Positions 1 to 64,000 of a stretch of 64,000 nucleotides of DNA are shown in pieces. The stretch lies in contig NZ_CANMVK010000001.1 of assembly GCF_947501405.1 (NCBI RefSeq), forward strand, positions 868,001 to 932,000, given 5' to 3'. The stretch comes from an uncultured Hoeflea sp. (GTDB taxonomy: Bacteria > Pseudomonadota > Alphaproteobacteria > Rhizobiales > Rhizobiaceae). The translations under genes were made by a program, and so were the position numbers. Every line of letters begins with the position of its first letter. The first letter of the stretch is position 1. The notes beneath the pieces are model-generated. The model was not told the origin of the DNA. It saw only the letters and a program-made list of their open reading frames with translations, and did no database searches.

Positions 1-287
1 GCGTATTCCACACAAATCGTAGTGTTCCCTTGCCCTAGCGGATCGGGAGCCACAGGCGATTGTGCCACGGCTTGCCGCATACGGGCGCTGTTCGGGGACG
101 GTATGCGCACAGGCAACACATATGACTGCACGGCTCGCGTTCATGCGGGAGCAGCGGCACGATGTGCGCCCTGTGAGGTTCAGGCTTTGAGCCGACCGGG
201 CTTTTCAAATTCTCATTCTTTCAAACCGCGCGGGGCCGGATCCCCGGTCGCGCGCTCCTGCCGGCGTGATAGCCAAGGAGGCAACCC
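1..287. other. Upstream region of the idr-like operon
   Basis: No convincing gene is seen here. The stretch ends with a strong Shine-Dalgarno sequence, AAGGAGG at 275-281, seven bases before the ATG at 288. GC-rich inverted sequence lies around 228-255. I do not see a convincing sigma-70 or sigma-54 promoter, nor an FNR-type TTGAT-N4-ATCAA site. The operon promoter must lie here or further left, outside the window. Confidence 0.5.
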
Positions 288-1361
288 ATGATCAAACCAG
301 TGGCTTTGATGTTTGCGGCGCTGTTGAGTTCGTCAGCGCTCGCTCAGGAGGCGACGCCGATCCAGCCGATGGATGTCAGCGCCGAGCGCGCCGAACTTGG
401 CAAGCGGCTGTTTTACGACAACAGGCTTTCGGGCGACACCGGTCTGTCCTGCGCAACCTGCCATCAGCCCGACAAGGCGTTCACTGACGGTGAAGCGCTG
501 TCGAGCGCCTATACCGGGGCCGGGCATTTTCGCAACGCGCCGACGCTGGCCAATGTCGGTTACCGCGACGCCTGGATGCATGACGGCCGCTTGGGCACCA
601 ACTTAAACGACGTCGCCCGGGAGATGATTACCGAAACCTACCTGATGAACATGGACATGCGGATCATGCAGGAGCGGCTCAAGCAGGATCCGGTCTATGT
701 CGACATGTTCAAGGCGGCCGGCATGTCCGAGCCGTCCAATGGCGGCGCACGCAACGCGCTGATGGATTTCATGAAGACCATCGTGTCGCGCGGCGCGCCG
801 ATCGACGGCGGCGAGTTGTCCGCCTCGGCCCAGCGCGGCAAGGCGATCTTTGAAAGCAAGGCCGGTTGTGCTGCCTGCCATTCCGGCCCGCGCTACACCG
901 ATGACCAGCCGCACAACACAGGTGTTGGCGGCAATCCGGAGATCTGGGAAAGCGCCGAGCGGCATTCGGCCTTCGTCACCTACGCCAAGTTCATGGGCAT
1001 CGAGAACTACATGAACCTGCGTGAGGATCTGGGCGCCTATATCCGCACCCACCGGCCCGACACCAAGCGCAGCTTCCTCACGCCGACGCTCCGCGAGCTC
1101 AAATGGACCGCGCCGTACATGCACAACGGCACCATGCAGACGCTTGAAGAGGTGGTCGATTTCTACGACGCCGGCGGCGGAGCCGATCCGCTCAAGGACG
1201 ACCGGCTCAAGCCGCTTGGCCTGGTGCCGAGCGAGAAAGCCGACCTGATCGCCTTCCTTGAAAGCCTGTCGGGCGAGAGCTTCGATGTCGATGAATATGT
1301 CTGGCGCGAAGACGACTACGACTACGCGCTGATCGAAGACTGGCGCAACACAGACAACTAA
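288..1361 (+). CDS. idrP1: Di-haem cytochrome c peroxidase, iodate-reductase associated (IdrP-like)
   Basis: This 357-residue secreted protein of the MauG/CcpA di-haem peroxidase family probably reduces hydrogen peroxide to water in the periplasm with electrons from c-type cytochromes. Residues 1-20 form a signal peptide ending ALAQ. Two haem-binding CxxCH motifs are visible, CATCH at 55-59 and CAACH at 194-198. The conserved C-terminal PYMHNGTMQTLEEVV segment of the family is present. An ideal AAGGAGG site supports the start. It is followed after 12 bases by a second peroxidase and then by Rieske and molybdopterin subunits, the set known from dissimilatory iodate reductase operons, where two such peroxidases are thought to remove peroxide formed during iodate reduction. 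Which of the two corresponds to P1 and which to P2 cannot be decided by eye, so the symbol is provisional. Confidence 0.85.
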   Translation: MIKPVALMFAALLSSSALAQEATPIQPMDVSAERAELGKRLFYDNRLSGDTGLSCATCHQPDKAFTDGEALSSAYTGAGHFRNAPTLANVGYRDAWMHDGRLGTNLNDVAREMITETYLMNMDMRIMQERLKQDPVYVDMFKAAGMSEPSNGGARNALMDFMKTIVSRGAPIDGGELSASAQRGKAIFESKAGCAACHSGPRYTDDQPHNTGVGGNPEIWESAERHSAFVTYAKFMGIENYMNLREDLGAYIRTHRPDTKRSFLTPTLRELKWTAPYMHNGTMQTLEEVVDFYDAGGGADPLKDDRLKPLGLVPSEKADLIAFLESLSGESFDVDEYVWREDDYDYALIEDWRNTDN

Positions 1362-1373
1362 GGAGTCAGAACG

Positions 1374-2501
1374 ATGAACTACAAAGCAATCCTCGCTTTC
1401 AGCCTGACTTCGCTGGCCGCAACGACAGCTCTGGCCCAGTCAGACCGCCCCGCTGAGCTTTCGGCACTTGGTCCCGTGCCGGTCCCGGCCGACAATCCAA
1501 TGACGCCGGAAAAGGTGGAGCTGGGCAAGAAGCTGTTTTTCGACCCGATCCTTTCGGGCAACAACGCCATGCCGTGCTCGGCCTGCCATCTGCCGGAAGC
1601 CGGCTGGGCGGTCCAGGACAAGATCAGCTTCGGCTATCCCGGCACCACCCACTGGCGCAACAGCCAGACGGTGATCAACTCAGCCTATTACGGCAAACTG
1701 TTTTGGGCCGGAGCCTCGGGCTCGCTGGAACATCAGGCCCGTTCCGCCGCCAGGGGCGGCGTCGCCGGCAATGGCGAAGACGACATGATGGAAGCCCGGC
1801 TGGCCTTCGTGCCGGAATACCGGGAAGCCTTCAAGACAGTGTTCGGCGATGATTGGCCGAGCGTGCGCCATGCCTATATGGCAATCGCCGCCTATCAACG
1901 CACCCTGGTTCAGACCGACACGCCGTTTGACAATTACATGAATGGCGACGACGCAGCACTTTCGGCCGAGGCAAAGCGCGGCCTGGATCTGTTTACGGGA
2001 AAAGCCGGTTGCGTGACCTGTCACAGCGGGCCGCTTCTGTCGGACGAGAAGTACTACAACCTCGGTGTTCCGCCCTATGACGGCTGGGAAGAGGATCCGT
2101 TGGCGCAGATCACCTTCCGGTTCGAGCTCTTCGCCAAGGGATCGACCGAGGAGATGTACCGCACCACCAAGGACGATCCGGGGCTCTATTTCCGCACCAA
2201 GCAGAAGTCGGACAAGGGCAAGTTCCGCACGCCGAGCCTGCGCTACACCAAATACACCTTCCCCTACATGCACAACGGCATGCTGGAGACGCTGCGCGAC
2301 GTGGTTGATTTCTACGACGCCGGCGGCGGGGAAAACGAGTTCGCAGCCAACAAGACCAGCCTGATCCAGCCGCTCGGCCTGTCGGATGACGAGAAAGATG
2401 ACCTGGTGGCGTTTCTGGAGAGCCTCAGTGGTGAGGAGATGCTCATCGAGACACCGGAAATCCCCGAAATGCAGCCGCTTCCCGCGGCGGTCCAGAACTA
2501 G
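1374..2501 (+). CDS. idrP2: Second di-haem cytochrome c peroxidase (IdrP-like)
   Basis: This is a 375-residue paralogue of the preceding gene, also secreted (signal peptide about residues 1-22, ending TALAQ). Haem motifs are CSACH at 68-72 and CVTCH at 213-217, and the family signature PYMHNGMLETLRDVVDFYD lies near the C-terminus. The N-terminal haem surroundings (MPCSACHLPEAGW) differ from those of its neighbour, so this is not a recent duplication. Paired di-haem peroxidases directly linked to an arsenite-oxidase-like molybdoenzyme are characteristic of the idr system and are not part of ordinary arsenite oxidase operons. The assignment as P2 rather than P1 is arbitrary. It ends 15 bases before the Rieske gene and is surely co-transcribed with it. 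Confidence 0.85.
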   Translation: MNYKAILAFSLTSLAATTALAQSDRPAELSALGPVPVPADNPMTPEKVELGKKLFFDPILSGNNAMPCSACHLPEAGWAVQDKISFGYPGTTHWRNSQTVINSAYYGKLFWAGASGSLEHQARSAARGGVAGNGEDDMMEARLAFVPEYREAFKTVFGDDWPSVRHAYMAIAAYQRTLVQTDTPFDNYMNGDDAALSAEAKRGLDLFTGKAGCVTCHSGPLLSDEKYYNLGVPPYDGWEEDPLAQITFRFELFAKGSTEEMYRTTKDDPGLYFRTKQKSDKGKFRTPSLRYTKYTFPYMHNGMLETLRDVVDFYDAGGGENEFAANKTSLIQPLGLSDDEKDDLVAFLESLSGEEMLIETPEIPEMQPLPAAVQN

Positions 2502-2516
2502 ACCGGAGTGAGAAAG

Positions 2517-3104
2517 ATGACGGAACTTAATGACAAGATCGTCGCCTCCATCAATGGCGAGAACGGCGAGGCCGCCGAGGCGGGAACCCGCAAATGCCTG
2601 ATGAACCGGCGTCAGTTTCTGCTGACCGGCGGCATCGCCACCACCGTGGTCATGGTCGGCATTCCCGGGCTTGCGCAAGCCCAAACCCCCGCGGCGGTCG
2701 CCACCTATCCGCGCAAGCTGATCGGCAAATTGTCGGAACTGAAAACCGACGAGCCGCTTGATTTCGAATATCCCGATGAAGGCCAGTACGCTGAATCGAT
2801 CCTGGTCAAGCTGGGCAAGAAGGCCGGCGGCGGCATCGGCCCTGAAGAGGATATCGTTGCCTTCAACTACACCTGCACCCACCAGGGCGGGCCGTTGCAG
2901 GGCACCTATCAGGCCGCCGACAAGGCGCTCGGGCCATGCCCGCTGCACCTGACCACATTCGATCTGACGCGCCACGGCATCTTCATCTCCGGGCAGGCCT
3001 ACCAGTCGCTTCCGCAAGTGCTGCTGGAGGTCGAGGGAGACGACATCTACGCCGTCGGCATGTTCGGCCTGATCTACGGCCGTTTTGACAATCTGCAGGG
3101 TTGA
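2517..3104 (+). CDS. idrB: Iodate reductase small subunit, Rieske 2Fe-2S protein (IdrB/AioB family)
   Basis: This Rieske subunit of an arsenite-oxidase-type heterodimer passes electrons to or from the molybdopterin subunit in the periplasm. The ATG at 2517 has GGAG eight bases upstream; a GTG at 2508 is less likely. From this start the protein has 195 residues. A Tat signal, NRRQFLLTGG, begins near residue 30, so the folded complex is exported by the twin-arginine route with the large subunit riding along. The 2Fe-2S ligands are CTH (C120, H122) and CPLH (C141, H144). The two extra cysteines that form a disulfide in many Rieske proteins (CTHxGC, CPCH) are replaced by Gly and Leu. It overlaps the vicinity of the next gene's ribosome site. 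AioB of arsenite oxidase is the alternative, but the peroxidase genes favour iodate reductase. Confidence 0.85.
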   Translation: MTELNDKIVASINGENGEAAEAGTRKCLMNRRQFLLTGGIATTVVMVGIPGLAQAQTPAAVATYPRKLIGKLSELKTDEPLDFEYPDEGQYAESILVKLGKKAGGGIGPEEDIVAFNYTCTHQGGPLQGTYQAADKALGPCPLHLTTFDLTRHGIFISGQAYQSLPQVLLEVEGDDIYAVGMFGLIYGRFDNLQG

Positions 3105-3115
3105 GGAGCACACTC

Positions 3116-5791
3116 ATGTCCACACCATATTATGTCCCAGAACAGTCCGTTCCCCTGCCTCCGCCGGATGCGGATGTGATTTCCACGGCGTGCGACTATT
3201 GCATCGTCGCCTGCGGATACAAGGTCTATCGGTGGCCTGTGCGCGGCGGCCGCAATGGCGGTCCGGAAGCGGCCAACAACGCCTTTGGCGAAGACTTCCC
3301 GGTGGCGCCGCTGGGCGCCTGGGTTGCGCCCAACCAGCACAACATCGTGCTGCACAATGGCGAGCCGCATCACGTCGTCATCATTCCCGACAAGGACACC
3401 GAATATGTCAACTATTCGGGCAACTCGTCGATCCGCGGCGGAGCGATCGCCCAGAAGGTCTACAATCCGCAGACGCCGACCCGCGACCGGCTGAAATCGC
3501 CGATGGTGCGGATGTTCGGCGTGCTGATGCCGGTGACCTGGGATTTCGCGCTCGAGATCGCCGCTGAAGTCGGCAACTACGTGCTCGAAAAGCACGGCAC
3601 CAACGCCTATGGCGTCAAGACCTTCTCCTATGGCTACATGGAAAACACCTACGCCATCACCAAATATGCGCTGCGCCATGTGCGTACCGCCAATTTCACC
3701 TTCCACGACACGCCGTCCGACGTGACCTCGACGCCGGGGTTCCGGGATGCGGGCTTTGACAATTTCGGCCCAAGCTACGACGATTGGGCGGAAGCCGACA
3801 CGCTGATGATGTGCGGCACGGACCCTTACGAGTCCAAGACCATCCTGTTCACCGACTTCATCATGCCGGCGATCCAGAACGGCCAGAAGACCATCTTCAT
3901 GCTGCCGCGACGCACCGGCGGCGTGGCCTTTGCCGAAAAAAACGGTGGGCTGCTGCTCGACATCCAGCCGGGCACCGATCTTCCGGTGGTGCTGGCGATT
4001 GCCCGGGTGATCGTCGAGAACGGCTGGCAAGACGACGAGTGGATCAAGAACTGGGTCAACAACAAGTGGGAAAGCTCGTCGGGCTTCGGCCAGGGCACCC
4101 GCAACACGCCATGGCAATGGCGTACCACCTGGGGCAAGTTCCAGACCAACGGGTTTGACGACTGGAAGGAATGGCTGCTCGCCCAGGATTATGCGGAGCC
4201 GGCCAAGGCCGCCGAGATCGCCCAGATCGATGTGGAGAAGATCTACACCGCGGCGGAATGGATGGCCAAGCCCAAGGAAGACGGCTCGCGTCCGAAAACC
4301 TCGATCATGATCGAAAAGGGGTTTTACTGGTCCAACAACACCGGCAACACACAGGCAATCTCCGCGCTGGGCATCGTGGTTGGCGCCGGCGGCCGTCCCG
4401 GTCAGGTGATCGGACGCGCCGGTGGGCACCAGCGCGGAGGTTTGCGCGGCGGCGGTTACCCGCGCAACAAGTCGCCCGAGAAGCTGCCCGGACGGCGGCG
4501 TCGCGCCATGGATACCGACCGGTATCTGATGAGCGGCCACACAAGGCTCGCGCATGTGATCGGCACCACCTGGGTGCAGGCAATGTGCGGCTCACAGTCG
4601 CTTCAGGCCAAGTTCGACGAGTTGACAACGCGCAACCCGCACCAGGTCACCAGCTTTGAGAAGCAGGACATCATCGACACCTTGAAGCGGCGTGTCGACA
4701 GTGGCGGCATGGTGGTGTGGAACCAGGACATCTATCTGGTCGATCCGATCGGCGCGCGCTATGCCGATATCGTCTTCCCGGCGTCGGGCTGGGGCGAGGA
4801 GACTTTCACCCGCGCCAATGGCGAGCGGCGGCTAAGGCTCTATCCCAAATTCTACGATGCGCCGGGCGAGGCGAAGCCGGATTGGTGGATCATCGCCGAA
4901 CTGTCCAAGAAAATGGGCTTTGAGGGCTTCGACTGGAAAAACTCCAACGATGTGCTTGAAGAGGGCGCCCGGCATTCGCGCGGCTCGCGCAAGGACTTCA
5001 ACATGGTCCTGGTCGCAGCACGGCGCGAAGGCAAGACGCTGCATGAGAAGATGGGCGAGTTCGGCACCAATGGCATTCAGGGCCCGGTGCTGATGCTCGA
5101 AGACGGAAGCCTCGAGGGCACCAAGCGGCTGCACGATGTCAATCGTGTGCTGCCGGAGACCGGACCCGCGGGCGCCAATGTCTTCAACAAGAAGCTCACC
5201 CATTTCAACAGCCAGACCGGCAAGTGCAACCTGCAGAAGGCGCCGTGGGATCTGTTCTCATCCTATTGGGAATGGCTCAAGCCCCGCGAGGACGAGATCT
5301 GGATCTCGTCGGGCCGGATCAACGAGCGCTGGCAGTCGGGTTACGACGACCGCCGCCGCCCCTACATCGTGCAGCGCTGGCCTGAAAACTGGATCGAGAT
5401 CCATCCCAGTGTCGCCGAAGCCCGGGGCATTGAAAGCGGAGACTATGTGCAGGTCTATTCCGACCGGATCCCGGTTCAGAAGGACACGATCGTGGGTGTC
5501 GAGGGAAGCGATTTCGACTTCGACTCGCTGCTCAAGAACGGCCATATCGAGCTGACCAACGCGTCGATCACCGCAGTGGCGATCGTCACTCCGGCGGTCA
5601 AGGAAAACCTTGGTTACATGGATTTCCTGCACACCTCACAGCCTGCCAACGCGCTGTCGGGCCGGGTCGTCGACTGGATCAGCGGCAACTACAACTACAA
5701 AATGGGCGTCGGCAAAGTGCGCAAGATGGGTGAGAGCCCCTACAAGTCGCAGTTCCGCTCCATGTCGTTTGCCCGCCGCGACATCGCCTGA
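3116..5791 (+). CDS. idrA: Iodate reductase catalytic subunit (IdrA-like molybdopterin oxidoreductase)
   Basis: This 891-residue Mo-bis-MGD enzyme of the DMSO reductase superfamily, arsenite oxidase branch, most likely reduces iodate in the periplasm. The ATG at 3116 follows GAGGAG at 3103-3108. C26-x2-C29-x3-C33 (CDYCIVACGY) binds an iron-sulfur cluster. The usual fourth cysteine position reads SSIRGG, as in AioA, implying a 3Fe-4S cluster. R434 and H438 (RAGGHQ) correspond to substrate-pocket residues of AioA. The AioA loop carrying the other two pocket residues (CHATREMG) is replaced by FHDTPSDVTSTPG around 196-208. It has no signal peptide, consistent with hitch-hiking on the Tat-targeted Rieske partner. 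Arsenite oxidase is the nearest alternative, but the altered pocket and the two upstream peroxidases argue for the Idr clade. Confidence 0.8.
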   Translation: MSTPYYVPEQSVPLPPPDADVISTACDYCIVACGYKVYRWPVRGGRNGGPEAANNAFGEDFPVAPLGAWVAPNQHNIVLHNGEPHHVVIIPDKDTEYVNYSGNSSIRGGAIAQKVYNPQTPTRDRLKSPMVRMFGVLMPVTWDFALEIAAEVGNYVLEKHGTNAYGVKTFSYGYMENTYAITKYALRHVRTANFTFHDTPSDVTSTPGFRDAGFDNFGPSYDDWAEADTLMMCGTDPYESKTILFTDFIMPAIQNGQKTIFMLPRRTGGVAFAEKNGGLLLDIQPGTDLPVVLAIARVIVENGWQDDEWIKNWVNNKWESSSGFGQGTRNTPWQWRTTWGKFQTNGFDDWKEWLLAQDYAEPAKAAEIAQIDVEKIYTAAEWMAKPKEDGSRPKTSIMIEKGFYWSNNTGNTQAISALGIVVGAGGRPGQVIGRAGGHQRGGLRGGGYPRNKSPEKLPGRRRRAMDTDRYLMSGHTRLAHVIGTTWVQAMCGSQSLQAKFDELTTRNPHQVTSFEKQDIIDTLKRRVDSGGMVVWNQDIYLVDPIGARYADIVFPASGWGEETFTRANGERRLRLYPKFYDAPGEAKPDWWIIAELSKKMGFEGFDWKNSNDVLEEGARHSRGSRKDFNMVLVAARREGKTLHEKMGEFGTNGIQGPVLMLEDGSLEGTKRLHDVNRVLPETGPAGANVFNKKLTHFNSQTGKCNLQKAPWDLFSSYWEWLKPREDEIWISSGRINERWQSGYDDRRRPYIVQRWPENWIEIHPSVAEARGIESGDYVQVYSDRIPVQKDTIVGVEGSDFDFDSLLKNGHIELTNASITAVAIVTPAVKENLGYMDFLHTSQPANALSGRVVDWISGNYNYKMGVGKVRKMGESPYKSQFRSMSFARRDIA

Positions 5792-5797
5792 GCAATC

Positions 5798-5825
5798 ATC
5801 GCCGCCGGATCCGTCCGGCGGCGAT
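5798..5825 (+). terminator. Perfect 12-bp stem hairpin after idrA
   Basis: A perfect 12-bp inverted repeat (ATCGCCGCCGGA and its complement) with a 4-base loop starts seven bases after the idrA stop codon. No T-run follows, so it is either a weak terminator that lowers expression of the downstream HEAT gene or a 3' stabiliser of the idr mRNA. Confidence 0.55.
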
Positions 5826-5871
5826 CTCCGCAGCGCCCGGGTTTGGCGCCAAACAATTCAACAGGTCGATC

Positions 5872-8040
5872 ATGCTCAATATGCCACACTCTGCCAATCG
5901 AAACCGTGCAGCGATCCTGCCCACCGTGCTGACCCATCTGGAAACCGGCAACGAGGTGTTGCGCACCCATTCGGTCAGGGCTCTGCAGGCTCTTGCGCCG
6001 CAGGACGAGATTTCCCGACAGGCATTTGTGGCAGCCTTGCTCGACGAAGACCCGGATGTGCGTACCGATGCAATGACGGCGCTGGCCGGCTGCGCCCGGC
6101 CCGAGGATGCCGCGACGATCCGGCAGTCGCTGGAAGGCGATCCGGTGCTTGAGGTCAAACTTGCCGCCATCGCAATTCTCGCCGCGCTTAAAGACAACGC
6201 GTCGCTGCCATTGATCCGCGGCCTTGCCAAGGCGCGGATGGACGACACCGTGGCCTGGGAAGACGATATCGGCGGATGGGACGAATGGCTCGAGGTGCAG
6301 CGCGCGGCGATTGCCGCGCTGGCCGGGATGCGTGCAGCCGAGGCGATTGATGATCTGATCGCCATCCGCACCGATGAATTCGGTCAGAACCTCGATGTCG
6401 AGGTGTTTGCCGCGCTGATGTCGATTGGCGGCGCTGGAACGGCGCATGTGCTTGACTGCGCCCAGTCTCTGACCGGGCTTGCGCGCAAGCGGGCGCTCGA
6501 TGCGCTCAGGGCCGGCGACGCGGCCAATCTGACGGCCTATGTGGACCTGATGCTCGATGACGAGGACGCTGGAATTCGCATGTTGGCGGTTCCGCTGCTT
6601 GCGGCATCCGACCCTCGCGTGATGCAGATTGCGGAAAACGATCCGGACGCGGCGGTGCGCTGCACGGCGATCTCCGCATTCGCCGGGGATTTTCAGATCG
6701 TCGCGCAAGTTGGCCTTGCCGATGATGACGAGAGTGTACAGGCGACGGCGCTCGAGCATCTTGCGGTTCCTGTGCCGGCAGCTTTGCACGAGGCGCTGGC
6801 CCCGCATATGGCGGTATGGATCAAGTCCGCCGGGACGGCGCTGGCGGCGGTCTCTGCCAGACGGCTGCGCGAGTTTGACGCGGTACAGGCTTTGGAATTG
6901 CTGCCTGAGCTGATTGAAGACACCGAGCGTGCGCTTGAAGTGCGATTGGCCGCGGTCAATGGCCTGGCCGACATTGATGGGCCTGACACTACGTCTTTGC
7001 TGACCGGATTTCTCGACAGTGCCTCGCAACAGGTTCGCACCGTAGCGGCACGGCATCTGGCGTTGCGGGCCGGGACGGGAGATGCCGAGGCTGTCGCCGC
7101 GCTTGCCGCGGCCATCGACATGACCTTGCTGGATGAAGACCAAGCGAACATTGAGCTGCCGCCGGAAGATGGTCCCGACGCCGCCACCCAGCGGTTTGAT
7201 GACGCAAAGCCGTCGGTGCGGATTTCGCCGGATGGCGAGATCGTCGAGCATGACGGCGAGGAACCGGCAGCGGGTTTGTCGACGCTGGCTGCGATCCAGT
7301 TCACCATGCCCGATGCGCCGGAAATGGCCGAAGACACGCCGGAGGAAGGCAGCGCCAAGCGTCGCAAACGCCGTTCGGTCGAGGGCCCGGAGAACATTGC
7401 CGAGGATCTTGCCCGGGTGTCGTTGGGGCTTTGCGGCGGGATCGATGCGCTGGAGTTTCGCTCGGCGATTCTGCGCCAAACCGGTTCTGACGACGCGGGC
7501 TTGAGTGCCGCCGCCTATCAGGCGCTTGCCGCTCACTGCGATGCATTCGGCATGGAAGACCATGTCGAAGACGGTGGCGCTTTGGAGATTTTCCACGGCG
7601 GCCTTGCCCATTCCAGCTCGCAGGTTCGCGCTACGAGCGCGCGCCAACTGGCTTCGGCCGGTCAGGCGCGGGACCAGCTTCGTGCCTGCCTTGACGATGA
7701 AGACGCCGTGGTACGGGCCATTGCGGTGGGGGCGGTCGCCACCCCGCAGGAATGCGCCGCCTATGTCGTCGATCCGTCGATGACGGTGCGCAATGCGGCT
7801 CTCGACCTCATGTTTTCAGGCCCCGAAGCACAGGAGCGGGAGGCTGCCTGCGCGGCACTGATTTCCAGTGATTACATCGACACGGTGGGCGTGGCGATCC
7901 ATCGCTCGCCGTGGTTCTTCGATCAGGTGATCAGCACGCTTCAATCCGATGACGCGCCGGCCAAGACCATCAGCGTGCTGTTGCAGGCAATCGGCGCTTC
8001 TGAAGTGCCGGCGCCGCAGCTGACGGTGGAAAAGCGATAA
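5872..8040 (+). CDS. HEAT-repeat protein, candidate Idr assembly factor
   Basis: This is a 722-residue soluble, acidic protein built of helical HEAT/PBS-lyase-type repeats, recognisable as units such as EVLRTHSVRALQAL and DPDVRTDAMTALAG, each about 31 residues, over roughly residues 15-410 and again 485-700. Between the blocks lies an acidic, low-complexity stretch (about 415-485) ending in a basic KRRKRR patch. No signal peptide or membrane segment is seen, so it should be cytoplasmic. HEAT scaffolds bind proteins and have no catalytic residues. Its place directly behind idrA, and before a DUF2478 gene, suggests a cytoplasmic chaperone or scaffold for loading cofactors into IdrAB before Tat export. 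That role is inferred only from position. Confidence 0.7.
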   Translation: MLNMPHSANRNRAAILPTVLTHLETGNEVLRTHSVRALQALAPQDEISRQAFVAALLDEDPDVRTDAMTALAGCARPEDAATIRQSLEGDPVLEVKLAAIAILAALKDNASLPLIRGLAKARMDDTVAWEDDIGGWDEWLEVQRAAIAALAGMRAAEAIDDLIAIRTDEFGQNLDVEVFAALMSIGGAGTAHVLDCAQSLTGLARKRALDALRAGDAANLTAYVDLMLDDEDAGIRMLAVPLLAASDPRVMQIAENDPDAAVRCTAISAFAGDFQIVAQVGLADDDESVQATALEHLAVPVPAALHEALAPHMAVWIKSAGTALAAVSARRLREFDAVQALELLPELIEDTERALEVRLAAVNGLADIDGPDTTSLLTGFLDSASQQVRTVAARHLALRAGTGDAEAVAALAAAIDMTLLDEDQANIELPPEDGPDAATQRFDDAKPSVRISPDGEIVEHDGEEPAAGLSTLAAIQFTMPDAPEMAEDTPEEGSAKRRKRRSVEGPENIAEDLARVSLGLCGGIDALEFRSAILRQTGSDDAGLSAAAYQALAAHCDAFGMEDHVEDGGALEIFHGGLAHSSSQVRATSARQLASAGQARDQLRACLDDEDAVVRAIAVGAVATPQECAAYVVDPSMTVRNAALDLMFSGPEAQEREAACAALISSDYIDTVGVAIHRSPWFFDQVISTLQSDDAPAKTISVLLQAIGASEVPAPQLTVEKR

Positions 8041-8072
8041 CGCCGAACGCGCTGCGAATACAGGATGGCGGA

Positions 8073-8684
8073 ATGATGCTGCAAACGGATATTGCGACGA
8101 GCTCCTGGCAAACAGCCGGATTTGAACCGTCGGTGGGCGCGGCAATGGCGGCGTGGCCGCAAAGCGCAGCGGATTTCATCGAAACCGGCGGCGCCGGGCT
8201 CTACGGCCTTGATCTCGGCGACACCGCGCAAACGCGGGATCGGCTCTCGGTGCTGGTGAAGGTGCTCGCGGCGCGTGGCAGCAGGCTTGAGGGCTTTATT
8301 CAGGATGGCAGCGCCAAACAGGCCAATGGCAGTCACCAGGACATGTATCTGATGAATTTGGGCAGCGGCGAACGCGTGCGGATCTCCGAGCGGCGGGGAC
8401 GGCTGGCGCGGGGATGTCATCTGGACTGGTCGGTTTTCACCGGACTGGCCGATCGGCTGACGCAGCGGCTCGATCATGGCGCCGATTACCTGATCATCAA
8501 CCGGTTTGGCCGCGCCGAGGCGGAGGGCAGGGGGATGACCACCGTGCTGGAGCGGGCTCTGGACGCACAGATCCCGGCAATCGTCGGGGTTCGCCGGGAG
8601 TATCGGGAGCCGTGGGCGCGGTTTCATGAAGGGCTAGCGATGGATGTGCCGCTATGTGACGTTTCATCGGCGGCCGCCCGGTAG
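8073..8684 (+). CDS. DUF2478 protein, molybdenum-operon associated
   Basis: This 203-residue protein matches the DUF2478 family, whose members occur next to molybdate transport and molybdoenzyme genes. The C-terminal half shows the family features: a CHLDWS segment, then DYLIINRFGRAEAEGRGM, then IPAIVGVRREYREPW. The N-terminal third diverges and lacks an obvious P-loop. It starts 32 bases after the HEAT gene behind AGGATGGCGG; an ATG one codon later is also possible. Family biochemistry is unknown. Here it probably serves molybdenum cofactor supply for IdrA, which is inference from context. The gene ends the idr co-directional block. Confidence 0.75.
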   Translation: MMLQTDIATSSWQTAGFEPSVGAAMAAWPQSAADFIETGGAGLYGLDLGDTAQTRDRLSVLVKVLAARGSRLEGFIQDGSAKQANGSHQDMYLMNLGSGERVRISERRGRLARGCHLDWSVFTGLADRLTQRLDHGADYLIINRFGRAEAEGRGMTTVLERALDAQIPAIVGVRREYREPWARFHEGLAMDVPLCDVSSAAAR

Positions 8685-8710
8685 CATGCTTGCCATATCA
8701 AACGGGAATG

Positions 8711-8734
8711 CCTCTTACAAATGTAAATGAGAGG
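8711..8734. terminator. Imperfect hairpin between convergent genes
   Basis: CCTCT-TACA-AA-TGTA with an outer AGAGG arm forms a bulged stem between the convergent DUF2478 and SDR genes. It could terminate both, but the bulge makes it weak. Confidence 0.3.
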
Positions 8735-8753
8735 TGCGAGTGTCCTGTTGGGC

Positions 8754-9497
8754 CTAATAGGTGGCGCGGCCGCCAGAAAGATCGAACACGCCGGCGGTGG
8801 TGAAGCTGTTCTCCCGCGAACACAGGAAAGCAATCATCTCCGCGGCCTCCGCGAGTTCGAGAAAGCGGGCGCGGGGGATCTTGGAGAGCATGTAGTCGAT
8901 GTGGGTCTGGGCCATCTGGTCGAAAATGCGTGTGCGGGCCGCGGCCGGCGTGACGCAGTTGACGGCAATATCGAGGCCCGCCAGTTCCTTGCCGAGCGAT
9001 TTGGTGAACCCTATTACCCCGGCCTTGGATGCCGAATAGGCAGACGCGTTGGGATTGCCTTCCTTGCCCGCGACCGAGGCGATGTTGACGATGCGGCCAT
9101 AGCCGTTGGCGCGCATGGTGGGCACCACGGCGCGGTTGACGTGGAAGGTGCCGTTGAGATTGATCGCCACAATGCGGGCGAATTCATCGACCGGGTAATC
9201 TTCCACTGGCGCATTGGAACCGGCGATCCCGGCTGAATTGACCGCGATGTCGATGCTTCCAAAAGCTTCCTGGGTTTTGGCGGCGGCGGCTTGCACGCTG
9301 TCCCAGTCGGAGACGTCGACTTCGAACGCAACGGCATGATTGAGCGATTGCGCGGTGCGCGCGGCCAGATCGGCATCCATGTCCCAGATGGCGATCCTGG
9401 CCCCGCCTTCGCATAGCCGCCGGGCCACAGCCTCGCCGATGCCTTGGGCGCCACCGGTTATGACCGCCGTCATGTTCTCGAACTGTGTTTCGCTCAT
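8754..9497 (-). CDS. SDR family NAD(P)-dependent oxidoreductase
   Basis: This 247-residue classical short-chain dehydrogenase is cytoplasmic. It has the cofactor loop TGGAQGIG at 14-21, NSAG near 87-90, catalytic S141 and YSASK at 154-158. The start is fixed by AAGGAG ten bases upstream on the minus strand; in-frame codons further upstream run into the intergenic region. It resembles FabG-like and sugar-acid dehydrogenases, and the substrate cannot be read from the sequence. It is transcribed away from the ABC substrate-binding protein gene, sharing a 254-bp promoter region, and may belong to the same catabolic pathway as the genes to its right. Confidence 0.85.
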   Translation of the reverse strand: MSETQFENMTAVITGGAQGIGEAVARRLCEGGARIAIWDMDADLAARTAQSLNHAVAFEVDVSDWDSVQAAAAKTQEAFGSIDIAVNSAGIAGSNAPVEDYPVDEFARIVAINLNGTFHVNRAVVPTMRANGYGRIVNIASVAGKEGNPNASAYSASKAGVIGFTKSLGKELAGLDIAVNCVTPAAARTRIFDQMAQTHIDYMLSKIPRARFLELAEAAEMIAFLCSRENSFTTAGVFDLSGGRATY

Positions 9498-9751
9498 GCC
9501 CCGTTTCCTCTCCTTGACCCGGCGACGCTTTCTGTGCGCCGCGTGCGGCCTTGACCTTATGGTGCTTCGGTTGGGGCGAGACTGCCACCGGTCCGGTGGA
9601 AAAAAGAGACGCTGGGGTATGGCAACCAACTCGCGGTCATCGCGAGCGGGCTTGTTGCTGCTAACCTTGGGTAAGTTGCCGTGAAGAACATGCAGGCGGC
9701 GGGACGGTGACATTTGAAATGGTGGCCTGCGCTTGCTTAGGGAGGAATACC
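9498..9751. promoter_or_regulatory. Divergent promoter region with two inverted repeats
   Basis: This 254-bp gap separates the SDR (minus) from the binding-protein gene (plus). It contains CCACCGG-T-CCGGTGG at 9585-9599 and CTCGCG-N5-CGCGAG at 9630-9646, both perfect inverted repeats. They could be operators for the AraC-type regulator encoded downstream or another factor. No -35/-10 pair is convincing. Confidence 0.35.
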
Positions 9752-11011
9752 ATGAAAAAGGCACTTTTGGCCTCAGTTGCGACCTGTTTCCTGCTGCCTG
9801 CGGGAGCCATGGCCGAAGACACCGTTAAAATCGGGGTTCTCGTGGCGCTTGAAGGCGTGTTCGCGGCCGGCGGCGCTGACGGCGTACGCAATGTGGAAAT
9901 GGCCGTGGAACAGGCCGGCGGCATGGCCGGCGGCAAGAAAATCGAAATCGTGGTCGCACCCAGCGACACCACACCCGACACCGCGGTGCGCCAGGCGCGC
10001 AAGCTCATCGAGCAGGACGGCGTCGACATCATTCTGGGACCACTGTCGGGTTCGGAAGGCATCGCCATGCGCGATTATGCCAAGACGGTTCCCGACAAGA
10101 CCATCATCAACGGCATTTCCGGCGCTCTTGAAACCACATGGGTCGACCCCGCGCCGAACTTCTTCCGCTTCAATCTGGACGGCTCGCAATGGGGCGCCGG
10201 TCTCGGCTCTTATGTGGTTGAGGAAAAAGGCTGGAACAAGGTGGCCACCGTGGCCGCTGACTATTCGTTCGGCTACACCAACTTCCTGGGTTTCGCGGTG
10301 GATTTCTGCCGCTCTGGCGGTGAGATTGTCGAGCGCTTCTGGGTGCCGTTGGGCTCGTCCGACTTTGGCGGCGTGATTGCAGCAATGCCCGATGACATCG
10401 ACGCGATCTATCTTGGCGTTGGCGGCACTGATGCGATCAACTTCCTCAACCAGTACGAACAGGCGGGCGCCGAAACCAACCTGATCGGCGGCACCATCAT
10501 GGCCGACCAGACGGTGCTGACCTCCAAGGGTCGTGCCAAGGACGCGCTGATCGGCACGCCGACATCGGGTCCGCTGGCGACAGACGATCCGAGCCCGGCC
10601 TGGCAGAACTACGTCAAGGCCTATCAGGATGCGTTCCCCGAGGATGAGCGGTTCCCGGCGCCATCGCTGTTCGGCGTCGGCTATTACGTCGCCGCGCTCG
10701 CTGCAATCCAGGGCCTGAACGAGGTCGAAGGCGATCTCAGCGACGGCCAGGTGAAACTCCGCGAAGTGCTGTCGACCAAGCCGCTTGAAACCCCGTTGGG
10801 CACGGTGACGCTCAACGAAAACCGTCAGGCCTCGGGATCGGTGTTCATCACCGAAGTGGTCGAAGATGGCGAGGGCGGCCTCAAGGTCGAGCTCAAGTCC
10901 CGCGTGGACGACATCAACCAGACGCTCGGCATGACGCCTGACGAGTTCCGCGCCATGGGTCTGCCGTCTCGCGACACACCCGACTGCGCAGCTCTCGGCG
11001 GCAAGGGCTAA
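9752..11011 (+). CDS. Branched-chain-type ABC transporter substrate-binding protein
   Basis: This 419-residue periplasmic binding protein of the Leu/Ile/Val-binding (type I fold) family delivers a small organic solute to the LivHMGF-like complex encoded downstream. The ATG at 9752 follows GGAGG at 9741-9745. Residues 1-21 form a cleavable signal peptide (MKKALLAS..GAMA). The mature start DTVKIGVLVALEG is typical of the family, as is DGVDIILGPLSGSEG. Homologues near aromatic-degradation genes often bind aromatic acids or amides. The permease genes lie 2.4 kb away, past an alcohol dehydrogenase and a regulator, but no other partner importer is present. Confidence 0.88.
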   Translation: MKKALLASVATCFLLPAGAMAEDTVKIGVLVALEGVFAAGGADGVRNVEMAVEQAGGMAGGKKIEIVVAPSDTTPDTAVRQARKLIEQDGVDIILGPLSGSEGIAMRDYAKTVPDKTIINGISGALETTWVDPAPNFFRFNLDGSQWGAGLGSYVVEEKGWNKVATVAADYSFGYTNFLGFAVDFCRSGGEIVERFWVPLGSSDFGGVIAAMPDDIDAIYLGVGGTDAINFLNQYEQAGAETNLIGGTIMADQTVLTSKGRAKDALIGTPTSGPLATDDPSPAWQNYVKAYQDAFPEDERFPAPSLFGVGYYVAALAAIQGLNEVEGDLSDGQVKLREVLSTKPLETPLGTVTLNENRQASGSVFITEVVEDGEGGLKVELKSRVDDINQTLGMTPDEFRAMGLPSRDTPDCAALGGKG

Positions 11012-11024
11012 CGCCACGCCTCTT

Positions 11025-11062
11025 CCGATGCCCGGTTCGCGATCGCGCGGACCGGGCATCGG
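11025..11062 (+). terminator. 12-bp stem hairpin after the binding-protein gene
   Basis: CCGATGCCCGGT at 11025-11036 pairs perfectly with 11051-11062 around a 14-base loop. It sits 14 bases after the stop codon. Such hairpins after binding-protein genes usually keep their mRNA level above that of downstream genes. No T-run follows. Confidence 0.5.
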
Positions 11063-11118
11063 CGGTTTCGCGCGCCGCGCCGCCTTTGGTGGCCCGGTTC
11101 TTGTGAAGGTTCGGGCTG

Positions 11119-12180
11119 ATGTCACTGATTTCCTTCGTAACCCGCATTCATTTCGCCGACCGCGTGCTTGAAGACGCGCTGCCGGAGGAGCTTGAACAAC
11201 TTGGCATCCGGCGGCCTTTGATCATCACCGATGAGGCCGGTGAACACGAGGATTGCATTGACCGGTTGTGGGATTCGCTGCCCGCCGATTGCGATCCGGT
11301 CCATCTGGGCGGATTTCGCCCGCAGGTGAAAGGCGCGCAGCTTCGTGCAGCGTCGAGTACCTTCCGCCGCAAGACATGTGATGCAGTAATCGGTTTTGGC
11401 GGTGCGGTGGCGCTCGATCTCGCGCGCGCCATCGACACGCGGCGCCCGGGCCAACAGGCGGCGCAATTGCTGACCATTCCGACAACAACCGAAAGCGTGG
11501 GCCTCGGGCCAGTGGGCGGCGCCATTTCGCGGCCGCCGGTGTTTAATCCGCGCAATCCCTCCGTGGTGCTGTGTGACGCCACGCTGACCGTGTCCACCGG
11601 CGCCTACGCGACCGCGATCGCCGGGATGGACACGCTGACCCATTGCCTGGAAGCCTATCTGGGCACCGCCTTCAATCCGCCCGCGGATGGCATCGCGCTC
11701 GAAGGGCTAAGACGGGCGATGCGCAATCTTTTGCGGGCGGTGGAGGATGGTCAGGACCTGGAGGCGCGGCGCGAGATGCTGGCGGCCGCACTCAATGCCG
11801 GGCTGGCCGCGCGCAAGGGGCTCGGTGGCATCGACGCGGCGGCCAAGGCGCTGGAGGCGGAAGCGGGCATTCGGGACCGTCACGGTTCGCTCAATGCGGC
11901 GCTGCTGCCGCATGTGCTGGCCTTCAACTCCCCGGCGGTGAGCGATCGGTTGCCGGTGGTGCGTGATGCAATCGGTGCTGCGGCCGGTTCGGATGTCGCC
12001 ACCGTTATCGCTGAACTCGGCGAACGGCTGGGTTTGCCTGACCGCATCGGCTCCCTGGGGCTGGGCCGGGCGGCGCTGCGCCGGGCCGCCAAGGCCGCAG
12101 CTGCGGATCCGGCCAACCAGACCAATCCGCGCCATGCCACGGCGGAGGACTATTTCAAGCTGCTTGAGGAGGCTTGTTAG
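11119..12180 (+). CDS. Iron-containing alcohol dehydrogenase / maleylacetate-reductase-like
   Basis: This 353-residue cytoplasmic protein of the group III (iron-dependent) alcohol dehydrogenase fold has a nucleotide-binding GFGGAVALDLARA segment near 92-104, TIPTTTESVG near 121-130, and the metal-binding DTLTHCLEAY helix near 173-182. Maleylacetate reductases, which close several aromatic pathways by reducing maleylacetate to 3-oxoadipate, are of this size and share the PTT loop, so that reaction is possible. The sequence alone does not prove it. It lies between the binding-protein gene and the AraC regulator, all on the plus strand. Confidence 0.78.
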   Translation: MSLISFVTRIHFADRVLEDALPEELEQLGIRRPLIITDEAGEHEDCIDRLWDSLPADCDPVHLGGFRPQVKGAQLRAASSTFRRKTCDAVIGFGGAVALDLARAIDTRRPGQQAAQLLTIPTTTESVGLGPVGGAISRPPVFNPRNPSVVLCDATLTVSTGAYATAIAGMDTLTHCLEAYLGTAFNPPADGIALEGLRRAMRNLLRAVEDGQDLEARREMLAAALNAGLAARKGLGGIDAAAKALEAEAGIRDRHGSLNAALLPHVLAFNSPAVSDRLPVVRDAIGAAAGSDVATVIAELGERLGLPDRIGSLGLGRAALRRAAKAAAADPANQTNPRHATAEDYFKLLEEAC

Positions 12181-12417
12181 ATATCCAAAGGGCCTGCAAG
12201 CATTGCGTGAAGGCTGAGAAAATCCGTTACGCTTGGGTGTAGAGAGATTAGCGGCGCCAGCAATTCTTGGCCGATGATCAAAGAGGCGAAAGAATTATTT
12301 TGCAATGCACAAATATTCGGCGGTGCAAAAAGAGTCGAAAACACATTTGTTTACGGTAACCGATTTCTACGTTATCGTTTGATGTTGATGCATCATTAGA
12401 ATGCAAGAGGGAGGAAT
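12181..12417 (+). promoter_or_regulatory. AT-richer promoter region before the AraC regulator
   Basis: This 237-bp stretch is clearly lower in GC than its neighbours, especially 12285-12380. TTTTGCA at 12298-12304 and TGCAAAA at 12324-12330 form an inverted repeat that could be a regulator site. The region ends with GGGAGGAAT directly before the ATG of the regulator. Confidence 0.4.
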
Positions 12418-13257
12418 ATGAGCACAGCATTGGCGGTGTTTCATGGTGCTTTCGGCAGGGTGTGCCTCTACTTGATGGACCGGGGGATGGTGCCCCACGG
12501 CCATCGTGAAGGTCATCTGATTTTCCATGTCCAGGGTCCACCCGCCCAGGTCGTTGTCAACGACCGGGCCTGGCCGATGGCGCCTGGCCAGGCGGTGGCA
12601 ATAAGCCCCTGGCAATCCCATTATTTTCAGCCCGTGCACAATGATGCGCCCACTCTGGGGCTGGTGCTTTACATCCGTCCGGCGTGGTTTCTCGAGGCCT
12701 CCCGGCGGGCCACGGCGTCGTTGAGTTTCGGGCGCGTCGGCATCGAGGTGACCGACCGGCTGGCGCGGCTGGTCTATGGCACCACGCAATCGATGATGGA
12801 TCAGGACAAAGAGGATCCGCTGATTGAGGACCGTCTGTGCTCGCTCACACAACTGGCGTTCGACCAGTCCTGGCAATGGACCACCCGCGGCGAAAGCTTT
12901 ACGGGGCCGGCCTTCGCCAAACGGGATTACCGGATCCGCAATGCGCTGCGGGTGCTGCAGCAGCGTGTAGGCGAGGCTCTGGAACTTGATACGGTGGCGC
13001 GCGAGGTCGGCCTGTCCCGGCCGCACTTTTACAAACTGTTCCGCGAGCAGATCGGTCTCACCCCCAATCTCTATCTCAATGCGCTGCGCATGGAGCGCGC
13101 CATCGAACGCCTGGCGGTAAGCCAGGAAGCGGTCTCCGATATCGGATTCGATCTGGGCTTTTCCAGCCAGGCAAGCTTTTCGCGCTTTTTCATCGCCAAT
13201 GGCGTGGTGCCGCCTTCGGCCTACCGCCGCAGTATCCACGTCGCGCCGCCGCAATGA
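12418..13257 (+). CDS. AraC-family transcriptional regulator
   Basis: This 279-residue DNA-binding regulator has an N-terminal cupin-like effector domain (about 15-110, with HGHREGHLIFHVQG) and a C-terminal double helix-turn-helix (about 175-275). The second half includes VSDIGFDLGFSSQASFSRFF, the classic AraC signature. A strong GGAGG precedes the ATG. Placed immediately before the importer permeases and the long catabolic gene train, it is the likely activator of that operon, responding to the imported compound or a metabolite. The effector is unknown. Confidence 0.88.
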   Translation: MSTALAVFHGAFGRVCLYLMDRGMVPHGHREGHLIFHVQGPPAQVVVNDRAWPMAPGQAVAISPWQSHYFQPVHNDAPTLGLVLYIRPAWFLEASRRATASLSFGRVGIEVTDRLARLVYGTTQSMMDQDKEDPLIEDRLCSLTQLAFDQSWQWTTRGESFTGPAFAKRDYRIRNALRVLQQRVGEALELDTVAREVGLSRPHFYKLFREQIGLTPNLYLNALRMERAIERLAVSQEAVSDIGFDLGFSSQASFSRFFIANGVVPPSAYRRSIHVAPPQ

Positions 13258-13375
13258 TGCTTTTCCCGACGACGGGCGCAACGAAAAGACTGTGGGGTAT
13301 ACGGGTAAGGCCAAGGGCGGGCTAGTGTTTCGGTTCGGGTCCGCGACTATCGGACCGCAACAACGGGCTGATCCT

Positions 13376-14389
13376 ATGAGGGATTTTTTCAGACGCAGGC
13401 CGATCTGGTCGCTGATCATCGCTATCGCGGTGGCGATCGTTCTGTGGATGATTTTCGCGCCCTGGCCGCCCGGCCTTGTCGATACGCTCGGGCGCAAGCG
13501 GATCTTTCTCAATGCGGTGTTTGGGGGTGTGACGCTGGGGGCGCTGTACTTCCTGGTGGCGTCGGGTTTCACACTGATTTTCGGGCTGATGCGCAACGTC
13601 AATCTGGCCCATGGCTCGCTTTATCTGCTGGGCGGCTATATCGGCTTTGAAGTGTCTGAGGCGACCGGCTCCTGGCTGTTTGCCTTTCCGGTGGTCTTTG
13701 TCGTGGTGGCGGCGCTGGGGCTGGTGTTACAGAACCAGGTGTTCCGGCGCATGGAAGGCGAAGAACTGCGCCAGACCATGGTGACCATCGGCCTTTCGGT
13801 GGTGATCGCCGACATCATGCTGTGGATCTGGGGCGGCCAGTCCTACACCATTCTGTCGCCCGACTGGCTCAGCGGGCCGACGACGCTGCCGATCATCTCT
13901 TCGATCAAATCCAGCGGCGAAGTGGTCTACCTCAGATACCCCGCGGTGCGTATCGCCATCCTGGTCGCGGCGATCGCCATCGGCATCGCCATGTGGCTGG
14001 TGCTCAACAAATCCCGTCTGGGAATGCTAATCCGCGCCGGCGTCGACGATCGTGAAATGCTGGCGGCCTCCGGTGTGCGCATCCAGTATGTGTTCTTGGC
14101 CGTCTTTGCCTTCGGCGCCGGGCTTGCCGGCATGGCCGGGATTGTCGGCGGCACCTTTCAGTCGCTGTCTCCGGGCGAGGACACGCGCTTTCTTCTGGCA
14201 AGCCTCGTGGTGGTGATTGTCGGCGGCATGGGCTCGATCCCGGGGGCTGCGATTGGCGCGCTGGTGATTGGCCTGTCGGAACAAATCGGCCTTGTCTATG
14301 CACCCACCTATTCGGTGGTGTTTACCTTCCTGATCATGGCGGCGGTGCTCGCCTTCCGGCCCCAGGGCCTGCTCGGGTCTGTGCGATGA
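13376..14389 (+). CDS. Branched-chain-type ABC transporter permease (LivH-like)
   Basis: This 337-residue inner-membrane permease has about eight to nine hydrophobic segments. An N-terminal MRDFFRRRPIW stretch precedes the first membrane span. The conserved LivH-type cytoplasmic loop near DDREMLAASGVRI and the helix PGAAIGALVIGLSEQ are present. No clear Shine-Dalgarno precedes the ATG at 13376; a GTG at 13325 behind AAGGGCGG is an alternative start. It forms the channel with the LivM-like protein encoded ten bases downstream. Confidence 0.86.
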   Translation: MRDFFRRRPIWSLIIAIAVAIVLWMIFAPWPPGLVDTLGRKRIFLNAVFGGVTLGALYFLVASGFTLIFGLMRNVNLAHGSLYLLGGYIGFEVSEATGSWLFAFPVVFVVVAALGLVLQNQVFRRMEGEELRQTMVTIGLSVVIADIMLWIWGGQSYTILSPDWLSGPTTLPIISSIKSSGEVVYLRYPAVRIAILVAAIAIGIAMWLVLNKSRLGMLIRAGVDDREMLAASGVRIQYVFLAVFAFGAGLAGMAGIVGGTFQSLSPGEDTRFLLASLVVVIVGGMGSIPGAAIGALVIGLSEQIGLVYAPTYSVVFTFLIMAAVLAFRPQGLLGSVR

Positions 14390-14398
14390 GGGGGGATC

Positions 14399-15445
14399 AT
14401 GGCGCTGGTTGAACGCACGGTCCCGTCCGGGACCACCTGGATTGATCGGGTGCCCGGCATCTGGTGGGCGATCGCGCTGATCCTGTTGATCATGCCGGTC
14501 ATCGTCAATGATTTCATCCTGTTTCAGGTGTTTGGCTGGTCATTGGTGCTGGGCATGATCGCGCTCAGCCTGATGTTCCTGGCGGGCTATGGCGGAATGG
14601 TCAGCCTGATCCAGATGTCGGTGGCCGCGATGGGCGGCTACATGGTGGCGATTTTCGGCACATCGGGCGTGGCGGCGATCAGCATGGAGCTGCCGTGGTG
14701 GCTCTACATCCCCATCGCCATCATCATCGCTGCAGCCTTCGGCACGCTGGTGGGTGCGCTGGCGGTGCGCACAGAGGGCATCTACACCATCATGATCACG
14801 CTGGCGATCGCCTCGGCGTTTTTCTATTTTGCGCGCCAGAATTACGGCATTTTCAATGGCTATTCCGGCTTCAACCTGGTGGTGCCGCCGCCGTTGTTCG
14901 GGGTCGACTGGCGGCAGCCGGTTCCGTTTTACTATCTGGCGCTTGGCTGTGCGGCCTTGTCCTACTTTGCCGTGGTCTACGTCTCCCGGTCGCCGTTCGG
15001 GCTGGCGCTGCAGGGCGTGCGCGACAATCCCCGGCGGATGGCCGCGCTCGGCTTCAACGTCACAGCCCACCGGATTGCGGCCTATACCTTCGCCTCGGTG
15101 ATCGCGGCAGTCGGCGGCATCCTGTTGGTCTGGCAAAACGCCCAGATCTCGCCGGGGACTGCGGGCATTCCTGCGGTGATCGACATTCTGGTGATTGCCG
15201 TGGTTGGCGGCGTGCGCCGGCCGGTCGGTCCGTTCATCGGGGCGCTGATCTACACGGTGCTGCGCACCTTTTCGTCTGACATCCTGACCACATTCGGCCT
15301 CTCGGGCGAGCGCTTCAAGCTGCTGATCGGTCTGGGGTTCCTGGCCGTGGTGTTCTTCTCGCCCGATGGCGTGCTGGGCCTGTGGGAGCGCTGGCGCAAC
15401 CGCAAGAACCGCGACTCCGATCCGCTGACAGGGGAGCCCAAATGA
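14399..15445 (+). CDS. Branched-chain-type ABC transporter permease (LivM-like)
   Basis: This 348-residue polytopic membrane protein is the second channel subunit. It carries the LivM motif SPFGLALQGVRDNPRRMAAL (around 198-217), the coupling loop to the ATPases, and GGVRRPVGPFIGALIY before the last helices. Its stop overlaps the next start as ATGA, a sign of translational coupling with the LivG-like ATPase. Confidence 0.9.
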   Translation: MALVERTVPSGTTWIDRVPGIWWAIALILLIMPVIVNDFILFQVFGWSLVLGMIALSLMFLAGYGGMVSLIQMSVAAMGGYMVAIFGTSGVAAISMELPWWLYIPIAIIIAAAFGTLVGALAVRTEGIYTIMITLAIASAFFYFARQNYGIFNGYSGFNLVVPPPLFGVDWRQPVPFYYLALGCAALSYFAVVYVSRSPFGLALQGVRDNPRRMAALGFNVTAHRIAAYTFASVIAAVGGILLVWQNAQISPGTAGIPAVIDILVIAVVGGVRRPVGPFIGALIYTVLRTFSSDILTTFGLSGERFKLLIGLGFLAVVFFSPDGVLGLWERWRNRKNRDSDPLTGEPK

Positions 15446-16239
15446 CCCTGCTCGAGCCCCGCGATACCGCTGACAAGCTCGGCTCCGTGAGTTCGGGCAA
15501 CGCGCTGGAACTGCGTGGCGTGACCAAGATGTTCGGCGCGCTGGCGGCGATCCAGGATGTGACGCTGTCTGTGCGGCCGGGCGAGCGGCGCGCGGTGCTG
15601 GGGTCCAATGGCGCGGGCAAGACCACGCTGTTTAACTGCGTGACCGGCGATTTCCTGCCCACCTCGGGAACCATCAGGCTGTTTGGTGAGGATGTGACCA
15701 ATTTCCCGGCCTATGAGCGGATAAGGCGCGGTCTGCGCCGGACGTATCAGATCAGCCTGCTGTTTGGCGGGCTGACGGTATCGGACAATGTCTATCTCGC
15801 CTGCCGCGGGGTGTCGCGCGGCCGGTTTTCGCTGATCCGCCCGCGGCGCGGCGATCCGCTGCTTGCACGGACGGAAGAGCTTATCGAGGCGGTGCATATG
15901 AGTGCTGCCGGTGACACGCCGGTGGCGGAACTCAGCTATGGTCAACAGCGCCAGCTGGAAATCGCGTTGGCGCTGGCCGGCGCGCCGAGGTTCATTCTGT
16001 TCGACGAGCCGGCTGCGGGATTGTCGCCGACCGAGCGCGCGGAGCTGATCTCGATCCTCACCGGGCTGCCCTCACATATCGGTTTCATCATCATCGAGCA
16101 CGATATGGACGTGGCGCTGCGCGTCGCCGAGAGCGTGACCATGATGCACAACGGGGCGATCTTCAAGGAAGGTACGCCAGAGGAAATCGAGAACGATCCC
16201 GAAGTCCAGGAACTCTATCTGGGGGACGGTCATGGCTGA
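15442..16239 (+). CDS. ABC transporter ATP-binding protein (LivG-like)
   Basis: This 265-residue cytoplasmic ATPase subunit has Walker A GSNGAGKTT at 54-62, a signature LSYGQQR at 164-170, Walker B ILFDEP at 185-190, and the switch histidine in IEHDMDVAL. The LivG-type insertion between Walker A and the signature is present. The chosen ATG overlaps the preceding stop codon; the longer in-frame upstream reading lies wholly inside livM-like sequence. It pairs with the ATPase domain of the next, fused gene. Confidence 0.92.
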   Translation: MTLLEPRDTADKLGSVSSGNALELRGVTKMFGALAAIQDVTLSVRPGERRAVLGSNGAGKTTLFNCVTGDFLPTSGTIRLFGEDVTNFPAYERIRRGLRRTYQISLLFGGLTVSDNVYLACRGVSRGRFSLIRPRRGDPLLARTEELIEAVHMSAAGDTPVAELSYGQQRQLEIALALAGAPRFILFDEPAAGLSPTERAELISILTGLPSHIGFIIIEHDMDVALRVAESVTMMHNGAIFKEGTPEEIENDPEVQELYLGDGHG

Positions 16240-18430
16240 ACGCGGCCGCGCCCCGGCGCTGGAAATTACCGGCCTCAACGTGTTTTACGGTGCTTCGCAC
16301 GCGCTGCAGGGCGTCGATCTCAAACTCGATGGCGGGGTGCTGTCGGTGGTCGGCCGCAACGGCATGGGCAAGACCACGCTGTGCAAGGCGATCATGGGCA
16401 TGGTGCCGGTGGCGTCGGGCTCCATAATGTTTGCCGGACAGTCGCTGGTGGGCAAGACGCCGGCGGAAATCGCCCGCATCGGTATCGGTTACGTGCCGCA
16501 AGGGCGGCGGCTGTGGCGTTCGCTGTCGGTGGACGAGCATCTCAAGATGGTCGCCACCAAGGGCGGCGCCTGGAGTGTGGAGCGGATCTATTCGACGTTC
16601 CCGCGGCTGGCTGAACGCAAGAGCAATGGCGGTGGGCAGCTCTCGGGCGGCGAACAGCAGATGCTGGCGATCTCGCGGGCGCTTTTGTCCAATCCGAAGC
16701 TTCTTGTGATGGATGAGCCGACCGAGGGGTTGGCACCGGTGATTGTCGCCCAGGTCGAGGACATGCTGGTCCAGCTCGCCCAAGAAGGCGACATGGAAGT
16801 GCTGGTGATCGAGCAGAACATCGGCGTGGCCTGCGGTATCTCTGATCATGTGGCGATCATGGTCAATGGCCGCATCAATCGCATTGCGCCGGCGGGCGAA
16901 CTGGCCGCCGATCGCGATCTGCAACAACGGCTGCTCGGCGTTGGCCGTCACAGCCATGATGATACGCCGGACACACCCGGGGCGGCGGTGCCGGCTGCGG
17001 CGGAGACGGAAGGGGCTGGGGGCCCGTCATCGCCGCAGTCGGTGAAAATCTACATGTCCAATCCGAGCCCGCCGACACGGTGGTCACATCCTGTCCCGGT
17101 GGCGCAGCTCGAACGCATTGCGCGTGTCGTGACCACCGGCCCGGGACGTGCGGGCGCGGAGCAGACGGAAATCCGGCAGCTGGCGAGCCCGGGCGAAGGC
17201 GTGGTGCTCGTGGCTGGTACGCTCGACACCAAGGGCGAAGAGTTGCGTTTCATTCGTGATCAGATCCGCGCTGCCGGCCTTCCGGTGCGGCTGGCGGATC
17301 TGTCCACCTCAAGCGGGCACACGGGCGCGGAAATTCCGGCCAATCAGATCGCGGCGTTTCATCCGCGGGGCTCGGCGGGCGTCTTTACCGGCGATCGCGG
17401 CCAGTCGGTGGCCGGAATGACGCTGGCGTTCGAACGCTGGATCGCACGTCAACAGGGCATTGGCGGCATGATTTCAGCGGGCGGCTCCGGCGGTACTGCG
17501 ATGGTCGCGCCGGCCATGCGGTCGCTGCCGATCGGGGTGCCGAAACTGATCGTGTCAACCGTGGCGTCGGGCGAGGTCAGCAAATATGTCGGTCCCGCCG
17601 ACATCACCATGATGCATTCGGTGGCCGACGTGCAGGGGCTCAACACCATCACCCAGGAGGTGCTCGGCAACGCCGCCCAGGCGATGATCGGCATGGTCAA
17701 GGCGCGGCGGGGGGCCAAGGCCGCTACCTCGAGCAAACCGGCCATCGGGCTGACCATGTTCGGTGTGACCACGCCATGCGTCCAGCAGATCGTCGCCAAA
17801 CTCGAAGATGGCTATGACTGTCTCGTCTTCCACGCCACCGGCATCGGCGGCCAGTCGATGGAAAAACTGATCGATTCGGGCAAGGTGTCCGGGGTGATCG
17901 ATGTGACTACCACCGAGATCTGCGATCTCTTGATGGGTGGGGTGTTTCCCGCCACCGAGGACCGGTTCGGCGCCGTCATCCGCTCCCGCATGCCCTATAT
18001 CGGCTCGGTCGGGGCGCTTGATATGGTCAATTTTGGAGCACCCGGCACTGTGCCGGAGAAGTACGGCTCCCGCACCTTTTACGAACACAATCCGCAAGTC
18101 ACCTTGATGCGCACGACGGCTGAGGAATGCGCTGAAATGGGGCGCTGGATCGGTGAGCGGCTCAACCAGATGGAAGGCCAGGTCCGGTTCTTCCTGCCGG
18201 AGGGCGGGGTATCAGCGCTCGATGCGCCCGGTCAGCCGTTTGAAAACCAGGCGGCGCGCGCAGCGCTCTTTCAGGCGCTGGAGACGACCGTGCGGCAGAC
18301 TTCGGGACGCCAGCTCATCCGGCTTCCCAGTCACATCAACGATCCCGAATTCGCCGCCGCCGTCGTTGCCGCCTTCCGGGCGCTGCATGGCGGGGGGCGA
18401 CCAGCACGCAAACGAGAGGCCCTATCATGA
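16232..18430 (+). CDS. Fusion of LivF-like ABC ATPase with a Tm-1-like (UPF0261) domain
   Basis: This 732-residue fusion protein combines two domains. Residues 1-240 are a LivF-type transporter ATPase with Walker A GRNGMGKT at 41-48, LSGGEQ at 137-142, and Walker B VMDEP at 159-163. Residues 241-320 are a proline/alanine-rich linker. From about 323 ([15 protein letters not shown]) to the end is a UPF0261 domain, related to the ATP-binding part of the plant virus-resistance protein Tm-1, with glycine-rich [12 protein letters not shown] and [10 protein letters not shown] loops. The UPF0261 domain is normally a separate protein encoded beside a PEP-hydrolase-family TIM barrel, exactly the gene that follows here. 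The reading frame is continuous across the junction, so this is a genuine fusion. It overlaps livG-like by 8 bases. Confidence 0.88.
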
Positions 18431-19254
18431 TATCCAGAGACGCCATCCTGGAGAAATTCCGCGCGATGATCACCGCGGGCGAACCGATTGTCGGCGGCGG
18501 CGCGGGCACCGGCCTGTCCGCCAAATGCGAGGAAGCCGGCGGCATCGATCTGATCGTGATCTACAATTCGGGACGCTACCGGATGGCCGGGCGCGGCAGC
18601 CTGGCTGGGCTGATGCCCTATGGCGACGCCAATGCGATTGTCATGGAGATGGCCGGTGAAGTTTTGCCGGTGGTCAGGAACACGCCGGTGCTGGCCGGCG
18701 TCTGCGCCACCGATCCGTTCCGGCTGATGGATGTGTTCCTGGACGATCTCAAGCGCGTGGGCTTTGCCGGGGTTCAGAATTTCCCGACCGTGGGGCTGAT
18801 CGACGGCTCGTTTCGCGCCAACCTCGAAGAGACCGGGATGTCCTACGGGCTCGAGGTGGATATGATCGCCAAGGCGCGGGCCAAGGACATGCTGACCACG
18901 CCCTATGTTTTTAACGAGGACGACGCCGCGGCGATGGCCAAAGCGGGTGCGGACGTGATCGTCTGCCATCTGGGTTTGACCACCGGCGGGGCGATCGGCG
19001 CGGAAACTTCGCTCAAGCTCGAAGACTGCCCGGCGCTCGTTGACCGCTGGGCGGAAGCCGCGCTGAGGGTTAACAAGGATGCGATCATTCTGGTGCATGG
19101 CGGCCCCGTCGCGATGCCCGAAGACGCCGATTATGTTTTGAAATCCACATCAACCTGCCACGGGTTTTATGGCGCTTCCTCGATGGAGCGGCTTCCGACC
19201 GAAGTGGCGTTGACCGAGCAGACCCGCGCATTCAAGCGCATTGGGGGCAAGTAA
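18427..19254 (+). CDS. PEP-hydrolase family TIM-barrel protein
   Basis: This 275-residue protein of the PEP_hydrolase (formerly TIM-barrel signal transduction) family is a probable cytoplasmic lyase or hydrolase of the PEP mutase superfamily type. Visible features are the N-terminal [17 protein letters not shown] loop, [18 protein letters not shown], and [10 protein letters not shown]. The family almost always neighbours a UPF0261 protein, and here it directly follows the fused UPF0261 domain with an ATGA overlap, so the two probably act together. The reaction and substrate are not established for this family in catabolic operons. Confidence 0.85.
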
Positions 19255-19280
19255 CTGGCATTGCGCCAGGGGAGGAAGAG

Positions 19281-22196
19281 ATGACCGGACAGATCATCGG
19301 ACAACTGATCTTGTGGCTGATCGTGGCGGTGGTGGTGATTGCCATCATCTACTGGGTGATGCAGTGGCTTTACCGGCGTTCGACGAAGGAAGTGGCCTTC
19401 GTGCGCACCGGTTTCCTGGGTGAAAAAGTGGTGATTGATGGCGGCGCGTTCGTCTGGCCGATCATCCACGAAATCACGCCGGTCAATATGAACACGCTGC
19501 CGCTGGCGGTGGCCCGACGGAACGAGACGGCGCTGATCACCAAGGACCGTATGCGTGTCGATGTCGAGGCAGAGTTCTATGTCCGGGTGAACCCGTCCAA
19601 GCCGTCGGTCTCGATGGCCGCGTCGACGCTCGGTCGGCGCACGCTTGAGGCCAGCAATCTGCACGGTCTGTTGTCGGGCAAGTTCGAAAGCGCCATGCGC
19701 GCCATCGCCGCCGAGATGACCATGGGCGAGATGCATGAGAACCGTTCGACATATGTGGCGCGGCTGAGCGAGGTCGCCCAGGAAGATCTGTCCAAGAACG
19801 GGCTGGAACTCGAAAGCGTCGCCATCATCGACGTCGATCAGACGCCGCTTGAATATTTCAACCCGTCCAACCGCTTCGACGCCGAAGGCCTGACCGACCT
19901 GATCAAGGACATCGAGGCCAGGCGCAAGCTGCGCAACGACATCGAGCAGGATTCGATGATCCAGATCCGGGCCCGCAATCTGGAGGCTGAAAAGCAGGCG
20001 CTGGATATCGAACGTTCCAGTGAGGAAGCCCGGCTCGATCAGGAACGCGAAGTCGAGTTCCGCCGCGCCGAACAGCGTGCGCAATTGGCCAAGGAGCGCG
20101 CCGAACGCGACACCGAAGCGGAATCGGCGCAGATCACTGCACGCGAAGCCATCGAGAAGGCGCGGATCGCCAATGAGCGCGGCATCGCCGAGGCCCGCAT
20201 TGCCTCCGAGCGCGAAATCCGGGCGCGAGAGATTGCCCGTTCCACGGCCGATGAAGCCGAGGAGATCGCCGCGCGCGAAGCCACCGAGACAGCGCGTATC
20301 CAGCAGGAACGCGCTGTGGCTGAGGCCCGGATCGCCAATGAACAGGACACCAGGGCGCGCGAAATCGCTCGTCAGAAGGAGCTCGAGGAAGCGGAAATCG
20401 CCGCCCGCGAATCCACAGAAACTGCCCGCATTGCCCAGGAAAGGGCGGTGACCGAAGCGCGCATCGCCAAGGACAAGGAGACCCAGGCGCTGGAGATCGA
20501 GCGGCAACGGGCCACCGACCAGGCCGAGATCAAGGCCCAGGAGGAAACGGAACGGGCGCGGATGGCTCAAAACCTGATCATCGCCCAGACCCGGATCAAG
20601 GGCGAGGAGGACATTCGCCGCCGCGAAATTGCGCGCGAACAGGGTTTGGAAGAGGCCGATATCGCTGCGCGCGAGGCGGTCGAACGGCTGCGCATCCTCC
20701 AGGCGGCGGAGGTCAGCGAAGCGCGCATCGCCGAGGACAGGCGGATCCGCGAGCTGGAAATCGCCCGGCAGCAGGCGGTGGAGGCGGCCGAAATCGCCGC
20801 TGGGGAAGCCATCGAGGCGGCGCGGATTTCCCGCGAGAAGGAAATCGCCGCAACCCGCATCTCCGCCGACGAGGACACGAAGAACCGCGAGATTGCCCGC
20901 AATCGCATCATCGATGAAGCGCGGGTTGCCGCCGACGAGGCGGTCGAACAGGCCCGCATCGCGCAAAAGCGCACCCTGGAGGCCGAGCGTATTGCCGCGG
21001 AGCAGGAGGTTCGCGCCCGTGAAATCGTCAAGGATGAGGAACTGGAGTCCGCCGAGATCGATCGCCGCGAGGTGCTTGAGAAGAAGCGGGTGGCCACCGA
21101 ACTGACGCTCGAGAAAGAGCGCATCTCCAGCCAGCAAAAGCGGGAGGTCATTGAGATCGACCGCAAGCGCGCGGTCGAGGAAGCGGATCAATCCCGGATT
21201 GTTGCGCTGGCCGACAAGAAGACCGAGCGCGCAGCAGCCGAGGCTGCGGTTCAGCAGGCCGAGATCGCTGCCAAACGCGATGTGGAGACCGCGGAAGTCG
21301 AGAGCGAACGCGCACTCGAGGCGGCCCGGCTGGAACGCCGCCGGTCGCTCGAACAACTCGAGATCGCGCGCGTTCAGGCGCTGCGCGAAGCAGAGATCGA
21401 AAGCCGCGAGGATGTCGAACGTGCACGGATCGCGTCCGAGCGTGGCCTTGATGAAATCCGCATCAGTCACGAGACCGAACGGCGGCGGCTGGAGGTCGAG
21501 CGCGAGAAGGAGGTGGAGTCGGTCCAGATCGACAAGGCCATCACCCTGTCGCAGAAAAGCCTTGAGGAAAGCGCCGCGCGCGCCAAGGCCGAGGCCGCTC
21601 GCGCCCAGGCCGCAGAGGCCGAGGAAAAGGTCAAGACGGTGCGCGAGACCGAAGTTGCCAACCGTCGCAAGTCGATCGATGTGCTGATGGCCGAAAAGGC
21701 GGCCGCGGAAGCCAAGGCTGTGGCCGAGGGAGAAAAGGTGCGCATGGCCGTGGAGGCGGAAGCGCAGCGGCTCATCAACGAAGCCGAGAATGTGCTCACC
21801 GATCCGGCCCGCGCATCGCTGTTCCGCCGCAAGCTGCTCGAGCATGTCGAAGGCATCGTTACCGCCAGCGTCAAGCCGCTCGAGAAGATCCAGGATATCC
21901 GGATCATGCAGCTCGATGGCGTGACCGGCGGCGGGGGCGGCAAGTCCGGAGACGGCGGCAGCCCCACCGACGAGGTGATCAATTCGGCGCTTCGTTACCG
22001 CGTGCAGGCGCCGCTGATCGACAGCCTTTTGAACGACATTGGCATCGATGGCGCCAATTTGTCCAAGCAGGGCGGGCTGATCCGCGAGGCCAGTGACATG
22101 CAGCGTGTCGCCAATGAAGCCAAAAAAGGTACGGCGTCCAAGGGCGACGACACTAAGCCTGCTGACCCCAAACCCGTTGACAAGGAGAAGAAGTAG
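19281..22196 (+). CDS. Flotillin-like SPFH/band-7 membrane protein with long coiled coil
   Basis: This 971-residue protein of the flotillin/YqiK type has one N-terminal membrane helix (about 8-30) and an SPFH/band-7 domain (about 36-200). A very long charged coiled coil runs from about 205 to 790. Residues 288-639 comprise eight in-register 44-residue units, each close to REAxExARIAxExAVxEARI followed by a second half ending in EIAA. The C-terminal 180 residues contain a glycine-rich linker (GGGGGKSGDGG) and a lysine-rich tail. Flotillins form membrane platforms that organise complexes. Its place between importer and molybdenum-hydroxylase genes suggests a scaffold for the pathway at the membrane. 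GGGGAGGAAGAG supplies the ribosome site. Confidence 0.85.
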   Translation: MTGQIIGQLILWLIVAVVVIAIIYWVMQWLYRRSTKEVAFVRTGFLGEKVVIDGGAFVWPIIHEITPVNMNTLPLAVARRNETALITKDRMRVDVEAEFYVRVNPSKPSVSMAASTLGRRTLEASNLHGLLSGKFESAMRAIAAEMTMGEMHENRSTYVARLSEVAQEDLSKNGLELESVAIIDVDQTPLEYFNPSNRFDAEGLTDLIKDIEARRKLRNDIEQDSMIQIRARNLEAEKQALDIERSSEEARLDQEREVEFRRAEQRAQLAKERAERDTEAESAQITAREAIEKARIANERGIAEARIASEREIRAREIARSTADEAEEIAAREATETARIQQERAVAEARIANEQDTRAREIARQKELEEAEIAARESTETARIAQERAVTEARIAKDKETQALEIERQRATDQAEIKAQEETERARMAQNLIIAQTRIKGEEDIRRREIAREQGLEEADIAAREAVERLRILQAAEVSEARIAEDRRIRELEIARQQAVEAAEIAAGEAIEAARISREKEIAATRISADEDTKNREIARNRIIDEARVAADEAVEQARIAQKRTLEAERIAAEQEVRAREIVKDEELESAEIDRREVLEKKRVATELTLEKERISSQQKREVIEIDRKRAVEEADQSRIVALADKKTERAAAEAAVQQAEIAAKRDVETAEVESERALEAARLERRRSLEQLEIARVQALREAEIESREDVERARIASERGLDEIRISHETERRRLEVEREKEVESVQIDKAITLSQKSLEESAARAKAEAARAQAAEAEEKVKTVRETEVANRRKSIDVLMAEKAAAEAKAVAEGEKVRMAVEAEAQRLINEAENVLTDPARASLFRRKLLEHVEGIVTASVKPLEKIQDIRIMQLDGVTGGGGGKSGDGGSPTDEVINSALRYRVQAPLIDSLLNDIGIDGANLSKQGGLIREASDMQRVANEAKKGTASKGDDTKPADPKPVDKEKK
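20142..21197 (+). repeat. Eight protein-level 44-residue tandem repeats
   Basis: Codons 288-639 of the flotillin-like gene encode eight consecutive 132-bp units with no length change between units. Forty-four residues equal four hendecads (11-mers), so the stripe of small hydrophobic residues (Ala, Ile) recurs every 11 positions. The repeats are conserved at protein level and quite diverged in DNA, pointing to old duplication kept by selection. A ninth, weaker unit may precede at residues 244-287. Confidence 0.8.
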
Positions 22197-22634
22197 ATGC
22201 CGCGCGTTTACATCTCCTCCGTCATAGAAGCGCCGGCGGCGCGGGTCTGGGAGCGGCTCAGGGATTTCAACGGCCTGCCGCGCTGGCACCCGCGGATCCG
22301 TGACAGCCGGATCGAAAACGGGGAACCCGCCGACCGGGTCGGCTGTGTGCGCGACTTTCACCTGCAAAATGGCGACCGCATCCGCGAGCGGCTGTTGGGC
22401 CTGTCGGATTACGACATGTTCTGCACCTATTCGATCCTGGAAAGCCCGATGCCGCTGACCGATTATGTCGCCACGCTGCGGCTGACCCCGGTGACTGACG
22501 GCGACCGTACCTTCGCGGAATGGACTGCGGAATTTGACTGCGCGATTGACGATGCCGAGGGCCTGGTGACCGGGATAGGCAACGATGTGTTCCAGGCCGG
22601 TTTTGACGCGCTCAAACGGCAGATGGCGGGATAG
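22197..22634 (+). CDS. SRPBCC family protein (CoxG-like), first copy
   Basis: This 145-residue single-domain START/Bet v 1-like (SRPBCC) protein has a hydrophobic-cavity fold. It opens with a short strand and APAARVWERLRDFNGLPRWHP, typical of polyketide-cyclase/CoxG-type proteins, and contains DRVGCVRDFHLQNGDRI. CoxG-like members accompany molybdenum hydroxylases and are thought to help anchor or assemble them at the membrane; others simply bind hydrophobic ligands. It starts at the base after the flotillin gene's stop and is followed by a paralogue. Confidence 0.85.
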   Translation: MPRVYISSVIEAPAARVWERLRDFNGLPRWHPRIRDSRIENGEPADRVGCVRDFHLQNGDRIRERLLGLSDYDMFCTYSILESPMPLTDYVATLRLTPVTDGDRTFAEWTAEFDCAIDDAEGLVTGIGNDVFQAGFDALKRQMAG

Positions 22635-22638
22635 GCGC

Positions 22639-23085
22639 ATGGTTCACGTGGTCAAGAGCACGATCCTCGATGTGCCGGTGGAAACCGTGTGGGAGGTGCT
22701 GCGCGACTTCAACGGTCACGACCGTTGGCATCCGGCGGTGGCGGATTCGGCGATCGAACGCGGTCGCGACTCCGACCGCATCGGTTGTGTGCGCCGGTTC
22801 CACCTCGAGGACGGCTCGGAGCTGCGGGAAAAGCTGCTGACCCTGTCGGATTCGGAAATGGCGTTTTCCTACTGCCTGCTCGATACGCCCGTGCCGCTGC
22901 TCAACTACGTGGCCCATGTCAGGCTTTTGCCAGTGACTGATGGCGACCGCACCTTCTGGCACTGGGAATCGCGGTTCGATACGCCTGAGGGCCGCGAAGA
23001 GGAACTGGGGCAATTGGTGGGCGAGGCGATTTATCAGGGCGGGTTTGATGCCATCCGCGCGCATTTGGGAGAACAGGATCAATGA
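22639..23085 (+). CDS. SRPBCC family protein (CoxG-like), second copy
   Basis: This 148-residue paralogue of the preceding gene shares VWEVLRDFNGHDRWHP and DRIGCVRRFHLEDGSEL almost position by position, so the pair arose by tandem duplication. The ATG at 22639 is chosen because the domain starts there and it is four bases after the previous stop; earlier in-frame codons overlap the first copy. Both may form a heterodimer or serve different ligands. It overlaps the FAD-subunit gene by ATGA. Confidence 0.84.
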   Translation: MVHVVKSTILDVPVETVWEVLRDFNGHDRWHPAVADSAIERGRDSDRIGCVRRFHLEDGSELREKLLTLSDSEMAFSYCLLDTPVPLLNYVAHVRLLPVTDGDRTFWHWESRFDTPEGREEELGQLVGEAIYQGGFDAIRAHLGEQDQ

Positions 23086-23885
23086 CCAGCACGGTGGAGA
23101 CCGTATCGACGATGGCCGAAGCGGCACGGGCGGTGGCGCAGGGCGCAACCTTCCTGGCCGGCGGCACGATCGTCATGCGCGATGTCAATGCCGGTGAGGC
23201 TGCGCCCAGGATCGTGCGCACCATCGATCCTTCGCTGAACGACATCCGGATCAGCGGCGACAGCGTTGTCCTTGGCGCGGGCGTCACCATGGCGCAGGTG
23301 CTGGCCAATCGGGATCTTGAGTTTTTACACCCGGCGGCCCGGATGATCGGGGGGCCGCAGGTGCGCAACATGGGCACGGTAGGCGGCAATCTGTTCGCGC
23401 CTCATCCCTATGGTGATTTCGCAGTCGCGCTGCTGGCGCTTGGCGCCCGGGCCGTCATGGCGGGCCAAAGCGGCGGCCGTCCGCTCGATGATCTGATGCG
23501 CGACCGATCACGTTCGCCGGCGCTGGTCGCGGCCATCGAATGCCCGCGGCCGCGCGCCGGCAGCTTCGGGTTCCTGAAGGTCAGCCGCGTCAAGCCGAAG
23601 GGCGTATCTGTGCTGTCGGTGGCGGCACTGCTGCCGCGCGAAGGCGGGCGGATCCGCGGCCCGCGGGTCGCCTGGGGGGCGATGGGACCAGGGCCCATGC
23701 GCGGCGCTTCGGCTGAGCGGTTGCTCGATGGCCAGGAGCTTAGCGCCGCCACCATCGACCGGGTTGTGCAGGCGGCGGCGGAAGGGCTGTCTCCGCCCAC
23801 CGATGCGATCGCCACCGACTGGTACCGGCGCGAGGTGGCGGGCGTTCATCTCAAGCGGCTGCTCGAACAGATGGAGCGCGGATGA
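23082..23885 (+). CDS. Molybdenum hydroxylase FAD-binding medium subunit (CoxM-like)
   Basis: This 267-residue FAD subunit of a xanthine dehydrogenase-family enzyme transfers electrons from the 2Fe-2S subunit to an external acceptor. The FAD-binding signatures are visible: FLAGGTIVMRDVN near 24-36 and MGTVGGNLFAPHPYGDFAVA near 98-117. The length is near the family's 270-290 residues. Its gene lies in the order FAD, 2Fe-2S, Mo-N, Mo-C, then two maturation genes, the typical layout of CO-dehydrogenase-like operons. Confidence 0.9.
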   Translation: MTSTVETVSTMAEAARAVAQGATFLAGGTIVMRDVNAGEAAPRIVRTIDPSLNDIRISGDSVVLGAGVTMAQVLANRDLEFLHPAARMIGGPQVRNMGTVGGNLFAPHPYGDFAVALLALGARAVMAGQSGGRPLDDLMRDRSRSPALVAAIECPRPRAGSFGFLKVSRVKPKGVSVLSVAALLPREGGRIRGPRVAWGAMGPGPMRGASAERLLDGQELSAATIDRVVQAAAEGLSPPTDAIATDWYRREVAGVHLKRLLEQMERG

Positions 23886-24358
23886 TGGCCAAGAAACCGG
23901 TTCACTTCAGCCACAATGGCGTCGAGCGTGCGGCCTTCGCAGATGACGGCCAGAACCTTCTCGAATTCCTGCGCCGCGGCGCGGGCGATCTGTCGCCCAA
24001 ATATGGTTGCGGCCAGGGCACCTGCGGCGCCTGCACAGTAATGATCGACGGTGAAACCCAGCTGTCTTGCCTGGTGCTGGCCGAATCCATCGATGGCAAA
24101 TCCATCCGGACGGCTGCCGGCCTGGCGAGTGACCAGCTCGACCCGCTGCAGGTGGCCTTCATGGATCATTTTGCCGCCCAGTGCGGATACTGCACACCGG
24201 GCATGCTGGTCTCGGCGCGGGCGTTGCTGGAGCGGAACCCGAAGCCGACGCGCGAAGAGGTTATGGAGGCCATTTCCGGCAATCTGTGCCGCTGCACGGG
24301 CTATGAGCCGATCATCTCCGCCATTCTCGCGGTTGCCGAGGGGAGGGCGCAGGCATGA
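23882..24358 (+). CDS. Molybdenum hydroxylase 2Fe-2S small subunit (CoxS-like)
   Basis: This 158-residue iron-sulfur subunit has all eight cluster cysteines: C43, C48, C51 and C63 of the plant-ferredoxin-like domain (YGCGQGTCGAC), and C101, C104, C136, C138 of the helical domain (CGYCTPGM and LCRCTGYEP). Both 2Fe-2S clusters should therefore form. The start may be 23882 or the next codon (ATGATG). It overlaps both neighbours by four bases. Confidence 0.94.
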   Translation: MMAKKPVHFSHNGVERAAFADDGQNLLEFLRRGAGDLSPKYGCGQGTCGACTVMIDGETQLSCLVLAESIDGKSIRTAAGLASDQLDPLQVAFMDHFAAQCGYCTPGMLVSARALLERNPKPTREEVMEAISGNLCRCTGYEPIISAILAVAEGRAQA

Positions 24359-26028
24359 TCGAGTTCCGCAAGGAGTTTTTTGCCGACGAACGCGACGACG
24401 ATTTGAACGAGGTCGGCAAGCCAACACGGCGGCAGGATATTTTGGGCCACGTCACCGGCCGGTCGCCCTTTTTTGACGATCATCTGTTTGACGGGCTGTT
24501 GCATATGCGCTGCGTGCGCAGCCCGCACCACCATGCCCGCATCCGGCGCGTCGACACAGCCGAGGCGGAAAAGATGCCGGGTGTCGTCAGGGTGCTGACC
24601 GGCAAGGATGTTCCGACCAACCTCAATACGCTCTTGAGCCTGCTCGATTTCGGCATCGACGACGAGCCGATCCTGTCGACCGCGAAAGTTGCCTATCGCG
24701 GCGAACCGGTGGCAGCCGTGATCGCCGCGACCGAAGCCCAGGCGCGGGCGGCTGTGAAGGCTGTGCGGGTCGATTGGGAGGTGCTTCCGCATGTGCTCGA
24801 TGTGGAGGAGGCGATCAAGCCCGGTGCGCCCACCGTGTGCGAGGTCTATCCGGACAACAAGTTCATCTATCACGGCAAGTATGATCATCAGAAGCTGCGC
24901 TTCGGCGATGTCGAGGCGGCATTTGCGAGCGCCGATCATATCGTCGAGGGGCGCTATCAGATGTCGCCGATCGAGCAGGCGCCGATCGAGACCTGCGGCG
25001 CCATCGCAGCGCCCGAGCAGAACGACCGTTATGTCTGCTACACCTCGACCCAGGCGCTGTTCTTCTCGCTTGGCACCGCCGCCAAGGTGCTGCAGACGCC
25101 ATCGTCGCGGCTGCATTTCATCGGCGGCACGGTGGGAGGCGGATTTGGCGGCAAGGTGGATTCGATCCATGAGCCGCTTGCTGTTTTGGGAGCAATGCTC
25201 ACCGGGCGGCCCTGCAAATATGCCTGGGACCGGGGCGAGGAAATGCAGGTCGGCGCGCCGCGCGGGGCGGAGCGCTGGTACATCAAGGATGCGGTGGCCA
25301 GAGACGGGCGGATCACCGCACGCAAGTTCATCGGCTATTTCGATAGCGGCGCCTACACGCGGTTGTCCTCCTACGCTATCATCAAGGGCGTGGGGCACCT
25401 GCCGGGACCTTATACGATCCCCAATGTCTATGCCGATGTCTATTGCGTTTACACCAACCGCACCCCGGCCACGGCGATGCGCGGCTTCGGTATTACCGGT
25501 GTGGATTTCGCCATTGAGAACCACATGGACAAGGTGGCCGAAACGGTCGGGGTGAACCCGATCGAACTTCGAATTCTCAACAGCTACCGCGATGGCGACA
25601 TGAAGGCGCACCGGCGCGAGGCCAAGAACTGTGCGCTGGTTGAATGCTGCCAGGTGGTGGCGGAGAAGGGCGGCGTGACACTTTCGCCCGACGCACGTGC
25701 TGCCACGTCGCTTACCGGTGGCGGGGGTGAGCGGGCGCAAATTCCCAACTTCACCGCCACTGACGAGCACGGCCGGGTGGAAGGCTTCGACACCGGCTCC
25801 TATGCGCAAAAAGCCTCCGCCGCGGCCACTGCGCCGCAGCCGCCGCGTACGCTGCCCGCAAGTCAGCAGCCCACGTCGCGTCCGGTGCAGCCCCCGGCCT
25901 CGCATCAGCCAGCGATCCCGCCGACCCCGGCCGCACAGCCGGCACAACCGGCGCCCCCGCAGAAACCAGCGGCGTCGCGCAGCGGCGCGATGCGTTTTTC
26001 CTCTCTTTCCGGTTTCAGGAGGCGATAA
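24355..26028 (+). CDS. Molybdenum hydroxylase large subunit, N-terminal half
   Basis: This 557-residue protein corresponds to the first part of the xanthine dehydrogenase/CoxL-type molybdopterin subunit. It holds the a/b hammerhead domain (about 25-135) and the first Mo-binding domain with GGTVGGGFGGK near 260-270 and the ATAMRGFG loop near 378-385. The family protein normally continues in one chain to about 750-800 residues. Here it ends with an Ala/Pro/Gln-rich tail (about 485-557) and the rest is supplied by the next gene. A split Mo subunit has precedent in nicotinate dehydrogenase (NdhL/NdhM) of Eubacterium barkeri. The tail and a proper ribosome site for the next gene show that this is not a sequencing error. 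Confidence 0.88.
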   Translation: MIEFRKEFFADERDDDLNEVGKPTRRQDILGHVTGRSPFFDDHLFDGLLHMRCVRSPHHHARIRRVDTAEAEKMPGVVRVLTGKDVPTNLNTLLSLLDFGIDDEPILSTAKVAYRGEPVAAVIAATEAQARAAVKAVRVDWEVLPHVLDVEEAIKPGAPTVCEVYPDNKFIYHGKYDHQKLRFGDVEAAFASADHIVEGRYQMSPIEQAPIETCGAIAAPEQNDRYVCYTSTQALFFSLGTAAKVLQTPSSRLHFIGGTVGGGFGGKVDSIHEPLAVLGAMLTGRPCKYAWDRGEEMQVGAPRGAERWYIKDAVARDGRITARKFIGYFDSGAYTRLSSYAIIKGVGHLPGPYTIPNVYADVYCVYTNRTPATAMRGFGITGVDFAIENHMDKVAETVGVNPIELRILNSYRDGDMKAHRREAKNCALVECCQVVAEKGGVTLSPDARAATSLTGGGGERAQIPNFTATDEHGRVEGFDTGSYAQKASAAATAPQPPRTLPASQQPTSRPVQPPASHQPAIPPTPAAQPAQPAPPQKPAASRSGAMRFSSLSGFRRR

Positions 26029-27050
26029 TGGCGCTTCATCGCGGCCGCGGTTTTGCGGCGATCAACTATCCCATCGGCATGAATCTTGGCGGCGATCCGA
26101 GCCAGGCGCTGGTTCATTCCAATCCTGACGGCAAATTCACCGTGGCGCTGTCTGCCATCGATCTGGGGCAGGGGATGAAATCGGTCACCCGCCAGATTGC
26201 CGCCGAAACCCTGGGCGTGCCGGTGGAGGATGTCTATGTCGACACCGCCGACAGCGACACCGGTCCGCACGATATGGGCTCGTTTGCCTCGCGCGGTACC
26301 CACCGGATGGGCAACGCCGTCATTCAGGCCTCTCAGGAAGCGCGGTCGGTGATGCTGGAAGCGGCGGCGGAGGAACTGGAAGTCGACGCTGCGGATCTCG
26401 TTACCGACGGGCGCGGCAACATTCACGTCAAGGGCGCGCCGTCGCGGTCGATCACCACCATGGCCGCCTCGCAGGCCGCGCAGTTCAAACAGGGCCGCAC
26501 CATTGCTGGGCGGGGCATCTTTCTGATTCCGCTGTCGGAGGTGGATCCCCAAACCGGCGAGATGACGCCGGTGTCGTGCTTCGCCCATGCGGCGATGCTG
26601 GTCGAGGTCGAGGTTGATGACGAGACCGGCGAGGTGGCGGTGCTGGACATGCAATCGGCCTATGAGGTCGGGCGGGCGCTCAACCCAAAGCTTGTCGAGC
26701 AGCAATTGCGCGGCGGCGCCTGGATGGGCATGAGCCACGCCATCTGGGAGACGACCGAACCCTATTACCCGTCACGCGACCACGGACCGGAGGATTTCAA
26801 CGCCTATGTGATGCCCGGCCCGGGCGATTTAGCCCCCCATCACATCTCGGTTTTGGAACGGCCTGCGCCGGATGGACCCTATGGCGGCAAGGGCCCGGGC
26901 GAGATGTGCGCCAATCCGGTGCTGCCGGCTGTGGTCAACGCGGTTTACGACGCGGTGGGCGTGCGCGTTGACGATCTTCCGGTCACGCCGGAAAAGGTTC
27001 TGCGCGGCCTCAAGGCAAATGGCGGGGCCAAACCCCGCAAGGCGCTCTGA
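26028..27050 (+). CDS. Molybdenum hydroxylase large subunit, C-terminal half
   Basis: This 340-residue protein completes the Mo subunit. It contains SAIDLGQGMKSV near 42-53, a pterin-contacting loop, and GGKGPGEMCANPVLPAVVNA near 279-298, where the glutamate of GPGE is the expected catalytic base of this enzyme family. Its ATG overlaps the preceding TAA as TAATG, with CAGGAGGCG just upstream, giving tight coupling and equal expression of both halves. The substrate is unknown; the pathway context favours a cyclic or N-heterocyclic compound hydroxylated next to a ring nitrogen or carbonyl. Confidence 0.88.
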   Translation: MALHRGRGFAAINYPIGMNLGGDPSQALVHSNPDGKFTVALSAIDLGQGMKSVTRQIAAETLGVPVEDVYVDTADSDTGPHDMGSFASRGTHRMGNAVIQASQEARSVMLEAAAEELEVDAADLVTDGRGNIHVKGAPSRSITTMAASQAAQFKQGRTIAGRGIFLIPLSEVDPQTGEMTPVSCFAHAAMLVEVEVDDETGEVAVLDMQSAYEVGRALNPKLVEQQLRGGAWMGMSHAIWETTEPYYPSRDHGPEDFNAYVMPGPGDLAPHHISVLERPAPDGPYGGKGPGEMCANPVLPAVVNAVYDAVGVRVDDLPVTPEKVLRGLKANGGAKPRKAL

Positions 27051-27931
27051 TGGCGATCCGGTCCAGCATACTCGGCCTTGATGGCCCCGAGCCGCTGGCG
27101 CTGGGCCTGCGCGATGCGCAATATATCGCCGATGAAGGGCTTTCAACCGCCGCCTATCTGGCTTTGGCGCTGGGCAAGCCGCTGTTGCTCGAAGGCGCGC
27201 CCGGCGTGGGCAAGACCGAGGCCGCCAAGGCGCTGTCTTCCGTGCTGGGGCGCGAACTGGTCCGGTTGCAATGCTATGAGGGCATTGATGCGGCCGCCGC
27301 CATGTATGAGTGGAATTTTCCGCGCCAGATGCTGGCGATCCGTCAGGCCGGCGACGGTCACATCAATCTCTACGCCGATGAATTCCTGATCTCCCGACCG
27401 GTTCTGCAGGCGCTTGAGGCGCCGCGCCAGAGGGTGCTGCTGATTGACGAGATCGACCGCGCCGACCATGAATTCGAGGCATTTCTGCTCGAATTCCTCT
27501 CCGATTTCACCGTGTCGATTCCCGAGCGCGGTACCATCCGTGCTTCCGAGCCGCCGGTGGTGATCCTGACGTCGAATCGCACCAGAGAATTGCATGAAGC
27601 CTTGCGCCGCCGCTGCGTCTATCACTGGATCGATTATCCGTCGCCGGAGCTTGAGGCGCAGATCGTGATGATGCGGGCCTCGACGGTGGCGCAGGAAACC
27701 GCGCGTAAGGTGGTGGCGGCCGTCGGCGGATTGCGTGCCGAGCCGCTGGCCAAGCCGCCGGGCGTTGCCGAGACCGTGGAATGGGCCCAGGCCGCAACGC
27801 TGCTCAACAGCCAGGGGGTGGCCTGGCCCCGGGCTTTCGCGCGCGCCATCGGGGTGGCGCTCAAGGATCAGGATGATCTGACTTTTATGGCGCCGCGGCT
27901 CGATGCGCTCATCGAGGAGGCCGTGGCATGA
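27050..27931 (+). CDS. MoxR-family AAA+ ATPase (CoxD-like)
   Basis: This 293-residue AAA+ ATPase has Walker A GAPGVGKT at 49-56 and Walker B LLIDEIDRAD near 129-138. It matches CoxD, which with CoxE matures the active site of CO dehydrogenase; relatives occur next to many Mo hydroxylases. The start codon overlaps the preceding stop (TGATG). With the VWA protein encoded next it probably forms a MoxR-VWA chaperone pair for the split hydroxylase. Confidence 0.9.
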   Translation: MAIRSSILGLDGPEPLALGLRDAQYIADEGLSTAAYLALALGKPLLLEGAPGVGKTEAAKALSSVLGRELVRLQCYEGIDAAAAMYEWNFPRQMLAIRQAGDGHINLYADEFLISRPVLQALEAPRQRVLLIDEIDRADHEFEAFLLEFLSDFTVSIPERGTIRASEPPVVILTSNRTRELHEALRRRCVYHWIDYPSPELEAQIVMMRASTVAQETARKVVAAVGGLRAEPLAKPPGVAETVEWAQAATLLNSQGVAWPRAFARAIGVALKDQDDLTFMAPRLDALIEEAVA

Positions 27932-29067
27932 ACGGCGGCGGCACATATCTGACTGGACCGGTGGCGGCGAAGCTTCCGAGGCCGCTTGCGCCATTTCTTG
28001 AGTTGGCCACCGCGCTGCGCGCCGCCGGGGTCGCCGCGGCGCCGGAACAAACGCAGGTCTTCATTGCGAGCGTAGGCTTGCTGGGGCCGCGCTCGATTGG
28101 CGACATCCGCCGGGCGGCACATGCCGCGTTTGGCCCCGGGCCAGACAGGCGAGCCGAATTCGACGTGATTTTTGACGCGATCTTTCTTGGACGGGCGCTG
28201 GCGGCGCCCGCGATGGGTGAACCGGAGGAAATGCCCCAGGCCTTCGATGCCGGTGATTTCGATCTGATGCCCGAAAGCCCTGAGGAAGACCCGTCGGGCG
28301 GTGATGCGACCACCACCGAGCGGCTGTTTGCCCGCATGCTCGCGCCCGATGACGATGATGCGGCGCTGCGCGGTTTTGCGCGGTCCGCGCCCGGCGCATT
28401 GCCCCGCCGCAGATCGCGCCGCACTGCGCCCGGCAAGGGACGCCTGGCCGATCCGCGGCGGGCATTTCGCGACATGCTGCGCCGGGATGGCGAGATCAGC
28501 CGATTGCCCGCCCGGTACCGGAAGAGCCGGCAACGCAGGATCCTCATGCTTGTCGATGTGTCTGGATCGATGAAGGCGGGCACCGATGGCGCCCTGCGGC
28601 TGTGCCATGCGCTGGTTCAGGCCGGCGAACGCGTCGAGGCCTTTACGCTCGGCACGCGGCTTACGCGGGTGACCCGGGCGTTGAAGCATCGCAACCGTGA
28701 GCAGGCGCTGACGCTTGCGTCCGGGCTGGTGGCCGACTGGGATGGCGGCACGAGGCTTGGAGAAGCGCTGGCGGTGTTTTTGTCGGTGCCGCGGTTCGCC
28801 TCATTCGCGCGCGGCGCGCTGGTAATCGTGGTCTCGGACGGGCTCGAGCGCGGCGGCCCGGATGCGCTGACCGCTTCGATGGCCCGGCTTGATGGCCTGG
28901 CCTGGTCGGTGCTGTGGCTGTCGCCGCTGGCCGCCGATCCCGCCTACCGGCCGGAAACCGGAGCGATGCGGGCGATCCTGCCGATGCTCGATCGGCTCGG
29001 CGACGGCTCCAGTCCGGCAACGCTGGCGCGCGAGATCCTGGCTTTTTCCAAGGGGGCGCGGGCATGA
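27928..29067 (+). CDS. VWA-domain protein (CoxE-like)
   Basis: This 379-residue cytoplasmic protein has a C-terminal von Willebrand factor A domain from about 200. The metal-ion site DVSGS is at 210-214. The N-terminal half has helical segments, an acidic middle (about 100-145) and an Arg-rich stretch (about 160-205), as in CoxE proteins. It overlaps the MoxR gene by four bases and is expected to act with it in inserting or sulfurating the Mo active site. No membrane segment is seen. Confidence 0.88.
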   Translation: MNGGGTYLTGPVAAKLPRPLAPFLELATALRAAGVAAAPEQTQVFIASVGLLGPRSIGDIRRAAHAAFGPGPDRRAEFDVIFDAIFLGRALAAPAMGEPEEMPQAFDAGDFDLMPESPEEDPSGGDATTTERLFARMLAPDDDDAALRGFARSAPGALPRRRSRRTAPGKGRLADPRRAFRDMLRRDGEISRLPARYRKSRQRRILMLVDVSGSMKAGTDGALRLCHALVQAGERVEAFTLGTRLTRVTRALKHRNREQALTLASGLVADWDGGTRLGEALAVFLSVPRFASFARGALVIVVSDGLERGGPDALTASMARLDGLAWSVLWLSPLAADPAYRPETGAMRAILPMLDRLGDGSSPATLAREILAFSKGARA

Positions 29068-29945
29068 AGATCATCGACTCGCATTTTCATGTCTGGCGGC
29101 AGGCGGATCTGCCGTGGCTGTCGGGGCCGATGCAGCCGCGCATTTTCGGCCCTTACGAGGCGATCCGCCGCGATTATCCGATGGCCGAATATTTGGGCGA
29201 CACTGCCGGGACCGGAGTGGAAAAGGCGGTTTATGTGCAGGCCAACTGGCCGGTCGACAAGGCCTGCGATGAGGTTTCCTGGCTGCAACAGGTGGCGTGC
29301 GAGACCGGCTGGCCCCAGGCCGTGGTGGCCTATGCCGATATGACGGTCGAGGATGCGCGGCCGGCGCTTGACAGCCTGGCGAGGTTCTCGCTGGTCCGGG
29401 GCATCCGCCAGCAGTTTCACTGGCACGAAAACCCGCTCTACCGTTTCGCGCCAACGCCTGATTTGTGCCTGGACTTGCATGTACAGCGAAACATCGGATA
29501 TCTGGCCGATTACGATTTCAGCTTCGATCTTCAGGTGTTTGCCGGGCAGATGGCGGCCGCCGCAACACTGGCCGATGCCTGCCCGGAAGTCGGCTTCGTG
29601 TTGCAGCATGCGGGCATGCTCGAAGATCTGAGCGAAAACGGACGCGCGCAATGGCGCGCCAGCCTGTCAGAACTTGCCGCGCGGCCCAATGTATCGGCCA
29701 AGCTTTCAGGGTTCGGCACCTTCATCCATCGAAACGACGCCGGCCATGTGGCCTGGCTGGTGGAGGAAACAGTGGCGCTGTTTGGGGCGGAGCGGTGCCT
29801 GTGGGGGTCGAATTTCCCCATTGAGAAACTCTGGACCGATTACCCGGCGCTGCTGCAAGCGCATCTTCAAGCCACCGCCGGGCTCAGCGAAACGCAACGA
29901 ACCGACATCTTTTCCGGCACGGCAAGCCGGATCTACCGGATTTAA
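29064..29945 (+). CDS. Amidohydrolase family 2 protein
   Basis: This 293-residue metal-dependent hydrolase has a TIM-barrel fold. The metal site starts with HFHVW (H7, H9). RQQFHWHE follows mid-chain, and LWGSNFPIEKLW near the C-terminus carries the conserved aspartate-region motif of the family 2 enzymes, although the residue after GS is Asn where many have Asp. The start overlaps the preceding stop (ATGA). Related proteins hydrolyse lactones such as 2-pyrone-4,6-dicarboxylate or decarboxylate aromatic acids, so a ring-opening or decarboxylation step after hydroxylation is plausible. Confidence 0.82.
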   Translation: MKIIDSHFHVWRQADLPWLSGPMQPRIFGPYEAIRRDYPMAEYLGDTAGTGVEKAVYVQANWPVDKACDEVSWLQQVACETGWPQAVVAYADMTVEDARPALDSLARFSLVRGIRQQFHWHENPLYRFAPTPDLCLDLHVQRNIGYLADYDFSFDLQVFAGQMAAAATLADACPEVGFVLQHAGMLEDLSENGRAQWRASLSELAARPNVSAKLSGFGTFIHRNDAGHVAWLVEETVALFGAERCLWGSNFPIEKLWTDYPALLQAHLQATAGLSETQRTDIFSGTASRIYRI

Positions 29946-29960
29946 TGGGAGGACACGCCA

Positions 29961-30809
29961 ATGGCATTGGAAATCAAGATACTCGATTATGGCGATATCG
30001 AGTTGGAATCGAGCTTTCTGGTGCTCGCCCGCGATTGCGGCCGGGTTCGCCGGGTGCCGGTCTACGGGTTCCTGATCCTGGGCGGTCAATATCCGATCGT
30101 GGTTGACACCGGCTATCGCGACAACGCGATCATGGAGACGCTCGGGATGCGCGGGCTGCAGTTTCATGAAAACATGATCGAGCGGCAGCTTGCTAATCAC
30201 GGCGTCAAGCCGGGAGATGTGCGCTATGTGCTGCACACGCATCTGCACATCGACCATGCCGGCAAGGACGACCATTTTCCGATGAACACCACGGTGGTGA
30301 TCAACCGCCGGGAACTCGAATGCTCGGTGTCGGGCCTGATGCATCCGCAATATCCCAAGCCTGACATCCAGCACCTGATCGAGCGGTTGCACACCCGCGA
30401 CGCGCTGCGGCTTGAGGATCTCGAGCTATCCGGCCCGGTGGAGATCATGCCCGGGGTGGTGATGGAGGCCGCCAACGCCCACACCGAGGGATCGATGAAT
30501 GTGCATGTCGAAACCGCGGAGGGGCAGGCGACGATCTGCGGCGATGTTATCTATGATTTCAACGACCAGATCATCGAGCCGATCTACCAGATCAGCGATC
30601 ACGAGCCGCAGGTCACCGGCAATCATGCCGGTTCCAAACGGTCCGAGAAGGCGGCGATCAAGAAGCTGCTCAACTCATCGAAATTCCTGCTGCCGGTGCA
30701 CGACAAACCGGCACTGATCGAGCATGGCCAGGTGGTCGGGCGTCTCGACATGCAGATCCCGGGTCCGGTCAGCCAGACGGTGCCGCGCCGCAACTGGTTC
30801 GCTGTCTAG
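29961..30809 (+). CDS. Metallo-beta-lactamase-fold hydrolase (AHL-lactonase-like)
   Basis: This 282-residue cytoplasmic metal hydrolase has the dinuclear zinc motif HTHLHIDH (H94, H96, D98, H99) and a later NAHTEGSMNVHV histidine and DVIYDF aspartate. Size and motif spacing match the N-acyl-homoserine-lactonase subgroup. In this operon a lactonase acting on a pathway intermediate is more likely than quorum quenching. GGGAGG precedes the ATG. Confidence 0.84.
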   Translation: MALEIKILDYGDIELESSFLVLARDCGRVRRVPVYGFLILGGQYPIVVDTGYRDNAIMETLGMRGLQFHENMIERQLANHGVKPGDVRYVLHTHLHIDHAGKDDHFPMNTTVVINRRELECSVSGLMHPQYPKPDIQHLIERLHTRDALRLEDLELSGPVEIMPGVVMEAANAHTEGSMNVHVETAEGQATICGDVIYDFNDQIIEPIYQISDHEPQVTGNHAGSKRSEKAAIKKLLNSSKFLLPVHDKPALIEHGQVVGRLDMQIPGPVSQTVPRRNWFAV

Positions 30810-30822
30810 CGGGGAGGGTAAG

Positions 30823-32397
30823 ATGGCTCATCAGGCTGTGGATCCAGACTTCCGGCGACTGGTCGACGAGCACGCGCCGGTGCGCCAGCCAGGCAGCGGG
30901 TTTACCTTCACCGAAGGGCCGATCTGGCACCCGGTGGAGCAGTATCTGCTGTTCTCCGATATGCCGGGCGATGTGCGCCGGCGGCTCGACAAGGGCGGAG
31001 TGCGCGAGATCATGCGCCCGTCGAACATGGGCAACGGCATGACCTATGACGCCGAGCTCAATCTGCTGGTCTGTGAGCACGCCACATCCTGCGTGGCGCG
31101 CTTCCGGCCCGATGGGCGACGGGAGGTGCTGACCAGCCATTTCGAGGGCCGCGAACTTAATTCGCCCAATGATATCTGCGTCAAATCCGACGGCTCGATC
31201 TGGTTTACCGATCCCTGGTACGGTCGTATGCCGGTGTTTGGCATCGAGCGGCCGCGCGAGCTTGGCTGGCAGGGCGTGTTCCGGCTGCCACCGGGGCACA
31301 GGCCCGGCGACGAGCCGCAGCTTGTGGTCGACCGCTACATGTTCTCAATGCCCAACGGGCTGTGCTTTTCGCCTGACGAAAGCCTGCTCTACATCAACGA
31401 CACCGAGCAGGCCAATATCCGGGTCTTTGACGTGCAATCCGATGGCACGCTCAGGAACGGCCGGGTGTTTGCTTCCGGCATTCGCGACAGTCTGCTGCCG
31501 GGCGTGCCCGACGGAATGAAATGCGATGCGGAGGGCAATGTCTGGTGCACCGCGCCGGGCGGTGTCTGGGTCTACTCGCCCAAGGGCCGGCTCTTGGGCA
31601 AGGTGTCGATCCCCGAACTGCCGGCCAATTTGCATTGGGGCGGGCCGGACTGGCGCACGCTTTATGTGTGCGCCTCGACCTCGGTCTATGCGGTGGATGT
31701 CAAGATCGGCCCGCGCAATGAACCCTTCATGCGGGCGCGGGCATCGGCCGCAACCGCAGCGCAGACGTCGCCGCAGTCGGACGGCTCCGATCCGCTGCGA
31801 CTGGAAGCTCGGCGCTGCGCGCTGATTATCCAGGACATGCAAAATGATGTGGTGATGGAGGGTGGCGCATTCGCCGAGTCAGGTTCGCCCGAGCATTGCC
31901 GGCAGCAAAACGCCATCGCCAATATCGCGCGGCTGGCCGAGCGCTGCCGGGCGCTGGGGATTCCGGTCATCCATGTGCATTTCCTAGTGCCGCCGGGCGC
32001 CAAGGGATTGACCCTGAACGCGCCTTTGTTTGAGGGTGTGATCGACAATTCGGCGCTGGTGCGCGGCACTTGGGGCGGTGCGCCGGTGGCGGGACTTGAA
32101 CCGCAGGACGGCGATTTCGTGGTGGAGAAAATGCGCATGTCGGCCTGGGAAGGCTCCAATCTGGAGACCATTTTAAAATCCGAGGGCCGTGACATGATCA
32201 TCGAAACCGGAGCCTGGACCAATATGTCGATCGAGCACACGGCGCGCACCGGCGCTGACAAGGGCTATGTGATGGTTATCCCCGAGGATGGCTGCTCGAC
32301 GATGAACGCCGACTGGCACAATGCGTCGATCAATTATGCGCTGCAAAATGTCTCGCTGGTCACCAGGACAGATGCGGTGATCGCAGCGCTCGGCTGA
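30823..32397 (+). CDS. SMP-30/gluconolactonase fused to a cysteine-hydrolase-like domain
   Basis: This 524-residue two-domain protein has an SMP-30/gluconolactonase beta-propeller at residues 1-305, with metal-ligand signatures FTEGPIWHP (E31), LNSPNDICV and MPNGLCFSPD. After an Ala/Ser-rich linker (about 306-323), residues 327-524 form an isochorismatase/cysteine-hydrolase fold with the conserved aspartate D338 (IIQDMQND) and a lysine in VEKMRMSAWEG. The usual nucleophile Cys is replaced by Ser469 (TNMSIEHT). The domain may hydrolyse through Ser, act like the Cys-free isochorismatases, or be inactive. The combination suggests two consecutive hydrolytic steps, lactone and then amide or carbamoyl. 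It is the last gene of the train. Confidence 0.85.
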   Translation: MAHQAVDPDFRRLVDEHAPVRQPGSGFTFTEGPIWHPVEQYLLFSDMPGDVRRRLDKGGVREIMRPSNMGNGMTYDAELNLLVCEHATSCVARFRPDGRREVLTSHFEGRELNSPNDICVKSDGSIWFTDPWYGRMPVFGIERPRELGWQGVFRLPPGHRPGDEPQLVVDRYMFSMPNGLCFSPDESLLYINDTEQANIRVFDVQSDGTLRNGRVFASGIRDSLLPGVPDGMKCDAEGNVWCTAPGGVWVYSPKGRLLGKVSIPELPANLHWGGPDWRTLYVCASTSVYAVDVKIGPRNEPFMRARASAATAAQTSPQSDGSDPLRLEARRCALIIQDMQNDVVMEGGAFAESGSPEHCRQQNAIANIARLAERCRALGIPVIHVHFLVPPGAKGLTLNAPLFEGVIDNSALVRGTWGGAPVAGLEPQDGDFVVEKMRMSAWEGSNLETILKSEGRDMIIETGAWTNMSIEHTARTGADKGYVMVIPEDGCSTMNADWHNASINYALQNVSLVTRTDAVIAALG

Positions 32398-32418
32398 TCG
32401 CACCAGGTTTCGGACTGG

Positions 32419-33876
32419 TCACGGCGTGAAGGCCAGCCGGCGATGCATGGCGTAGCGCGTCAAAAGCTGATCGCGCAGCCCGGCCACGGGCTCTACCGTT
32501 AGCAGTGGCGGCTTTTGCATGCCGAGGATCTCCACCGTTCTTTCCGGATCGCTAGCCGCCATGGCCATGCGCGCTGCGCCCAGGCAGGCTGAAATATCGC
32601 CCTGGGCGGGAATGGCAATTTCGGTGTCGAGTAGCGAGGCGATCAGCGACACCCAGAACGGAGAGCGGGTGCCGCCGCCCACTGCCTGGATGTGGTCGAC
32701 CGGCACGCCGGAGGCGCGCTGCGCCTGGTAGGCTGCGTAAAACTGCATCGCCACGCCTTCGAGCACCGCATAGGCCAGATCCGCCTTGTCGTGACCGGCC
32801 ATGATGCCTGAAAAGATAGCGGACGCATCCGGCCGGTTGTCGGGCGAGCGCACGCCGGTGATCGACGGGCGGCTGACCGGGCAGGCGGCGATGCCCGCTG
32901 CGGCCCGGACTTCCGCGAGACTGGCAAGATCGGCGGCGGAGGTGGATGTCAGCCGCGCCAGCCAGTCCAGCGACTGGGTTGCGGCCATCACCACGCCCAT
33001 GGAAAGATAGGTTCCCGCCGCGGCGTGCGGGGTGGTCAGGATCGCCTTGTCCGGGGCGGGATGAAAGCTTGCGTCGACCGCGCTGAGCACGCCGGAGGTT
33101 CCGATGCTCAGTGCCGCGCGGCCCGGGACGGAGGCGCCGACGCCGATCGCGCCGGCATAATTGTCACCGCTTCCCGTGGCCACCAGCACGGCATCCTGGA
33201 GGTTCCAGCGTCGGCACAGCTCGGTGCGCAACTGCCCCGCCGGTGCGCAGGATTGCATGAGCGGCGGCAGCCGGGCCCGGTCCCAGCCGGCGGCGGCAAG
33301 CAGTTCGTCATCCCAGGCGCCGCTGGCGCAATCCATCAGCATGGTGCCGGCCGCATCGGTGATGTCGGTGGCCCGTTCACCGGTCAGGCAGAGCCGGACA
33401 TAGTCCTTGGGCAGCATCAGCACATCGGCTGTGTCGAGAGCAGCGGGTGCGTGTTTGGTCAGCCAGAGAAGTTTTGGGGCTGTCAGGCCAGGGTCGGGCT
33501 GTCCATTGGTGCGAAGGCCGATGTCGGGCACGCGCTCGAGCAGTTCGGCGCATTCGGCGATGGCGCGCTGATCGTTCCACAGGATGCAAGGCGTGGTGGG
33601 GCGGTCGGCCTTGTCGAGCAGCACCTGTCCCAGCATCTGGCCGGACAACGAGATGGCCTTAAGGCGGGCCATCAATGCCGGGTGGTCGGCCGCCAGCTCA
33701 TCGAAACATTCGACGGTCAAATGCCACCATTGATCCGGATCCTGCTGGCTCCAGCCCGGATGCGGGATGTCGACTGGCGAAGCGCGGGCGGCGGTTGCGC
33801 AGCATGCGCCGTTTTCATCGACCAGCGCGATCTTGATGCCGGAGGTGCCCAGATCGATGCCCGCAAACAGCATCAT
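32419..33876 (-). CDS. xylB: FGGY carbohydrate kinase, xylulokinase-like
   Basis: This 485-residue cytoplasmic sugar kinase phosphorylates a ketose or polyol with ATP. The N-terminal phosphate-binding loop FAGIDLGTSGIKIAL and the C-terminal adenosine motif AVGGGTRSPFW are present, and length and HPGWSQQDPDQWW match xylulokinases. It overlaps the SorC regulator gene by ATGA on the minus strand and is the last gene of the importer operon. With the L-xylulose-reductase-like SDR on the plus strand it points to a pentitol or pentulose pathway, but FGGY kinases vary in specificity. Confidence 0.83.
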   Translation of the reverse strand: MMLFAGIDLGTSGIKIALVDENGACCATAARASPVDIPHPGWSQQDPDQWWHLTVECFDELAADHPALMARLKAISLSGQMLGQVLLDKADRPTTPCILWNDQRAIAECAELLERVPDIGLRTNGQPDPGLTAPKLLWLTKHAPAALDTADVLMLPKDYVRLCLTGERATDITDAAGTMLMDCASGAWDDELLAAAGWDRARLPPLMQSCAPAGQLRTELCRRWNLQDAVLVATGSGDNYAGAIGVGASVPGRAALSIGTSGVLSAVDASFHPAPDKAILTTPHAAAGTYLSMGVVMAATQSLDWLARLTSTSAADLASLAEVRAAAGIAACPVSRPSITGVRSPDNRPDASAIFSGIMAGHDKADLAYAVLEGVAMQFYAAYQAQRASGVPVDHIQAVGGGTRSPFWVSLIASLLDTEIAIPAQGDISACLGAARMAMAASDPERTVEILGMQKPPLLTVEPVAGLRDQLLTRYAMHRRLAFTP

Positions 33877-34838
33877 GCAGCCTCGAGCAATGCGCGCGCC
33901 GTGAGTTCATCGGTCACCAGATGATCGACGCAATCGCGGCGCAGAATCGCCAGAATGATCGGCGCCTTGTGCAGCCCGCCAGCGGCGACAATGACATTGG
34001 GCAGCGTGTTGAGATCTTCCAGCCGGATGCCCAACACCCGGTCATTGATGTCATTGGCGATCGGCTCGCCATGCTTGTCGAGGAAATAGCCCATGATGTC
34101 GCCCACGGCGCCGGCGCTCACCAGTTCGTCGACTGTGACATCGTCGGGCAGCCCATCGGCAAGCAGCAGCGAATGCGCCATGTCGCCGGCCGCCAGCGCC
34201 AGCCCGTCGGCGCGGCGTATCTTGTCGATGGAGCCGCGAAACTCCTTCTGTTCGCGCAGGATCTTGCGGCTTTTGACGCTTGCCGCGTAAACCGGGGCGG
34301 TGAAGTAGCTGTGCTCGGCATTGCACAGGTCTGCCAGCCTGGTGGTGATTTCATAGCTGTTGACGTCGGACCCCTTTGCCAGCCCGCCCATCACCGAGGT
34401 GATTTCGAGATCGGGGCGGTTGAGCGGCTCCATGAAGCGGGTCGCCATGTTGAGCGTGTTGCCCCACGACATGCCGAACAGGTGGACATCCTTGCGCGAC
34501 AGGAACCGGGTGAGGAACTGCCCCAAGGCTGCACCCAGCACATTGTGCGGGTTGAAGTGGTCGCCGGCCACCGGCGCCACGGTGGCCGAGGTGAGGCCGA
34601 AACGTGCAATCAGTTCGGTTTCCAGCGCAACGCAGGGCCCGAGCGGCGAGTTGATCGACACCCGCACGATGCCGCGTTCGCGTGCCTCCGAAAGCGCCTT
34701 GTTGACCCGCAGACGGGTCAGCCCGAAGGCTTCGGCAGCTTGCGCCTGTGTCAGCCCCTGAACCTCGCAGGCATAGGAAATCCTGACCAGCAACTGTTCC
34801 TCGGCATCGAGGATTTCCGATTTCGGCCGCCGCGACAT
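33873..34838 (-). CDS. SorC-family sugar-responsive transcriptional regulator
   Basis: This 321-residue regulator has an N-terminal helix-turn-helix (about 22-55, LTQAQAAEAFGLTRLRVNKAL) and a SorC effector domain of the phosphosugar-isomerase fold. The C-terminal part shows VIVAAGGLHKAPIILAILR. Relatives such as EryD or SmoC repress or activate polyol operons and sense sugar phosphates. Lying inside the operon it presumably controls, it is the best candidate to bind the 26-bp palindrome at 38002-38027. Confidence 0.86.
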   Translation of the reverse strand: MSRRPKSEILDAEEQLLVRISYACEVQGLTQAQAAEAFGLTRLRVNKALSEARERGIVRVSINSPLGPCVALETELIARFGLTSATVAPVAGDHFNPHNVLGAALGQFLTRFLSRKDVHLFGMSWGNTLNMATRFMEPLNRPDLEITSVMGGLAKGSDVNSYEITTRLADLCNAEHSYFTAPVYAASVKSRKILREQKEFRGSIDKIRRADGLALAAGDMAHSLLLADGLPDDVTVDELVSAGAVGDIMGYFLDKHGEPIANDINDRVLGIRLEDLNTLPNVIVAAGGLHKAPIILAILRRDCVDHLVTDELTARALLEAA

Positions 34839-34847
34839 TTCTCTTCC

Positions 34848-35674
34848 TTACTTGACGGCCCCCATGGTCAGCCCCCGGACCAGCTGTTTGGAGGCAAGAA
34901 GGGCGAATATCAGGACCGGTATGACAATCAGCGTCGAAGTAGCCATGATCTTGCCATAGGGCAAGTTGTAGCCTTCCATGAAGCTCACCGCCATGGCGGG
35001 GGCGGTTTTGGCTTCGGTGCGGGTGAGGATCAGGCCGAACATCAGTTCGTTCCACGAAAAGATAAAGGAAAAGATCGCTGAAACCGCAACACCCGGCATT
35101 GCGAGCGGCAGGCAGATCTTGCGCATGATGGTGAATTGCGACGCGCCCTCAAGCCTTGCTGCCTCGTCGAGATCGTAGGGGATGCCGCGGAACTGGTCGG
35201 TGACGATCCAGATCACAATCGGCAGGTTGAAGGTCAGATAGATCAGGATCAGGGTGATGTGTTTGTCGAGAAGCCCGAGATTGCGGGCGATCAGGAAGAA
35301 CGGCAACGCCAGGACGATCGGCGAAACCATGCGGTTGGTGATGAACCAGAACCACAGATCTTTCTTGCCGCGAAATTCGAACCGGGCCAGCGCGAAGGCC
35401 GCGGGCACACCCAGGATCAGCGCCAGGCCGGTTGTGCAGATGGCGATGACCAGCGAGTTGATGAGGGTGCGCAAAACACCGTCTTCAAACAGGGCTTCGC
35501 GGTAATTGGCGAGTGTCGGTTCGAACACCCAAACCGGTGGCGCTTCAAGCGCTACAATCTGGGTCTTCAGCGACGTGGTGACCATCCAGTAGAACGGAAA
35601 CACACAGACCAGCATGATGACGAGAAGAAGGGCGAACTGGCCCCACATAGGTCCCTGTCTGCGCGCCGCGGCCA

Positions 35675-35675
<1 letters not shown>
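34848..35675 (-). CDS. Carbohydrate ABC transporter permease (MalG-like)
   Basis: This 275-residue inner-membrane protein has six hydrophobic segments. The EAA coupling loop reads LDEAARLEGASQFTIMRKICLP, diagnostic for MalG-type permeases. Its start overlaps the upstream permease's stop by one base. It works with the MalF-like permease, the binding protein and the plus-strand ATPase. Confidence 0.92.
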
Positions 35676-36553
<878 letters not shown>

Positions 36554-36613
36554 CCTCCAGGCGGCATCGGGGGCGTGGTCACACGCCCCCGAATCCTATG
36601 GCATGCGATGGGG

Positions 36614-37954
36614 TTACTGGGCCAGAGGCTTGTCGCCCGAGTAATAGCCGGCGGCTTCCAGCACGGCTTCCATGCGGGTTCCGATTTCCTCAGCCCCTCC
36701 CTCGGTGGTGACCTCTCCAAGCATGATCTTGGTGCCCCACTCCTGAACGATCTCGGTGATTTCCGGCCATTCGGCAAAGCGCGGACGGAATTCCGGGACG
36801 CCGTCCTGCCAGCTTTCGACCAGCGCGGGCACGAATTTGAACTCTTCGAGACCGTCCTCCTGATAGACCGATTGACGGGCGGGAACGCCGCCGCGTTCGA
36901 GATATTCGCGCGCATTGGCCTTCGAGGTCGCCCACTGGATGAACAGATAGGCCGCGGCCTGTTCTGCTTCGTCTGCCTGGCTGGCGACGGCCAGCGAGAA
37001 GCCGCCGAGAGCAGGCTTGCGACCCGCGGGACCCATCGGCTCGGGCGCGATCTCAACACAATCGGCGACCGTCGATGTTTCCGGCGAGACGACCGTGGAA
37101 TAGAAGGCCGACCATTCGGTGATCATCGCCACATCGCCCTGGGCGAAACCGTTGACGGTTTCGGCATGGTCATAGGCGACGATGCCGTCGGGCATGTATT
37201 GCATCAGGTCCTGACGGAACTTAAGGCCCGCCTGGCTCTCCTCGCTCAGCAGATTGGACTTGAACTCGGCATTGAGGAACGAGCCGCCGAACGGCCAGAG
37301 CATGCGTGCGAAACTGTCAGCCGACTGGGTTTCGTTGCGCTTGGACTGGAGTGCGAAGGCGTATTTGCCGTCCTTGGTCAAAGCCGGGCCGTAGACATCC
37401 TTGAGGTCAGCCCAGGTCTTGGGTGGTCCGTCGAGACCCGCCTCTTCGAGCATGCAGCGATTGTAAAACAGCAGGCCCGAATAATTGTCGAAGGGCAAGC
37501 CGTAGATCGTGTCATTCCAGCCGCCGAAGGCGTTGAGCACCAGCGGGAAGAAATCATCGATGTCGAGATCGGGATCGACCGCATCGGGGAATTTGGCCTG
37601 GACATCGGCGAGTGGCAAGATCCATTCGTTTTCGGCGAAATTGCCGATCCAGACCAGGTCGATCAGGGCAATGTCGAGGTCGCCGCCGGCGACGAAATCG
37701 CGCACCTGTTCACCCAGAGCATTCTCGTAGGGGTGCTTGATGATGTTGATCTTGATGCCGGTTTCTTCCTCGAACGCCGGCAGCATGGCTTCGATCGCCT
37801 CGTAGCCCGGGCGCAGCAGAAACACCACATCCACCGTGGTGCCGGCATAGGGTTCGGCGGCCTTCTTCAGGCTCCAACCGTGGCTATCCGCCAATGCGCC
37901 CGTGGCCAGCATCGCGGCGATTGCGGTGGACGCGAATAATGACTTGAGTTTCAT
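36614..37954 (-). CDS. Extracellular sugar-binding protein of the MalE-type ABC importer
   Basis: This 446-residue periplasmic binding protein (type II fold, family 1) has the signal peptide MKLKSLFASTAIAAMLATGALA, cleaved near residue 22. The mature chain contains FLLRPGYEAIEAMLPAFEEE and the family's aromatic-rich binding segments. The ATG at 37954 follows GGGAGGATGAA; earlier in-frame codons fall in the promoter region. It is the first gene of the minus-strand operon, facing the divergent operator region. Confidence 0.9.
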   Translation of the reverse strand: MKLKSLFASTAIAAMLATGALADSHGWSLKKAAEPYAGTTVDVVFLLRPGYEAIEAMLPAFEEETGIKINIIKHPYENALGEQVRDFVAGGDLDIALIDLVWIGNFAENEWILPLADVQAKFPDAVDPDLDIDDFFPLVLNAFGGWNDTIYGLPFDNYSGLLFYNRCMLEEAGLDGPPKTWADLKDVYGPALTKDGKYAFALQSKRNETQSADSFARMLWPFGGSFLNAEFKSNLLSEESQAGLKFRQDLMQYMPDGIVAYDHAETVNGFAQGDVAMITEWSAFYSTVVSPETSTVADCVEIAPEPMGPAGRKPALGGFSLAVASQADEAEQAAAYLFIQWATSKANAREYLERGGVPARQSVYQEDGLEEFKFVPALVESWQDGVPEFRPRFAEWPEITEIVQEWGTKIMLGEVTTEGGAEEIGTRMEAVLEAAGYYSGDKPLAQ

Positions 37955-38092
37955 TTCATCCTCCCTGTCAGAAACGGTTGACAAACTTTTGCCTCCCGAG
38001 CCATACAAATGAATATTCTTTTGTATGTGTCAATATGCAATTGTGCTATTTGCATCATGTGAAGGGATCGCGAACCAGGGGAGATTGTGTGC
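37955..38092. promoter_or_regulatory. Divergent promoter region of the sugar/polyol regulon
   Basis: This 138-bp AT-richer interval lies between the binding-protein gene (minus) and the importer ATPase gene (plus). It holds the 26-bp palindrome described separately and, at 38035-38055, ATGCAA-N9-TTGCAT, a second inverted repeat. It must carry both promoters; exact -35/-10 boxes are not clear. Confidence 0.7.
38002..38027. promoter_or_regulatory. 26-bp near-perfect palindromic operator
   Basis: CATACAAA-T-GAATATTC-T-TTTGTATG is symmetrical at 24 of 26 positions; only the two T bases flanking the central GAATATTC mismatch. Its position midway between divergent promoters and its length suit a dimeric or tetrameric SorC-type regulator such as the one encoded at 33873-34838. 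Confidence 0.7.
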
Positions 38093-39136
<1,044 letters not shown>

Positions 39137-39145
39137 GAGGCGAAA

Positions 39146-40519
39146 ATGGCTGACTGGCAGGCACAGTTGAGCGATCTGATCGAGCCGGCACTGGCCCGAT
39201 CAAAGGCGACCGATGCCGTCCGGATCGGCGCCGGCACTTTGGGACAGGCGGGGGCTCTTGCCGCGCAGGTGACGTCCCAACGCAAGGCGCTTGTGATGGC
39301 CGACTCCGCCGGTTTTGCTGCTGCCGGCCGCCCGGTGGTTGACGCCCTGTCAGCGGCGGGGTTCGCCGTTCAGTCACTTGTGCTCAATGCCGAGCCATTG
39401 CCCAAGGCTTCGACCCAGGAGGCCGAACCGTTCCGCGCCGCGCTGGCGGCGGATCCGGATCTGTTTCCGGTCTCGGTCGGCTCCGGCGTCATCAATGATC
39501 TGGTCAAATATGCAGCCTTTGTGACCGATCGGCGCTATCTTTCGGTCGCCACCGCCGCCTCCATGGATGGCTACACCAGTGCCGGCGCGCCGCTGGCCCG
39601 CGACGGGTTCAAGATCACGATCCCTACCCGCGCGCCGATTGCCCTGCTGGCCGATCTCGACGTTCTCGCCGACGCGCCGGCCGAAATGAACGGATGGGGC
39701 TATGGCGATCTCGCCGGCAAGATCCCGGCGGGTGGCGACTGGATGCTGGCCGATGCGCTGGGTGTCGAACCGCTCGACGATGTTGCCTGGCCGCTGGTGC
39801 AGGATCATCTGCGCGGCTGGCTCGATGCGCCCTCGGGCATCGCCTCGGCCGACCGCGGATCGATTGCCGGGCTGTTCATCGGGTTGACGGCGGTGGGCTT
39901 CGCCATGGAGTTTCACGGAACCTCCCGGCCCGCGTCGGGCGCTGATCATCAGATTGCGCATATGTGGGAGATGGAGGGCCATTCGCACTCTGGCCGCAAG
40001 GTCAGCCATGGCGCGGCGGTGGCGGTCGGCTGTGTCGCCACGCTGGCGCTTTATGAGTGGTTACTGAAGCAGGACCTCAGCCGCCTCGATGTGGCGGCAA
40101 CAGTGTCGGGTGCGCCGGATCTGGAGGCGCGCAAACGGCAATTGCGCATGGTGATTTCCGATCCGCAGGTGGCCGGGAAGGCGGAAGCCGAACTTGCGGC
40201 CAAGCATGCCGCGCCGCCTGTGCATCAGCAGCGACTGGAACGCCTGACCGAAACCTGGCCCGGCCTGCGTGACCGCCTGGCCCGGCACCTGGTGCCTGCC
40301 GGTGAGATGGCCCAAATGCTGGCGGCGGCGGGCGCCCCCTCCCATGCACATGAGATCGGCGTGGCCCCGGATCATCTGATGCGCACGATGAATGCCGCGG
40401 GTTTCATCCGCAGCCGCTACACGGTGCTCGATTTGCTGCATGAGACCGGGTTGACGCGGGCGGCCTTTGCGGCTGTGCTGCCCGGGCTGTGTCCAATCAC
40501 CACGAGGGCTGCGGAATGA
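39146..40519 (+). CDS. Glycerol-1-phosphate dehydrogenase-like protein (AraM/EgsA family)
   Basis: This 457-residue NAD(P)-dependent dehydrogenase of the iron/zinc ADH superfamily belongs to the subgroup of sn-glycerol-1-phosphate dehydrogenase. It has [14 protein letters not shown] for nucleotide binding, [15 protein letters not shown], and metal-site histidines in [18 protein letters not shown]. The C-terminal 100 residues are longer than in archaeal enzymes and resemble AraM-type bacterial proteins. AGGAGGCGAAA precedes the ATG. In a sugar regulon it may reduce or oxidise a phosphorylated polyol instead of making archaeal-type lipids. Confidence 0.82.
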
Positions 40520-41073
40520 CACCGGGGGAACAGGCATCCAGAGCGCTGGCCGAAGTCGGCGAAGTTTTGCAGGACGCTCTGCCGGGCGCGCTTAAGGCCA
40601 TGGCGCCGCCGATCCTGACTGCCAGACGAATCGCGCTCTACGGAGTCGGCCGCGAAGGCCTGATGATGAAGTCGCTCACCATGCGGCTGTTTCATCTCGG
40701 TCTGGACGCCCATGTGGTTGGCGACATGACAACTCCACCCATCGGGGCGGGCGATCTGCTGATCGTCAGCGCCGGACCGGGTGATTTCTCGACCGTGATG
40801 GGGCTGATTGGTGTCGCCAGGAACGCGGGCGCTGCAACCCTGTGCGTGACCGCCGAGCCGGGCGGCGCGGTGCCGGCGGCAAGCGATTACGTGGTTCATC
40901 TGCCGGCGCAGACCATGGCCAATGATCAGACCGGAGCGACCTCGATCCTGCCGATGGGATCGCTGTTTGAGGCGGCGCAGTTTCTGTTTTTCGAAATTCT
41001 GATCCTTGATCTGCGCGGCGCGCTCAAGCTTACGCCGGATGCGCTGCGCGCCAACCACACAAATCTCGAATGA
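40516..41073 (+). CDS. SIS-domain sugar isomerase (6-phospho-3-hexuloisomerase-like)
   Basis: This 185-residue SIS-domain protein binds or isomerises a phosphosugar. [20 protein letters not shown] and [16 protein letters not shown] correspond to the two substrate-phosphate loops. Size and organisation match 6-phospho-3-hexuloisomerase. The ATG overlaps the preceding stop as ATGA; a longer in-frame start would lie inside the previous gene. Confidence 0.8.
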
Positions 41074-41828
41074 GCATGAGCTGGACAGATCGCTTTTCCA
41101 TCGCCGGCAAGCGGGCGCTGGTTACCGGAGCCTCATCGGGCATCGGGGCGGAAATCGTACGGGTGTTCTGCCAGGCCGGTGCGCGGGTGATCGCCAGCGG
41201 CAGGGCCGAAGACCGGTTGAGCGCGCTTGCGGCTGAAACCGGATGCGACACCATTGCCGCCGACATCGCAACGGTTTCAGGGTGTGAGACGCTGGCGCGG
41301 GAAGCGCTTGAGCGCGCCGGTCGCATCGACATTCTGGTAAATTCCGCCGGGGTGGCGCTGGTTGGCCCGGCCGTCGAATTCAGCGTCGAGGACTGGGACC
41401 AGACAATGGCGGTCAATCTGCGCGCGCCGTTTTTGCTCGCACGGGGATTGGCGCCGGCGATGATTGAAGCCGGGGCGGGCAAGATCATCAACATCTCGTC
41501 GCAAACCGGTGTGATTGCGCTTGCCGATCATGCCGCCTACGCCGCCTCCAAGGGCGGGCTCAATGCGCTCACCAAATCGCTGATGAGCGAACTGGCGCCG
41601 CACAATATACAGGTCAATGCGATCTGCCCGACCGTGGTGATGACCGAAATGGGCCAGAAGGTCTGGAGCGCGCCCGAAAAATCCGGGCCGATGATCGCGG
41701 CGACGCCGCTCGGCCGGTTTGGCGAACCGGTGGAGATCGCCGACATGGCGCTCTATCTGGCTTCGCCCACGTCCGACCTCGTCAATGGCGCGCTGATGAT
41801 GATCGAAGGGGGATATTCGAGCGTATGA
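41070..41828 (+). CDS. SDR oxidoreductase, L-xylulose-reductase/polyol-dehydrogenase-like
   Basis: This 252-residue short-chain dehydrogenase has TGASSGIG at 19-26, NSAG at 92-95 and YAASK at 158-162. The substrate region [18 protein letters not shown] and [11 protein letters not shown] closely recall the dicarbonyl/L-xylulose reductase family, which interconverts a ketose and a pentitol or tetritol. With the xylulokinase-like kinase this favours a pentitol-type substrate for the regulon. It overlaps both neighbours by four bases. Confidence 0.85.
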
Positions 41829-42673
41829 AAGGCTTTGGCGTACACACATCCATGTGGACCATGTCCTGGGATGCCGAAGGAGCCGCGCGCGCGATCGCCG
41901 CGGCCAAGGCATCGGGCATGGATTTCATCGAAATCGCGCTGCTCGACCCGGCCTCGACCGACGCTGTACTGGGGCGGCGGCTGCTGGACGAGGCCGGTCT
42001 GCCTTCGGTCTGTTCGCTGGGGCTTCCAGACTCTGTGTGGGCGTCGGTCAATCCCGACGGTGCGGTGGATTTCCTGAAGCTTGCGATTGAGAAAGCCGCT
42101 GGTCTGGGCGCCGAAGCGCTGACAGGCGTGACCTATGGCGGCATCGGCGAGCGCACCGGCCTGCCGCCCACGCAGGCCGAGCTGGACAATGTCGCCCGTG
42201 CGCTGACCAGAGCCGCGGCGATTGCCCGGGAGCATGGTCTCGCCTTCGGAATCGAACCGGTCAACCGTTATGAAACCCACCTTATCAACACCGCTGCCCA
42301 GAGCGTGGCGATGATCGAGCGCATCGGGGCCGAGAACATGTTCTTACATCTCGATACCTACCACATGAACATCGAGGAGAAGGGGGCGGGCAACGGCATC
42401 ATCGCAGCGCGTGCGCATCTGCGTTACATCCATCTTTCGGAATCGGATCGCGGCACGCCGGGCGAGGGCACCTGCGACTGGGACGAGATCTTTGCCACGC
42501 TTGCGGCGATCGATTTTCGCGGCGGGCTCGCCATGGAGAGCTTCATCAACATGCCGCCCGAGATCGCCCATGGCCTGTCAGTCTGGCGTCCTGTGGCCAG
42601 GGATGCCGAAACCGTGATTGGCCGGGGCCTGCCGTTTTTGCGCGGCAAGGCGGAGCAATACGGGCTGATATGA
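41825..42673 (+). CDS. Sugar epimerase/isomerase, D-tagatose 3-epimerase-like TIM barrel
   Basis: This 282-residue AP-endonuclease-2-fold (TIM-barrel) enzyme probably inverts a ketose carbon. Key metal and catalytic segments are FGIEPVNRYETH, with the conserved Glu, and FLHLDTYHMNIEEKG, with Asp and His, both characteristic of D-tagatose/D-psicose 3-epimerases. It shares ATGA overlaps with both neighbours. Confidence 0.87.
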   Translation: MKGFGVHTSMWTMSWDAEGAARAIAAAKASGMDFIEIALLDPASTDAVLGRRLLDEAGLPSVCSLGLPDSVWASVNPDGAVDFLKLAIEKAAGLGAEALTGVTYGGIGERTGLPPTQAELDNVARALTRAAAIAREHGLAFGIEPVNRYETHLINTAAQSVAMIERIGAENMFLHLDTYHMNIEEKGAGNGIIAARAHLRYIHLSESDRGTPGEGTCDWDEIFATLAAIDFRGGLAMESFINMPPEIAHGLSVWRPVARDAETVIGRGLPFLRGKAEQYGLI

Positions 42674-43569
42674 TGGCGGATGCCCGGATGCTGACCACCG
42701 ATGCGGCGTTCTCGCGCTACGAGGAAGTGCGCGCGCGGCTGCCCGCGGCGCGGTTTCCCGACACTACGATGGAATGCGGCGGGCTGGTGGAGATCGCCGA
42801 TCAGATCGACGCCTTCGTGCTCGACAGTTTCGGGGTCCTCAATGTCGGGGAAACGGCGATCCCGGGGGCTGCGGCTTGCCTTGCCAGTCTGCGCGCCATG
42901 GGCAAGCGGCTGATCGTTTTGACCAATGCGGCGAGCTACACACGCGAGGCCGCGCTTTTGAAATATGCGCGGCTCGGCTTCGATTTCAGCGCCGACGAGG
43001 TCGTCTCCAGCCGGGATGTGGCCGTCGCGCGGATCGAAGCGTTGCTGCCGGGCGGTCGTTGGGGGGCGATCGCCGCGGATGAAGACCGCTTTGAAGACAT
43101 CGCCGCCGATGTTGGCCATTGGGACGGCGGCGACTGCGACGGGTTCTTGATGCTCTCAAGCGCGGGGTTGAGCGATGACCGCCTTGCCGCGCTCGAAGCC
43201 AGTCTGCGCGCGGATCCCCGGCCGGTTGTGGTGGCCAATCCCGACCTTGTCGCGCCACGCGAGGTCGGCCTGAGCAAGGAGCCGGGCTTTTACGCCCACG
43301 GGTTGGCCGACCGGCTCGATCTTGCGCCGGTTTTTTTCGGCAAACCCTACGGCGACGCCTTCTCTGACGTGCTGTCTCGGATTGCGGGCGTGCCGCCGGA
43401 GCGCATTGCGATGGTTGGCGACACGCTGCACACCGATATTCTGGGGGGGTGTGCGGCTGGTCTGCGCACCGTTCTGGTACGCGACCATGGCCTGTTCGCC
43501 GGCCGGGATCTGACGCCGTTCATCGCACAAAGCGGCATTGTGCCCTGCTTCGCCTGCGCAGGCATCTGA
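42670..43569 (+). CDS. HAD-IIA (NagD-like) sugar phosphatase
   Basis: This 299-residue HAD hydrolase has the nucleophile region FVLDSFGVLNVGE near 54-66, the second motif VLTNAAS near 86-92, and the C-terminal IAMVGDTLHTDILGG near 252-266, which binds Mg. The class IIA cap lies in between. It probably dephosphorylates a sugar or polyol phosphate made in the pathway, perhaps to avoid build-up. It is the last gene of the plus-strand arm and converges on the Gfo/Idh gene 44 bases away. Confidence 0.85.
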   Translation: MMADARMLTTDAAFSRYEEVRARLPAARFPDTTMECGGLVEIADQIDAFVLDSFGVLNVGETAIPGAAACLASLRAMGKRLIVLTNAASYTREAALLKYARLGFDFSADEVVSSRDVAVARIEALLPGGRWGAIAADEDRFEDIAADVGHWDGGDCDGFLMLSSAGLSDDRLAALEASLRADPRPVVVANPDLVAPREVGLSKEPGFYAHGLADRLDLAPVFFGKPYGDAFSDVLSRIAGVPPERIAMVGDTLHTDILGGCAAGLRTVLVRDHGLFAGRDLTPFIAQSGIVPCFACAGI

Positions 43570-43613
43570 CGGATTGTGTGCCGGACGCCGTTAGCCGAGT
43601 GGCGCGGTTGCCG

Positions 43614-44762
43614 CTACAGCGCCACCCATCCGGCGTTGGCTGATGAGGATTTGACCGCCGCCTCGATGAAGCGCATGCCTTCAAGCCCATCCTCCAGGGT
43701 GGGAAAATGAACCTCCGGCGGGATCGCGGAACCGGTCTGAAAGGCGCGGATGGCGATTGCGGCTTCACTGTAGAGATTGGCGAAACCCTCAAGATAGCCT
43801 TCGGGATGGCCTGGCGGAATGCGGCTGATCCGGGTTGCCGCGTCAAGCGCGCCCGCACCGTTTCGGGTCAGCAGCCGCTTGGGTTCGCCAAACGGCGTGT
43901 ACCAGAGCCGGTTCGGGTCTTCCTGGGCCCATTCGAGCCCGCCCTTGTCGCCATAGATCCGCAGTCTCAGGCCGTTTTCATTTCCAGGTGCGACCTGCGA
44001 GGCCCACAGATGGCCGCGTGCGCCGCTGTCAAACCGCAGCATGATATTGGCGTTGTCATCCAGCGCCCGGCCCGGGCCGAAGGATGAGAGGTCGGCGGCG
44101 AGTTCGCCAACTCTCAATCCGGTTACGAAACGCAGTAGATTGAAGGCATGGGTGCCGATATCGCCGATTGCACCGCCTGCGCCTGACCGGGCCGGGTCGG
44201 TGCGCCAGGCTGCCTGTTTCTGGCCCTCCGTCTCGATGCTTTCGGTGAGCCAGTCCTGGGCATATTCCGCCTGAATCACCCGCAATGCGCCGAGCGTACT
44301 CGACTGTACCATTTCGCGGGCCTGCCGGACCATCGGATAGCCGGTGTAATTGTGGGTGAGGATGAACAGTGCATTGGCCTTGGCCGCGATCTTCGCCAGC
44401 GCTTCAGCGTCCTCAATGGTCGATGTCAGCGGCTTGTCGCAAATCACATGAATGCCGGCCTGCAGGAAGGCCTTGGCGGGAGCGAAATGCATGTGGTTGG
44501 GCGTGACAATCGCCACCGCCTCGACGCCATCGGCGCGCGCGGCTTCGGCCACGGCCATGTCCTGATAGGTGTCGTAGATGCGGCCTTCGCTCAATCCCAG
44601 CGCCGCGCCCGATTCACGGGCCCGCTCCGGGGACGATGACAGCGCGCCGGCCAGCAATTGATAGTGGCCGTCAAGCCGGCTTGCAAAGCGGTGCACGGCG
44701 CCGATAAACGCGCCCGCGCCGCCGCCGATCATGCCCAACCGGATTGGTCTTGCGCGGCTCAT
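43614..44762 (-). CDS. Gfo/Idh/MocA family NAD(P)-dependent oxidoreductase
   Basis: This 382-residue sugar dehydrogenase has an N-terminal Rossmann domain (RLGMIGGGAGAFIGAVH near 8-24) and the family's EKP-type motif as ICDKPLTS near 113-120. A C-terminal alpha/beta substrate domain follows. Such enzymes oxidise inositols, sugars or their derivatives. It overlaps the upstream isomerase gene by four bases on the minus strand and so acts with it. Confidence 0.9.
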   Translation of the reverse strand: MSRARPIRLGMIGGGAGAFIGAVHRFASRLDGHYQLLAGALSSSPERARESGAALGLSEGRIYDTYQDMAVAEAARADGVEAVAIVTPNHMHFAPAKAFLQAGIHVICDKPLTSTIEDAEALAKIAAKANALFILTHNYTGYPMVRQAREMVQSSTLGALRVIQAEYAQDWLTESIETEGQKQAAWRTDPARSGAGGAIGDIGTHAFNLLRFVTGLRVGELAADLSSFGPGRALDDNANIMLRFDSGARGHLWASQVAPGNENGLRLRIYGDKGGLEWAQEDPNRLWYTPFGEPKRLLTRNGAGALDAATRISRIPPGHPEGYLEGFANLYSEAAIAIRAFQTGSAIPPEVHFPTLEDGLEGMRFIEAAVKSSSANAGWVAL

Positions 44763-45820
44763 CGATCCAGCCCCAGCATCGACCGGATCTGTGCGTGATC
44801 AGTTTCGCCGCCCGCAAAATCGTCAAACGCCTTATCGGTCACCTCGATAATATGATCGGCGATGAAGGGCGCACCCTCGGCGGCTCCCTGTTCGGGGCTT
44901 TTGAGACAGCATTCCCATTCCAGCACGGCCCAGCTGTTGTAGTCATATTGGGCGAGCTTGGAGAAGATCGCCTTGAAGTCGACCTGACCGTCGCCGAGCG
45001 AGCGGAAGCGTCCGGCACGGTTGGTCCAGGACTGGTAGCCCGAATAGACGCCCTGACGGCCCGTCGGGTTGAATTCGGCATCCTTGACGTGAAACGCCGA
45101 AATGCGCTCGTGATAGATGTCGATGAATTCGAGATAGTCGAGCTGCTGCAGCAGGAAGTGCGAAGGATCGTAATTGATGGTGCAGCGCTTGTGGCCGCCG
45201 AGCGCGTCGAGAAACATCTCGAAGGTCGCCCCGTCGAACACATCTTCGCCCGGATGGATCTCATAGCCGACATCGACGCCGTGATCCTCATAGACATCGA
45301 GGATCGGCTTCCACCGCCGGGCCAGTTCGGTAAATGTTTCCTCGATCAGACCTCTAGGCCTTTGTGGCCACGGGTAGAGGTAGGGAAAGGCCAGCGCGCC
45401 GGTGAAAGACACGGATGCATCGAGCCCCAGCTTGCGCGAGGCGATGGCCGCCAGTTTCATCTGTTCGACAGCCCATTGCTGGCGCTTTGCGGGGTCGCCA
45501 TGCACGTGGCTGGGCGCAAAGGCGTCAAATTGCAGGTCATAGGCGGGGTGAACCGCCACCAGCTGGCCCTGCAAATGGGTGGAGAGTTCAGTGATTTCAA
45601 CGCCCGCATCGGCGCAAATCCCCTTGACCTCATCGCAATAGGTATCGGAAGCCGCTGCCTTCTCAAGATCGAACAGGGAGCCGATGAAGGTGGGGATCTG
45701 CACCCCCTTGTAGCCAAGACGGGCCGCCCATTTGGTGATGGCTTCCAACGAGTTGAACGGCGCCTGGTCCCCGGCGAACTGAGCCAGGAAAATAGCGGGA
45801 CCCTTGATGTTTGCAGCCAT
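44759..45820 (-). CDS. Sugar phosphate isomerase/epimerase (TIM barrel)
   Basis: This 353-residue xylose-isomerase-like TIM-barrel protein contains YEIHPGEDVFDG, TINYDPSHFLLQ and FHVKDAEFNPTG, the metal-binding Glu, Asp and His segments of this superfamily. Together with a Gfo/Idh dehydrogenase, such proteins handle keto-inositols or 3-keto-sugars. The ATG at 45820 has GGAGAGG upstream on the minus strand. The ABC importer gene that would normally precede it appears to have been lost. Confidence 0.88.
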   Translation of the reverse strand: MAANIKGPAIFLAQFAGDQAPFNSLEAITKWAARLGYKGVQIPTFIGSLFDLEKAAASDTYCDEVKGICADAGVEITELSTHLQGQLVAVHPAYDLQFDAFAPSHVHGDPAKRQQWAVEQMKLAAIASRKLGLDASVSFTGALAFPYLYPWPQRPRGLIEETFTELARRWKPILDVYEDHGVDVGYEIHPGEDVFDGATFEMFLDALGGHKRCTINYDPSHFLLQQLDYLEFIDIYHERISAFHVKDAEFNPTGRQGVYSGYQSWTNRAGRFRSLGDGQVDFKAIFSKLAQYDYNSWAVLEWECCLKSPEQGAAEGAPFIADHIIEVTDKAFDDFAGGETDHAQIRSMLGLDR

Positions 45821-45847
45821 GTAACCTCTCCGACAAGACATGAAACA

Positions 45848-45875
45848 GCGGGGTCCATGCGATCGCAAGCCCCGC
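45848..45875 (-). terminator. Short hairpin between sugar-binding remnant and isomerase
   Basis: GCGGGG at 45848-45853 can pair with CCCCGC at 45870-45875 around a 16-base loop. It lies just after the stop codon of the decayed binding-protein gene, where such hairpins are common. Confidence 0.3.
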
Positions 45876-45890
45876 CGCAGTTAATTCGCC

Positions 45891-46083
45891 CTAGTAAGGC
45901 GAATCTTCAAAGTAGAATGCGGGCGCATTGTCCTTGGTAATGAGCGGCGAAGCCAGGTTAAATGTGCCTTCGACCGGCCGAGACTGCGGATGCCGCCTGG
46001 CTGCCCATTGTGCCCGATGCGGCCCGGTGAAGCGCGGCGCCGCCATATCCTGGCCAGGCTTTGACAATGGGAACTCCTCCAAC
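45891..46083 (-). pseudogene. Remnant of a sugar ABC-transporter binding-protein gene
   Basis: On the minus strand the last 27 or so codons before a TAG stop read like the C-terminus of a ribose-type periplasmic sugar-binding protein: VEGTFNLASPLITKDN, then a short tail ending FEDSPY. About 160 bases upstream sits a strong ribosome site (GGAGGAG at 46080-46074), but no start codon, signal peptide or domain body is found between. This looks like an internal deletion that joined the 5' leader to the 3' end. The assignment rests on a short match recognised by eye. Confidence 0.4.
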
Positions 46084-46097
46084 CCTTTGATGCTATC

Positions 46098-46134
46098 ATG
46101 TAATGCATTACATTTCCATTTGTAAAGGATTACA
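46098..46134. promoter_or_regulatory. Tandem palindromic operator, TGTAA-N4-TTACA twice
   Basis: ATGTAATGCATTACAT at 46098-46113 is a perfect 16-bp palindrome. TGTAA-AGGA-TTACA at 46121-46134 repeats the same arms with the same spacing. The two sites start exactly 22 bp apart, about two helical turns, so two regulator dimers would bind on one face. They lie directly upstream of the decayed sugar-binding gene on the minus strand. The regulator is not encoded nearby. Confidence 0.6.
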
Positions 46135-46303
46135 CCTTCCGGAATCCGCGTTCTTCGCAGCCTCGCCTTCGACAGGGCTTTTGCGCCCGGCGTGGAAGCG
46201 CCCGTGCAGGTCCATACCCGCGCTCGGATTGGACGGGGTTTCCGTGCGGCGCAGCAGGACGGCGAAACGGTGCAAGAAGGGCAGGGCATCTTGACCGGAA
46301 GCT
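46135..46303. other. Non-coding stretch between operator and K+ channel gene
   Basis: No recognisable gene or structure was seen in these 169 bases. With the operator and remnant on the left, the interval lacking an intact gene totals about 480 bases. Confidence 0.4.
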
Positions 46304-46753
46304 TCAGGTTCCGTGATCGTCGTGAAACACATTGGGAAGAATTCTGGCCAGCACGCCGATCAGGAAGGCAGTGCTGATTCCGAAGGTCAGCAGACCCGTG
46401 ATGGCGCAAAAGGTGGCGACGATTCTGGCATCCGGCCCCAGGACAATGTCTCCGTAACCCAATGTCGTATAGGTGACGGTGGCGAAGTAAAAGCTGGTCG
46501 CGATATCCGGCAAGTCCGTGATCGCAAGAAAACTCACGGCCCAGGTCCACACCTGCAATGTATGGGCGGCAACCAGGACAAACACCGCCATTGCCAGAAA
46601 TGCGACGATCCGCAGCCGTGGCCATTTCTCTCCGGACAGGCGGGCGGAGAGCTTGCCAAAGAACGGAACGCTGACGGCGACCGCGGTTACGTGGATGACC
46701 GCACTGAATGTCAGCAGACCCGTTCCGAGGACTATCTGTTGGAAAGCGCCCAT
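46304..46753 (-). CDS. Small two-helix potassium channel family protein
   Basis: This 149-residue inner-membrane protein has the potassium selectivity filter TTLGYGD near 96-102, preceded by a pore helix (IATSFYFATVTY) and followed by a final membrane helix (FCAITGLLTFGISTAFLIG). Two further N-terminal hydrophobic segments (about 8-32 and 45-75) give three to four spans. There is no RCK regulatory domain. It is divergent from the RND efflux genes and its ribosome site is weak. Confidence 0.82.
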   Translation of the reverse strand: MGAFQQIVLGTGLLTFSAVIHVTAVAVSVPFFGKLSARLSGEKWPRLRIVAFLAMAVFVLVAAHTLQVWTWAVSFLAITDLPDIATSFYFATVTYTTLGYGDIVLGPDARIVATFCAITGLLTFGISTAFLIGVLARILPNVFHDDHGT

Positions 46754-46774
46754 TTTGTGTTTCCGCTTTTGGCC

Positions 46775-46797
46775 CTATCTCTGTAACAACTAGATAG
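46775..46797. promoter_or_regulatory. Inverted repeat in the channel/RND divergent promoter
   Basis: CTATCT at 46775-46780 and AGATAG at 46792-46797 flank 11 bases in the 74-bp gap before the efflux genes. It could be an operator for an efflux regulator, but no regulator gene is adjacent. Confidence 0.3.
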
Positions 46798-46827
46798 AGG
46801 CACAATCACCGAGCTGGAGCAATTGTT

Positions 46828-48099
46828 ATGACGCGGTTCATCAAATTCGGGTGCATTGTTGCAGTGTCCCTGTTGTCTGCGGGATCCCTTGCGGCCCAGG
46901 ACGCAGCCCAGGACGCGAGCCAGAATGCGGCGCCACGCCCGGCAAAAGTGGCAGTCGTGACCGCAACCGAGTCGATCGTGTCACGGACCTATCCGGCAAA
47001 GGTCCTGCCATCGCGGGAGATCGAGCTGTCTTTCAAGGTCTCGGGTCAAGTGATCGAGCTGCCCGTTCGCGCCGCGACACAAATCTCGCGCGGAGACACC
47101 ATCGCACAGATCGATACGCGGGATTTCGAAAACCAGATCGCCCAGCTTCAAAGTCAGCGCGACCAATCCGCGGCCCAGCTCGATGCCTTGAGATCCGGGG
47201 CGCGAGAAGAGGAGATCGCCGCACTCGAGGCGGCTGTTCAGTCGGCTCAGGCGCAACTGGATCAAGCCCGCGATGCGCTGGAACGTTCCGAACAATTACT
47301 GGAGCGTGGCGTCTCGACGCGGGCGCAAGTGGAGGCGGCGCAGGCGGAGTACCGCGTCGCCGAAGCCAATCTGCGCGCCCAGCAAGAACAACTGCGGATT
47401 GGCCAGGTTGGCGGCCGGCCGGAGGACATCTCTGCTGCCGAAGCGGCCATGCGCGGAATTGAAACCCAGATCAAAGTCGCACGTGACAGTCTCTCGGATG
47501 CCACGCTGACCGCGCCGTTCGATGGGATCATCGCGCGGCGGGACATCGAGAATTTTTCGAACGTCACGGCAGGCCAAAGCATCGCCTTGCTGCAGGGGCT
47601 GGACGTGGTGCATCTGGCCTTCGACATTCCCAGTCCGGATGTGACGGAACTCACCCGCAACGGCCCGGAACAGATCTCCAACACGGCCGTCTTCGATGCG
47701 CTGCCTGGGCAGGTGTTCGAGGCTGAAATCGTCGAGTTCTCGGTCCAGGCCGACAGTGCGACACAGACCTATCGGGGACGTGTCGCGGTGACGGTGCCGG
47801 AAGGATCCGTGATCCTGCCCGGCATGGCGGCGAGTGTTATCTCGAAAACCCAGGGCGCCGCGCCCGAATTGCTGGCGCCGCTGTCTGCAATCGGGGCCGC
47901 AGCCGATGGCGCGCCACTGGTTTGGCTGGTTGACGGTGACGGCATGGTTTCCCAAAGACCGGTCACGCTTGGCCAGGCAAGTGGCTCACAGGTTGTCGTG
48001 ACATCGGGGCTTGCGGACGGCGATACCGTCGTCTCCGCAGGCGTCAGTGAGATTATTGACGGGATGATGATCCGGCCAATCACCCAAGTGGGGAACTAA
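46828..48099 (+). CDS. RND efflux periplasmic adaptor (membrane fusion protein)
   Basis: This 423-residue adaptor of the HlyD/AcrA family bridges an RND pump and an outer-membrane channel. It has a signal peptide about residues 1-24 and no lipobox. The lipoyl-like half YPAKVLPSREIELSFKVSGQ near 56-75 precedes a long alpha-helical hairpin (about 105-205, rich in Gln, Ala, Glu and Arg). The second lipoyl half contains LTAPFDGIIARRDIE near 227-241. Beta-barrel and membrane-proximal domains follow. The pump gene starts four bases after the stop. Confidence 0.9.
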   Translation: MTRFIKFGCIVAVSLLSAGSLAAQDAAQDASQNAAPRPAKVAVVTATESIVSRTYPAKVLPSREIELSFKVSGQVIELPVRAATQISRGDTIAQIDTRDFENQIAQLQSQRDQSAAQLDALRSGAREEEIAALEAAVQSAQAQLDQARDALERSEQLLERGVSTRAQVEAAQAEYRVAEANLRAQQEQLRIGQVGGRPEDISAAEAAMRGIETQIKVARDSLSDATLTAPFDGIIARRDIENFSNVTAGQSIALLQGLDVVHLAFDIPSPDVTELTRNGPEQISNTAVFDALPGQVFEAEIVEFSVQADSATQTYRGRVAVTVPEGSVILPGMAASVISKTQGAAPELLAPLSAIGAAADGAPLVWLVDGDGMVSQRPVTLGQASGSQVVVTSGLADGDTVVSAGVSEIIDGMMIRPITQVGN

Positions 48100-48103
48100 G
48101 CAG

Positions 48104-51100
48104 ATGGATCTGGCTCGGTTTGCCCTTGAGAAGCGGCTGATTTCCGCCGTCGCAACGGTCCTTATCCTGGTTGCCGGCTATTTCGCCTATACGGAATTGC
48201 CGCGGTTTGAGGATCCGGAATTTGTTATCCGGCAAGCCCAGATCATCACGCCCTATCCCGGCGCATCGGCCGAACAGGTGGCCGAGGAAGTCACAGAAGT
48301 CGTCGAGAACGCCTTGCAGCAATTGCAGGGCGTTGACGAGGTGCGGTCTGTCTCGTCGCCTGGCGTCAGCACGGTAACGGTGGAGTTCACGATTGCATCG
48401 ACGCCCGGTTATCCGGAACTGGACCAGAAGTTTTCAAAAATGCGCGCCAAGATCTTGGATGCGCAATCCAGCCTGCCTCCCAATGCACTGCCGTCCCAAG
48501 TCTATGATGACTTTGGCGATGTGTATGCGCAGTATTATGCGGTAACCGGCGAAGGCTTCACGATTTCAGACCTTTATGAGTATGCCAAGAGCTTGCAGCG
48601 CGAGCTGGTGACCGTCGACGGGGTTTCCAAGGTTGTTCTCAGCGGCGTGCAGGAGGAGGTTATTTATGTCGAGTATTCTCTCGCGAGGCTGACAAATCTC
48701 GGCCTGGCGCCGCAGCAGATCCAGCAACTGCTTGAAGGTCAGAACCTTGTAACGCCGGCGGGTTCGATCGTTGCGGGCCTGGCGCGTCTGTCCGTCCGGC
48801 CGGAGGGGGCGGTCGGTTCGCTGGAGGCGATCCGAAGCCTATTGATTACCGATCCGCAAACCGGCGCGTCATTCCGTTTGGGCGACATAGCTAAAGTGTC
48901 GCGCGGCCTCAAGGAGCCGCCGACGTCTTTGCTCTTTCGCAACGGAGAGCTCGCAATCGGCTTGGGGATTTCCAACACGCTTGGCGGCAATGTCGTCAAT
49001 ATGGGGCAAGCCGTTCAGGATCGCATTGACGCCTTGGTGGCCGAGCGGCCCATCGGCATAAACGTTCTGCCGATCTCCGATCAGGGCGCAAGCGTGAAAG
49101 TTTCGGTCAATGATTTCGTTGTCAATGTCGTCGTGGCGCTTGCCATCGTGGTCGGCACATTGCTGGTGTTCATGGGGCTGCGATCCGGAATTTTAATGGG
49201 CGGCATCCTGTTGGTGACCGTTGCCGGTACACTTTTCGGGATGTACCTTTACGGGCTGGACATGCAGCGGATTTCGCTGGGTGCGCTGATCATTGCCCTG
49301 GGGATGCTGGTCGACAACGCGATCGTCGTTGTCGAAGGAACGCTGGTGCGGGTGCAACGCGGCGAAGACGCAGCCGAGGCTTCCAGAGCGGTCGTCAAAC
49401 AAACAGCCTGGCCGCTTTTGGGCGGCACAATTGTCGGCATCCTCGCCTTCTCTCCCATTGGCTTTTCCCCGGACAACACCGGCGAATATGCGGGCAGCCT
49501 GTTCTGGACGATTGGCATTGCACTGCTGTTTTCGTGGCTCGTCGCCATCTGGTTGACGCCCTATTTTTGCACCGTCTTGCTTAAACGGGGCAATGCGGAT
49601 GCGCAGCAAACGGAAAACGCCATACTCAGGGGCTATCGTGATCTGCTTGGGCTTGCCATTCGCGCGCGCTGGCTGACAATCACCATTGTTGTGGCGCTGT
49701 TTGCCTCAGCGGTGGCGCTGTTCAGTGCGGTGCCGTCGGGCTTCTTTCCGCCGTCGACACGTGATCAATTCGTGATCGACTACTTCCTCCCGCAAGGCGC
49801 CGACATCAACCGGACCCAGGCTGATCTGCGCGAGATCGCGGACTATGCCCGCGGCCTGGAAGGCGTCACCGGCACAAATACGGTCATCGGTGGCGGACAT
49901 TTGCGGTTCATGCTGATCTACGAATCCGAAAACAGCAATTCGGCCTACGGACAGATTCTGGTGGATGTGGAAGACTACACTGTCATCGACGGGCTTCGGA
50001 TCAAGCTGCAGGCCTTCATTGACGATGCCTACCCGGAATCCAACACCAAGGTCTGGAAATTCGTGCTTGGCCCCGGCGGGGGTTCAAAAGTCGAGGCCCG
50101 GTTCTTCGGTTCTGATCCTGCGGTGCTGCGTGCGCTTGCCGGAGAGGCCAAAACGATCATGTCCGAAGCCGGGGCGGTGGCGGTCAAGGATGACTGGCGC
50201 GAACAGGTCCAGGTGGTGAGGCCGGTTATCAACACGGAAAATGCCCGTCGCCTTGGTTTGACGCAGGGCGAGATTTCCAATGCGATCTACAGCCATCTGA
50301 CAGGCACCACACTGGGTGTTTACCGAGAGCGCGATGAGTTGCGGAACATCGTCATGCGTCCGGTCGAAGAGGCACGCAATGACATAAGCGAGTTACGCAA
50401 CATCCAAGTCTATACCCAGGCGATCGGCGGCTACATCCCGATAAGCCAGGCGGTGGATCGTTTCGATATTGTATTCGAGGCGGGCAATTTGCGCCGCATT
50501 GACCGTCAACTTGCGATCACCGCTCAGGCGGACAATGCGCCAGGCGTCCTGTCCGGTGATTTGTTCGAAGCGGTGCGAGGGCCGGTTGAGGCGATCAATT
50601 TGCCGCCCGGCTACAGCATGGAATGGAAAGGCGAATACGGAAGCAGCCAGGAAGCCAATGCCGGGCTGGCATCGACCATGCCGATCGGTTTTGGCGCGAT
50701 GTTTATCGTTGTGTTGTTTTTGTTCAATGCCTGGCGGCAGACCATCATCATATGGCTGGTCGTGCCCCTGGCGTTGATCGGTGTGATCTATGGCCTTGCG
50801 GCCACGCAAACGCCTTTGGAATTCATGGCGATCCTGGGCATCCTTTCGCTCACCGGGATGCTTATCAAGAACGCGATTGTGCTGATTGACGAGACGGATA
50901 CCCAGATTGCGGACGGCAAGGCCCGGATGGCCGCGGTTGTGGATGCCGCGGTCAGCCGGGTTCGGCCCGTATCCCTGGGTGTGTTGACCACGGTTCTGGG
51001 CGTTGTTCCATTGCTGTGGGATCCGTTCTTCAAGTCGCTGGCTGTGGTCATCATCTGCGGCCTGAGTTTTGCTACCATTTTGACGTTGATCGTGGTGCCC

Positions 51101-51160
51101 GCTCTCTACACCATCTTCTTCGGGGTCAAGCAGGATGAAGCGGCAGGGACGTCGGGATGA
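48104..51160 (+). CDS. RND family efflux transporter permease
   Basis: This 1018-residue inner-membrane proton-driven pump has the HAE-type topology: one span near 11-31, a large periplasmic loop, a block of five to six spans at about 335-545, a second large loop, and a final block at about 850-1000. The helix-4 region reads LGMLVDNAIVVVEG, with DN where AcrB has DD; one acidic residue of the proton relay is thus retained. No outer-membrane channel gene is present in the window, so a shared one must be used. Substrates cannot be predicted. Confidence 0.92.
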   Translation: MDLARFALEKRLISAVATVLILVAGYFAYTELPRFEDPEFVIRQAQIITPYPGASAEQVAEEVTEVVENALQQLQGVDEVRSVSSPGVSTVTVEFTIASTPGYPELDQKFSKMRAKILDAQSSLPPNALPSQVYDDFGDVYAQYYAVTGEGFTISDLYEYAKSLQRELVTVDGVSKVVLSGVQEEVIYVEYSLARLTNLGLAPQQIQQLLEGQNLVTPAGSIVAGLARLSVRPEGAVGSLEAIRSLLITDPQTGASFRLGDIAKVSRGLKEPPTSLLFRNGELAIGLGISNTLGGNVVNMGQAVQDRIDALVAERPIGINVLPISDQGASVKVSVNDFVVNVVVALAIVVGTLLVFMGLRSGILMGGILLVTVAGTLFGMYLYGLDMQRISLGALIIALGMLVDNAIVVVEGTLVRVQRGEDAAEASRAVVKQTAWPLLGGTIVGILAFSPIGFSPDNTGEYAGSLFWTIGIALLFSWLVAIWLTPYFCTVLLKRGNADAQQTENAILRGYRDLLGLAIRARWLTITIVVALFASAVALFSAVPSGFFPPSTRDQFVIDYFLPQGADINRTQADLREIADYARGLEGVTGTNTVIGGGHLRFMLIYESENSNSAYGQILVDVEDYTVIDGLRIKLQAFIDDAYPESNTKVWKFVLGPGGGSKVEARFFGSDPAVLRALAGEAKTIMSEAGAVAVKDDWREQVQVVRPVINTENARRLGLTQGEISNAIYSHLTGTTLGVYRERDELRNIVMRPVEEARNDISELRNIQVYTQAIGGYIPISQAVDRFDIVFEAGNLRRIDRQLAITAQADNAPGVLSGDLFEAVRGPVEAINLPPGYSMEWKGEYGSSQEANAGLASTMPIGFGAMFIVVLFLFNAWRQTIIIWLVVPLALIGVIYGLAATQTPLEFMAILGILSLTGMLIKNAIVLIDETDTQIADGKARMAAVVDAAVSRVRPVSLGVLTTVLGVVPLLWDPFFKSLAVVIICGLSFATILTLIVVPALYTIFFGVKQDEAAGTSG

Positions 51161-51303
51161 TCCGATGCAAATGACTTCGCCCTCTGCGATTGCCCGATCG
51201 CGTGATCTCGTTGTTCGGGATCGCTTTTGCCAATCTGTAGTTTCCAGCCTTGAAACCAGCGGCAATGGTGTGAGACGCGCTATACCGGAAATGGACCTGG
51301 AAG
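51161..51303. other. Intergenic spacer between RND and GltS genes
   Basis: The 143 bases show no gene or strong hairpin. A GGAAG lies just before the ATG at 51304. A promoter for the transporter pair may be here. Confidence 0.3.
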
Positions 51304-52512
51304 ATGCCTGAGATCGTTATTCCGGCCTTTGTGTCTGTGACGCTCGGGTTCGTTGTGTTCTTCCTTGGGTCGTTCCTGACGCGCAAGGTTGCCGTTTTGA
51401 GCGACTACAATATCCCCGAGCCCGTGTCCGGCGGCCTGGCCGTTGCGCTGCTGGTCTGGGTGCTTTTTGCGCTCACAGGGCGGCAGGTATCCTTTGATCT
51501 GGCTGTGCGCGACTATTTGCTCGTCGCCTTCTTTGCCACGATTGGTCTGAATGCCCGGATCTCGGACCTGTTTCGCGGCGGGCGCTTGCTGCTGCTGCTT
51601 CTGGCGCTGACCTTGGCGTTCATGACTCTGCAAAACGTCGTGGGTCTGGTCGGTGTCACCATTTTTGGCCTGCCGTCGGCGACGTCCGTTCTTGTTGGCT
51701 CCGCATCGTTGATCGGTGGTCATGGCACCGCAATCGCCTGGGGGCCGCAGATCGAGGATCTCACCGGTTTCGCAGCGGCTTCGGAGATGGGAGTGGCCTC
51801 GGCCACGCTTGGTCTGATCCTGGCTGCGTTGCTGGGCGGTCCAATCGCGAAACGCCTGATCGACCGCCACAATCTGCAAAGCGACCAAACCGCAGAACCG
51901 ATCGTGGGTCTGGAATTTGATGATGCCGAAAACCCTGACGACCTGATCAATCATGTCAGCCTGATGCGCGGCATGCTCGCCGTTCACGTCGCCATATTGA
52001 TCGGCTTCATCCTGCATCTGGCGATCAGCGAGGCCGGGATCAAGCTCCCGCTGTTTGTGCCTTGCTTGCTTGTTGGGATCGTCATGTCGAACACGATTCC
52101 CCTGGTGTTTCCGAAAATATCCTGGCCCGCACGGACGAAATCGCTCGCGGTGATCTCTGATTACTGCCTGTCGGTTTTCCTGGCGATGTCATTGATGAGC
52201 CTCCAGCTATGGACGCTCGCCGACCTTGGCGGGCCCATTCTCGCCATACTTGTTCTCCAGGTGGTTATGACGGTTGCCTTCATCCTGGGTGTCTTCTTCC
52301 GGCTGATGGGCAGCACATACCAGGGAGCGGTTCTAAGCGCGGGGTTTGCGGGCTTTACGCTGGGTGCCACGCCAACAGCCATTGCGAACATGTCGTCGGT
52401 CGCCAAACGCTATGGGCCAGCGCCTTTGGCCTTTATCGTGCTGCCACTGGTGTCGGCCTTTTTCGTTGACCTCGCAAATGCGGTCATTATCCAGATCTTT
52501 GTGAGCCTTTGA
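51304..52512 (+). CDS. gltS: Sodium/glutamate symporter (GltS family)
   Basis: This 402-residue inner-membrane carrier imports glutamate (or a related dicarboxylate) with Na+. About ten to twelve hydrophobic segments are seen. The two re-entrant-loop signatures are visible: NIPEPVSGGLAVALL near 35-49 and GGHGTAIAWGPQI near 138-150. Their second-half counterpart is GFTLGATPTAIANM near 350-363. Its stop codon directly abuts the start of the BCCT gene (TGAATG), so the two are translated from one mRNA. Confidence 0.9.
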   Translation: MPEIVIPAFVSVTLGFVVFFLGSFLTRKVAVLSDYNIPEPVSGGLAVALLVWVLFALTGRQVSFDLAVRDYLLVAFFATIGLNARISDLFRGGRLLLLLLALTLAFMTLQNVVGLVGVTIFGLPSATSVLVGSASLIGGHGTAIAWGPQIEDLTGFAAASEMGVASATLGLILAALLGGPIAKRLIDRHNLQSDQTAEPIVGLEFDDAENPDDLINHVSLMRGMLAVHVAILIGFILHLAISEAGIKLPLFVPCLLVGIVMSNTIPLVFPKISWPARTKSLAVISDYCLSVFLAMSLMSLQLWTLADLGGPILAILVLQVVMTVAFILGVFFRLMGSTYQGAVLSAGFAGFTLGATPTAIANMSSVAKRYGPAPLAFIVLPLVSAFFVDLANAVIIQIFVSL

Positions 52513-54012
52513 ATGAGCCGTTCCCAGTTTCTTCTTGCGACGTCACTTGCGACCATCGCTGCCGTGGGGATCTGGGGTATTGCGGATGCCGAAGGCCTGG
52601 TCCGGATCGCGTCAGTCCTTGTGGATCGCTACTTTGAAAGCCGCGGCTGGTTTGTAATGCTGTCCGTGTCGGCGATGCTGTTTTTGTGCATCTGGCTGGC
52701 GTTCTCGAAATATGGCTCCATCCGTCTTGGCGCGGATGAGGACCGGCCGGAGTTTTCCACGCCGTCGTGGATCGCCATGCTCTTTGCGGCGGGAATGGGT
52801 GTTGGTTTGCTGTTTTGGGCGGTGGCGGAACCGCTGACCCACTATGCCTTCGCGTCGAAATTCATGGCGCCGCCGATTGCTGCACAGCAAGCGCTTCTGG
52901 CGACCAATTTTCACTGGGGTATTCATGCCTGGGCCATCTACGGGGCAACGGCGCTGTCGATCGCCTATTTCACCTTCCGGCGCGGCGCGCCGATGCTGGT
53001 GAGCGGCCCGGTTGAGACCCTGTTTCCCGACGAGACCTGGTCGAAGGTCGTTGGCTGGCTGTCAGATTTCATGGCCATTGTGGCGATTGCCATAGGGGTC
53101 GGCGGTTCCATTGCGATGGGCGTCTTTCAGGTCGCCGACGGCGTCGATGTCATGATGGGCGGCAGTGCTGCGGCAGGGTGGCTTGTCGCCCTGGTGTTTG
53201 CGGTGATGGTTGTGGCGTATCTTCCGCCTTTGCTTGTGGATCTGGGAGCCGGCATGGCGCGCCTGTCCAACACAGCCATGATTATTGCGATCGGACTGGT
53301 CGGTTACACGATCATTCTCGGCCCCACCGAATTCTTACTGAACTCCATCGTCAACAGCTTTGGCGACTATGCGTTTTCTGCGATACCGCGCGGGTTTCAG
53401 ACGCTGACATTCTTTGGCGATGAGTTGGGCGTGTGGTTCCAGGACTGGACGTTGACATATATGGTCTGGTGGATTGCGTGGGGGCCATTTGTCGGGGTCT
53501 TTATCGCCCGGATTTCAAAGGGGCGGACGATCCGCGAGTTCCTGCTCGGCGTTCTCATCGGACCGACGGTGTTTTCGGTGATCTGGTTTGGCGCATTTGG
53601 CGGCATTGGCCTGTTTGATGCCTTGCGCGGCAATGGCGATCTGTCGGTCATGACCGCCGACAATGTTCAGCGGGTGACATTTACACTGCTGGAGCGGCTG
53701 CCTTTCCCGATGGTGACCACCGTTGCGACAATCTGCGCCGCGTTCCTTTTCATTGTTACCAGCGTCGTCAGTGCGGCCTTCGTGCTGGGAACGTTTTCCA
53801 CTGGCGGGGATCCGGATCCAAGCCCCCGTGTCCGCCTGATCTGGGGCGTGCTTCTCGGGCTTTTGGGCGCGGCCATGATCCTGTCGGGATCCATCGACGC
53901 CATCAAAAAGCTGATCGCGATCGGCGCGCTGCCGTTTGTCTTCGTCTGCGTCTTGCTTTGCGTTTGTCTGGTTCGCGGGTTGCGGCAGGAGGTTCTAAAT
54001 GCTGATCGGTGA
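52513..54012 (+). CDS. BCCT family transporter (betaine/choline/carnitine type)
   Basis: This 499-residue secondary carrier has twelve expected membrane spans. The family signature YMVWWIAWGPFVGVFIARIS is near 316-335 and the glycine-rich helix AAGMGVGLLFWAVAEPLTHY near 92-111. The N- and C-terminal cytoplasmic tails are short, so osmosensing through a long tail as in BetP is unlikely. It probably imports glycine betaine, choline or a related quaternary amine as nutrient or osmoprotectant. Its last 14 bases overlap a 29-codon gene. Confidence 0.92.
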   Translation: MSRSQFLLATSLATIAAVGIWGIADAEGLVRIASVLVDRYFESRGWFVMLSVSAMLFLCIWLAFSKYGSIRLGADEDRPEFSTPSWIAMLFAAGMGVGLLFWAVAEPLTHYAFASKFMAPPIAAQQALLATNFHWGIHAWAIYGATALSIAYFTFRRGAPMLVSGPVETLFPDETWSKVVGWLSDFMAIVAIAIGVGGSIAMGVFQVADGVDVMMGGSAAAGWLVALVFAVMVVAYLPPLLVDLGAGMARLSNTAMIIAIGLVGYTIILGPTEFLLNSIVNSFGDYAFSAIPRGFQTLTFFGDELGVWFQDWTLTYMVWWIAWGPFVGVFIARISKGRTIREFLLGVLIGPTVFSVIWFGAFGGIGLFDALRGNGDLSVMTADNVQRVTFTLLERLPFPMVTTVATICAAFLFIVTSVVSAAFVLGTFSTGGDPDPSPRVRLIWGVLLGLLGAAMILSGSIDAIKKLIAIGALPFVFVCVLLCVCLVRGLRQEVLNADR

Positions 54013-54088
54013 AGCGGTTGACACAACTTCGAACCTGGTCACCTTCGCCTTCATCGGCGCGATGATCTGGTTGCTGGTCCGTCCATAG
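53999..54088 (+). CDS. Putative 29-residue single-span membrane peptide
   Basis: This tiny gene has an ideal Shine-Dalgarno AGGAGG at 53987-53992, six bases before the ATG at 53999. It overlaps the 3' end of the BCCT gene in another frame. The 29-residue product is MLIGEAVDTTSNLV followed by a hydrophobic stretch (about 14-27) ending LLVRP, enough for one membrane helix with a positive end. Small accessory subunits encoded behind secondary transporters are known, for example MetS with MetP. A role as subunit or stabiliser of the BCCT carrier is an inference; the alternative is a chance ORF. Confidence 0.55.
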   Translation: MLIGEAVDTTSNLVTFAFIGAMIWLLVRP

Positions 54089-54319
54089 TCACGCAATGAC
54101 CTGGCGAAGCCGGAGGGCAGGGCAGAGCCTTTGTCGACCTGTTCTACAAGAACCGAAAGCCGGTGCGCCAAGCACTGTCTGGCCGAGCTTCCTGAAACCG
54201 GTTGGCGGCAGACTGCGAAGGTGCGGGCGCCTTTCCAGCGGTGGACGGTCCTGTTACAGGAGAAACAAGCCGCAGATGAACAATCCCCTTTGCCCAGCAT
54301 CGGTTTGAAGACTTAGACA

Positions 54320-55315
54320 ATGCAGATCATTCAAAACGCGAGACTTGCCGTCGCACCCATGATGGACTGGACGGACAGGCATTGCCGGTTTTTGCATCGG
54401 CAGCTTACGCGGCGGGCGCTGCTTTATACGGAGATGGTGGTGGCTGAGGCCGCGATCTTTGGGGATCGTGAGCGTCTCATGGCTTTTGATCAGGCCGAGC
54501 ATCCGGTTGCCTTGCAGCTCGGCGGGTCCGAGCCCGACAAGCTTGCCGAGGCGGTTCGTGTCGCCAATGGCTTCGGCTATGACGAGATCAACCTCAATGT
54601 CGGCTGTCCGTCCGACCGTGTTCAGTCGGGCGCGTTCGGCGCCTGCCTGATGCGCGAGCCTGATCTGGTCGGGCGTTGCGTCGCGGCAATGAAGGCGGTC
54701 TCCGATGCGCCGGTCACCGTCAAATGCCGCATCGGGGTTGATGAACAGGACCCGGGGATTGCGTTGCCGGCGCTGGCCAGGGCGGTGCTGGAGGCCGGCG
54801 CCGACGCCATCTGGGTGCATGCGCGCAAGGCATGGCTGGAGGGGCTGTCGCCCAAGGAAAACCGCGATATCCCGCCGCTCGATTATGATCAGGTCTATCG
54901 GCTCAAGCAGCAATATCCCAAAGTATTCATCGGGATAAACGGTGGAGTTGCCAATCTGAGTCAAGCGCTTGAGCATTTGAATCATGTCGATGGCGTGATG
55001 CTTGGCCGCGCCGCCTATCACAATGCGCAATTGCTGGGCGAGGCCGACAGGCTGATCTATGGCGAGGATCGGGGGCCCGTCGACTGGGCGGCGGTGCGCG
55101 ACGCCATGATGGCGCATGCCGAAGCGCATCTCGCTGCGGGCGGTCGGCTCAACCATGTCACCCGGCATATGGTCGGGTTGTTTCAGGGCGTGCGCGGGGC
55201 GCGGCGGTTCCGGCAGATTCTGTCAACCGAAAGCACCCGGGTCGATGCCGGACCAGAGGTGATCGCCGCGGCCTTTGCGGCGATTGATTTCGAGGATCTG
55301 AAGACCGCGGCCTGA
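54320..55315 (+). CDS. dusA: tRNA dihydrouridine synthase A
   Basis: This 331-residue FMN enzyme reduces specific uridines in the tRNA D-loop. The N-terminal VAPMMDWTDRHCRF and active-site NVGCPSDRV (C96) are typical of DusA, as are the phosphate-binding GINGGVANL and MLGRAAYHNAQLL. The length fits DusA rather than DusB or DusC. No strong ribosome site is seen; the start agrees with the onset of homology. The 231-bp gap before it holds no supported gene. Confidence 0.95.
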   Translation: MQIIQNARLAVAPMMDWTDRHCRFLHRQLTRRALLYTEMVVAEAAIFGDRERLMAFDQAEHPVALQLGGSEPDKLAEAVRVANGFGYDEINLNVGCPSDRVQSGAFGACLMREPDLVGRCVAAMKAVSDAPVTVKCRIGVDEQDPGIALPALARAVLEAGADAIWVHARKAWLEGLSPKENRDIPPLDYDQVYRLKQQYPKVFIGINGGVANLSQALEHLNHVDGVMLGRAAYHNAQLLGEADRLIYGEDRGPVDWAAVRDAMMAHAEAHLAAGGRLNHVTRHMVGLFQGVRGARRFRQILSTESTRVDAGPEVIAAAFAAIDFEDLKTAA

Positions 55316-55350
55316 CCGTGGCGGGATGGCCGGTCTGCGGCACAGCGCAT

Positions 55351-55728
55351 TCAGGCGCCGGGCAGCGGGCTCGGCTTGCCTGCGGCGTCAAGCGCCACCA
55401 TTACGAACAGCGCATTGGTGACCTTGTCCATTTGCGGCGAGAGGTAGCGCTGCGCCCAGGCCTCGACCCGCAAGGTCATCGAGGTGCGGCCGACCTTGAT
55501 GATGTCGGTGTAGATGCACAGCGTATCGCCGATCTTGACCGGCATGGCGAAGGACATCTCGTTGACAGCCGCGGTCACCACACGGCCCCTGGCGCGTTCG
55601 GCGGCGCGGATGCCGCAGGCCAAATCCATCTGCGCCATCACCCAGCCGCCAAAGATATCGCCGGCCGCATTGGCGTCGCCGGGCATCGCAAGGGTTCTCA
55701 GTGTCAATTCACCCGCCGGTTCGCTCAT
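55351..55728 (-). CDS. Acyl-CoA thioesterase (YciA-like hotdog protein)
   Basis: This 125-residue hotdog-fold hydrolase cleaves acyl-CoA to free acid and CoA. The N-terminal ELTLRTLAMPGDANAAGDIFGGW carries the catalytic Asn/Asp region of the YciA group. The start at 55728 has GGAGAAACG upstream on the minus strand. It converges with dusA. Confidence 0.88.
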   Translation of the reverse strand: MSEPAGELTLRTLAMPGDANAAGDIFGGWVMAQMDLACGIRAAERARGRVVTAAVNEMSFAMPVKIGDTLCIYTDIIKVGRTSMTLRVEAWAQRYLSPQMDKVTNALFVMVALDAAGKPSPLPGA

Positions 55729-56048
55729 GCGTTTCTCCTGTGTCCAAACTCTGTTCAACGGTCCGGAAACCGATTCCCGTCCCCCGGGTCGCGGTGCTGT
55801 CTTTCGCTTCGGGCGCTCTGGGGGAGGCCTTTTCGCAACACCTGACCTGCGGTTTGTGTAGAGCGCTTCAGACGCAAAGGGAAGCCGGCGTGGTGGTGCG
55901 TCTTGCAAGCACGTGGGCGTCAAGAAATCGGAAACCTGGAATTCGGGATCCAGAGGTTACGGTCCAAAAACGGGTACCCAGAAATTGGGGACGAGTATTC
56001 GCAAGGGATCGCAACCCGTTCTTCAGATTGGTGGTGTTGTCTGGCCGC
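55729..56048. other. 320-bp intergenic region before the diguanylate cyclase
   Basis: This stretch lies between divergent thioesterase and cyclase genes and should hold both promoters. An open frame continues upstream of the chosen cyclase start, but its residues look random. No clear hairpin, repeat or RNA gene was recognised. Confidence 0.4.
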
Positions 56049-56963
56049 ATGAAACAGCATGTTCCCACCTTGCAGCGGGCATCGGATTTTGTGCCCGGTG
56101 AGCCGCCTTCAGACACCGATTCCATCATGCCTTGTTGTTTGCGGGCCTGTTCAGGTTCGTTGCTGACACTAACGGCGGCGGTTGCGATCGACGCAGTGGT
56201 GTTTCACAGCGCGCCGGTCGAGACAAAGCAGATGGCCTATCTGGCTTCGGCCATGCTGGCGGTCATCGTCGCTGTCGCGGTGTTTGGCTATCTGGGTTTT
56301 CAGGCCGTTCACGCCAGGCGGCGCGAGGGGCAGTTCCACTTGCTCGATCCCATGACGGGGCTTCTCAACCGCACCGCCTTCGCGGAAGCTGCGGCCACCA
56401 TATTGGACGACGCGGCGGGACGTGCGGATGGCAAACCAGCGGCGTTGCTTTTGATGAATGTCGACGGGTTCCGGCAAATCAACGAGCGATGGGGCCATCA
56501 GGCGGGAGACCAGGCACTGGCTGAAGTGACTGCGAGCTTGCGGCAATCGCTTCGCCATGACGACATCGCCGCACGGCTGTCGGGCGATGAATTCGGACTG
56601 ATCATCCCGCATATCAGCGAGAGCAACGCGCAGTATGTCGCCGACCGGCTGCGCCGCGCGGTGGCAAATCTCGATTTCCGCCCCGGTGGATGCCGTCGTG
56701 ACATCACCATCAGCGCCGGACTTGTGTTTGCCCTAGGCAGCGTAAGTTTCGACGCCGCCTATCGGGAGGCGGATCGTCTGGCCCGCCTGGCAGGTGGGCA
56801 AGGCGGCAACCGTATCTGCGCTTCGGCTCTGTGCGAGCGCGAAGCAGGCACATCTGTTCAGCGCGAGCTGGCGGTGGGGGAGGCGGTTGCACCTGGTTAC
56901 CGGCAGCCAGTGGCGGAGGTTAACACCGGGCGTCAGGCTTCCTTTACCCTTTGTGTGGGATGA
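56049..56963 (+). CDS. Membrane-anchored diguanylate cyclase (GGDEF domain)
   Basis: This 304-residue enzyme makes cyclic di-GMP. Two membrane helices (about 36-53 and 62-84) are followed by a GGDEF domain from DPMTGLLNR at about 100. The active-site motif is SGDEF at 178-182, a variant often still active. An inhibitory I-site RHDD at 169-172 lies exactly five residues before it, so product inhibition is expected. There is no sensory domain beyond the two helices. The start at ATG 56049 is chosen because upstream codons do not resemble protein. Confidence 0.82.
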   Translation: MKQHVPTLQRASDFVPGEPPSDTDSIMPCCLRACSGSLLTLTAAVAIDAVVFHSAPVETKQMAYLASAMLAVIVAVAVFGYLGFQAVHARRREGQFHLLDPMTGLLNRTAFAEAAATILDDAAGRADGKPAALLLMNVDGFRQINERWGHQAGDQALAEVTASLRQSLRHDDIAARLSGDEFGLIIPHISESNAQYVADRLRRAVANLDFRPGGCRRDITISAGLVFALGSVSFDAAYREADRLARLAGGQGGNRICASALCEREAGTSVQRELAVGEAVAPGYRQPVAEVNTGRQASFTLCVG

Positions 56964-56995
56964 TCGGGTCTGTCTCGCGTTTATCGGAGCAATCC

Positions 56996-58144
56996 ATGAT
57001 GTCTTGCGTTTCCGGGGTGCTCCGCGCCCGGCTCTTGTCCACCTGTCTGGCGCTGTCGGCGGGGCTTGCTATCGCTGGCTGTTCCGGCGAGGGCGGGTTG
57101 GTCCCGCCAGGCGAAGTGCTGGCCGTCGGGCAGGTGTCGCCGGTCATGCTGGTCGAGCCCTCAGCGCCGTTTATTCCCGCTCCAACCGATCTTGCCGGTC
57201 CTGCCGATCTGGTCGGTCCCGCCGATCTTGGCGGCCCGACCGAAATCGCGCTGGCGCCATCGGCTCCGGACATGCCCGGACAAAACGTTCTCGCCTATCC
57301 GGTGTCTGATGGCGTTGATATGACCCAGATGACCTCGGCGCTGCCCGAGGGCCGGGTTGATCAGCCGGTGGTCACCGGTATTGGCACCGATACACCGCAG
57401 CTCGCCTCTGTTCCAAGCTTTGAGGAACTCGAAGCAGCGGGCACGCCAGACACGGTGCGCATTGAACCCGTGCGCCAGCCACTTCAGGCAAGCCCAGAGC
57501 CGCAGGTGGTCGAAAAGAAGCCCCGACTGCTTGCAGGATTGCTGCCGAGGTTTTCCAATCCGCTTTCCAAACCGAAATGGGCGGGCGGCATGCCGGCTTC
57601 GGAGAAGGCCTGCCGCAAGCGTCTCAAGCGGCTGGGCGTGACCTATCGCGATCTGCCGCCGATCAGCAACGGGCGGAAATGCGGCATTCCCTATCCGGTC
57701 GAGGTGACGAAGCTATCAGGCGGGATCGAAATCAAGCCGGCAGCCAAGCTCAACTGCCAGATCACCGATGCGTTTGCGCGATGGGTGAAGAAGGAGCTCG
57801 CGCCCGCAGCCCGTGTCAGATACGTCTCCGGGGTGCGCTCGATCCACCAGATGTCGGCCTATTCGTGCCGCACCATGAATTCCAAGCGTGGCGCGCCGAT
57901 GTCCGAGCATTCCAAGGGCAATGCCATCGATATCGGAAAGATCACGCTCAACAACGGTCAGGCGATCAAGGTCAGGAAGCCCGGACTGTTTTCGTTTCGC
58001 GAGAAAAGCCTGCTGAATTCGATCCGCGCCGACAGCTGCAAGTATTTTACCACGGTGCTCGGCCCGGGCAGCGACGTTCACCACCGGGATCACTTCCACT
58101 TCGATCTGAGAACCCGCAAGACCAGCTACCGGCACTGCGACTGA
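56996..58144 (+). CDS. Extensin-like family lipoprotein
   Basis: This 382-residue protein is secreted as a lipoprotein, with lipobox LAIAGC and C29 lipidated. A low-complexity region follows, with DLAGPADLVGPADLGGP near 61-77. The C-terminal half (about 200-382) is the extensin-like domain common in rhizobia: CRKRLKRLGVTY, PVEVTKLSGG, conserved cysteines, and MSEHSKGNAIDIGK followed by HHRDHFHFDL. The His/Asp pattern resembles peptidase-15/VanY-type zinc peptidases, so a cell-wall role is possible. CGGAG sits seven bases before the chosen ATG. Confidence 0.85.
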   Translation: MMSCVSGVLRARLLSTCLALSAGLAIAGCSGEGGLVPPGEVLAVGQVSPVMLVEPSAPFIPAPTDLAGPADLVGPADLGGPTEIALAPSAPDMPGQNVLAYPVSDGVDMTQMTSALPEGRVDQPVVTGIGTDTPQLASVPSFEELEAAGTPDTVRIEPVRQPLQASPEPQVVEKKPRLLAGLLPRFSNPLSKPKWAGGMPASEKACRKRLKRLGVTYRDLPPISNGRKCGIPYPVEVTKLSGGIEIKPAAKLNCQITDAFARWVKKELAPAARVRYVSGVRSIHQMSAYSCRTMNSKRGAPMSEHSKGNAIDIGKITLNNGQAIKVRKPGLFSFREKSLLNSIRADSCKYFTTVLGPGSDVHHRDHFHFDLRTRKTSYRHCD

Positions 58145-58151
58145 CAAAAGA

Positions 58152-58172
58152 AAGGCCGGACAAGCCGGCCTT
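58152..58172 (+). terminator. Terminator hairpin after the extensin-like gene
   Basis: AAGGCCGG-ACAAG-CCGGCCTT forms a perfect 8-bp stem with a 5-base loop, seven bases after the stop codon. Only two T bases close the stem, so termination may need help from Rho. Confidence 0.6.
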
Positions 58173-58411
58173 CAAACAGGCCGTCGCGGATGGGGCGTCG
58201 TGCGAAGCCTGAACTGCGCCCCTGGTTCCCGGAGAACTTGCGGGGAAGGTCCGGTGGACGGGGCGATGCCGGGATTTATCGCGGCACGGATAAAACAATG
58301 CTTGAAAAATGTCTCGGTTTGATGACGGTTGCCGCCAGCATCGGCAATATGCGCGGCTGAGGGCCAAAAACCGCTTCTGGCCCGCGCCGGTTCTGCCGGG
58401 CGCAAGCGTCA

Positions 58412-59248
58412 ATGGGGACAACGAACATCATGCCACCCTTGGAAGAATTGATCTGGTTTGCGGCAGCGCTGGCAGGCGCAGGCGTGGTTGCCGGCGTGCT
58501 GGCCGGGCTGTTCGGCATTGGCGGCGGGGCGATCCTGGTGCCGGTGTTCTACCAGGTGTTCGGGCTGCTCGGCATTGATGAAGCGGTGCGCATGCATCTG
58601 TCGGTCGGCACCTCGCTGGCGGTCATTGTGCCGACCTCGCTGCGTTCCTTCGCCTCGCACCATGCGCGCGGCGCGGTCGATATGACATTGCTCAGGGGCT
58701 GGGTCTTCGCCGTGCCTGCGGGCGTCATTGCTGCCTCGCTGATCGCGGCTTCGGTGTCGAGCGGCGGGCTCAGGGCGATATTCGCGGTTATCGCCATTCT
58801 GGTGGGGTTGCGCATGTTGCTGAACAAGCCGCATTGGCGGTTGGGCGCGGAACTGCCGCCCAATCCGCTGCGCGCTGCAGTCGGCGCGGTGATCGGCATG
58901 CTTTCGGCGTTGATGGGCATTGGCGGCGGGGTGCTCAACAACACGTTCATGACCCTGTTTAGCAGGCCGGTGCATCAGGCGGTGGCGACATCATCGGGCG
59001 TCGGCGTGCTGATCTCGATCCCGGGATTGTTTGGCTATATCTGGGCCGGATGGGGGGCAGGCGGGTTGCCGCCCTTTTCCACGGGCTATGTCAACTGGGT
59101 GGCTGTGGCGCTGATCATTCCGATCACGCTGATGGTCGCGCCGCTCGGCGTGCGGCTTGCCCACGCGCTCGGCAAGCGCCAGCTCGAAATCGGTTTCGGC
59201 CTTTTCATGCTGTTTGTCGCAGCCCGGTTTTTCTACAGCCTTGTTTGA
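58412..59248 (+). CDS. TauE/SafE family sulfite/anion exporter-like permease
   Basis: This 278-residue membrane protein has about eight spans in two repeats. Each repeat carries the family signature GIGGG: VLAGLFGIGGGAILVPVFYQ near 31-50 and LSALMGIGGGVLNNTF near 166-181. Family members export sulfite or sulfoacetate or import other anions; the substrate here is unknown. An ATG at 58430 is an alternative start, and neither has a strong ribosome site. Confidence 0.9.
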   Translation: MGTTNIMPPLEELIWFAAALAGAGVVAGVLAGLFGIGGGAILVPVFYQVFGLLGIDEAVRMHLSVGTSLAVIVPTSLRSFASHHARGAVDMTLLRGWVFAVPAGVIAASLIAASVSSGGLRAIFAVIAILVGLRMLLNKPHWRLGAELPPNPLRAAVGAVIGMLSALMGIGGGVLNNTFMTLFSRPVHQAVATSSGVGVLISIPGLFGYIWAGWGAGGLPPFSTGYVNWVAVALIIPITLMVAPLGVRLAHALGKRQLEIGFGLFMLFVAARFFYSLV

Positions 59249-59269
59249 TCGCCCGAACCAAGCGGGCGC

Positions 59270-59959
59270 TCAATCGCGCAGGATCACCTCGTCGCGGCGC
59301 AGCTCGAAAGCGGTCAGTGACGAGATGAAATTCATGCCGAGCAGGCTCTGGTCCAGCTTGCCGGGTTCGGCCACCATGGCGCGAAGACCGCGACGTTCGA
59401 TCGATCCGATCGTCACATTCTCAAGCCTGATCGGCGCTGCCCGGGCCTGACCATTGGCTGTGTTGATGATCAGGCGGTAGTCGAGATCGTTTTCCGAGTA
59501 TCCTACCCGCAACGCGTCGGCATGCGAGAGCACGACGGAGGTGGCGCCGGTGTCGATCAGGAAACTCACCGTCTGGCCATTGACCGTGCCAGCGGCGTCG
59601 AAATGCCCGTTCAGTGATTTGCGGATCGAAACCGCCGGGCCGGCGCTGTCGGTGATCATCACCGGCTGGCCGGGAGCCAGGCCGCCGGCGACCCGCAGCG
59701 CGATCTGCTTGGCCTCGTCCTGGTAGAGCCATCCGGTCACCAGCCCGAGAATGATGACCACCCAGATCAGCAGGTTTTTCAGCATTTCGCCCATGTTGCG
59801 GTGGGCGCCGACCACGCCCGCGCCGATGACCGCGCCTAGTGCGCCGAGATAGACCAGGCTTGCGAAATCGTCATTGGGCAGGCCAAAGCTCAAGCCGCTG
59901 TCGTGATTGAAGATCAGAACCGTCAGTGCCGCACCGATCAGAGCGAGGATGAGTGCCAT
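59270..59959 (-). CDS. TIGR02281 family membrane-bound aspartic protease
   Basis: This 229-residue protein is a single-domain (clan AA, retropepsin-like) aspartic protease with N-terminal membrane anchors. Two or three hydrophobic helices occupy about residues 1-85. The active-site motif FLIDTGATSVVLS lies near 134-146 and LLGMNFISSL near the C-terminus. These are widespread in alphaproteobacteria with unknown substrates. It is followed on the minus strand by no close partner; the DUF1289 gene lies just upstream of it. Confidence 0.88.
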   Translation of the reverse strand: MALILALIGAALTVLIFNHDSGLSFGLPNDDFASLVYLGALGAVIGAGVVGAHRNMGEMLKNLLIWVVIILGLVTGWLYQDEAKQIALRVAGGLAPGQPVMITDSAGPAVSIRKSLNGHFDAAGTVNGQTVSFLIDTGATSVVLSHADALRVGYSENDLDYRLIINTANGQARAAPIRLENVTIGSIERRGLRAMVAEPGKLDQSLLGMNFISSLTAFELRRDEVILRD

Positions 59960-59974
59960 TCAGGAGCTCACCAC

Positions 59975-60202
59975 CTAGCCTTCCTGGCGTTCGCGCGCCA
60001 TGCGCTGCCGGCGGGTCTCGCGGCGGGGTTTGCGCTCGATGGTTTCCATCCGGGCGGGCAGTTGTGTCATCACCGTGCGCCGCTCTTCGTCCGAATAGTT
60101 GATCCAGCCGGCGATCTCGTCGCCCGTGCGTCCGCAGCCGAAGCAATAGCCGGTGGCAAGATCGATCGAGCAGACCAGAATGCAGGGGGATTGAATGCTC
60201 AT
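59975..60202 (-). CDS. DUF1289 domain protein
   Basis: This 75-residue cytoplasmic protein has four conserved cysteines, C7, C11, C20 and C23 (SPCILVCSID and YCFGCGRT), that probably bind zinc or an Fe-S cluster. The conserved EIAGW follows, then a basic C-terminal tail (ERKPRRETRRQR). The short form starting at 60202 is chosen because the domain begins there. It lies upstream of the aspartic protease, on the same strand and 15 bases away. Confidence 0.88.
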   Translation of the reverse strand: MSIQSPCILVCSIDLATGYCFGCGRTGDEIAGWINYSDEERRTVMTQLPARMETIERKPRRETRRQRMARERQEG

Positions 60203-60332
60203 GGATGGTTTTGCGCGCTCGGTTTTGGTCAAGGCCCGATCCGGGAATTGAACCGTGTGAGTTTCGTGCGACCGGACATCCGGTCTGTTTGCGGTCCGGC
60301 AGGCCCAGGGCCGTTGCAAATATATCGGGTCT

Positions 60333-61115
60333 TCACAGCAAAAGGGCAAGGGTGGTCAGGCACACGGTTTCGGCAATCTGCTGGGTGGCGCCCAGGGTGT
60401 CGCCGGTGTGGCCGCCAATTCTCGCACACACCACCGCGGTCCACCTGTGGATCGCCGCAGCGATCAGGACAAACGAAACCAAGGCGGCAATGAGCCCCGA
60501 TGACAATGCCACGAGGATCAGAAACGAAGCCCCGCCAAGGGCATAGCCGAGTTTTGCCGCGGCCTCTTCCGGGGCACCGACGCTGGAGGCCACTCCGCCC
60601 GGGCGGGCGGGCGGCAATCGGGTCCAGTGCCAGATCATCGTGGTGCGCGAGATTGCTGCGGTGGCGCAGATCAACAGGAGCGCCGTCCATCCGCCCGTAA
60701 CGGTGATGACAATGGTCAGCGCCACAGCCTTGAGCGAGAACGCGCTGAGCAAGGCAAGCACGCCATAGGTGCCGATGCGGCTGTCCTTCATGATCTCGAG
60801 GCTGTGTTCGCGCCCGCCGCGCGCTCCAAGCGCATCGGCGGAATCGGCCAGGCCATCTTCATGCAGTGCACCGGTGAGGCCGGTCAGGGTGATCAGGGTA
60901 ATAAGAGCGGTCAGCGCTGGGTTGGCTCCTGTCCAGGACAGAGCCAGGATCACCAGGCCGGGGCCGAGCCCGATCGCCAGTCCGGCAAGCGGAAACATCC
61001 CGGCAGCGCGGGCGAGGGAGCCATCGTGACCTTCGAAATGGCGTGCGGGAACCGGCAGGCGGCTCAAGAATCCGGTGGCGCGGGCAAGGTCATCCAGATG
61101 GTCGCCGAAAGTCAT
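60333..61115 (-). CDS. cobS: Adenosylcobinamide-GDP ribazoletransferase (cobalamin synthase)
   Basis: This 260-residue inner-membrane enzyme joins adenosylcobinamide-GDP with alpha-ribazole (phosphate), the last step of vitamin B12 assembly. The N-terminal FLSRLPVPARHF and GALHEDGLADSADALGARG (Asp-rich metal site) are diagnostic. Five to six membrane helices follow. It is transcribed divergently from cobT across a 152-bp gap in which I do not recognise a cobalamin riboswitch. Confidence 0.93.
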   Translation of the reverse strand: MTFGDHLDDLARATGFLSRLPVPARHFEGHDGSLARAAGMFPLAGLAIGLGPGLVILALSWTGANPALTALITLITLTGLTGALHEDGLADSADALGARGGREHSLEIMKDSRIGTYGVLALLSAFSLKAVALTIVITVTGGWTALLLICATAAISRTTMIWHWTRLPPARPGGVASSVGAPEEAAAKLGYALGGASFLILVALSSGLIAALVSFVLIAAAIHRWTAVVCARIGGHTGDTLGATQQIAETVCLTTLALLL

Positions 61116-61267
61116 GGAACAGCCTTCTCAAACAGGTTGCGACACCGCGTGCCGCGAATGCCATTGTCCTTTTGCGATTCGACAATTACACGGACAGAGG
61201 CCGCGCGTCATGCGGCAAGATCGGCGGAACACAGGACAGTCGGCCGTGCAGAGCCAGGAGTGAAAAG

Positions 61268-62284
61268 ATGAGCGCCAGCGGTTTGCCATTCGATGATTTT
61301 CGCGCATTGTTGCGCGACCTCCCTGGTCCAGACACGGCTGCCTTGGCGGCGGCGCGTGCGCGCGATGGAGAGCTTACCAAGCCCGCTGGCGCGCTCGGCC
61401 GGCTTGAGGAAATCGCATTTTGGCTCGCCGCGTGGTCGGGCCGTGCGCCGGCCGTTACCCGTCCGCTGGTGGCGATCTTCGCCGGCAATCACGGCGTCAC
61501 CGCCAAGGGTGTGACCCCGTTTCCCTCCTCGGTGACGGCGCAGATGGTGGAGAATTTCGCTGCCGGCGGTGCGGCGATCAACCAGATCTGCGTGAGCAAT
61601 GATCTGGGATTGAAGATCTTCGATCTGGCGCTGGAAGTGCCCACCGGCGACATTTCCGAGGTAGCGGCGATGGACGAGCGCACCTGTGCCGCCACCATGG
61701 CATTCGGGATGGAGGCGATTGCCGGCGGCACCGATCTGTTGTGCATCGGCGAGATGGGCATCGGCAACACCACCATCGCCGCGGCGATCTTTTATGCGCT
61801 TTATGGCGGCGCAGCCGAGGATTGGGTCGGACCCGGCACCGGATCGGAAGGCGAGGTACTGGCGCGCAAGATCGCCGCCGTTGAGGCTGCCGTCGCCTTG
61901 CATAAGCCGCATCTGGGCGATCCGCTGGAATTGCTGAGACGGCTTGGCGGACGCGAGATCGCGGCGATGGCAGGCGCGATCCTGGCGGCGCGGATGGAAC
62001 GCATTCCTGTGCTGATCGACGGCTACGTTGCGACCGCCGCGGCGGCGATCCTGCATGCCGCCAATCCAAGCGCGCTCGATCATTGCCTGATCGGTCACGT
62101 GTCGGCGGAACCGGGCCATATGGCGGCGGTGGAAAAGCTCGGCAAGACGCCGCTTCTGGCGCTCGGCATGCGGCTTGGCGAGGGCACCGGTGCGGCGCTG
62201 GCTGCCGGAATCGTCAAATCGGCGGCTGCCTGCCATTCCGGGATGGCGACCTTTGCGCAGGCCGGCGTGGCCGGCAAGGACTGA
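61268..62284 (+). CDS. cobT: Nicotinate-nucleotide-dimethylbenzimidazole phosphoribosyltransferase
   Basis: This 338-residue cytoplasmic enzyme transfers phosphoribose from nicotinate mononucleotide to dimethylbenzimidazole, giving the lower ligand precursor used by CobS. It has AIFAGNHGVTAKGVTPFP near 74-91, GEMGIGNTTIAAA near 161-173, and the catalytic-Glu region MRLGEGTGAALA near 302-313. The ATG at 61268 is preceded by GGAGTGAAA. The symbol follows the phosphoribosyltransferase usage; in some alphaproteobacteria the same enzyme is called CobU. Confidence 0.94.
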   Translation: MSASGLPFDDFRALLRDLPGPDTAALAAARARDGELTKPAGALGRLEEIAFWLAAWSGRAPAVTRPLVAIFAGNHGVTAKGVTPFPSSVTAQMVENFAAGGAAINQICVSNDLGLKIFDLALEVPTGDISEVAAMDERTCAATMAFGMEAIAGGTDLLCIGEMGIGNTTIAAAIFYALYGGAAEDWVGPGTGSEGEVLARKIAAVEAAVALHKPHLGDPLELLRRLGGREIAAMAGAILAARMERIPVLIDGYVATAAAAILHAANPSALDHCLIGHVSAEPGHMAAVEKLGKTPLLALGMRLGEGTGAALAAGIVKSAAACHSGMATFAQAGVAGKD

Positions 62285-62323
62285 GCACAGGGGTATGGGC
62301 GCAGGGCAGGGACCGACGCGCTC

Positions 62324-63841
62324 CTAGCGGAAAGCGCGCTTTTTCTTGCCCGCAGCACTGGGCAGGCCCTCGACCGGAGCCATGCTTTCAAGCACCCGCT
62401 CGCGCGGCAGAATGGCAATGCCCTCGGTGCCTTCGCGCAGTTTTGATTTCAGCACGAATTCGCCGCCATGTTTGGCGAGGATCGCCTGCACGATCGGCAG
62501 GCCCAGCCCGGTTCCCTGTTCGGCGCTCTTGATGGCGATCGATCCCTGACCGAAAGCCGACAGCACCACCGGGATTTCCTCTTCGGCGATGCCGGGGCCA
62601 TTGTCCTTGATGGCGATGTACTGGCCGCCGCCGGCGGTCCAGCCGAGCTTGACGCGGATTTCACCGCCCGTGGGGGTGAATTTGACCGCGTTGGACAACA
62701 GGTTGAGGATTACCTGACGGATCGATTTCTCATCGGCCCAGACCATCGGAAGGCCCGGCTCGAAGGCTTCGGTGATCTGGATATTCTTGCTGCGGGCCTT
62801 CAGCTGGATCAGCGCGATGCAATCCTCGGCGATGTCGCTCATTGCAAGCGCGCCTTCGCTGAGCTCATAGCGCCCGGCTTCGATGCGGGACAGGTCCAGG
62901 ATCTCGTTGATTAGATTGAGCAGATGCTGGCCCGAGCGGTGAATGTCGCCGACATACTCCTTGTAGCTGTCATTGGCGATCGGCCCCAGCACCTCGCCCG
63001 ACATCACTTCAGAGAAGCCGAGGATGGCGTTCAAGGGCGTCCTGAGTTCATGGCTCATGGAGGCGAGGAAGCGCGATTTGGCGAGATTGGCCTCTTCCGC
63101 GCGGCGGCGGGCTTCGTCGGAGACCGATTTGGCGACCTCCAGTTCGGCAATCAGATCGTCCTTCTGGGTCTGAAAGCCGAGCATCCGGAGATTGGTGTGG
63201 TAGAGCCGCTGCGACATGAAAATGAAGAACAGAGCGGCAGCCAGCACCATCGCCAGCATGGAGACATCGGCGGCGTCACGCTCCAGCCCGGCCCGCAGCG
63301 CCAGCGCCAGCACTGTGGGAACGACTGCGAAATAGATCGCGTGGCGCAGGGCGAAGGTCGCCATCGCCGTTGCGGCAAGCGCAATCAGCAAGGCGGCAGA
63401 CTTGTAAAAGACGAAGGTGTCGCCCTGGCAGGTGGTGCAATCCTGATAGGCAAACAACGCCCAGCACAGGCCGATGAGCGCATAAATGCCCAGGAATCGC
63501 TTACGCCAGCGGCTGGCCATTTCCTCGTCGGACTGGGTCCGCGCCGCGCGGCGCGCCATCAGCACCAGCGCCGCATAGGCGATCATGGTCATTAGCGCCC
63601 AGGCCAGGAGCCAGACCGCCTCGTCGAACCAGAGCCCGCCGACTGCCGTCAGGATCACCAGAATCGGCGCCGCCGCAGCCCCCTGCAGCACCGAATTGAT
63701 GTGCAGGCGGACCATTTCGAAATCGAAGGCAGGGGGCGTTTGCCGGCCATTTTGCAGGCGATCGCGCGTGGCGCGCACGGTTTTGACCACCGCCGCGTTC
63801 TTGTGGTCGCGCGAGCGGTCGACAATGTTCTTGTCGGTCAT
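62324..63841 (-). CDS. Membrane sensor histidine kinase (PdhS-like)
   Basis: This 505-residue sensor kinase has an N-terminal cytoplasmic segment of about 40 residues, then five to six membrane helices (about 50-210) and a short coiled coil (about 225-258). The phosphoacceptor H264 lies in FLASMSHELRTPLNAILGF. The catalytic domain has the N box (NLLSNAVKFTPTGG), the G1 box DNGPGIAEEEI and G2 box GTGLGLPI. The H-box neighbourhood FSEVMSGEVLGP resembles DivJ/PdhS-type kinases of alphaproteobacterial cell-cycle control. No response regulator is adjacent. A start 17 codons upstream (63892) is possible; neither start has a strong ribosome site. Confidence 0.9.
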   Translation of the reverse strand: MTDKNIVDRSRDHKNAAVVKTVRATRDRLQNGRQTPPAFDFEMVRLHINSVLQGAAAAPILVILTAVGGLWFDEAVWLLAWALMTMIAYAALVLMARRAARTQSDEEMASRWRKRFLGIYALIGLCWALFAYQDCTTCQGDTFVFYKSAALLIALAATAMATFALRHAIYFAVVPTVLALALRAGLERDAADVSMLAMVLAAALFFIFMSQRLYHTNLRMLGFQTQKDDLIAELEVAKSVSDEARRRAEEANLAKSRFLASMSHELRTPLNAILGFSEVMSGEVLGPIANDSYKEYVGDIHRSGQHLLNLINEILDLSRIEAGRYELSEGALAMSDIAEDCIALIQLKARSKNIQITEAFEPGLPMVWADEKSIRQVILNLLSNAVKFTPTGGEIRVKLGWTAGGGQYIAIKDNGPGIAEEEIPVVLSAFGQGSIAIKSAEQGTGLGLPIVQAILAKHGGEFVLKSKLREGTEGIAILPRERVLESMAPVEGLPSAAGKKKRAFR

Positions 63842-64000
63842 GGTCTGCGGTTGTGGCACCAGGCTGTCCGGACTGCTTTTTCGATCCCGCAAAGCCTAGA
63901 CCGCAATGCTTAAGAAGCGGTTGCAGGCAGGCAAAGGCCGTTCCGGCTTGAGGCGGGGCTGCGAGTCAGCTCATCATGGTTCATGGTATTCCGATCGCGC
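63842..64000. other. Window end
   Basis: The last 159 bases hold the upstream region of the histidine kinase and no gene that can be supported. Confidence 0.3.

Follow-up and report, generated by a model that had tools for sequence, protein, structure and literature searches.

A conserved HEAT-repeat protein gene beside the iodate-reductase-type genes of an uncultured Hoeflea sp.

The window, a 64,000-nucleotide stretch of an uncultured Hoeflea sp., holds an idr gene set of a known kind, already known from marine bacteria. Directly 3' of idrA lies a HEAT-repeat protein gene which, judged from its place in related loci, is an overlooked conserved partner gene of this known set; the searchable idr literature makes no mention of it. 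The whole reading, a horizontally acquired iodate-reductase unit of alphaproteobacterial type with the mechanism and HEAT partner proposed below, is given a probability of about 0.85. The features are as follows, with negative positions lying to the left of the window.

-3111 to -2392, minus strand: regulator (RR; Pfam), left of the window
-2324 to -93, plus strand: sensor kinase (HK; Pfam), just left of the window
1..287, plus strand: right-hand portion of the 380 bases separating HK from idrP1 (ORFs, Pfam, repeats)
288..1361, plus strand: idrP1, di-haem cytochrome c peroxidase-like, 357 aa
1374..2501, plus strand: idrP2, di-haem cytochrome c peroxidase-like, 375 aa
2508..3104, plus strand: idrB, Rieske [2Fe-2S] subunit with twin-arginine signal, 198 aa
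3116..5791, plus strand: idrA, catalytic subunit of molybdopterin type, [3Fe-4S] motif near the N-terminus, 891 aa counted from the ATG at 3116
5872..8040, plus strand: HEAT-repeat protein gene 3' of idrA, 722 aa (Pfam HEAT_2, 70 bits)
8073..8684, plus strand: DUF2478 protein (PF10649, 124 bits), last gene of the unit
8685..8757, no strand: right edge of the unit; synteny resumes at 8754 in one genus-mate (G012) and at 8758 in another (G010)

The core genes and their distinction from arsenite oxidase

The sequence-only reading had described a tight four-gene operon of two peroxidases, a Tat-exported Rieske protein and an AioA-like subunit, and the four plus-strand ORFs, their Pfam domains and their motifs bear this out. 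Both peroxidases match CCP_MauG (126 bits for P1, 146 bits for P2) and carry two CxxCH motifs, at 55 and 194 in P1, whose N-terminus is hydrophobic, and at 68 and 213 in P2. "P1" and "P2" are used locally here for the first and second peroxidase; papers disagree on which is P1. The nearest solved chain of P1 is 6e1c, a "Di-heme enzyme" (114 bits), and those of P2 are 6e1c (156 bits) and the cytochrome c551 peroxidase 1eb7 (153 bits). IdrB has a Rieske domain (Pfam) with the motif C-x-H-x18-C-x2-H and the twin-arginine sequence NRRQFLL; its listed start is GTG, with an in-frame ATG at 2517. IdrA, a protein of the Mo-bisMGD family, combines Rieske_3 3Fe-4S, Molybdopterin and Molydop_binding domains (Pfam) and has C-x2-C-x3-C-x70-S over residues 26-104, while no signal peptide motif was seen in its protein sequence. 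The mechanical idrA ORF opens at 3101, upstream of the ATG. The same-strand run extends beyond 5791 into the HEAT-repeat gene and then the DUF2478 gene.

The order P1-P2-B-A had been called unusual, which does not hold: it is the sole order, on one strand, in all 72 fetched loci with a complete set of four (the 80 fetched loci are the best 80 matches to the window's own clade, and 8 of them are cut), and it recurs on Vibrio and Azonexus plasmids. The literature agrees, with idrP2,P1,B,A stated for SCT and IR-12 (PMC10989891) and idrAB described as always preceded by two peroxidases (PMC8801600).

Plain annotation would call the operon arsenite oxidase, as had been foreseen, since both Aio-subunit NCBIfam models exceed their equivalog cut-offs (TIGR02694, 125 bits against 95.65, for IdrB; TIGR02693, 420 bits against 359, for IdrA); neither model tells Idr and Aio apart. 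Among solved structures, too, AioA and AioB (8r3a for IdrB) come closest, and the two systems share fold families, the Rieske plus 3Fe-4S molybdopterin architecture and three of four pocket residues, kept here as H197, R434 and H438. Nevertheless, it is hardly tenable that the operon encodes arsenite oxidase AioBA and that the neighbouring peroxidase genes are unrelated to it. In a quick 57-row tree (41 IdrA and 16 AioA rows, SH-aLRT only) the window protein falls on the IdrA side, separated from the AioA rows with a support of 100; the AioA rows include NT-26, the IdrA rows are experimentally uncharacterised, and the program flagged long branches for two rows (L012 and L024). The AioA pocket glutamate, presumably E203 in A. 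faecalis numbering, is present in 16 of 16 AioA rows and replaced by Ser, Asp or Ala in 40 of 40 IdrA rows, S205 taking its position in the window protein. The peroxidase pair, present in every complete locus, was absent from the annotated AioA loci viewed, and 7 of 17 genus-mates encode a separate AioA-like protein at 31-36% identity. The window IdrA is 28% identical to NT-26 AioA versus 66%, 50% and 49% to the Vibrio, Azonexus and Thiothrix proteins; it is 94% identical to the nearest fetched IdrA and 93-94% to Rhodobacteraceae and Oricola loci. By tree position and pocket residue, arsenite oxidase is rejected and the catalytic subunit is of the IdrA type rather than an AioA. The sequence-only reading had favoured an Idr-type operon in an alphaproteobacterium and named a phylogeny against AioA as its check; with the subunit outside the AioA clade and the peroxidases as neighbours, the operon type is supported. 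Supported too is the class of the host; a search of the assembly for a 16S gene found none.

The Idr systems of Denitromonas sp. IR-12, Pseudomonas sp. SCT, Azoarcus sp. DN11 and Aromatoleum TC-10 have the same core genes in the same order, with the same pattern of Tat/Sec targeting and the same cofactor motifs, and the IdrA, IdrB and IdrP motifs match those given for DN11 in PMC10149662. A two-component system is linked there too, but with a sigma-54 regulator where the window unit has an OmpR-type regulator and a PAS hybrid kinase. The window unit further differs in its HEAT and DUF2478 genes after idrA, in that no cytochrome c551 or moaA gene was seen in it, and in its IdrA, which shares ~50% identity with that of the betaproteobacterial plasmid (Azonexus).

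The HEAT-repeat gene beside idrA

A HEAT ORF recognised by the family profile lies 3' of idrA in 79 of the best 80 fetched loci, a count that overstates the spread over all IdrA since these loci represent the window's clade; the sole locus lacking a match is cut inside idrA. Among the 79 matches, those of L050 (72 bits) and L066 (42 bits) are short pieces where a contig ends, the L063 gene is broken into two ORFs, and the L030 ORF shares its first 568 bases with idrA. The gene is kept beside idrA across 18 IdrA clusters at 90%, whereas the commonest other flanking family found reaches 36% of the clustered loci (34 of 94). A terminator or sigma-70 promoter between idrA and the HEAT gene is rejected: the scan's counts (promoter-like, 2 versus 1.9 in shuffles; terminator-like, 6 versus 8.0) are no higher than in shuffles, and no match lies at 5791-5872 on the plus strand.

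Class-wide, the HEAT gene was detected in 10 of 385 genomes, all idrA-positive, and additionally in G185. None of 373 idrA-negative alphaproteobacterial genomes sampled had it, with at most two first-look candidates scored per genome, a statement of lower sensitivity as the same scan missed the G185 gene, which was found later. In the phylum sample, three of five idrA-positive genomes (G455, G461 and G653) had no match at E<=1e-12; the protein was not found at E<=1 in the deep-branching G461 and G653, and the best match in G455 was no better than 7e-6. Idr thus works somewhere in these genomes without HEAT. Five idrA-negative genomes (G704, G514, G542, G574 and G590) give 53-68 bits over ~90-220 positions, which we read as generic HEAT repeats. 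A HEAT-like gene beside idr on the Vibrio plasmid scores 8 bits (E 0.005), below the Pfam cut-off, and its possible kinship with the family is a lead only.

No N-terminal hydrophobic stretch was found in the HEAT protein, and 1 of 28 aligned members has a fairly hydrophobic start (1.97). It would be a cytoplasmic partner dedicated to the Idr enzyme, and we tentatively suggest, at somewhat below even odds, that it helps IdrA-IdrB assembly, cofactor loading or Tat proofreading. Chaperones of the TorD/NarJ/DmsD type offer a functional parallel, as cytoplasmic helical proteins encoded beside their molybdenum enzymes. The parallel is not one of membership: Pfam finds only HEAT repeats, a HEAT solenoid, and no TorD-family match in the protein. 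More speculatively, it may be an undescribed maturation factor dedicated to the alphaproteobacterial iodate reductase, representing a non-TorD chaperone class for a molybdenum enzyme that is exported by Tat yet lacks its own signal peptide. It may then mark the idr form of mostly marine, aerobic bacteria, as opposed to that of the anaerobic respirers of iodate, which do without it.

Conceivable too, though less likely than not, is a regulatory or scaffolding protein in place of a maturation factor, acting in signalling or in assembly of an electron-transfer complex. HEAT solenoids are general binding scaffolds, the best solved matches of the family profile are designed alphaRep binders, and in G347 the gene, though linked, lies 13.5 kb from idrA. 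Against this, the gene is adjacent 3' in 79 of 80 loci under either upstream regulator, a kinase/regulator pair or a Crp-type gene, and its place beside idrA irrespective of regulator type favours a link to the enzyme over a link to one regulator.

That the gene is a hitch-hiker with no role in iodate reduction is improbable. Its low conservation (median pairwise identity 26% versus 79% for IdrA) and its absence from some IdrA genomes would fit such a passenger, but its retention across IdrA clusters unmatched by other neighbours, and its invariant Trp and Ser-x-Leu positions, speak against it. W129, W136, W139, Q143, S470 and L472 are invariant in 28 of 28 aligned members; the simple Ser-x-Leu pattern occurs in 55 of 62 HEAT ORFs, not all. 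HEAT and IdrA distances correlate at 0.80 (permutation maximum 0.34), which could come partly from shared host descent.

Limits of the unit and its regulation

By blastn of four genus-mate stretches, synteny stops at -3205 (G014 and G012), which places the left edge outside the window, and resumes at the right edge given above. The unit between these breaks reads RR-HK-P1-P2-B-A-HEAT-DUF2478; between -3082 and 8533 it runs collinear with a locus of the Rhodobacteraceae, while no IdrA-level match was found in 17 genus-mates. The iodate-reduction gene set was probably acquired horizontally, as these comparisons suggest. GC content (0.59-0.66 over 1-20000) shows no contrast there, and a GC-marked island is rejected; a tblastx comparison of the flanks was too permissive and was set aside. 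Of the 80 fetched loci, 14 have a DUF2478 gene no more than 10 kb from idrA, and in G653 this gene follows idrA directly.

The hybrid histidine kinase and OmpR-type regulator may control the operon via CGTCACA repeats upstream of idrP1, found at -49 and -7, left of the window. Across 17 regions such repeats matched 37 times, against a mean of 8.2 and at most 19 in shuffles; the window's own copies are 42 bases apart, not 10, which counts against the repeat reading.

Iodate reduction and its meaning

Most likely, to judge from its sequence relatives, the enzyme reduces periplasmic iodate under low oxygen. By analogy with published relatives, IdrA would pass the Tat pore together with IdrB and draw electrons from a periplasmic carrier via the Rieske centre. 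Iodate would be reduced to hypoiodous acid with four electrons, the hypoiodous acid then disproportionating, and the two exported peroxidases would dispose of H2O2 or some other oxidant. A search of the host genome found no member of the chlorite dismutase family (PF06778), the control being positive in 7 of 14 genomes, and the Cld step of the SCT model is disfavoured here.

Iodate reduction here is probably a low-oxygen electron sink rather than growth-supporting respiration. Dissimilatory respiration of the kind that lets Denitromonas IR-12 and Azoarcus DN11 grow anaerobically is unlikely, although the core genes are alike and knock-out and complementation showed idrA to be needed for growth of IR-12 on iodate (PMC8692401). 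According to PMC11445184, three marine aerobic idr Alphaproteobacteria reduced iodate under static conditions, but under N2 the cultures neither grew nor reduced it; induced washed cells of one, Roseovarius azorensis, did reduce iodate anaerobically. The window IdrA belongs to the class of those aerobes and is, as noted, ~50% identical to the Azonexus form. With R. azorensis, Notoacmeibacter marinus and Aliiroseovarius sediminilitoris, described in PMC11445184, the host shares class and lifestyle. The same P1-P2-B-A-HEAT run is present in an Aliiroseovarius MAG (L047), and the HEAT gene would be expected in the loci of those three species.

A different main substrate, such as bromate or hypohalite, with iodate incidental, is highly improbable. 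The relaxed pocket, with Ser for Glu, is silent on which oxyanion binds, but R. azorensis is induced by 0.1 uM iodate with idr up-regulation (PMC11445184).

Bacterial iodate reduction is argued in PMC11445184 to feed the iodide pool of surface seawater and hence atmospheric ozone chemistry, and the window operon is one more carrier of this known pathway. Studies of Idr have reckoned with a set of four genes, yet within the clade of alphaproteobacterial loci every judgeable one of the best 80 has a fifth beside idrA. Heterologous expression or knock-out designs that omit the HEAT gene may fail or mislead, and its presence or absence offers a testable split between the marine-aerobe and the anaerobic-respirer forms of idr.

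The idr operon and its distinction from arsenite oxidase

The sequence-only reading had claimed a set of two di-haem peroxidases, a Tat-targeted Rieske protein and a subunit resembling that of arsenite oxidase (AioA), and all four genes were located on one strand at 288-5791, followed by two further genes:

288-1361, + strand, P1, di-haem peroxidase-like protein
1374-2501, + strand, P2, di-haem peroxidase-like protein
2508-3104, + strand, B (idrB), Tat-targeted Rieske protein
3116-5791, + strand, A (idrA), molybdopterin subunit with 3Fe-4S
5872-8040, + strand, HEAT-repeat protein
8073-8684, + strand, DUF2478 protein

As that reading expected of plain annotation, B and A each exceed the cut-offs of NCBIfam arsenite-oxidase models, because of which automatic annotation would misname them. 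The iodate reductase (Idr) assignment was assessed via a quick LG+G4 tree of 57 rows, 16 AioA and 41 IdrA-like (picked from 102), labelled by identity to the window protein and by neighbours, with SH-aLRT support only and a program warning of long branches for loci L012 and L024. The two groups split at a single branch (support 100), and window IdrA groups with Rhodobacteraceae and Oricola IdrA (98 and 100). The window protein thus falls outside an AioA group that includes the characterised NT-26 protein, while the IdrA side holds no experimentally characterised IdrA. In a separate alignment, three AioA pocket residues (H197, R434 and H438) are retained in IdrA, and the fourth position, Glu in 16/16 AioA rows (E203 in A. 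faecalis), is Ser in 35, Asp in 4 and Ala in 1 of the 40 IdrA rows not gapped at it. Both the split and the replaced Glu bear out an Idr rather than Aio type. Window IdrA is 28% identical to NT-26 AioA, and its identity to plasmid-borne IdrA is 66% for Vibrio, 50% for Azonexus and 49% for Thiothrix. Of 17 genus-mates, 7 (G004, G005, G008, G012, G013, G015, G016) have an AioA-like protein with 31-36% identity to window IdrA; the window's own genome has no comparable second one among the matches listed.

The P-P-B-A order had been called unusual. Scanning the GTDB genome collection once yielded 479 relatives, and in the best 80 loci (IdrA 76-94% identical to the window) P1-P2-B-A on a single strand was the sole order in 72/72 with all four genes, the other 8 being cut. 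The available text of PMC10989891 gives idrP2,P1,B,A as common to strains SCT and IR-12, and that of PMC8801600 has the peroxidase genes always preceding idrAB; the name idrABP1P2 was mistaken for the physical order. The Azoarcus DN11 Idr motifs in the accessible part of PMC10149662 are also those of the window proteins. The window operon is a sound Idr operon of an already known kind.

Borders and upstream region of an eight-gene unit

Similarity of genus-mates to the upstream neighbourhood ends at -3205, left of the window start (G014 and G012), and downstream similarity begins at 8754 (G012) or 8758 (G010); these two blocks are on separate contigs in G012. Eight genes lie between the edges: those for an OmpR-type response regulator and a PAS hybrid kinase, then P1, P2, B, A, HEAT and DUF2478. 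An IdrA-level match was found in 0/17 genus-mates, and the nearest IdrA locus, from an uncultured Rhodobacteraceae bacterium, aligns piecewise at the DNA level from -3082 to 8533. Acquisition of the unit is the simplest reading, and all genus-mates may instead have lost it; GC content gave no island signal for it. The picture resembles that in Aromatoleum, where the idr flanks map to two contigs (PMC8801600). At 8754-11011, the genes for a short-chain dehydrogenase (-) and for a substrate-binding protein of branched-chain amino acid type (+) sit together, as they do in G012 and G010, and another transporter operon of this type lies left of the unit.

A kinase homologue directly precedes P1 in 32/62 loci with enough upstream sequence, and a Crp-type regulator family occurs instead in 22/94 clustered loci. 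This family (L073:172-939 and 21 other loci) has a Cys-rich N-terminus, and its gene diverges from idrP1 in Kiloniellaceae-type, Pseudovibrio and Roseibium loci, in which no kinase/regulator pair was seen. In 17 of 30 extracted kinase-P1 intergenic regions, CGTCACA (at most 1 mismatch), a motif chosen from these same regions, occurs 37 times (shuffles: mean 8.2, maximum 19), with at least one copy in 15/17 and copies exactly 10 bases apart in 8/17. Upstream of the window's P1 there are two copies, spaced 42 bases.

The surrounding genes of idr, found in 145 genomes, are described as poorly conserved in the available text of PMC8692401. Crude gene calls make our counts over 94 loci undercounts: MoeA at least 22, cupredoxin at least 20, MoaA at least 8, MogA-like at least 6 and DUF2478 at least 12 by clustering (14/80 by BLAST). 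Families matching cytochrome bd subunit I, ethylbenzene-dehydrogenase/cytochrome c and carboxypeptidase-regulatory-like proteins lie near idrA/HEAT in L150 (genome G347), L087, L096, L102, L153 and L154, and stand between the two genes in G347.

A HEAT-repeat gene downstream of idrA

A profile built from the HEAT-repeat ORFs of the window and the 80 loci (18 IdrA clusters at 90% single linkage) matches an ORF 3' of idrA in 79/80, the sole miss (L085) being cut inside idrA. In 78/79 the gene shares the strand of idrA and starts no more than about 450 bases from the idrA stop codon, and in the remaining one the called ORF start overlaps idrA; two of the matches, located at contig ends, are fragments. 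In a class sample of 385 genomes, 12 carry IdrA and 4 more AioA-like matches only. HEAT (E<=1e-20) was found in 10/385, all IdrA-positive: 8 adjacent to idrA, one 13.5 kb away (G347) and one on another contig (G341). It is also present directly 3' of idrA in G185, therefore in 11/12 IdrA genomes; the G119 contig stops within idrA. With only two candidates scored per genome, it was reported in 0/373 genomes without IdrA.

In the phylum sample, the window's own genome excluded, HEAT was found in 1/4 IdrA genomes (G749) and not in G653, G455 or G461, and the Azonexus and Thiothrix plasmid records gave no match. On the Vibrio plasmid, a HEAT-like gene with a similar Trp motif and a near-zero profile score adjoins idr on the opposite strand. 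HEAT is therefore a feature of a single part of the IdrA tree. The Vibrio locus (L020, megaplasmid of the microplastic-particle isolate THAF190c) has a full P1-P2-B-A set at 6187-11682, listed in the collection without gene annotation and flanked by this gene and a cupredoxin gene. L147, a deep-branching alphaproteobacterial locus (G653), has a DUF2478 gene (7220-7744) directly 3' of idrA where HEAT would be, and a kinase/regulator pair upstream. An Anaerolineae-labelled MAG (L084) has an alphaproteobacterial-type P1-P2-B-A-HEAT run (IdrA 77%), which mis-binning or transfer may explain.

HEAT has a median pairwise identity of 26% over 62 loci, versus 79% for IdrA. Its distances follow those of IdrA (r 0.80 across 35 rows after dereplication, against at most 0.34 in 500 permutations), with 0.90-0.93 for P1, P2 and B. 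All 28 aligned members share W129, W136, W139, Q143, S470 and L472, the window protein has no hydrophobic start (0.63 vs 1.65-2.05 for exported proteins, same crude measure), and the best solved-structure matches are designed HEAT binders (alphaReps). These features suggest that HEAT is a dedicated partner of IdrAB, a binding protein that stays in the cytoplasm. By analogy with TorD/NarJ-type chaperones, we prefer a role in which HEAT would act in IdrAB maturation or Tat proofreading.

Literature searches returned only off-topic papers for iodate with HEAT repeat and none for HEAT repeat with molybdoenzyme. HEAT repeat in this sense is absent from the main texts of PMC11445184, PMC8692401, PMC10100899, PMC8801600, PMC10643221, PMC10149662, PMC10989891, PMC10746228 and PMC12535851; the gene may be drawn in figures, supplements or the 2020 SCT paper. 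What merits follow-up is the HEAT gene, conserved yet overlooked, together with the eight-gene unit as delimited here.
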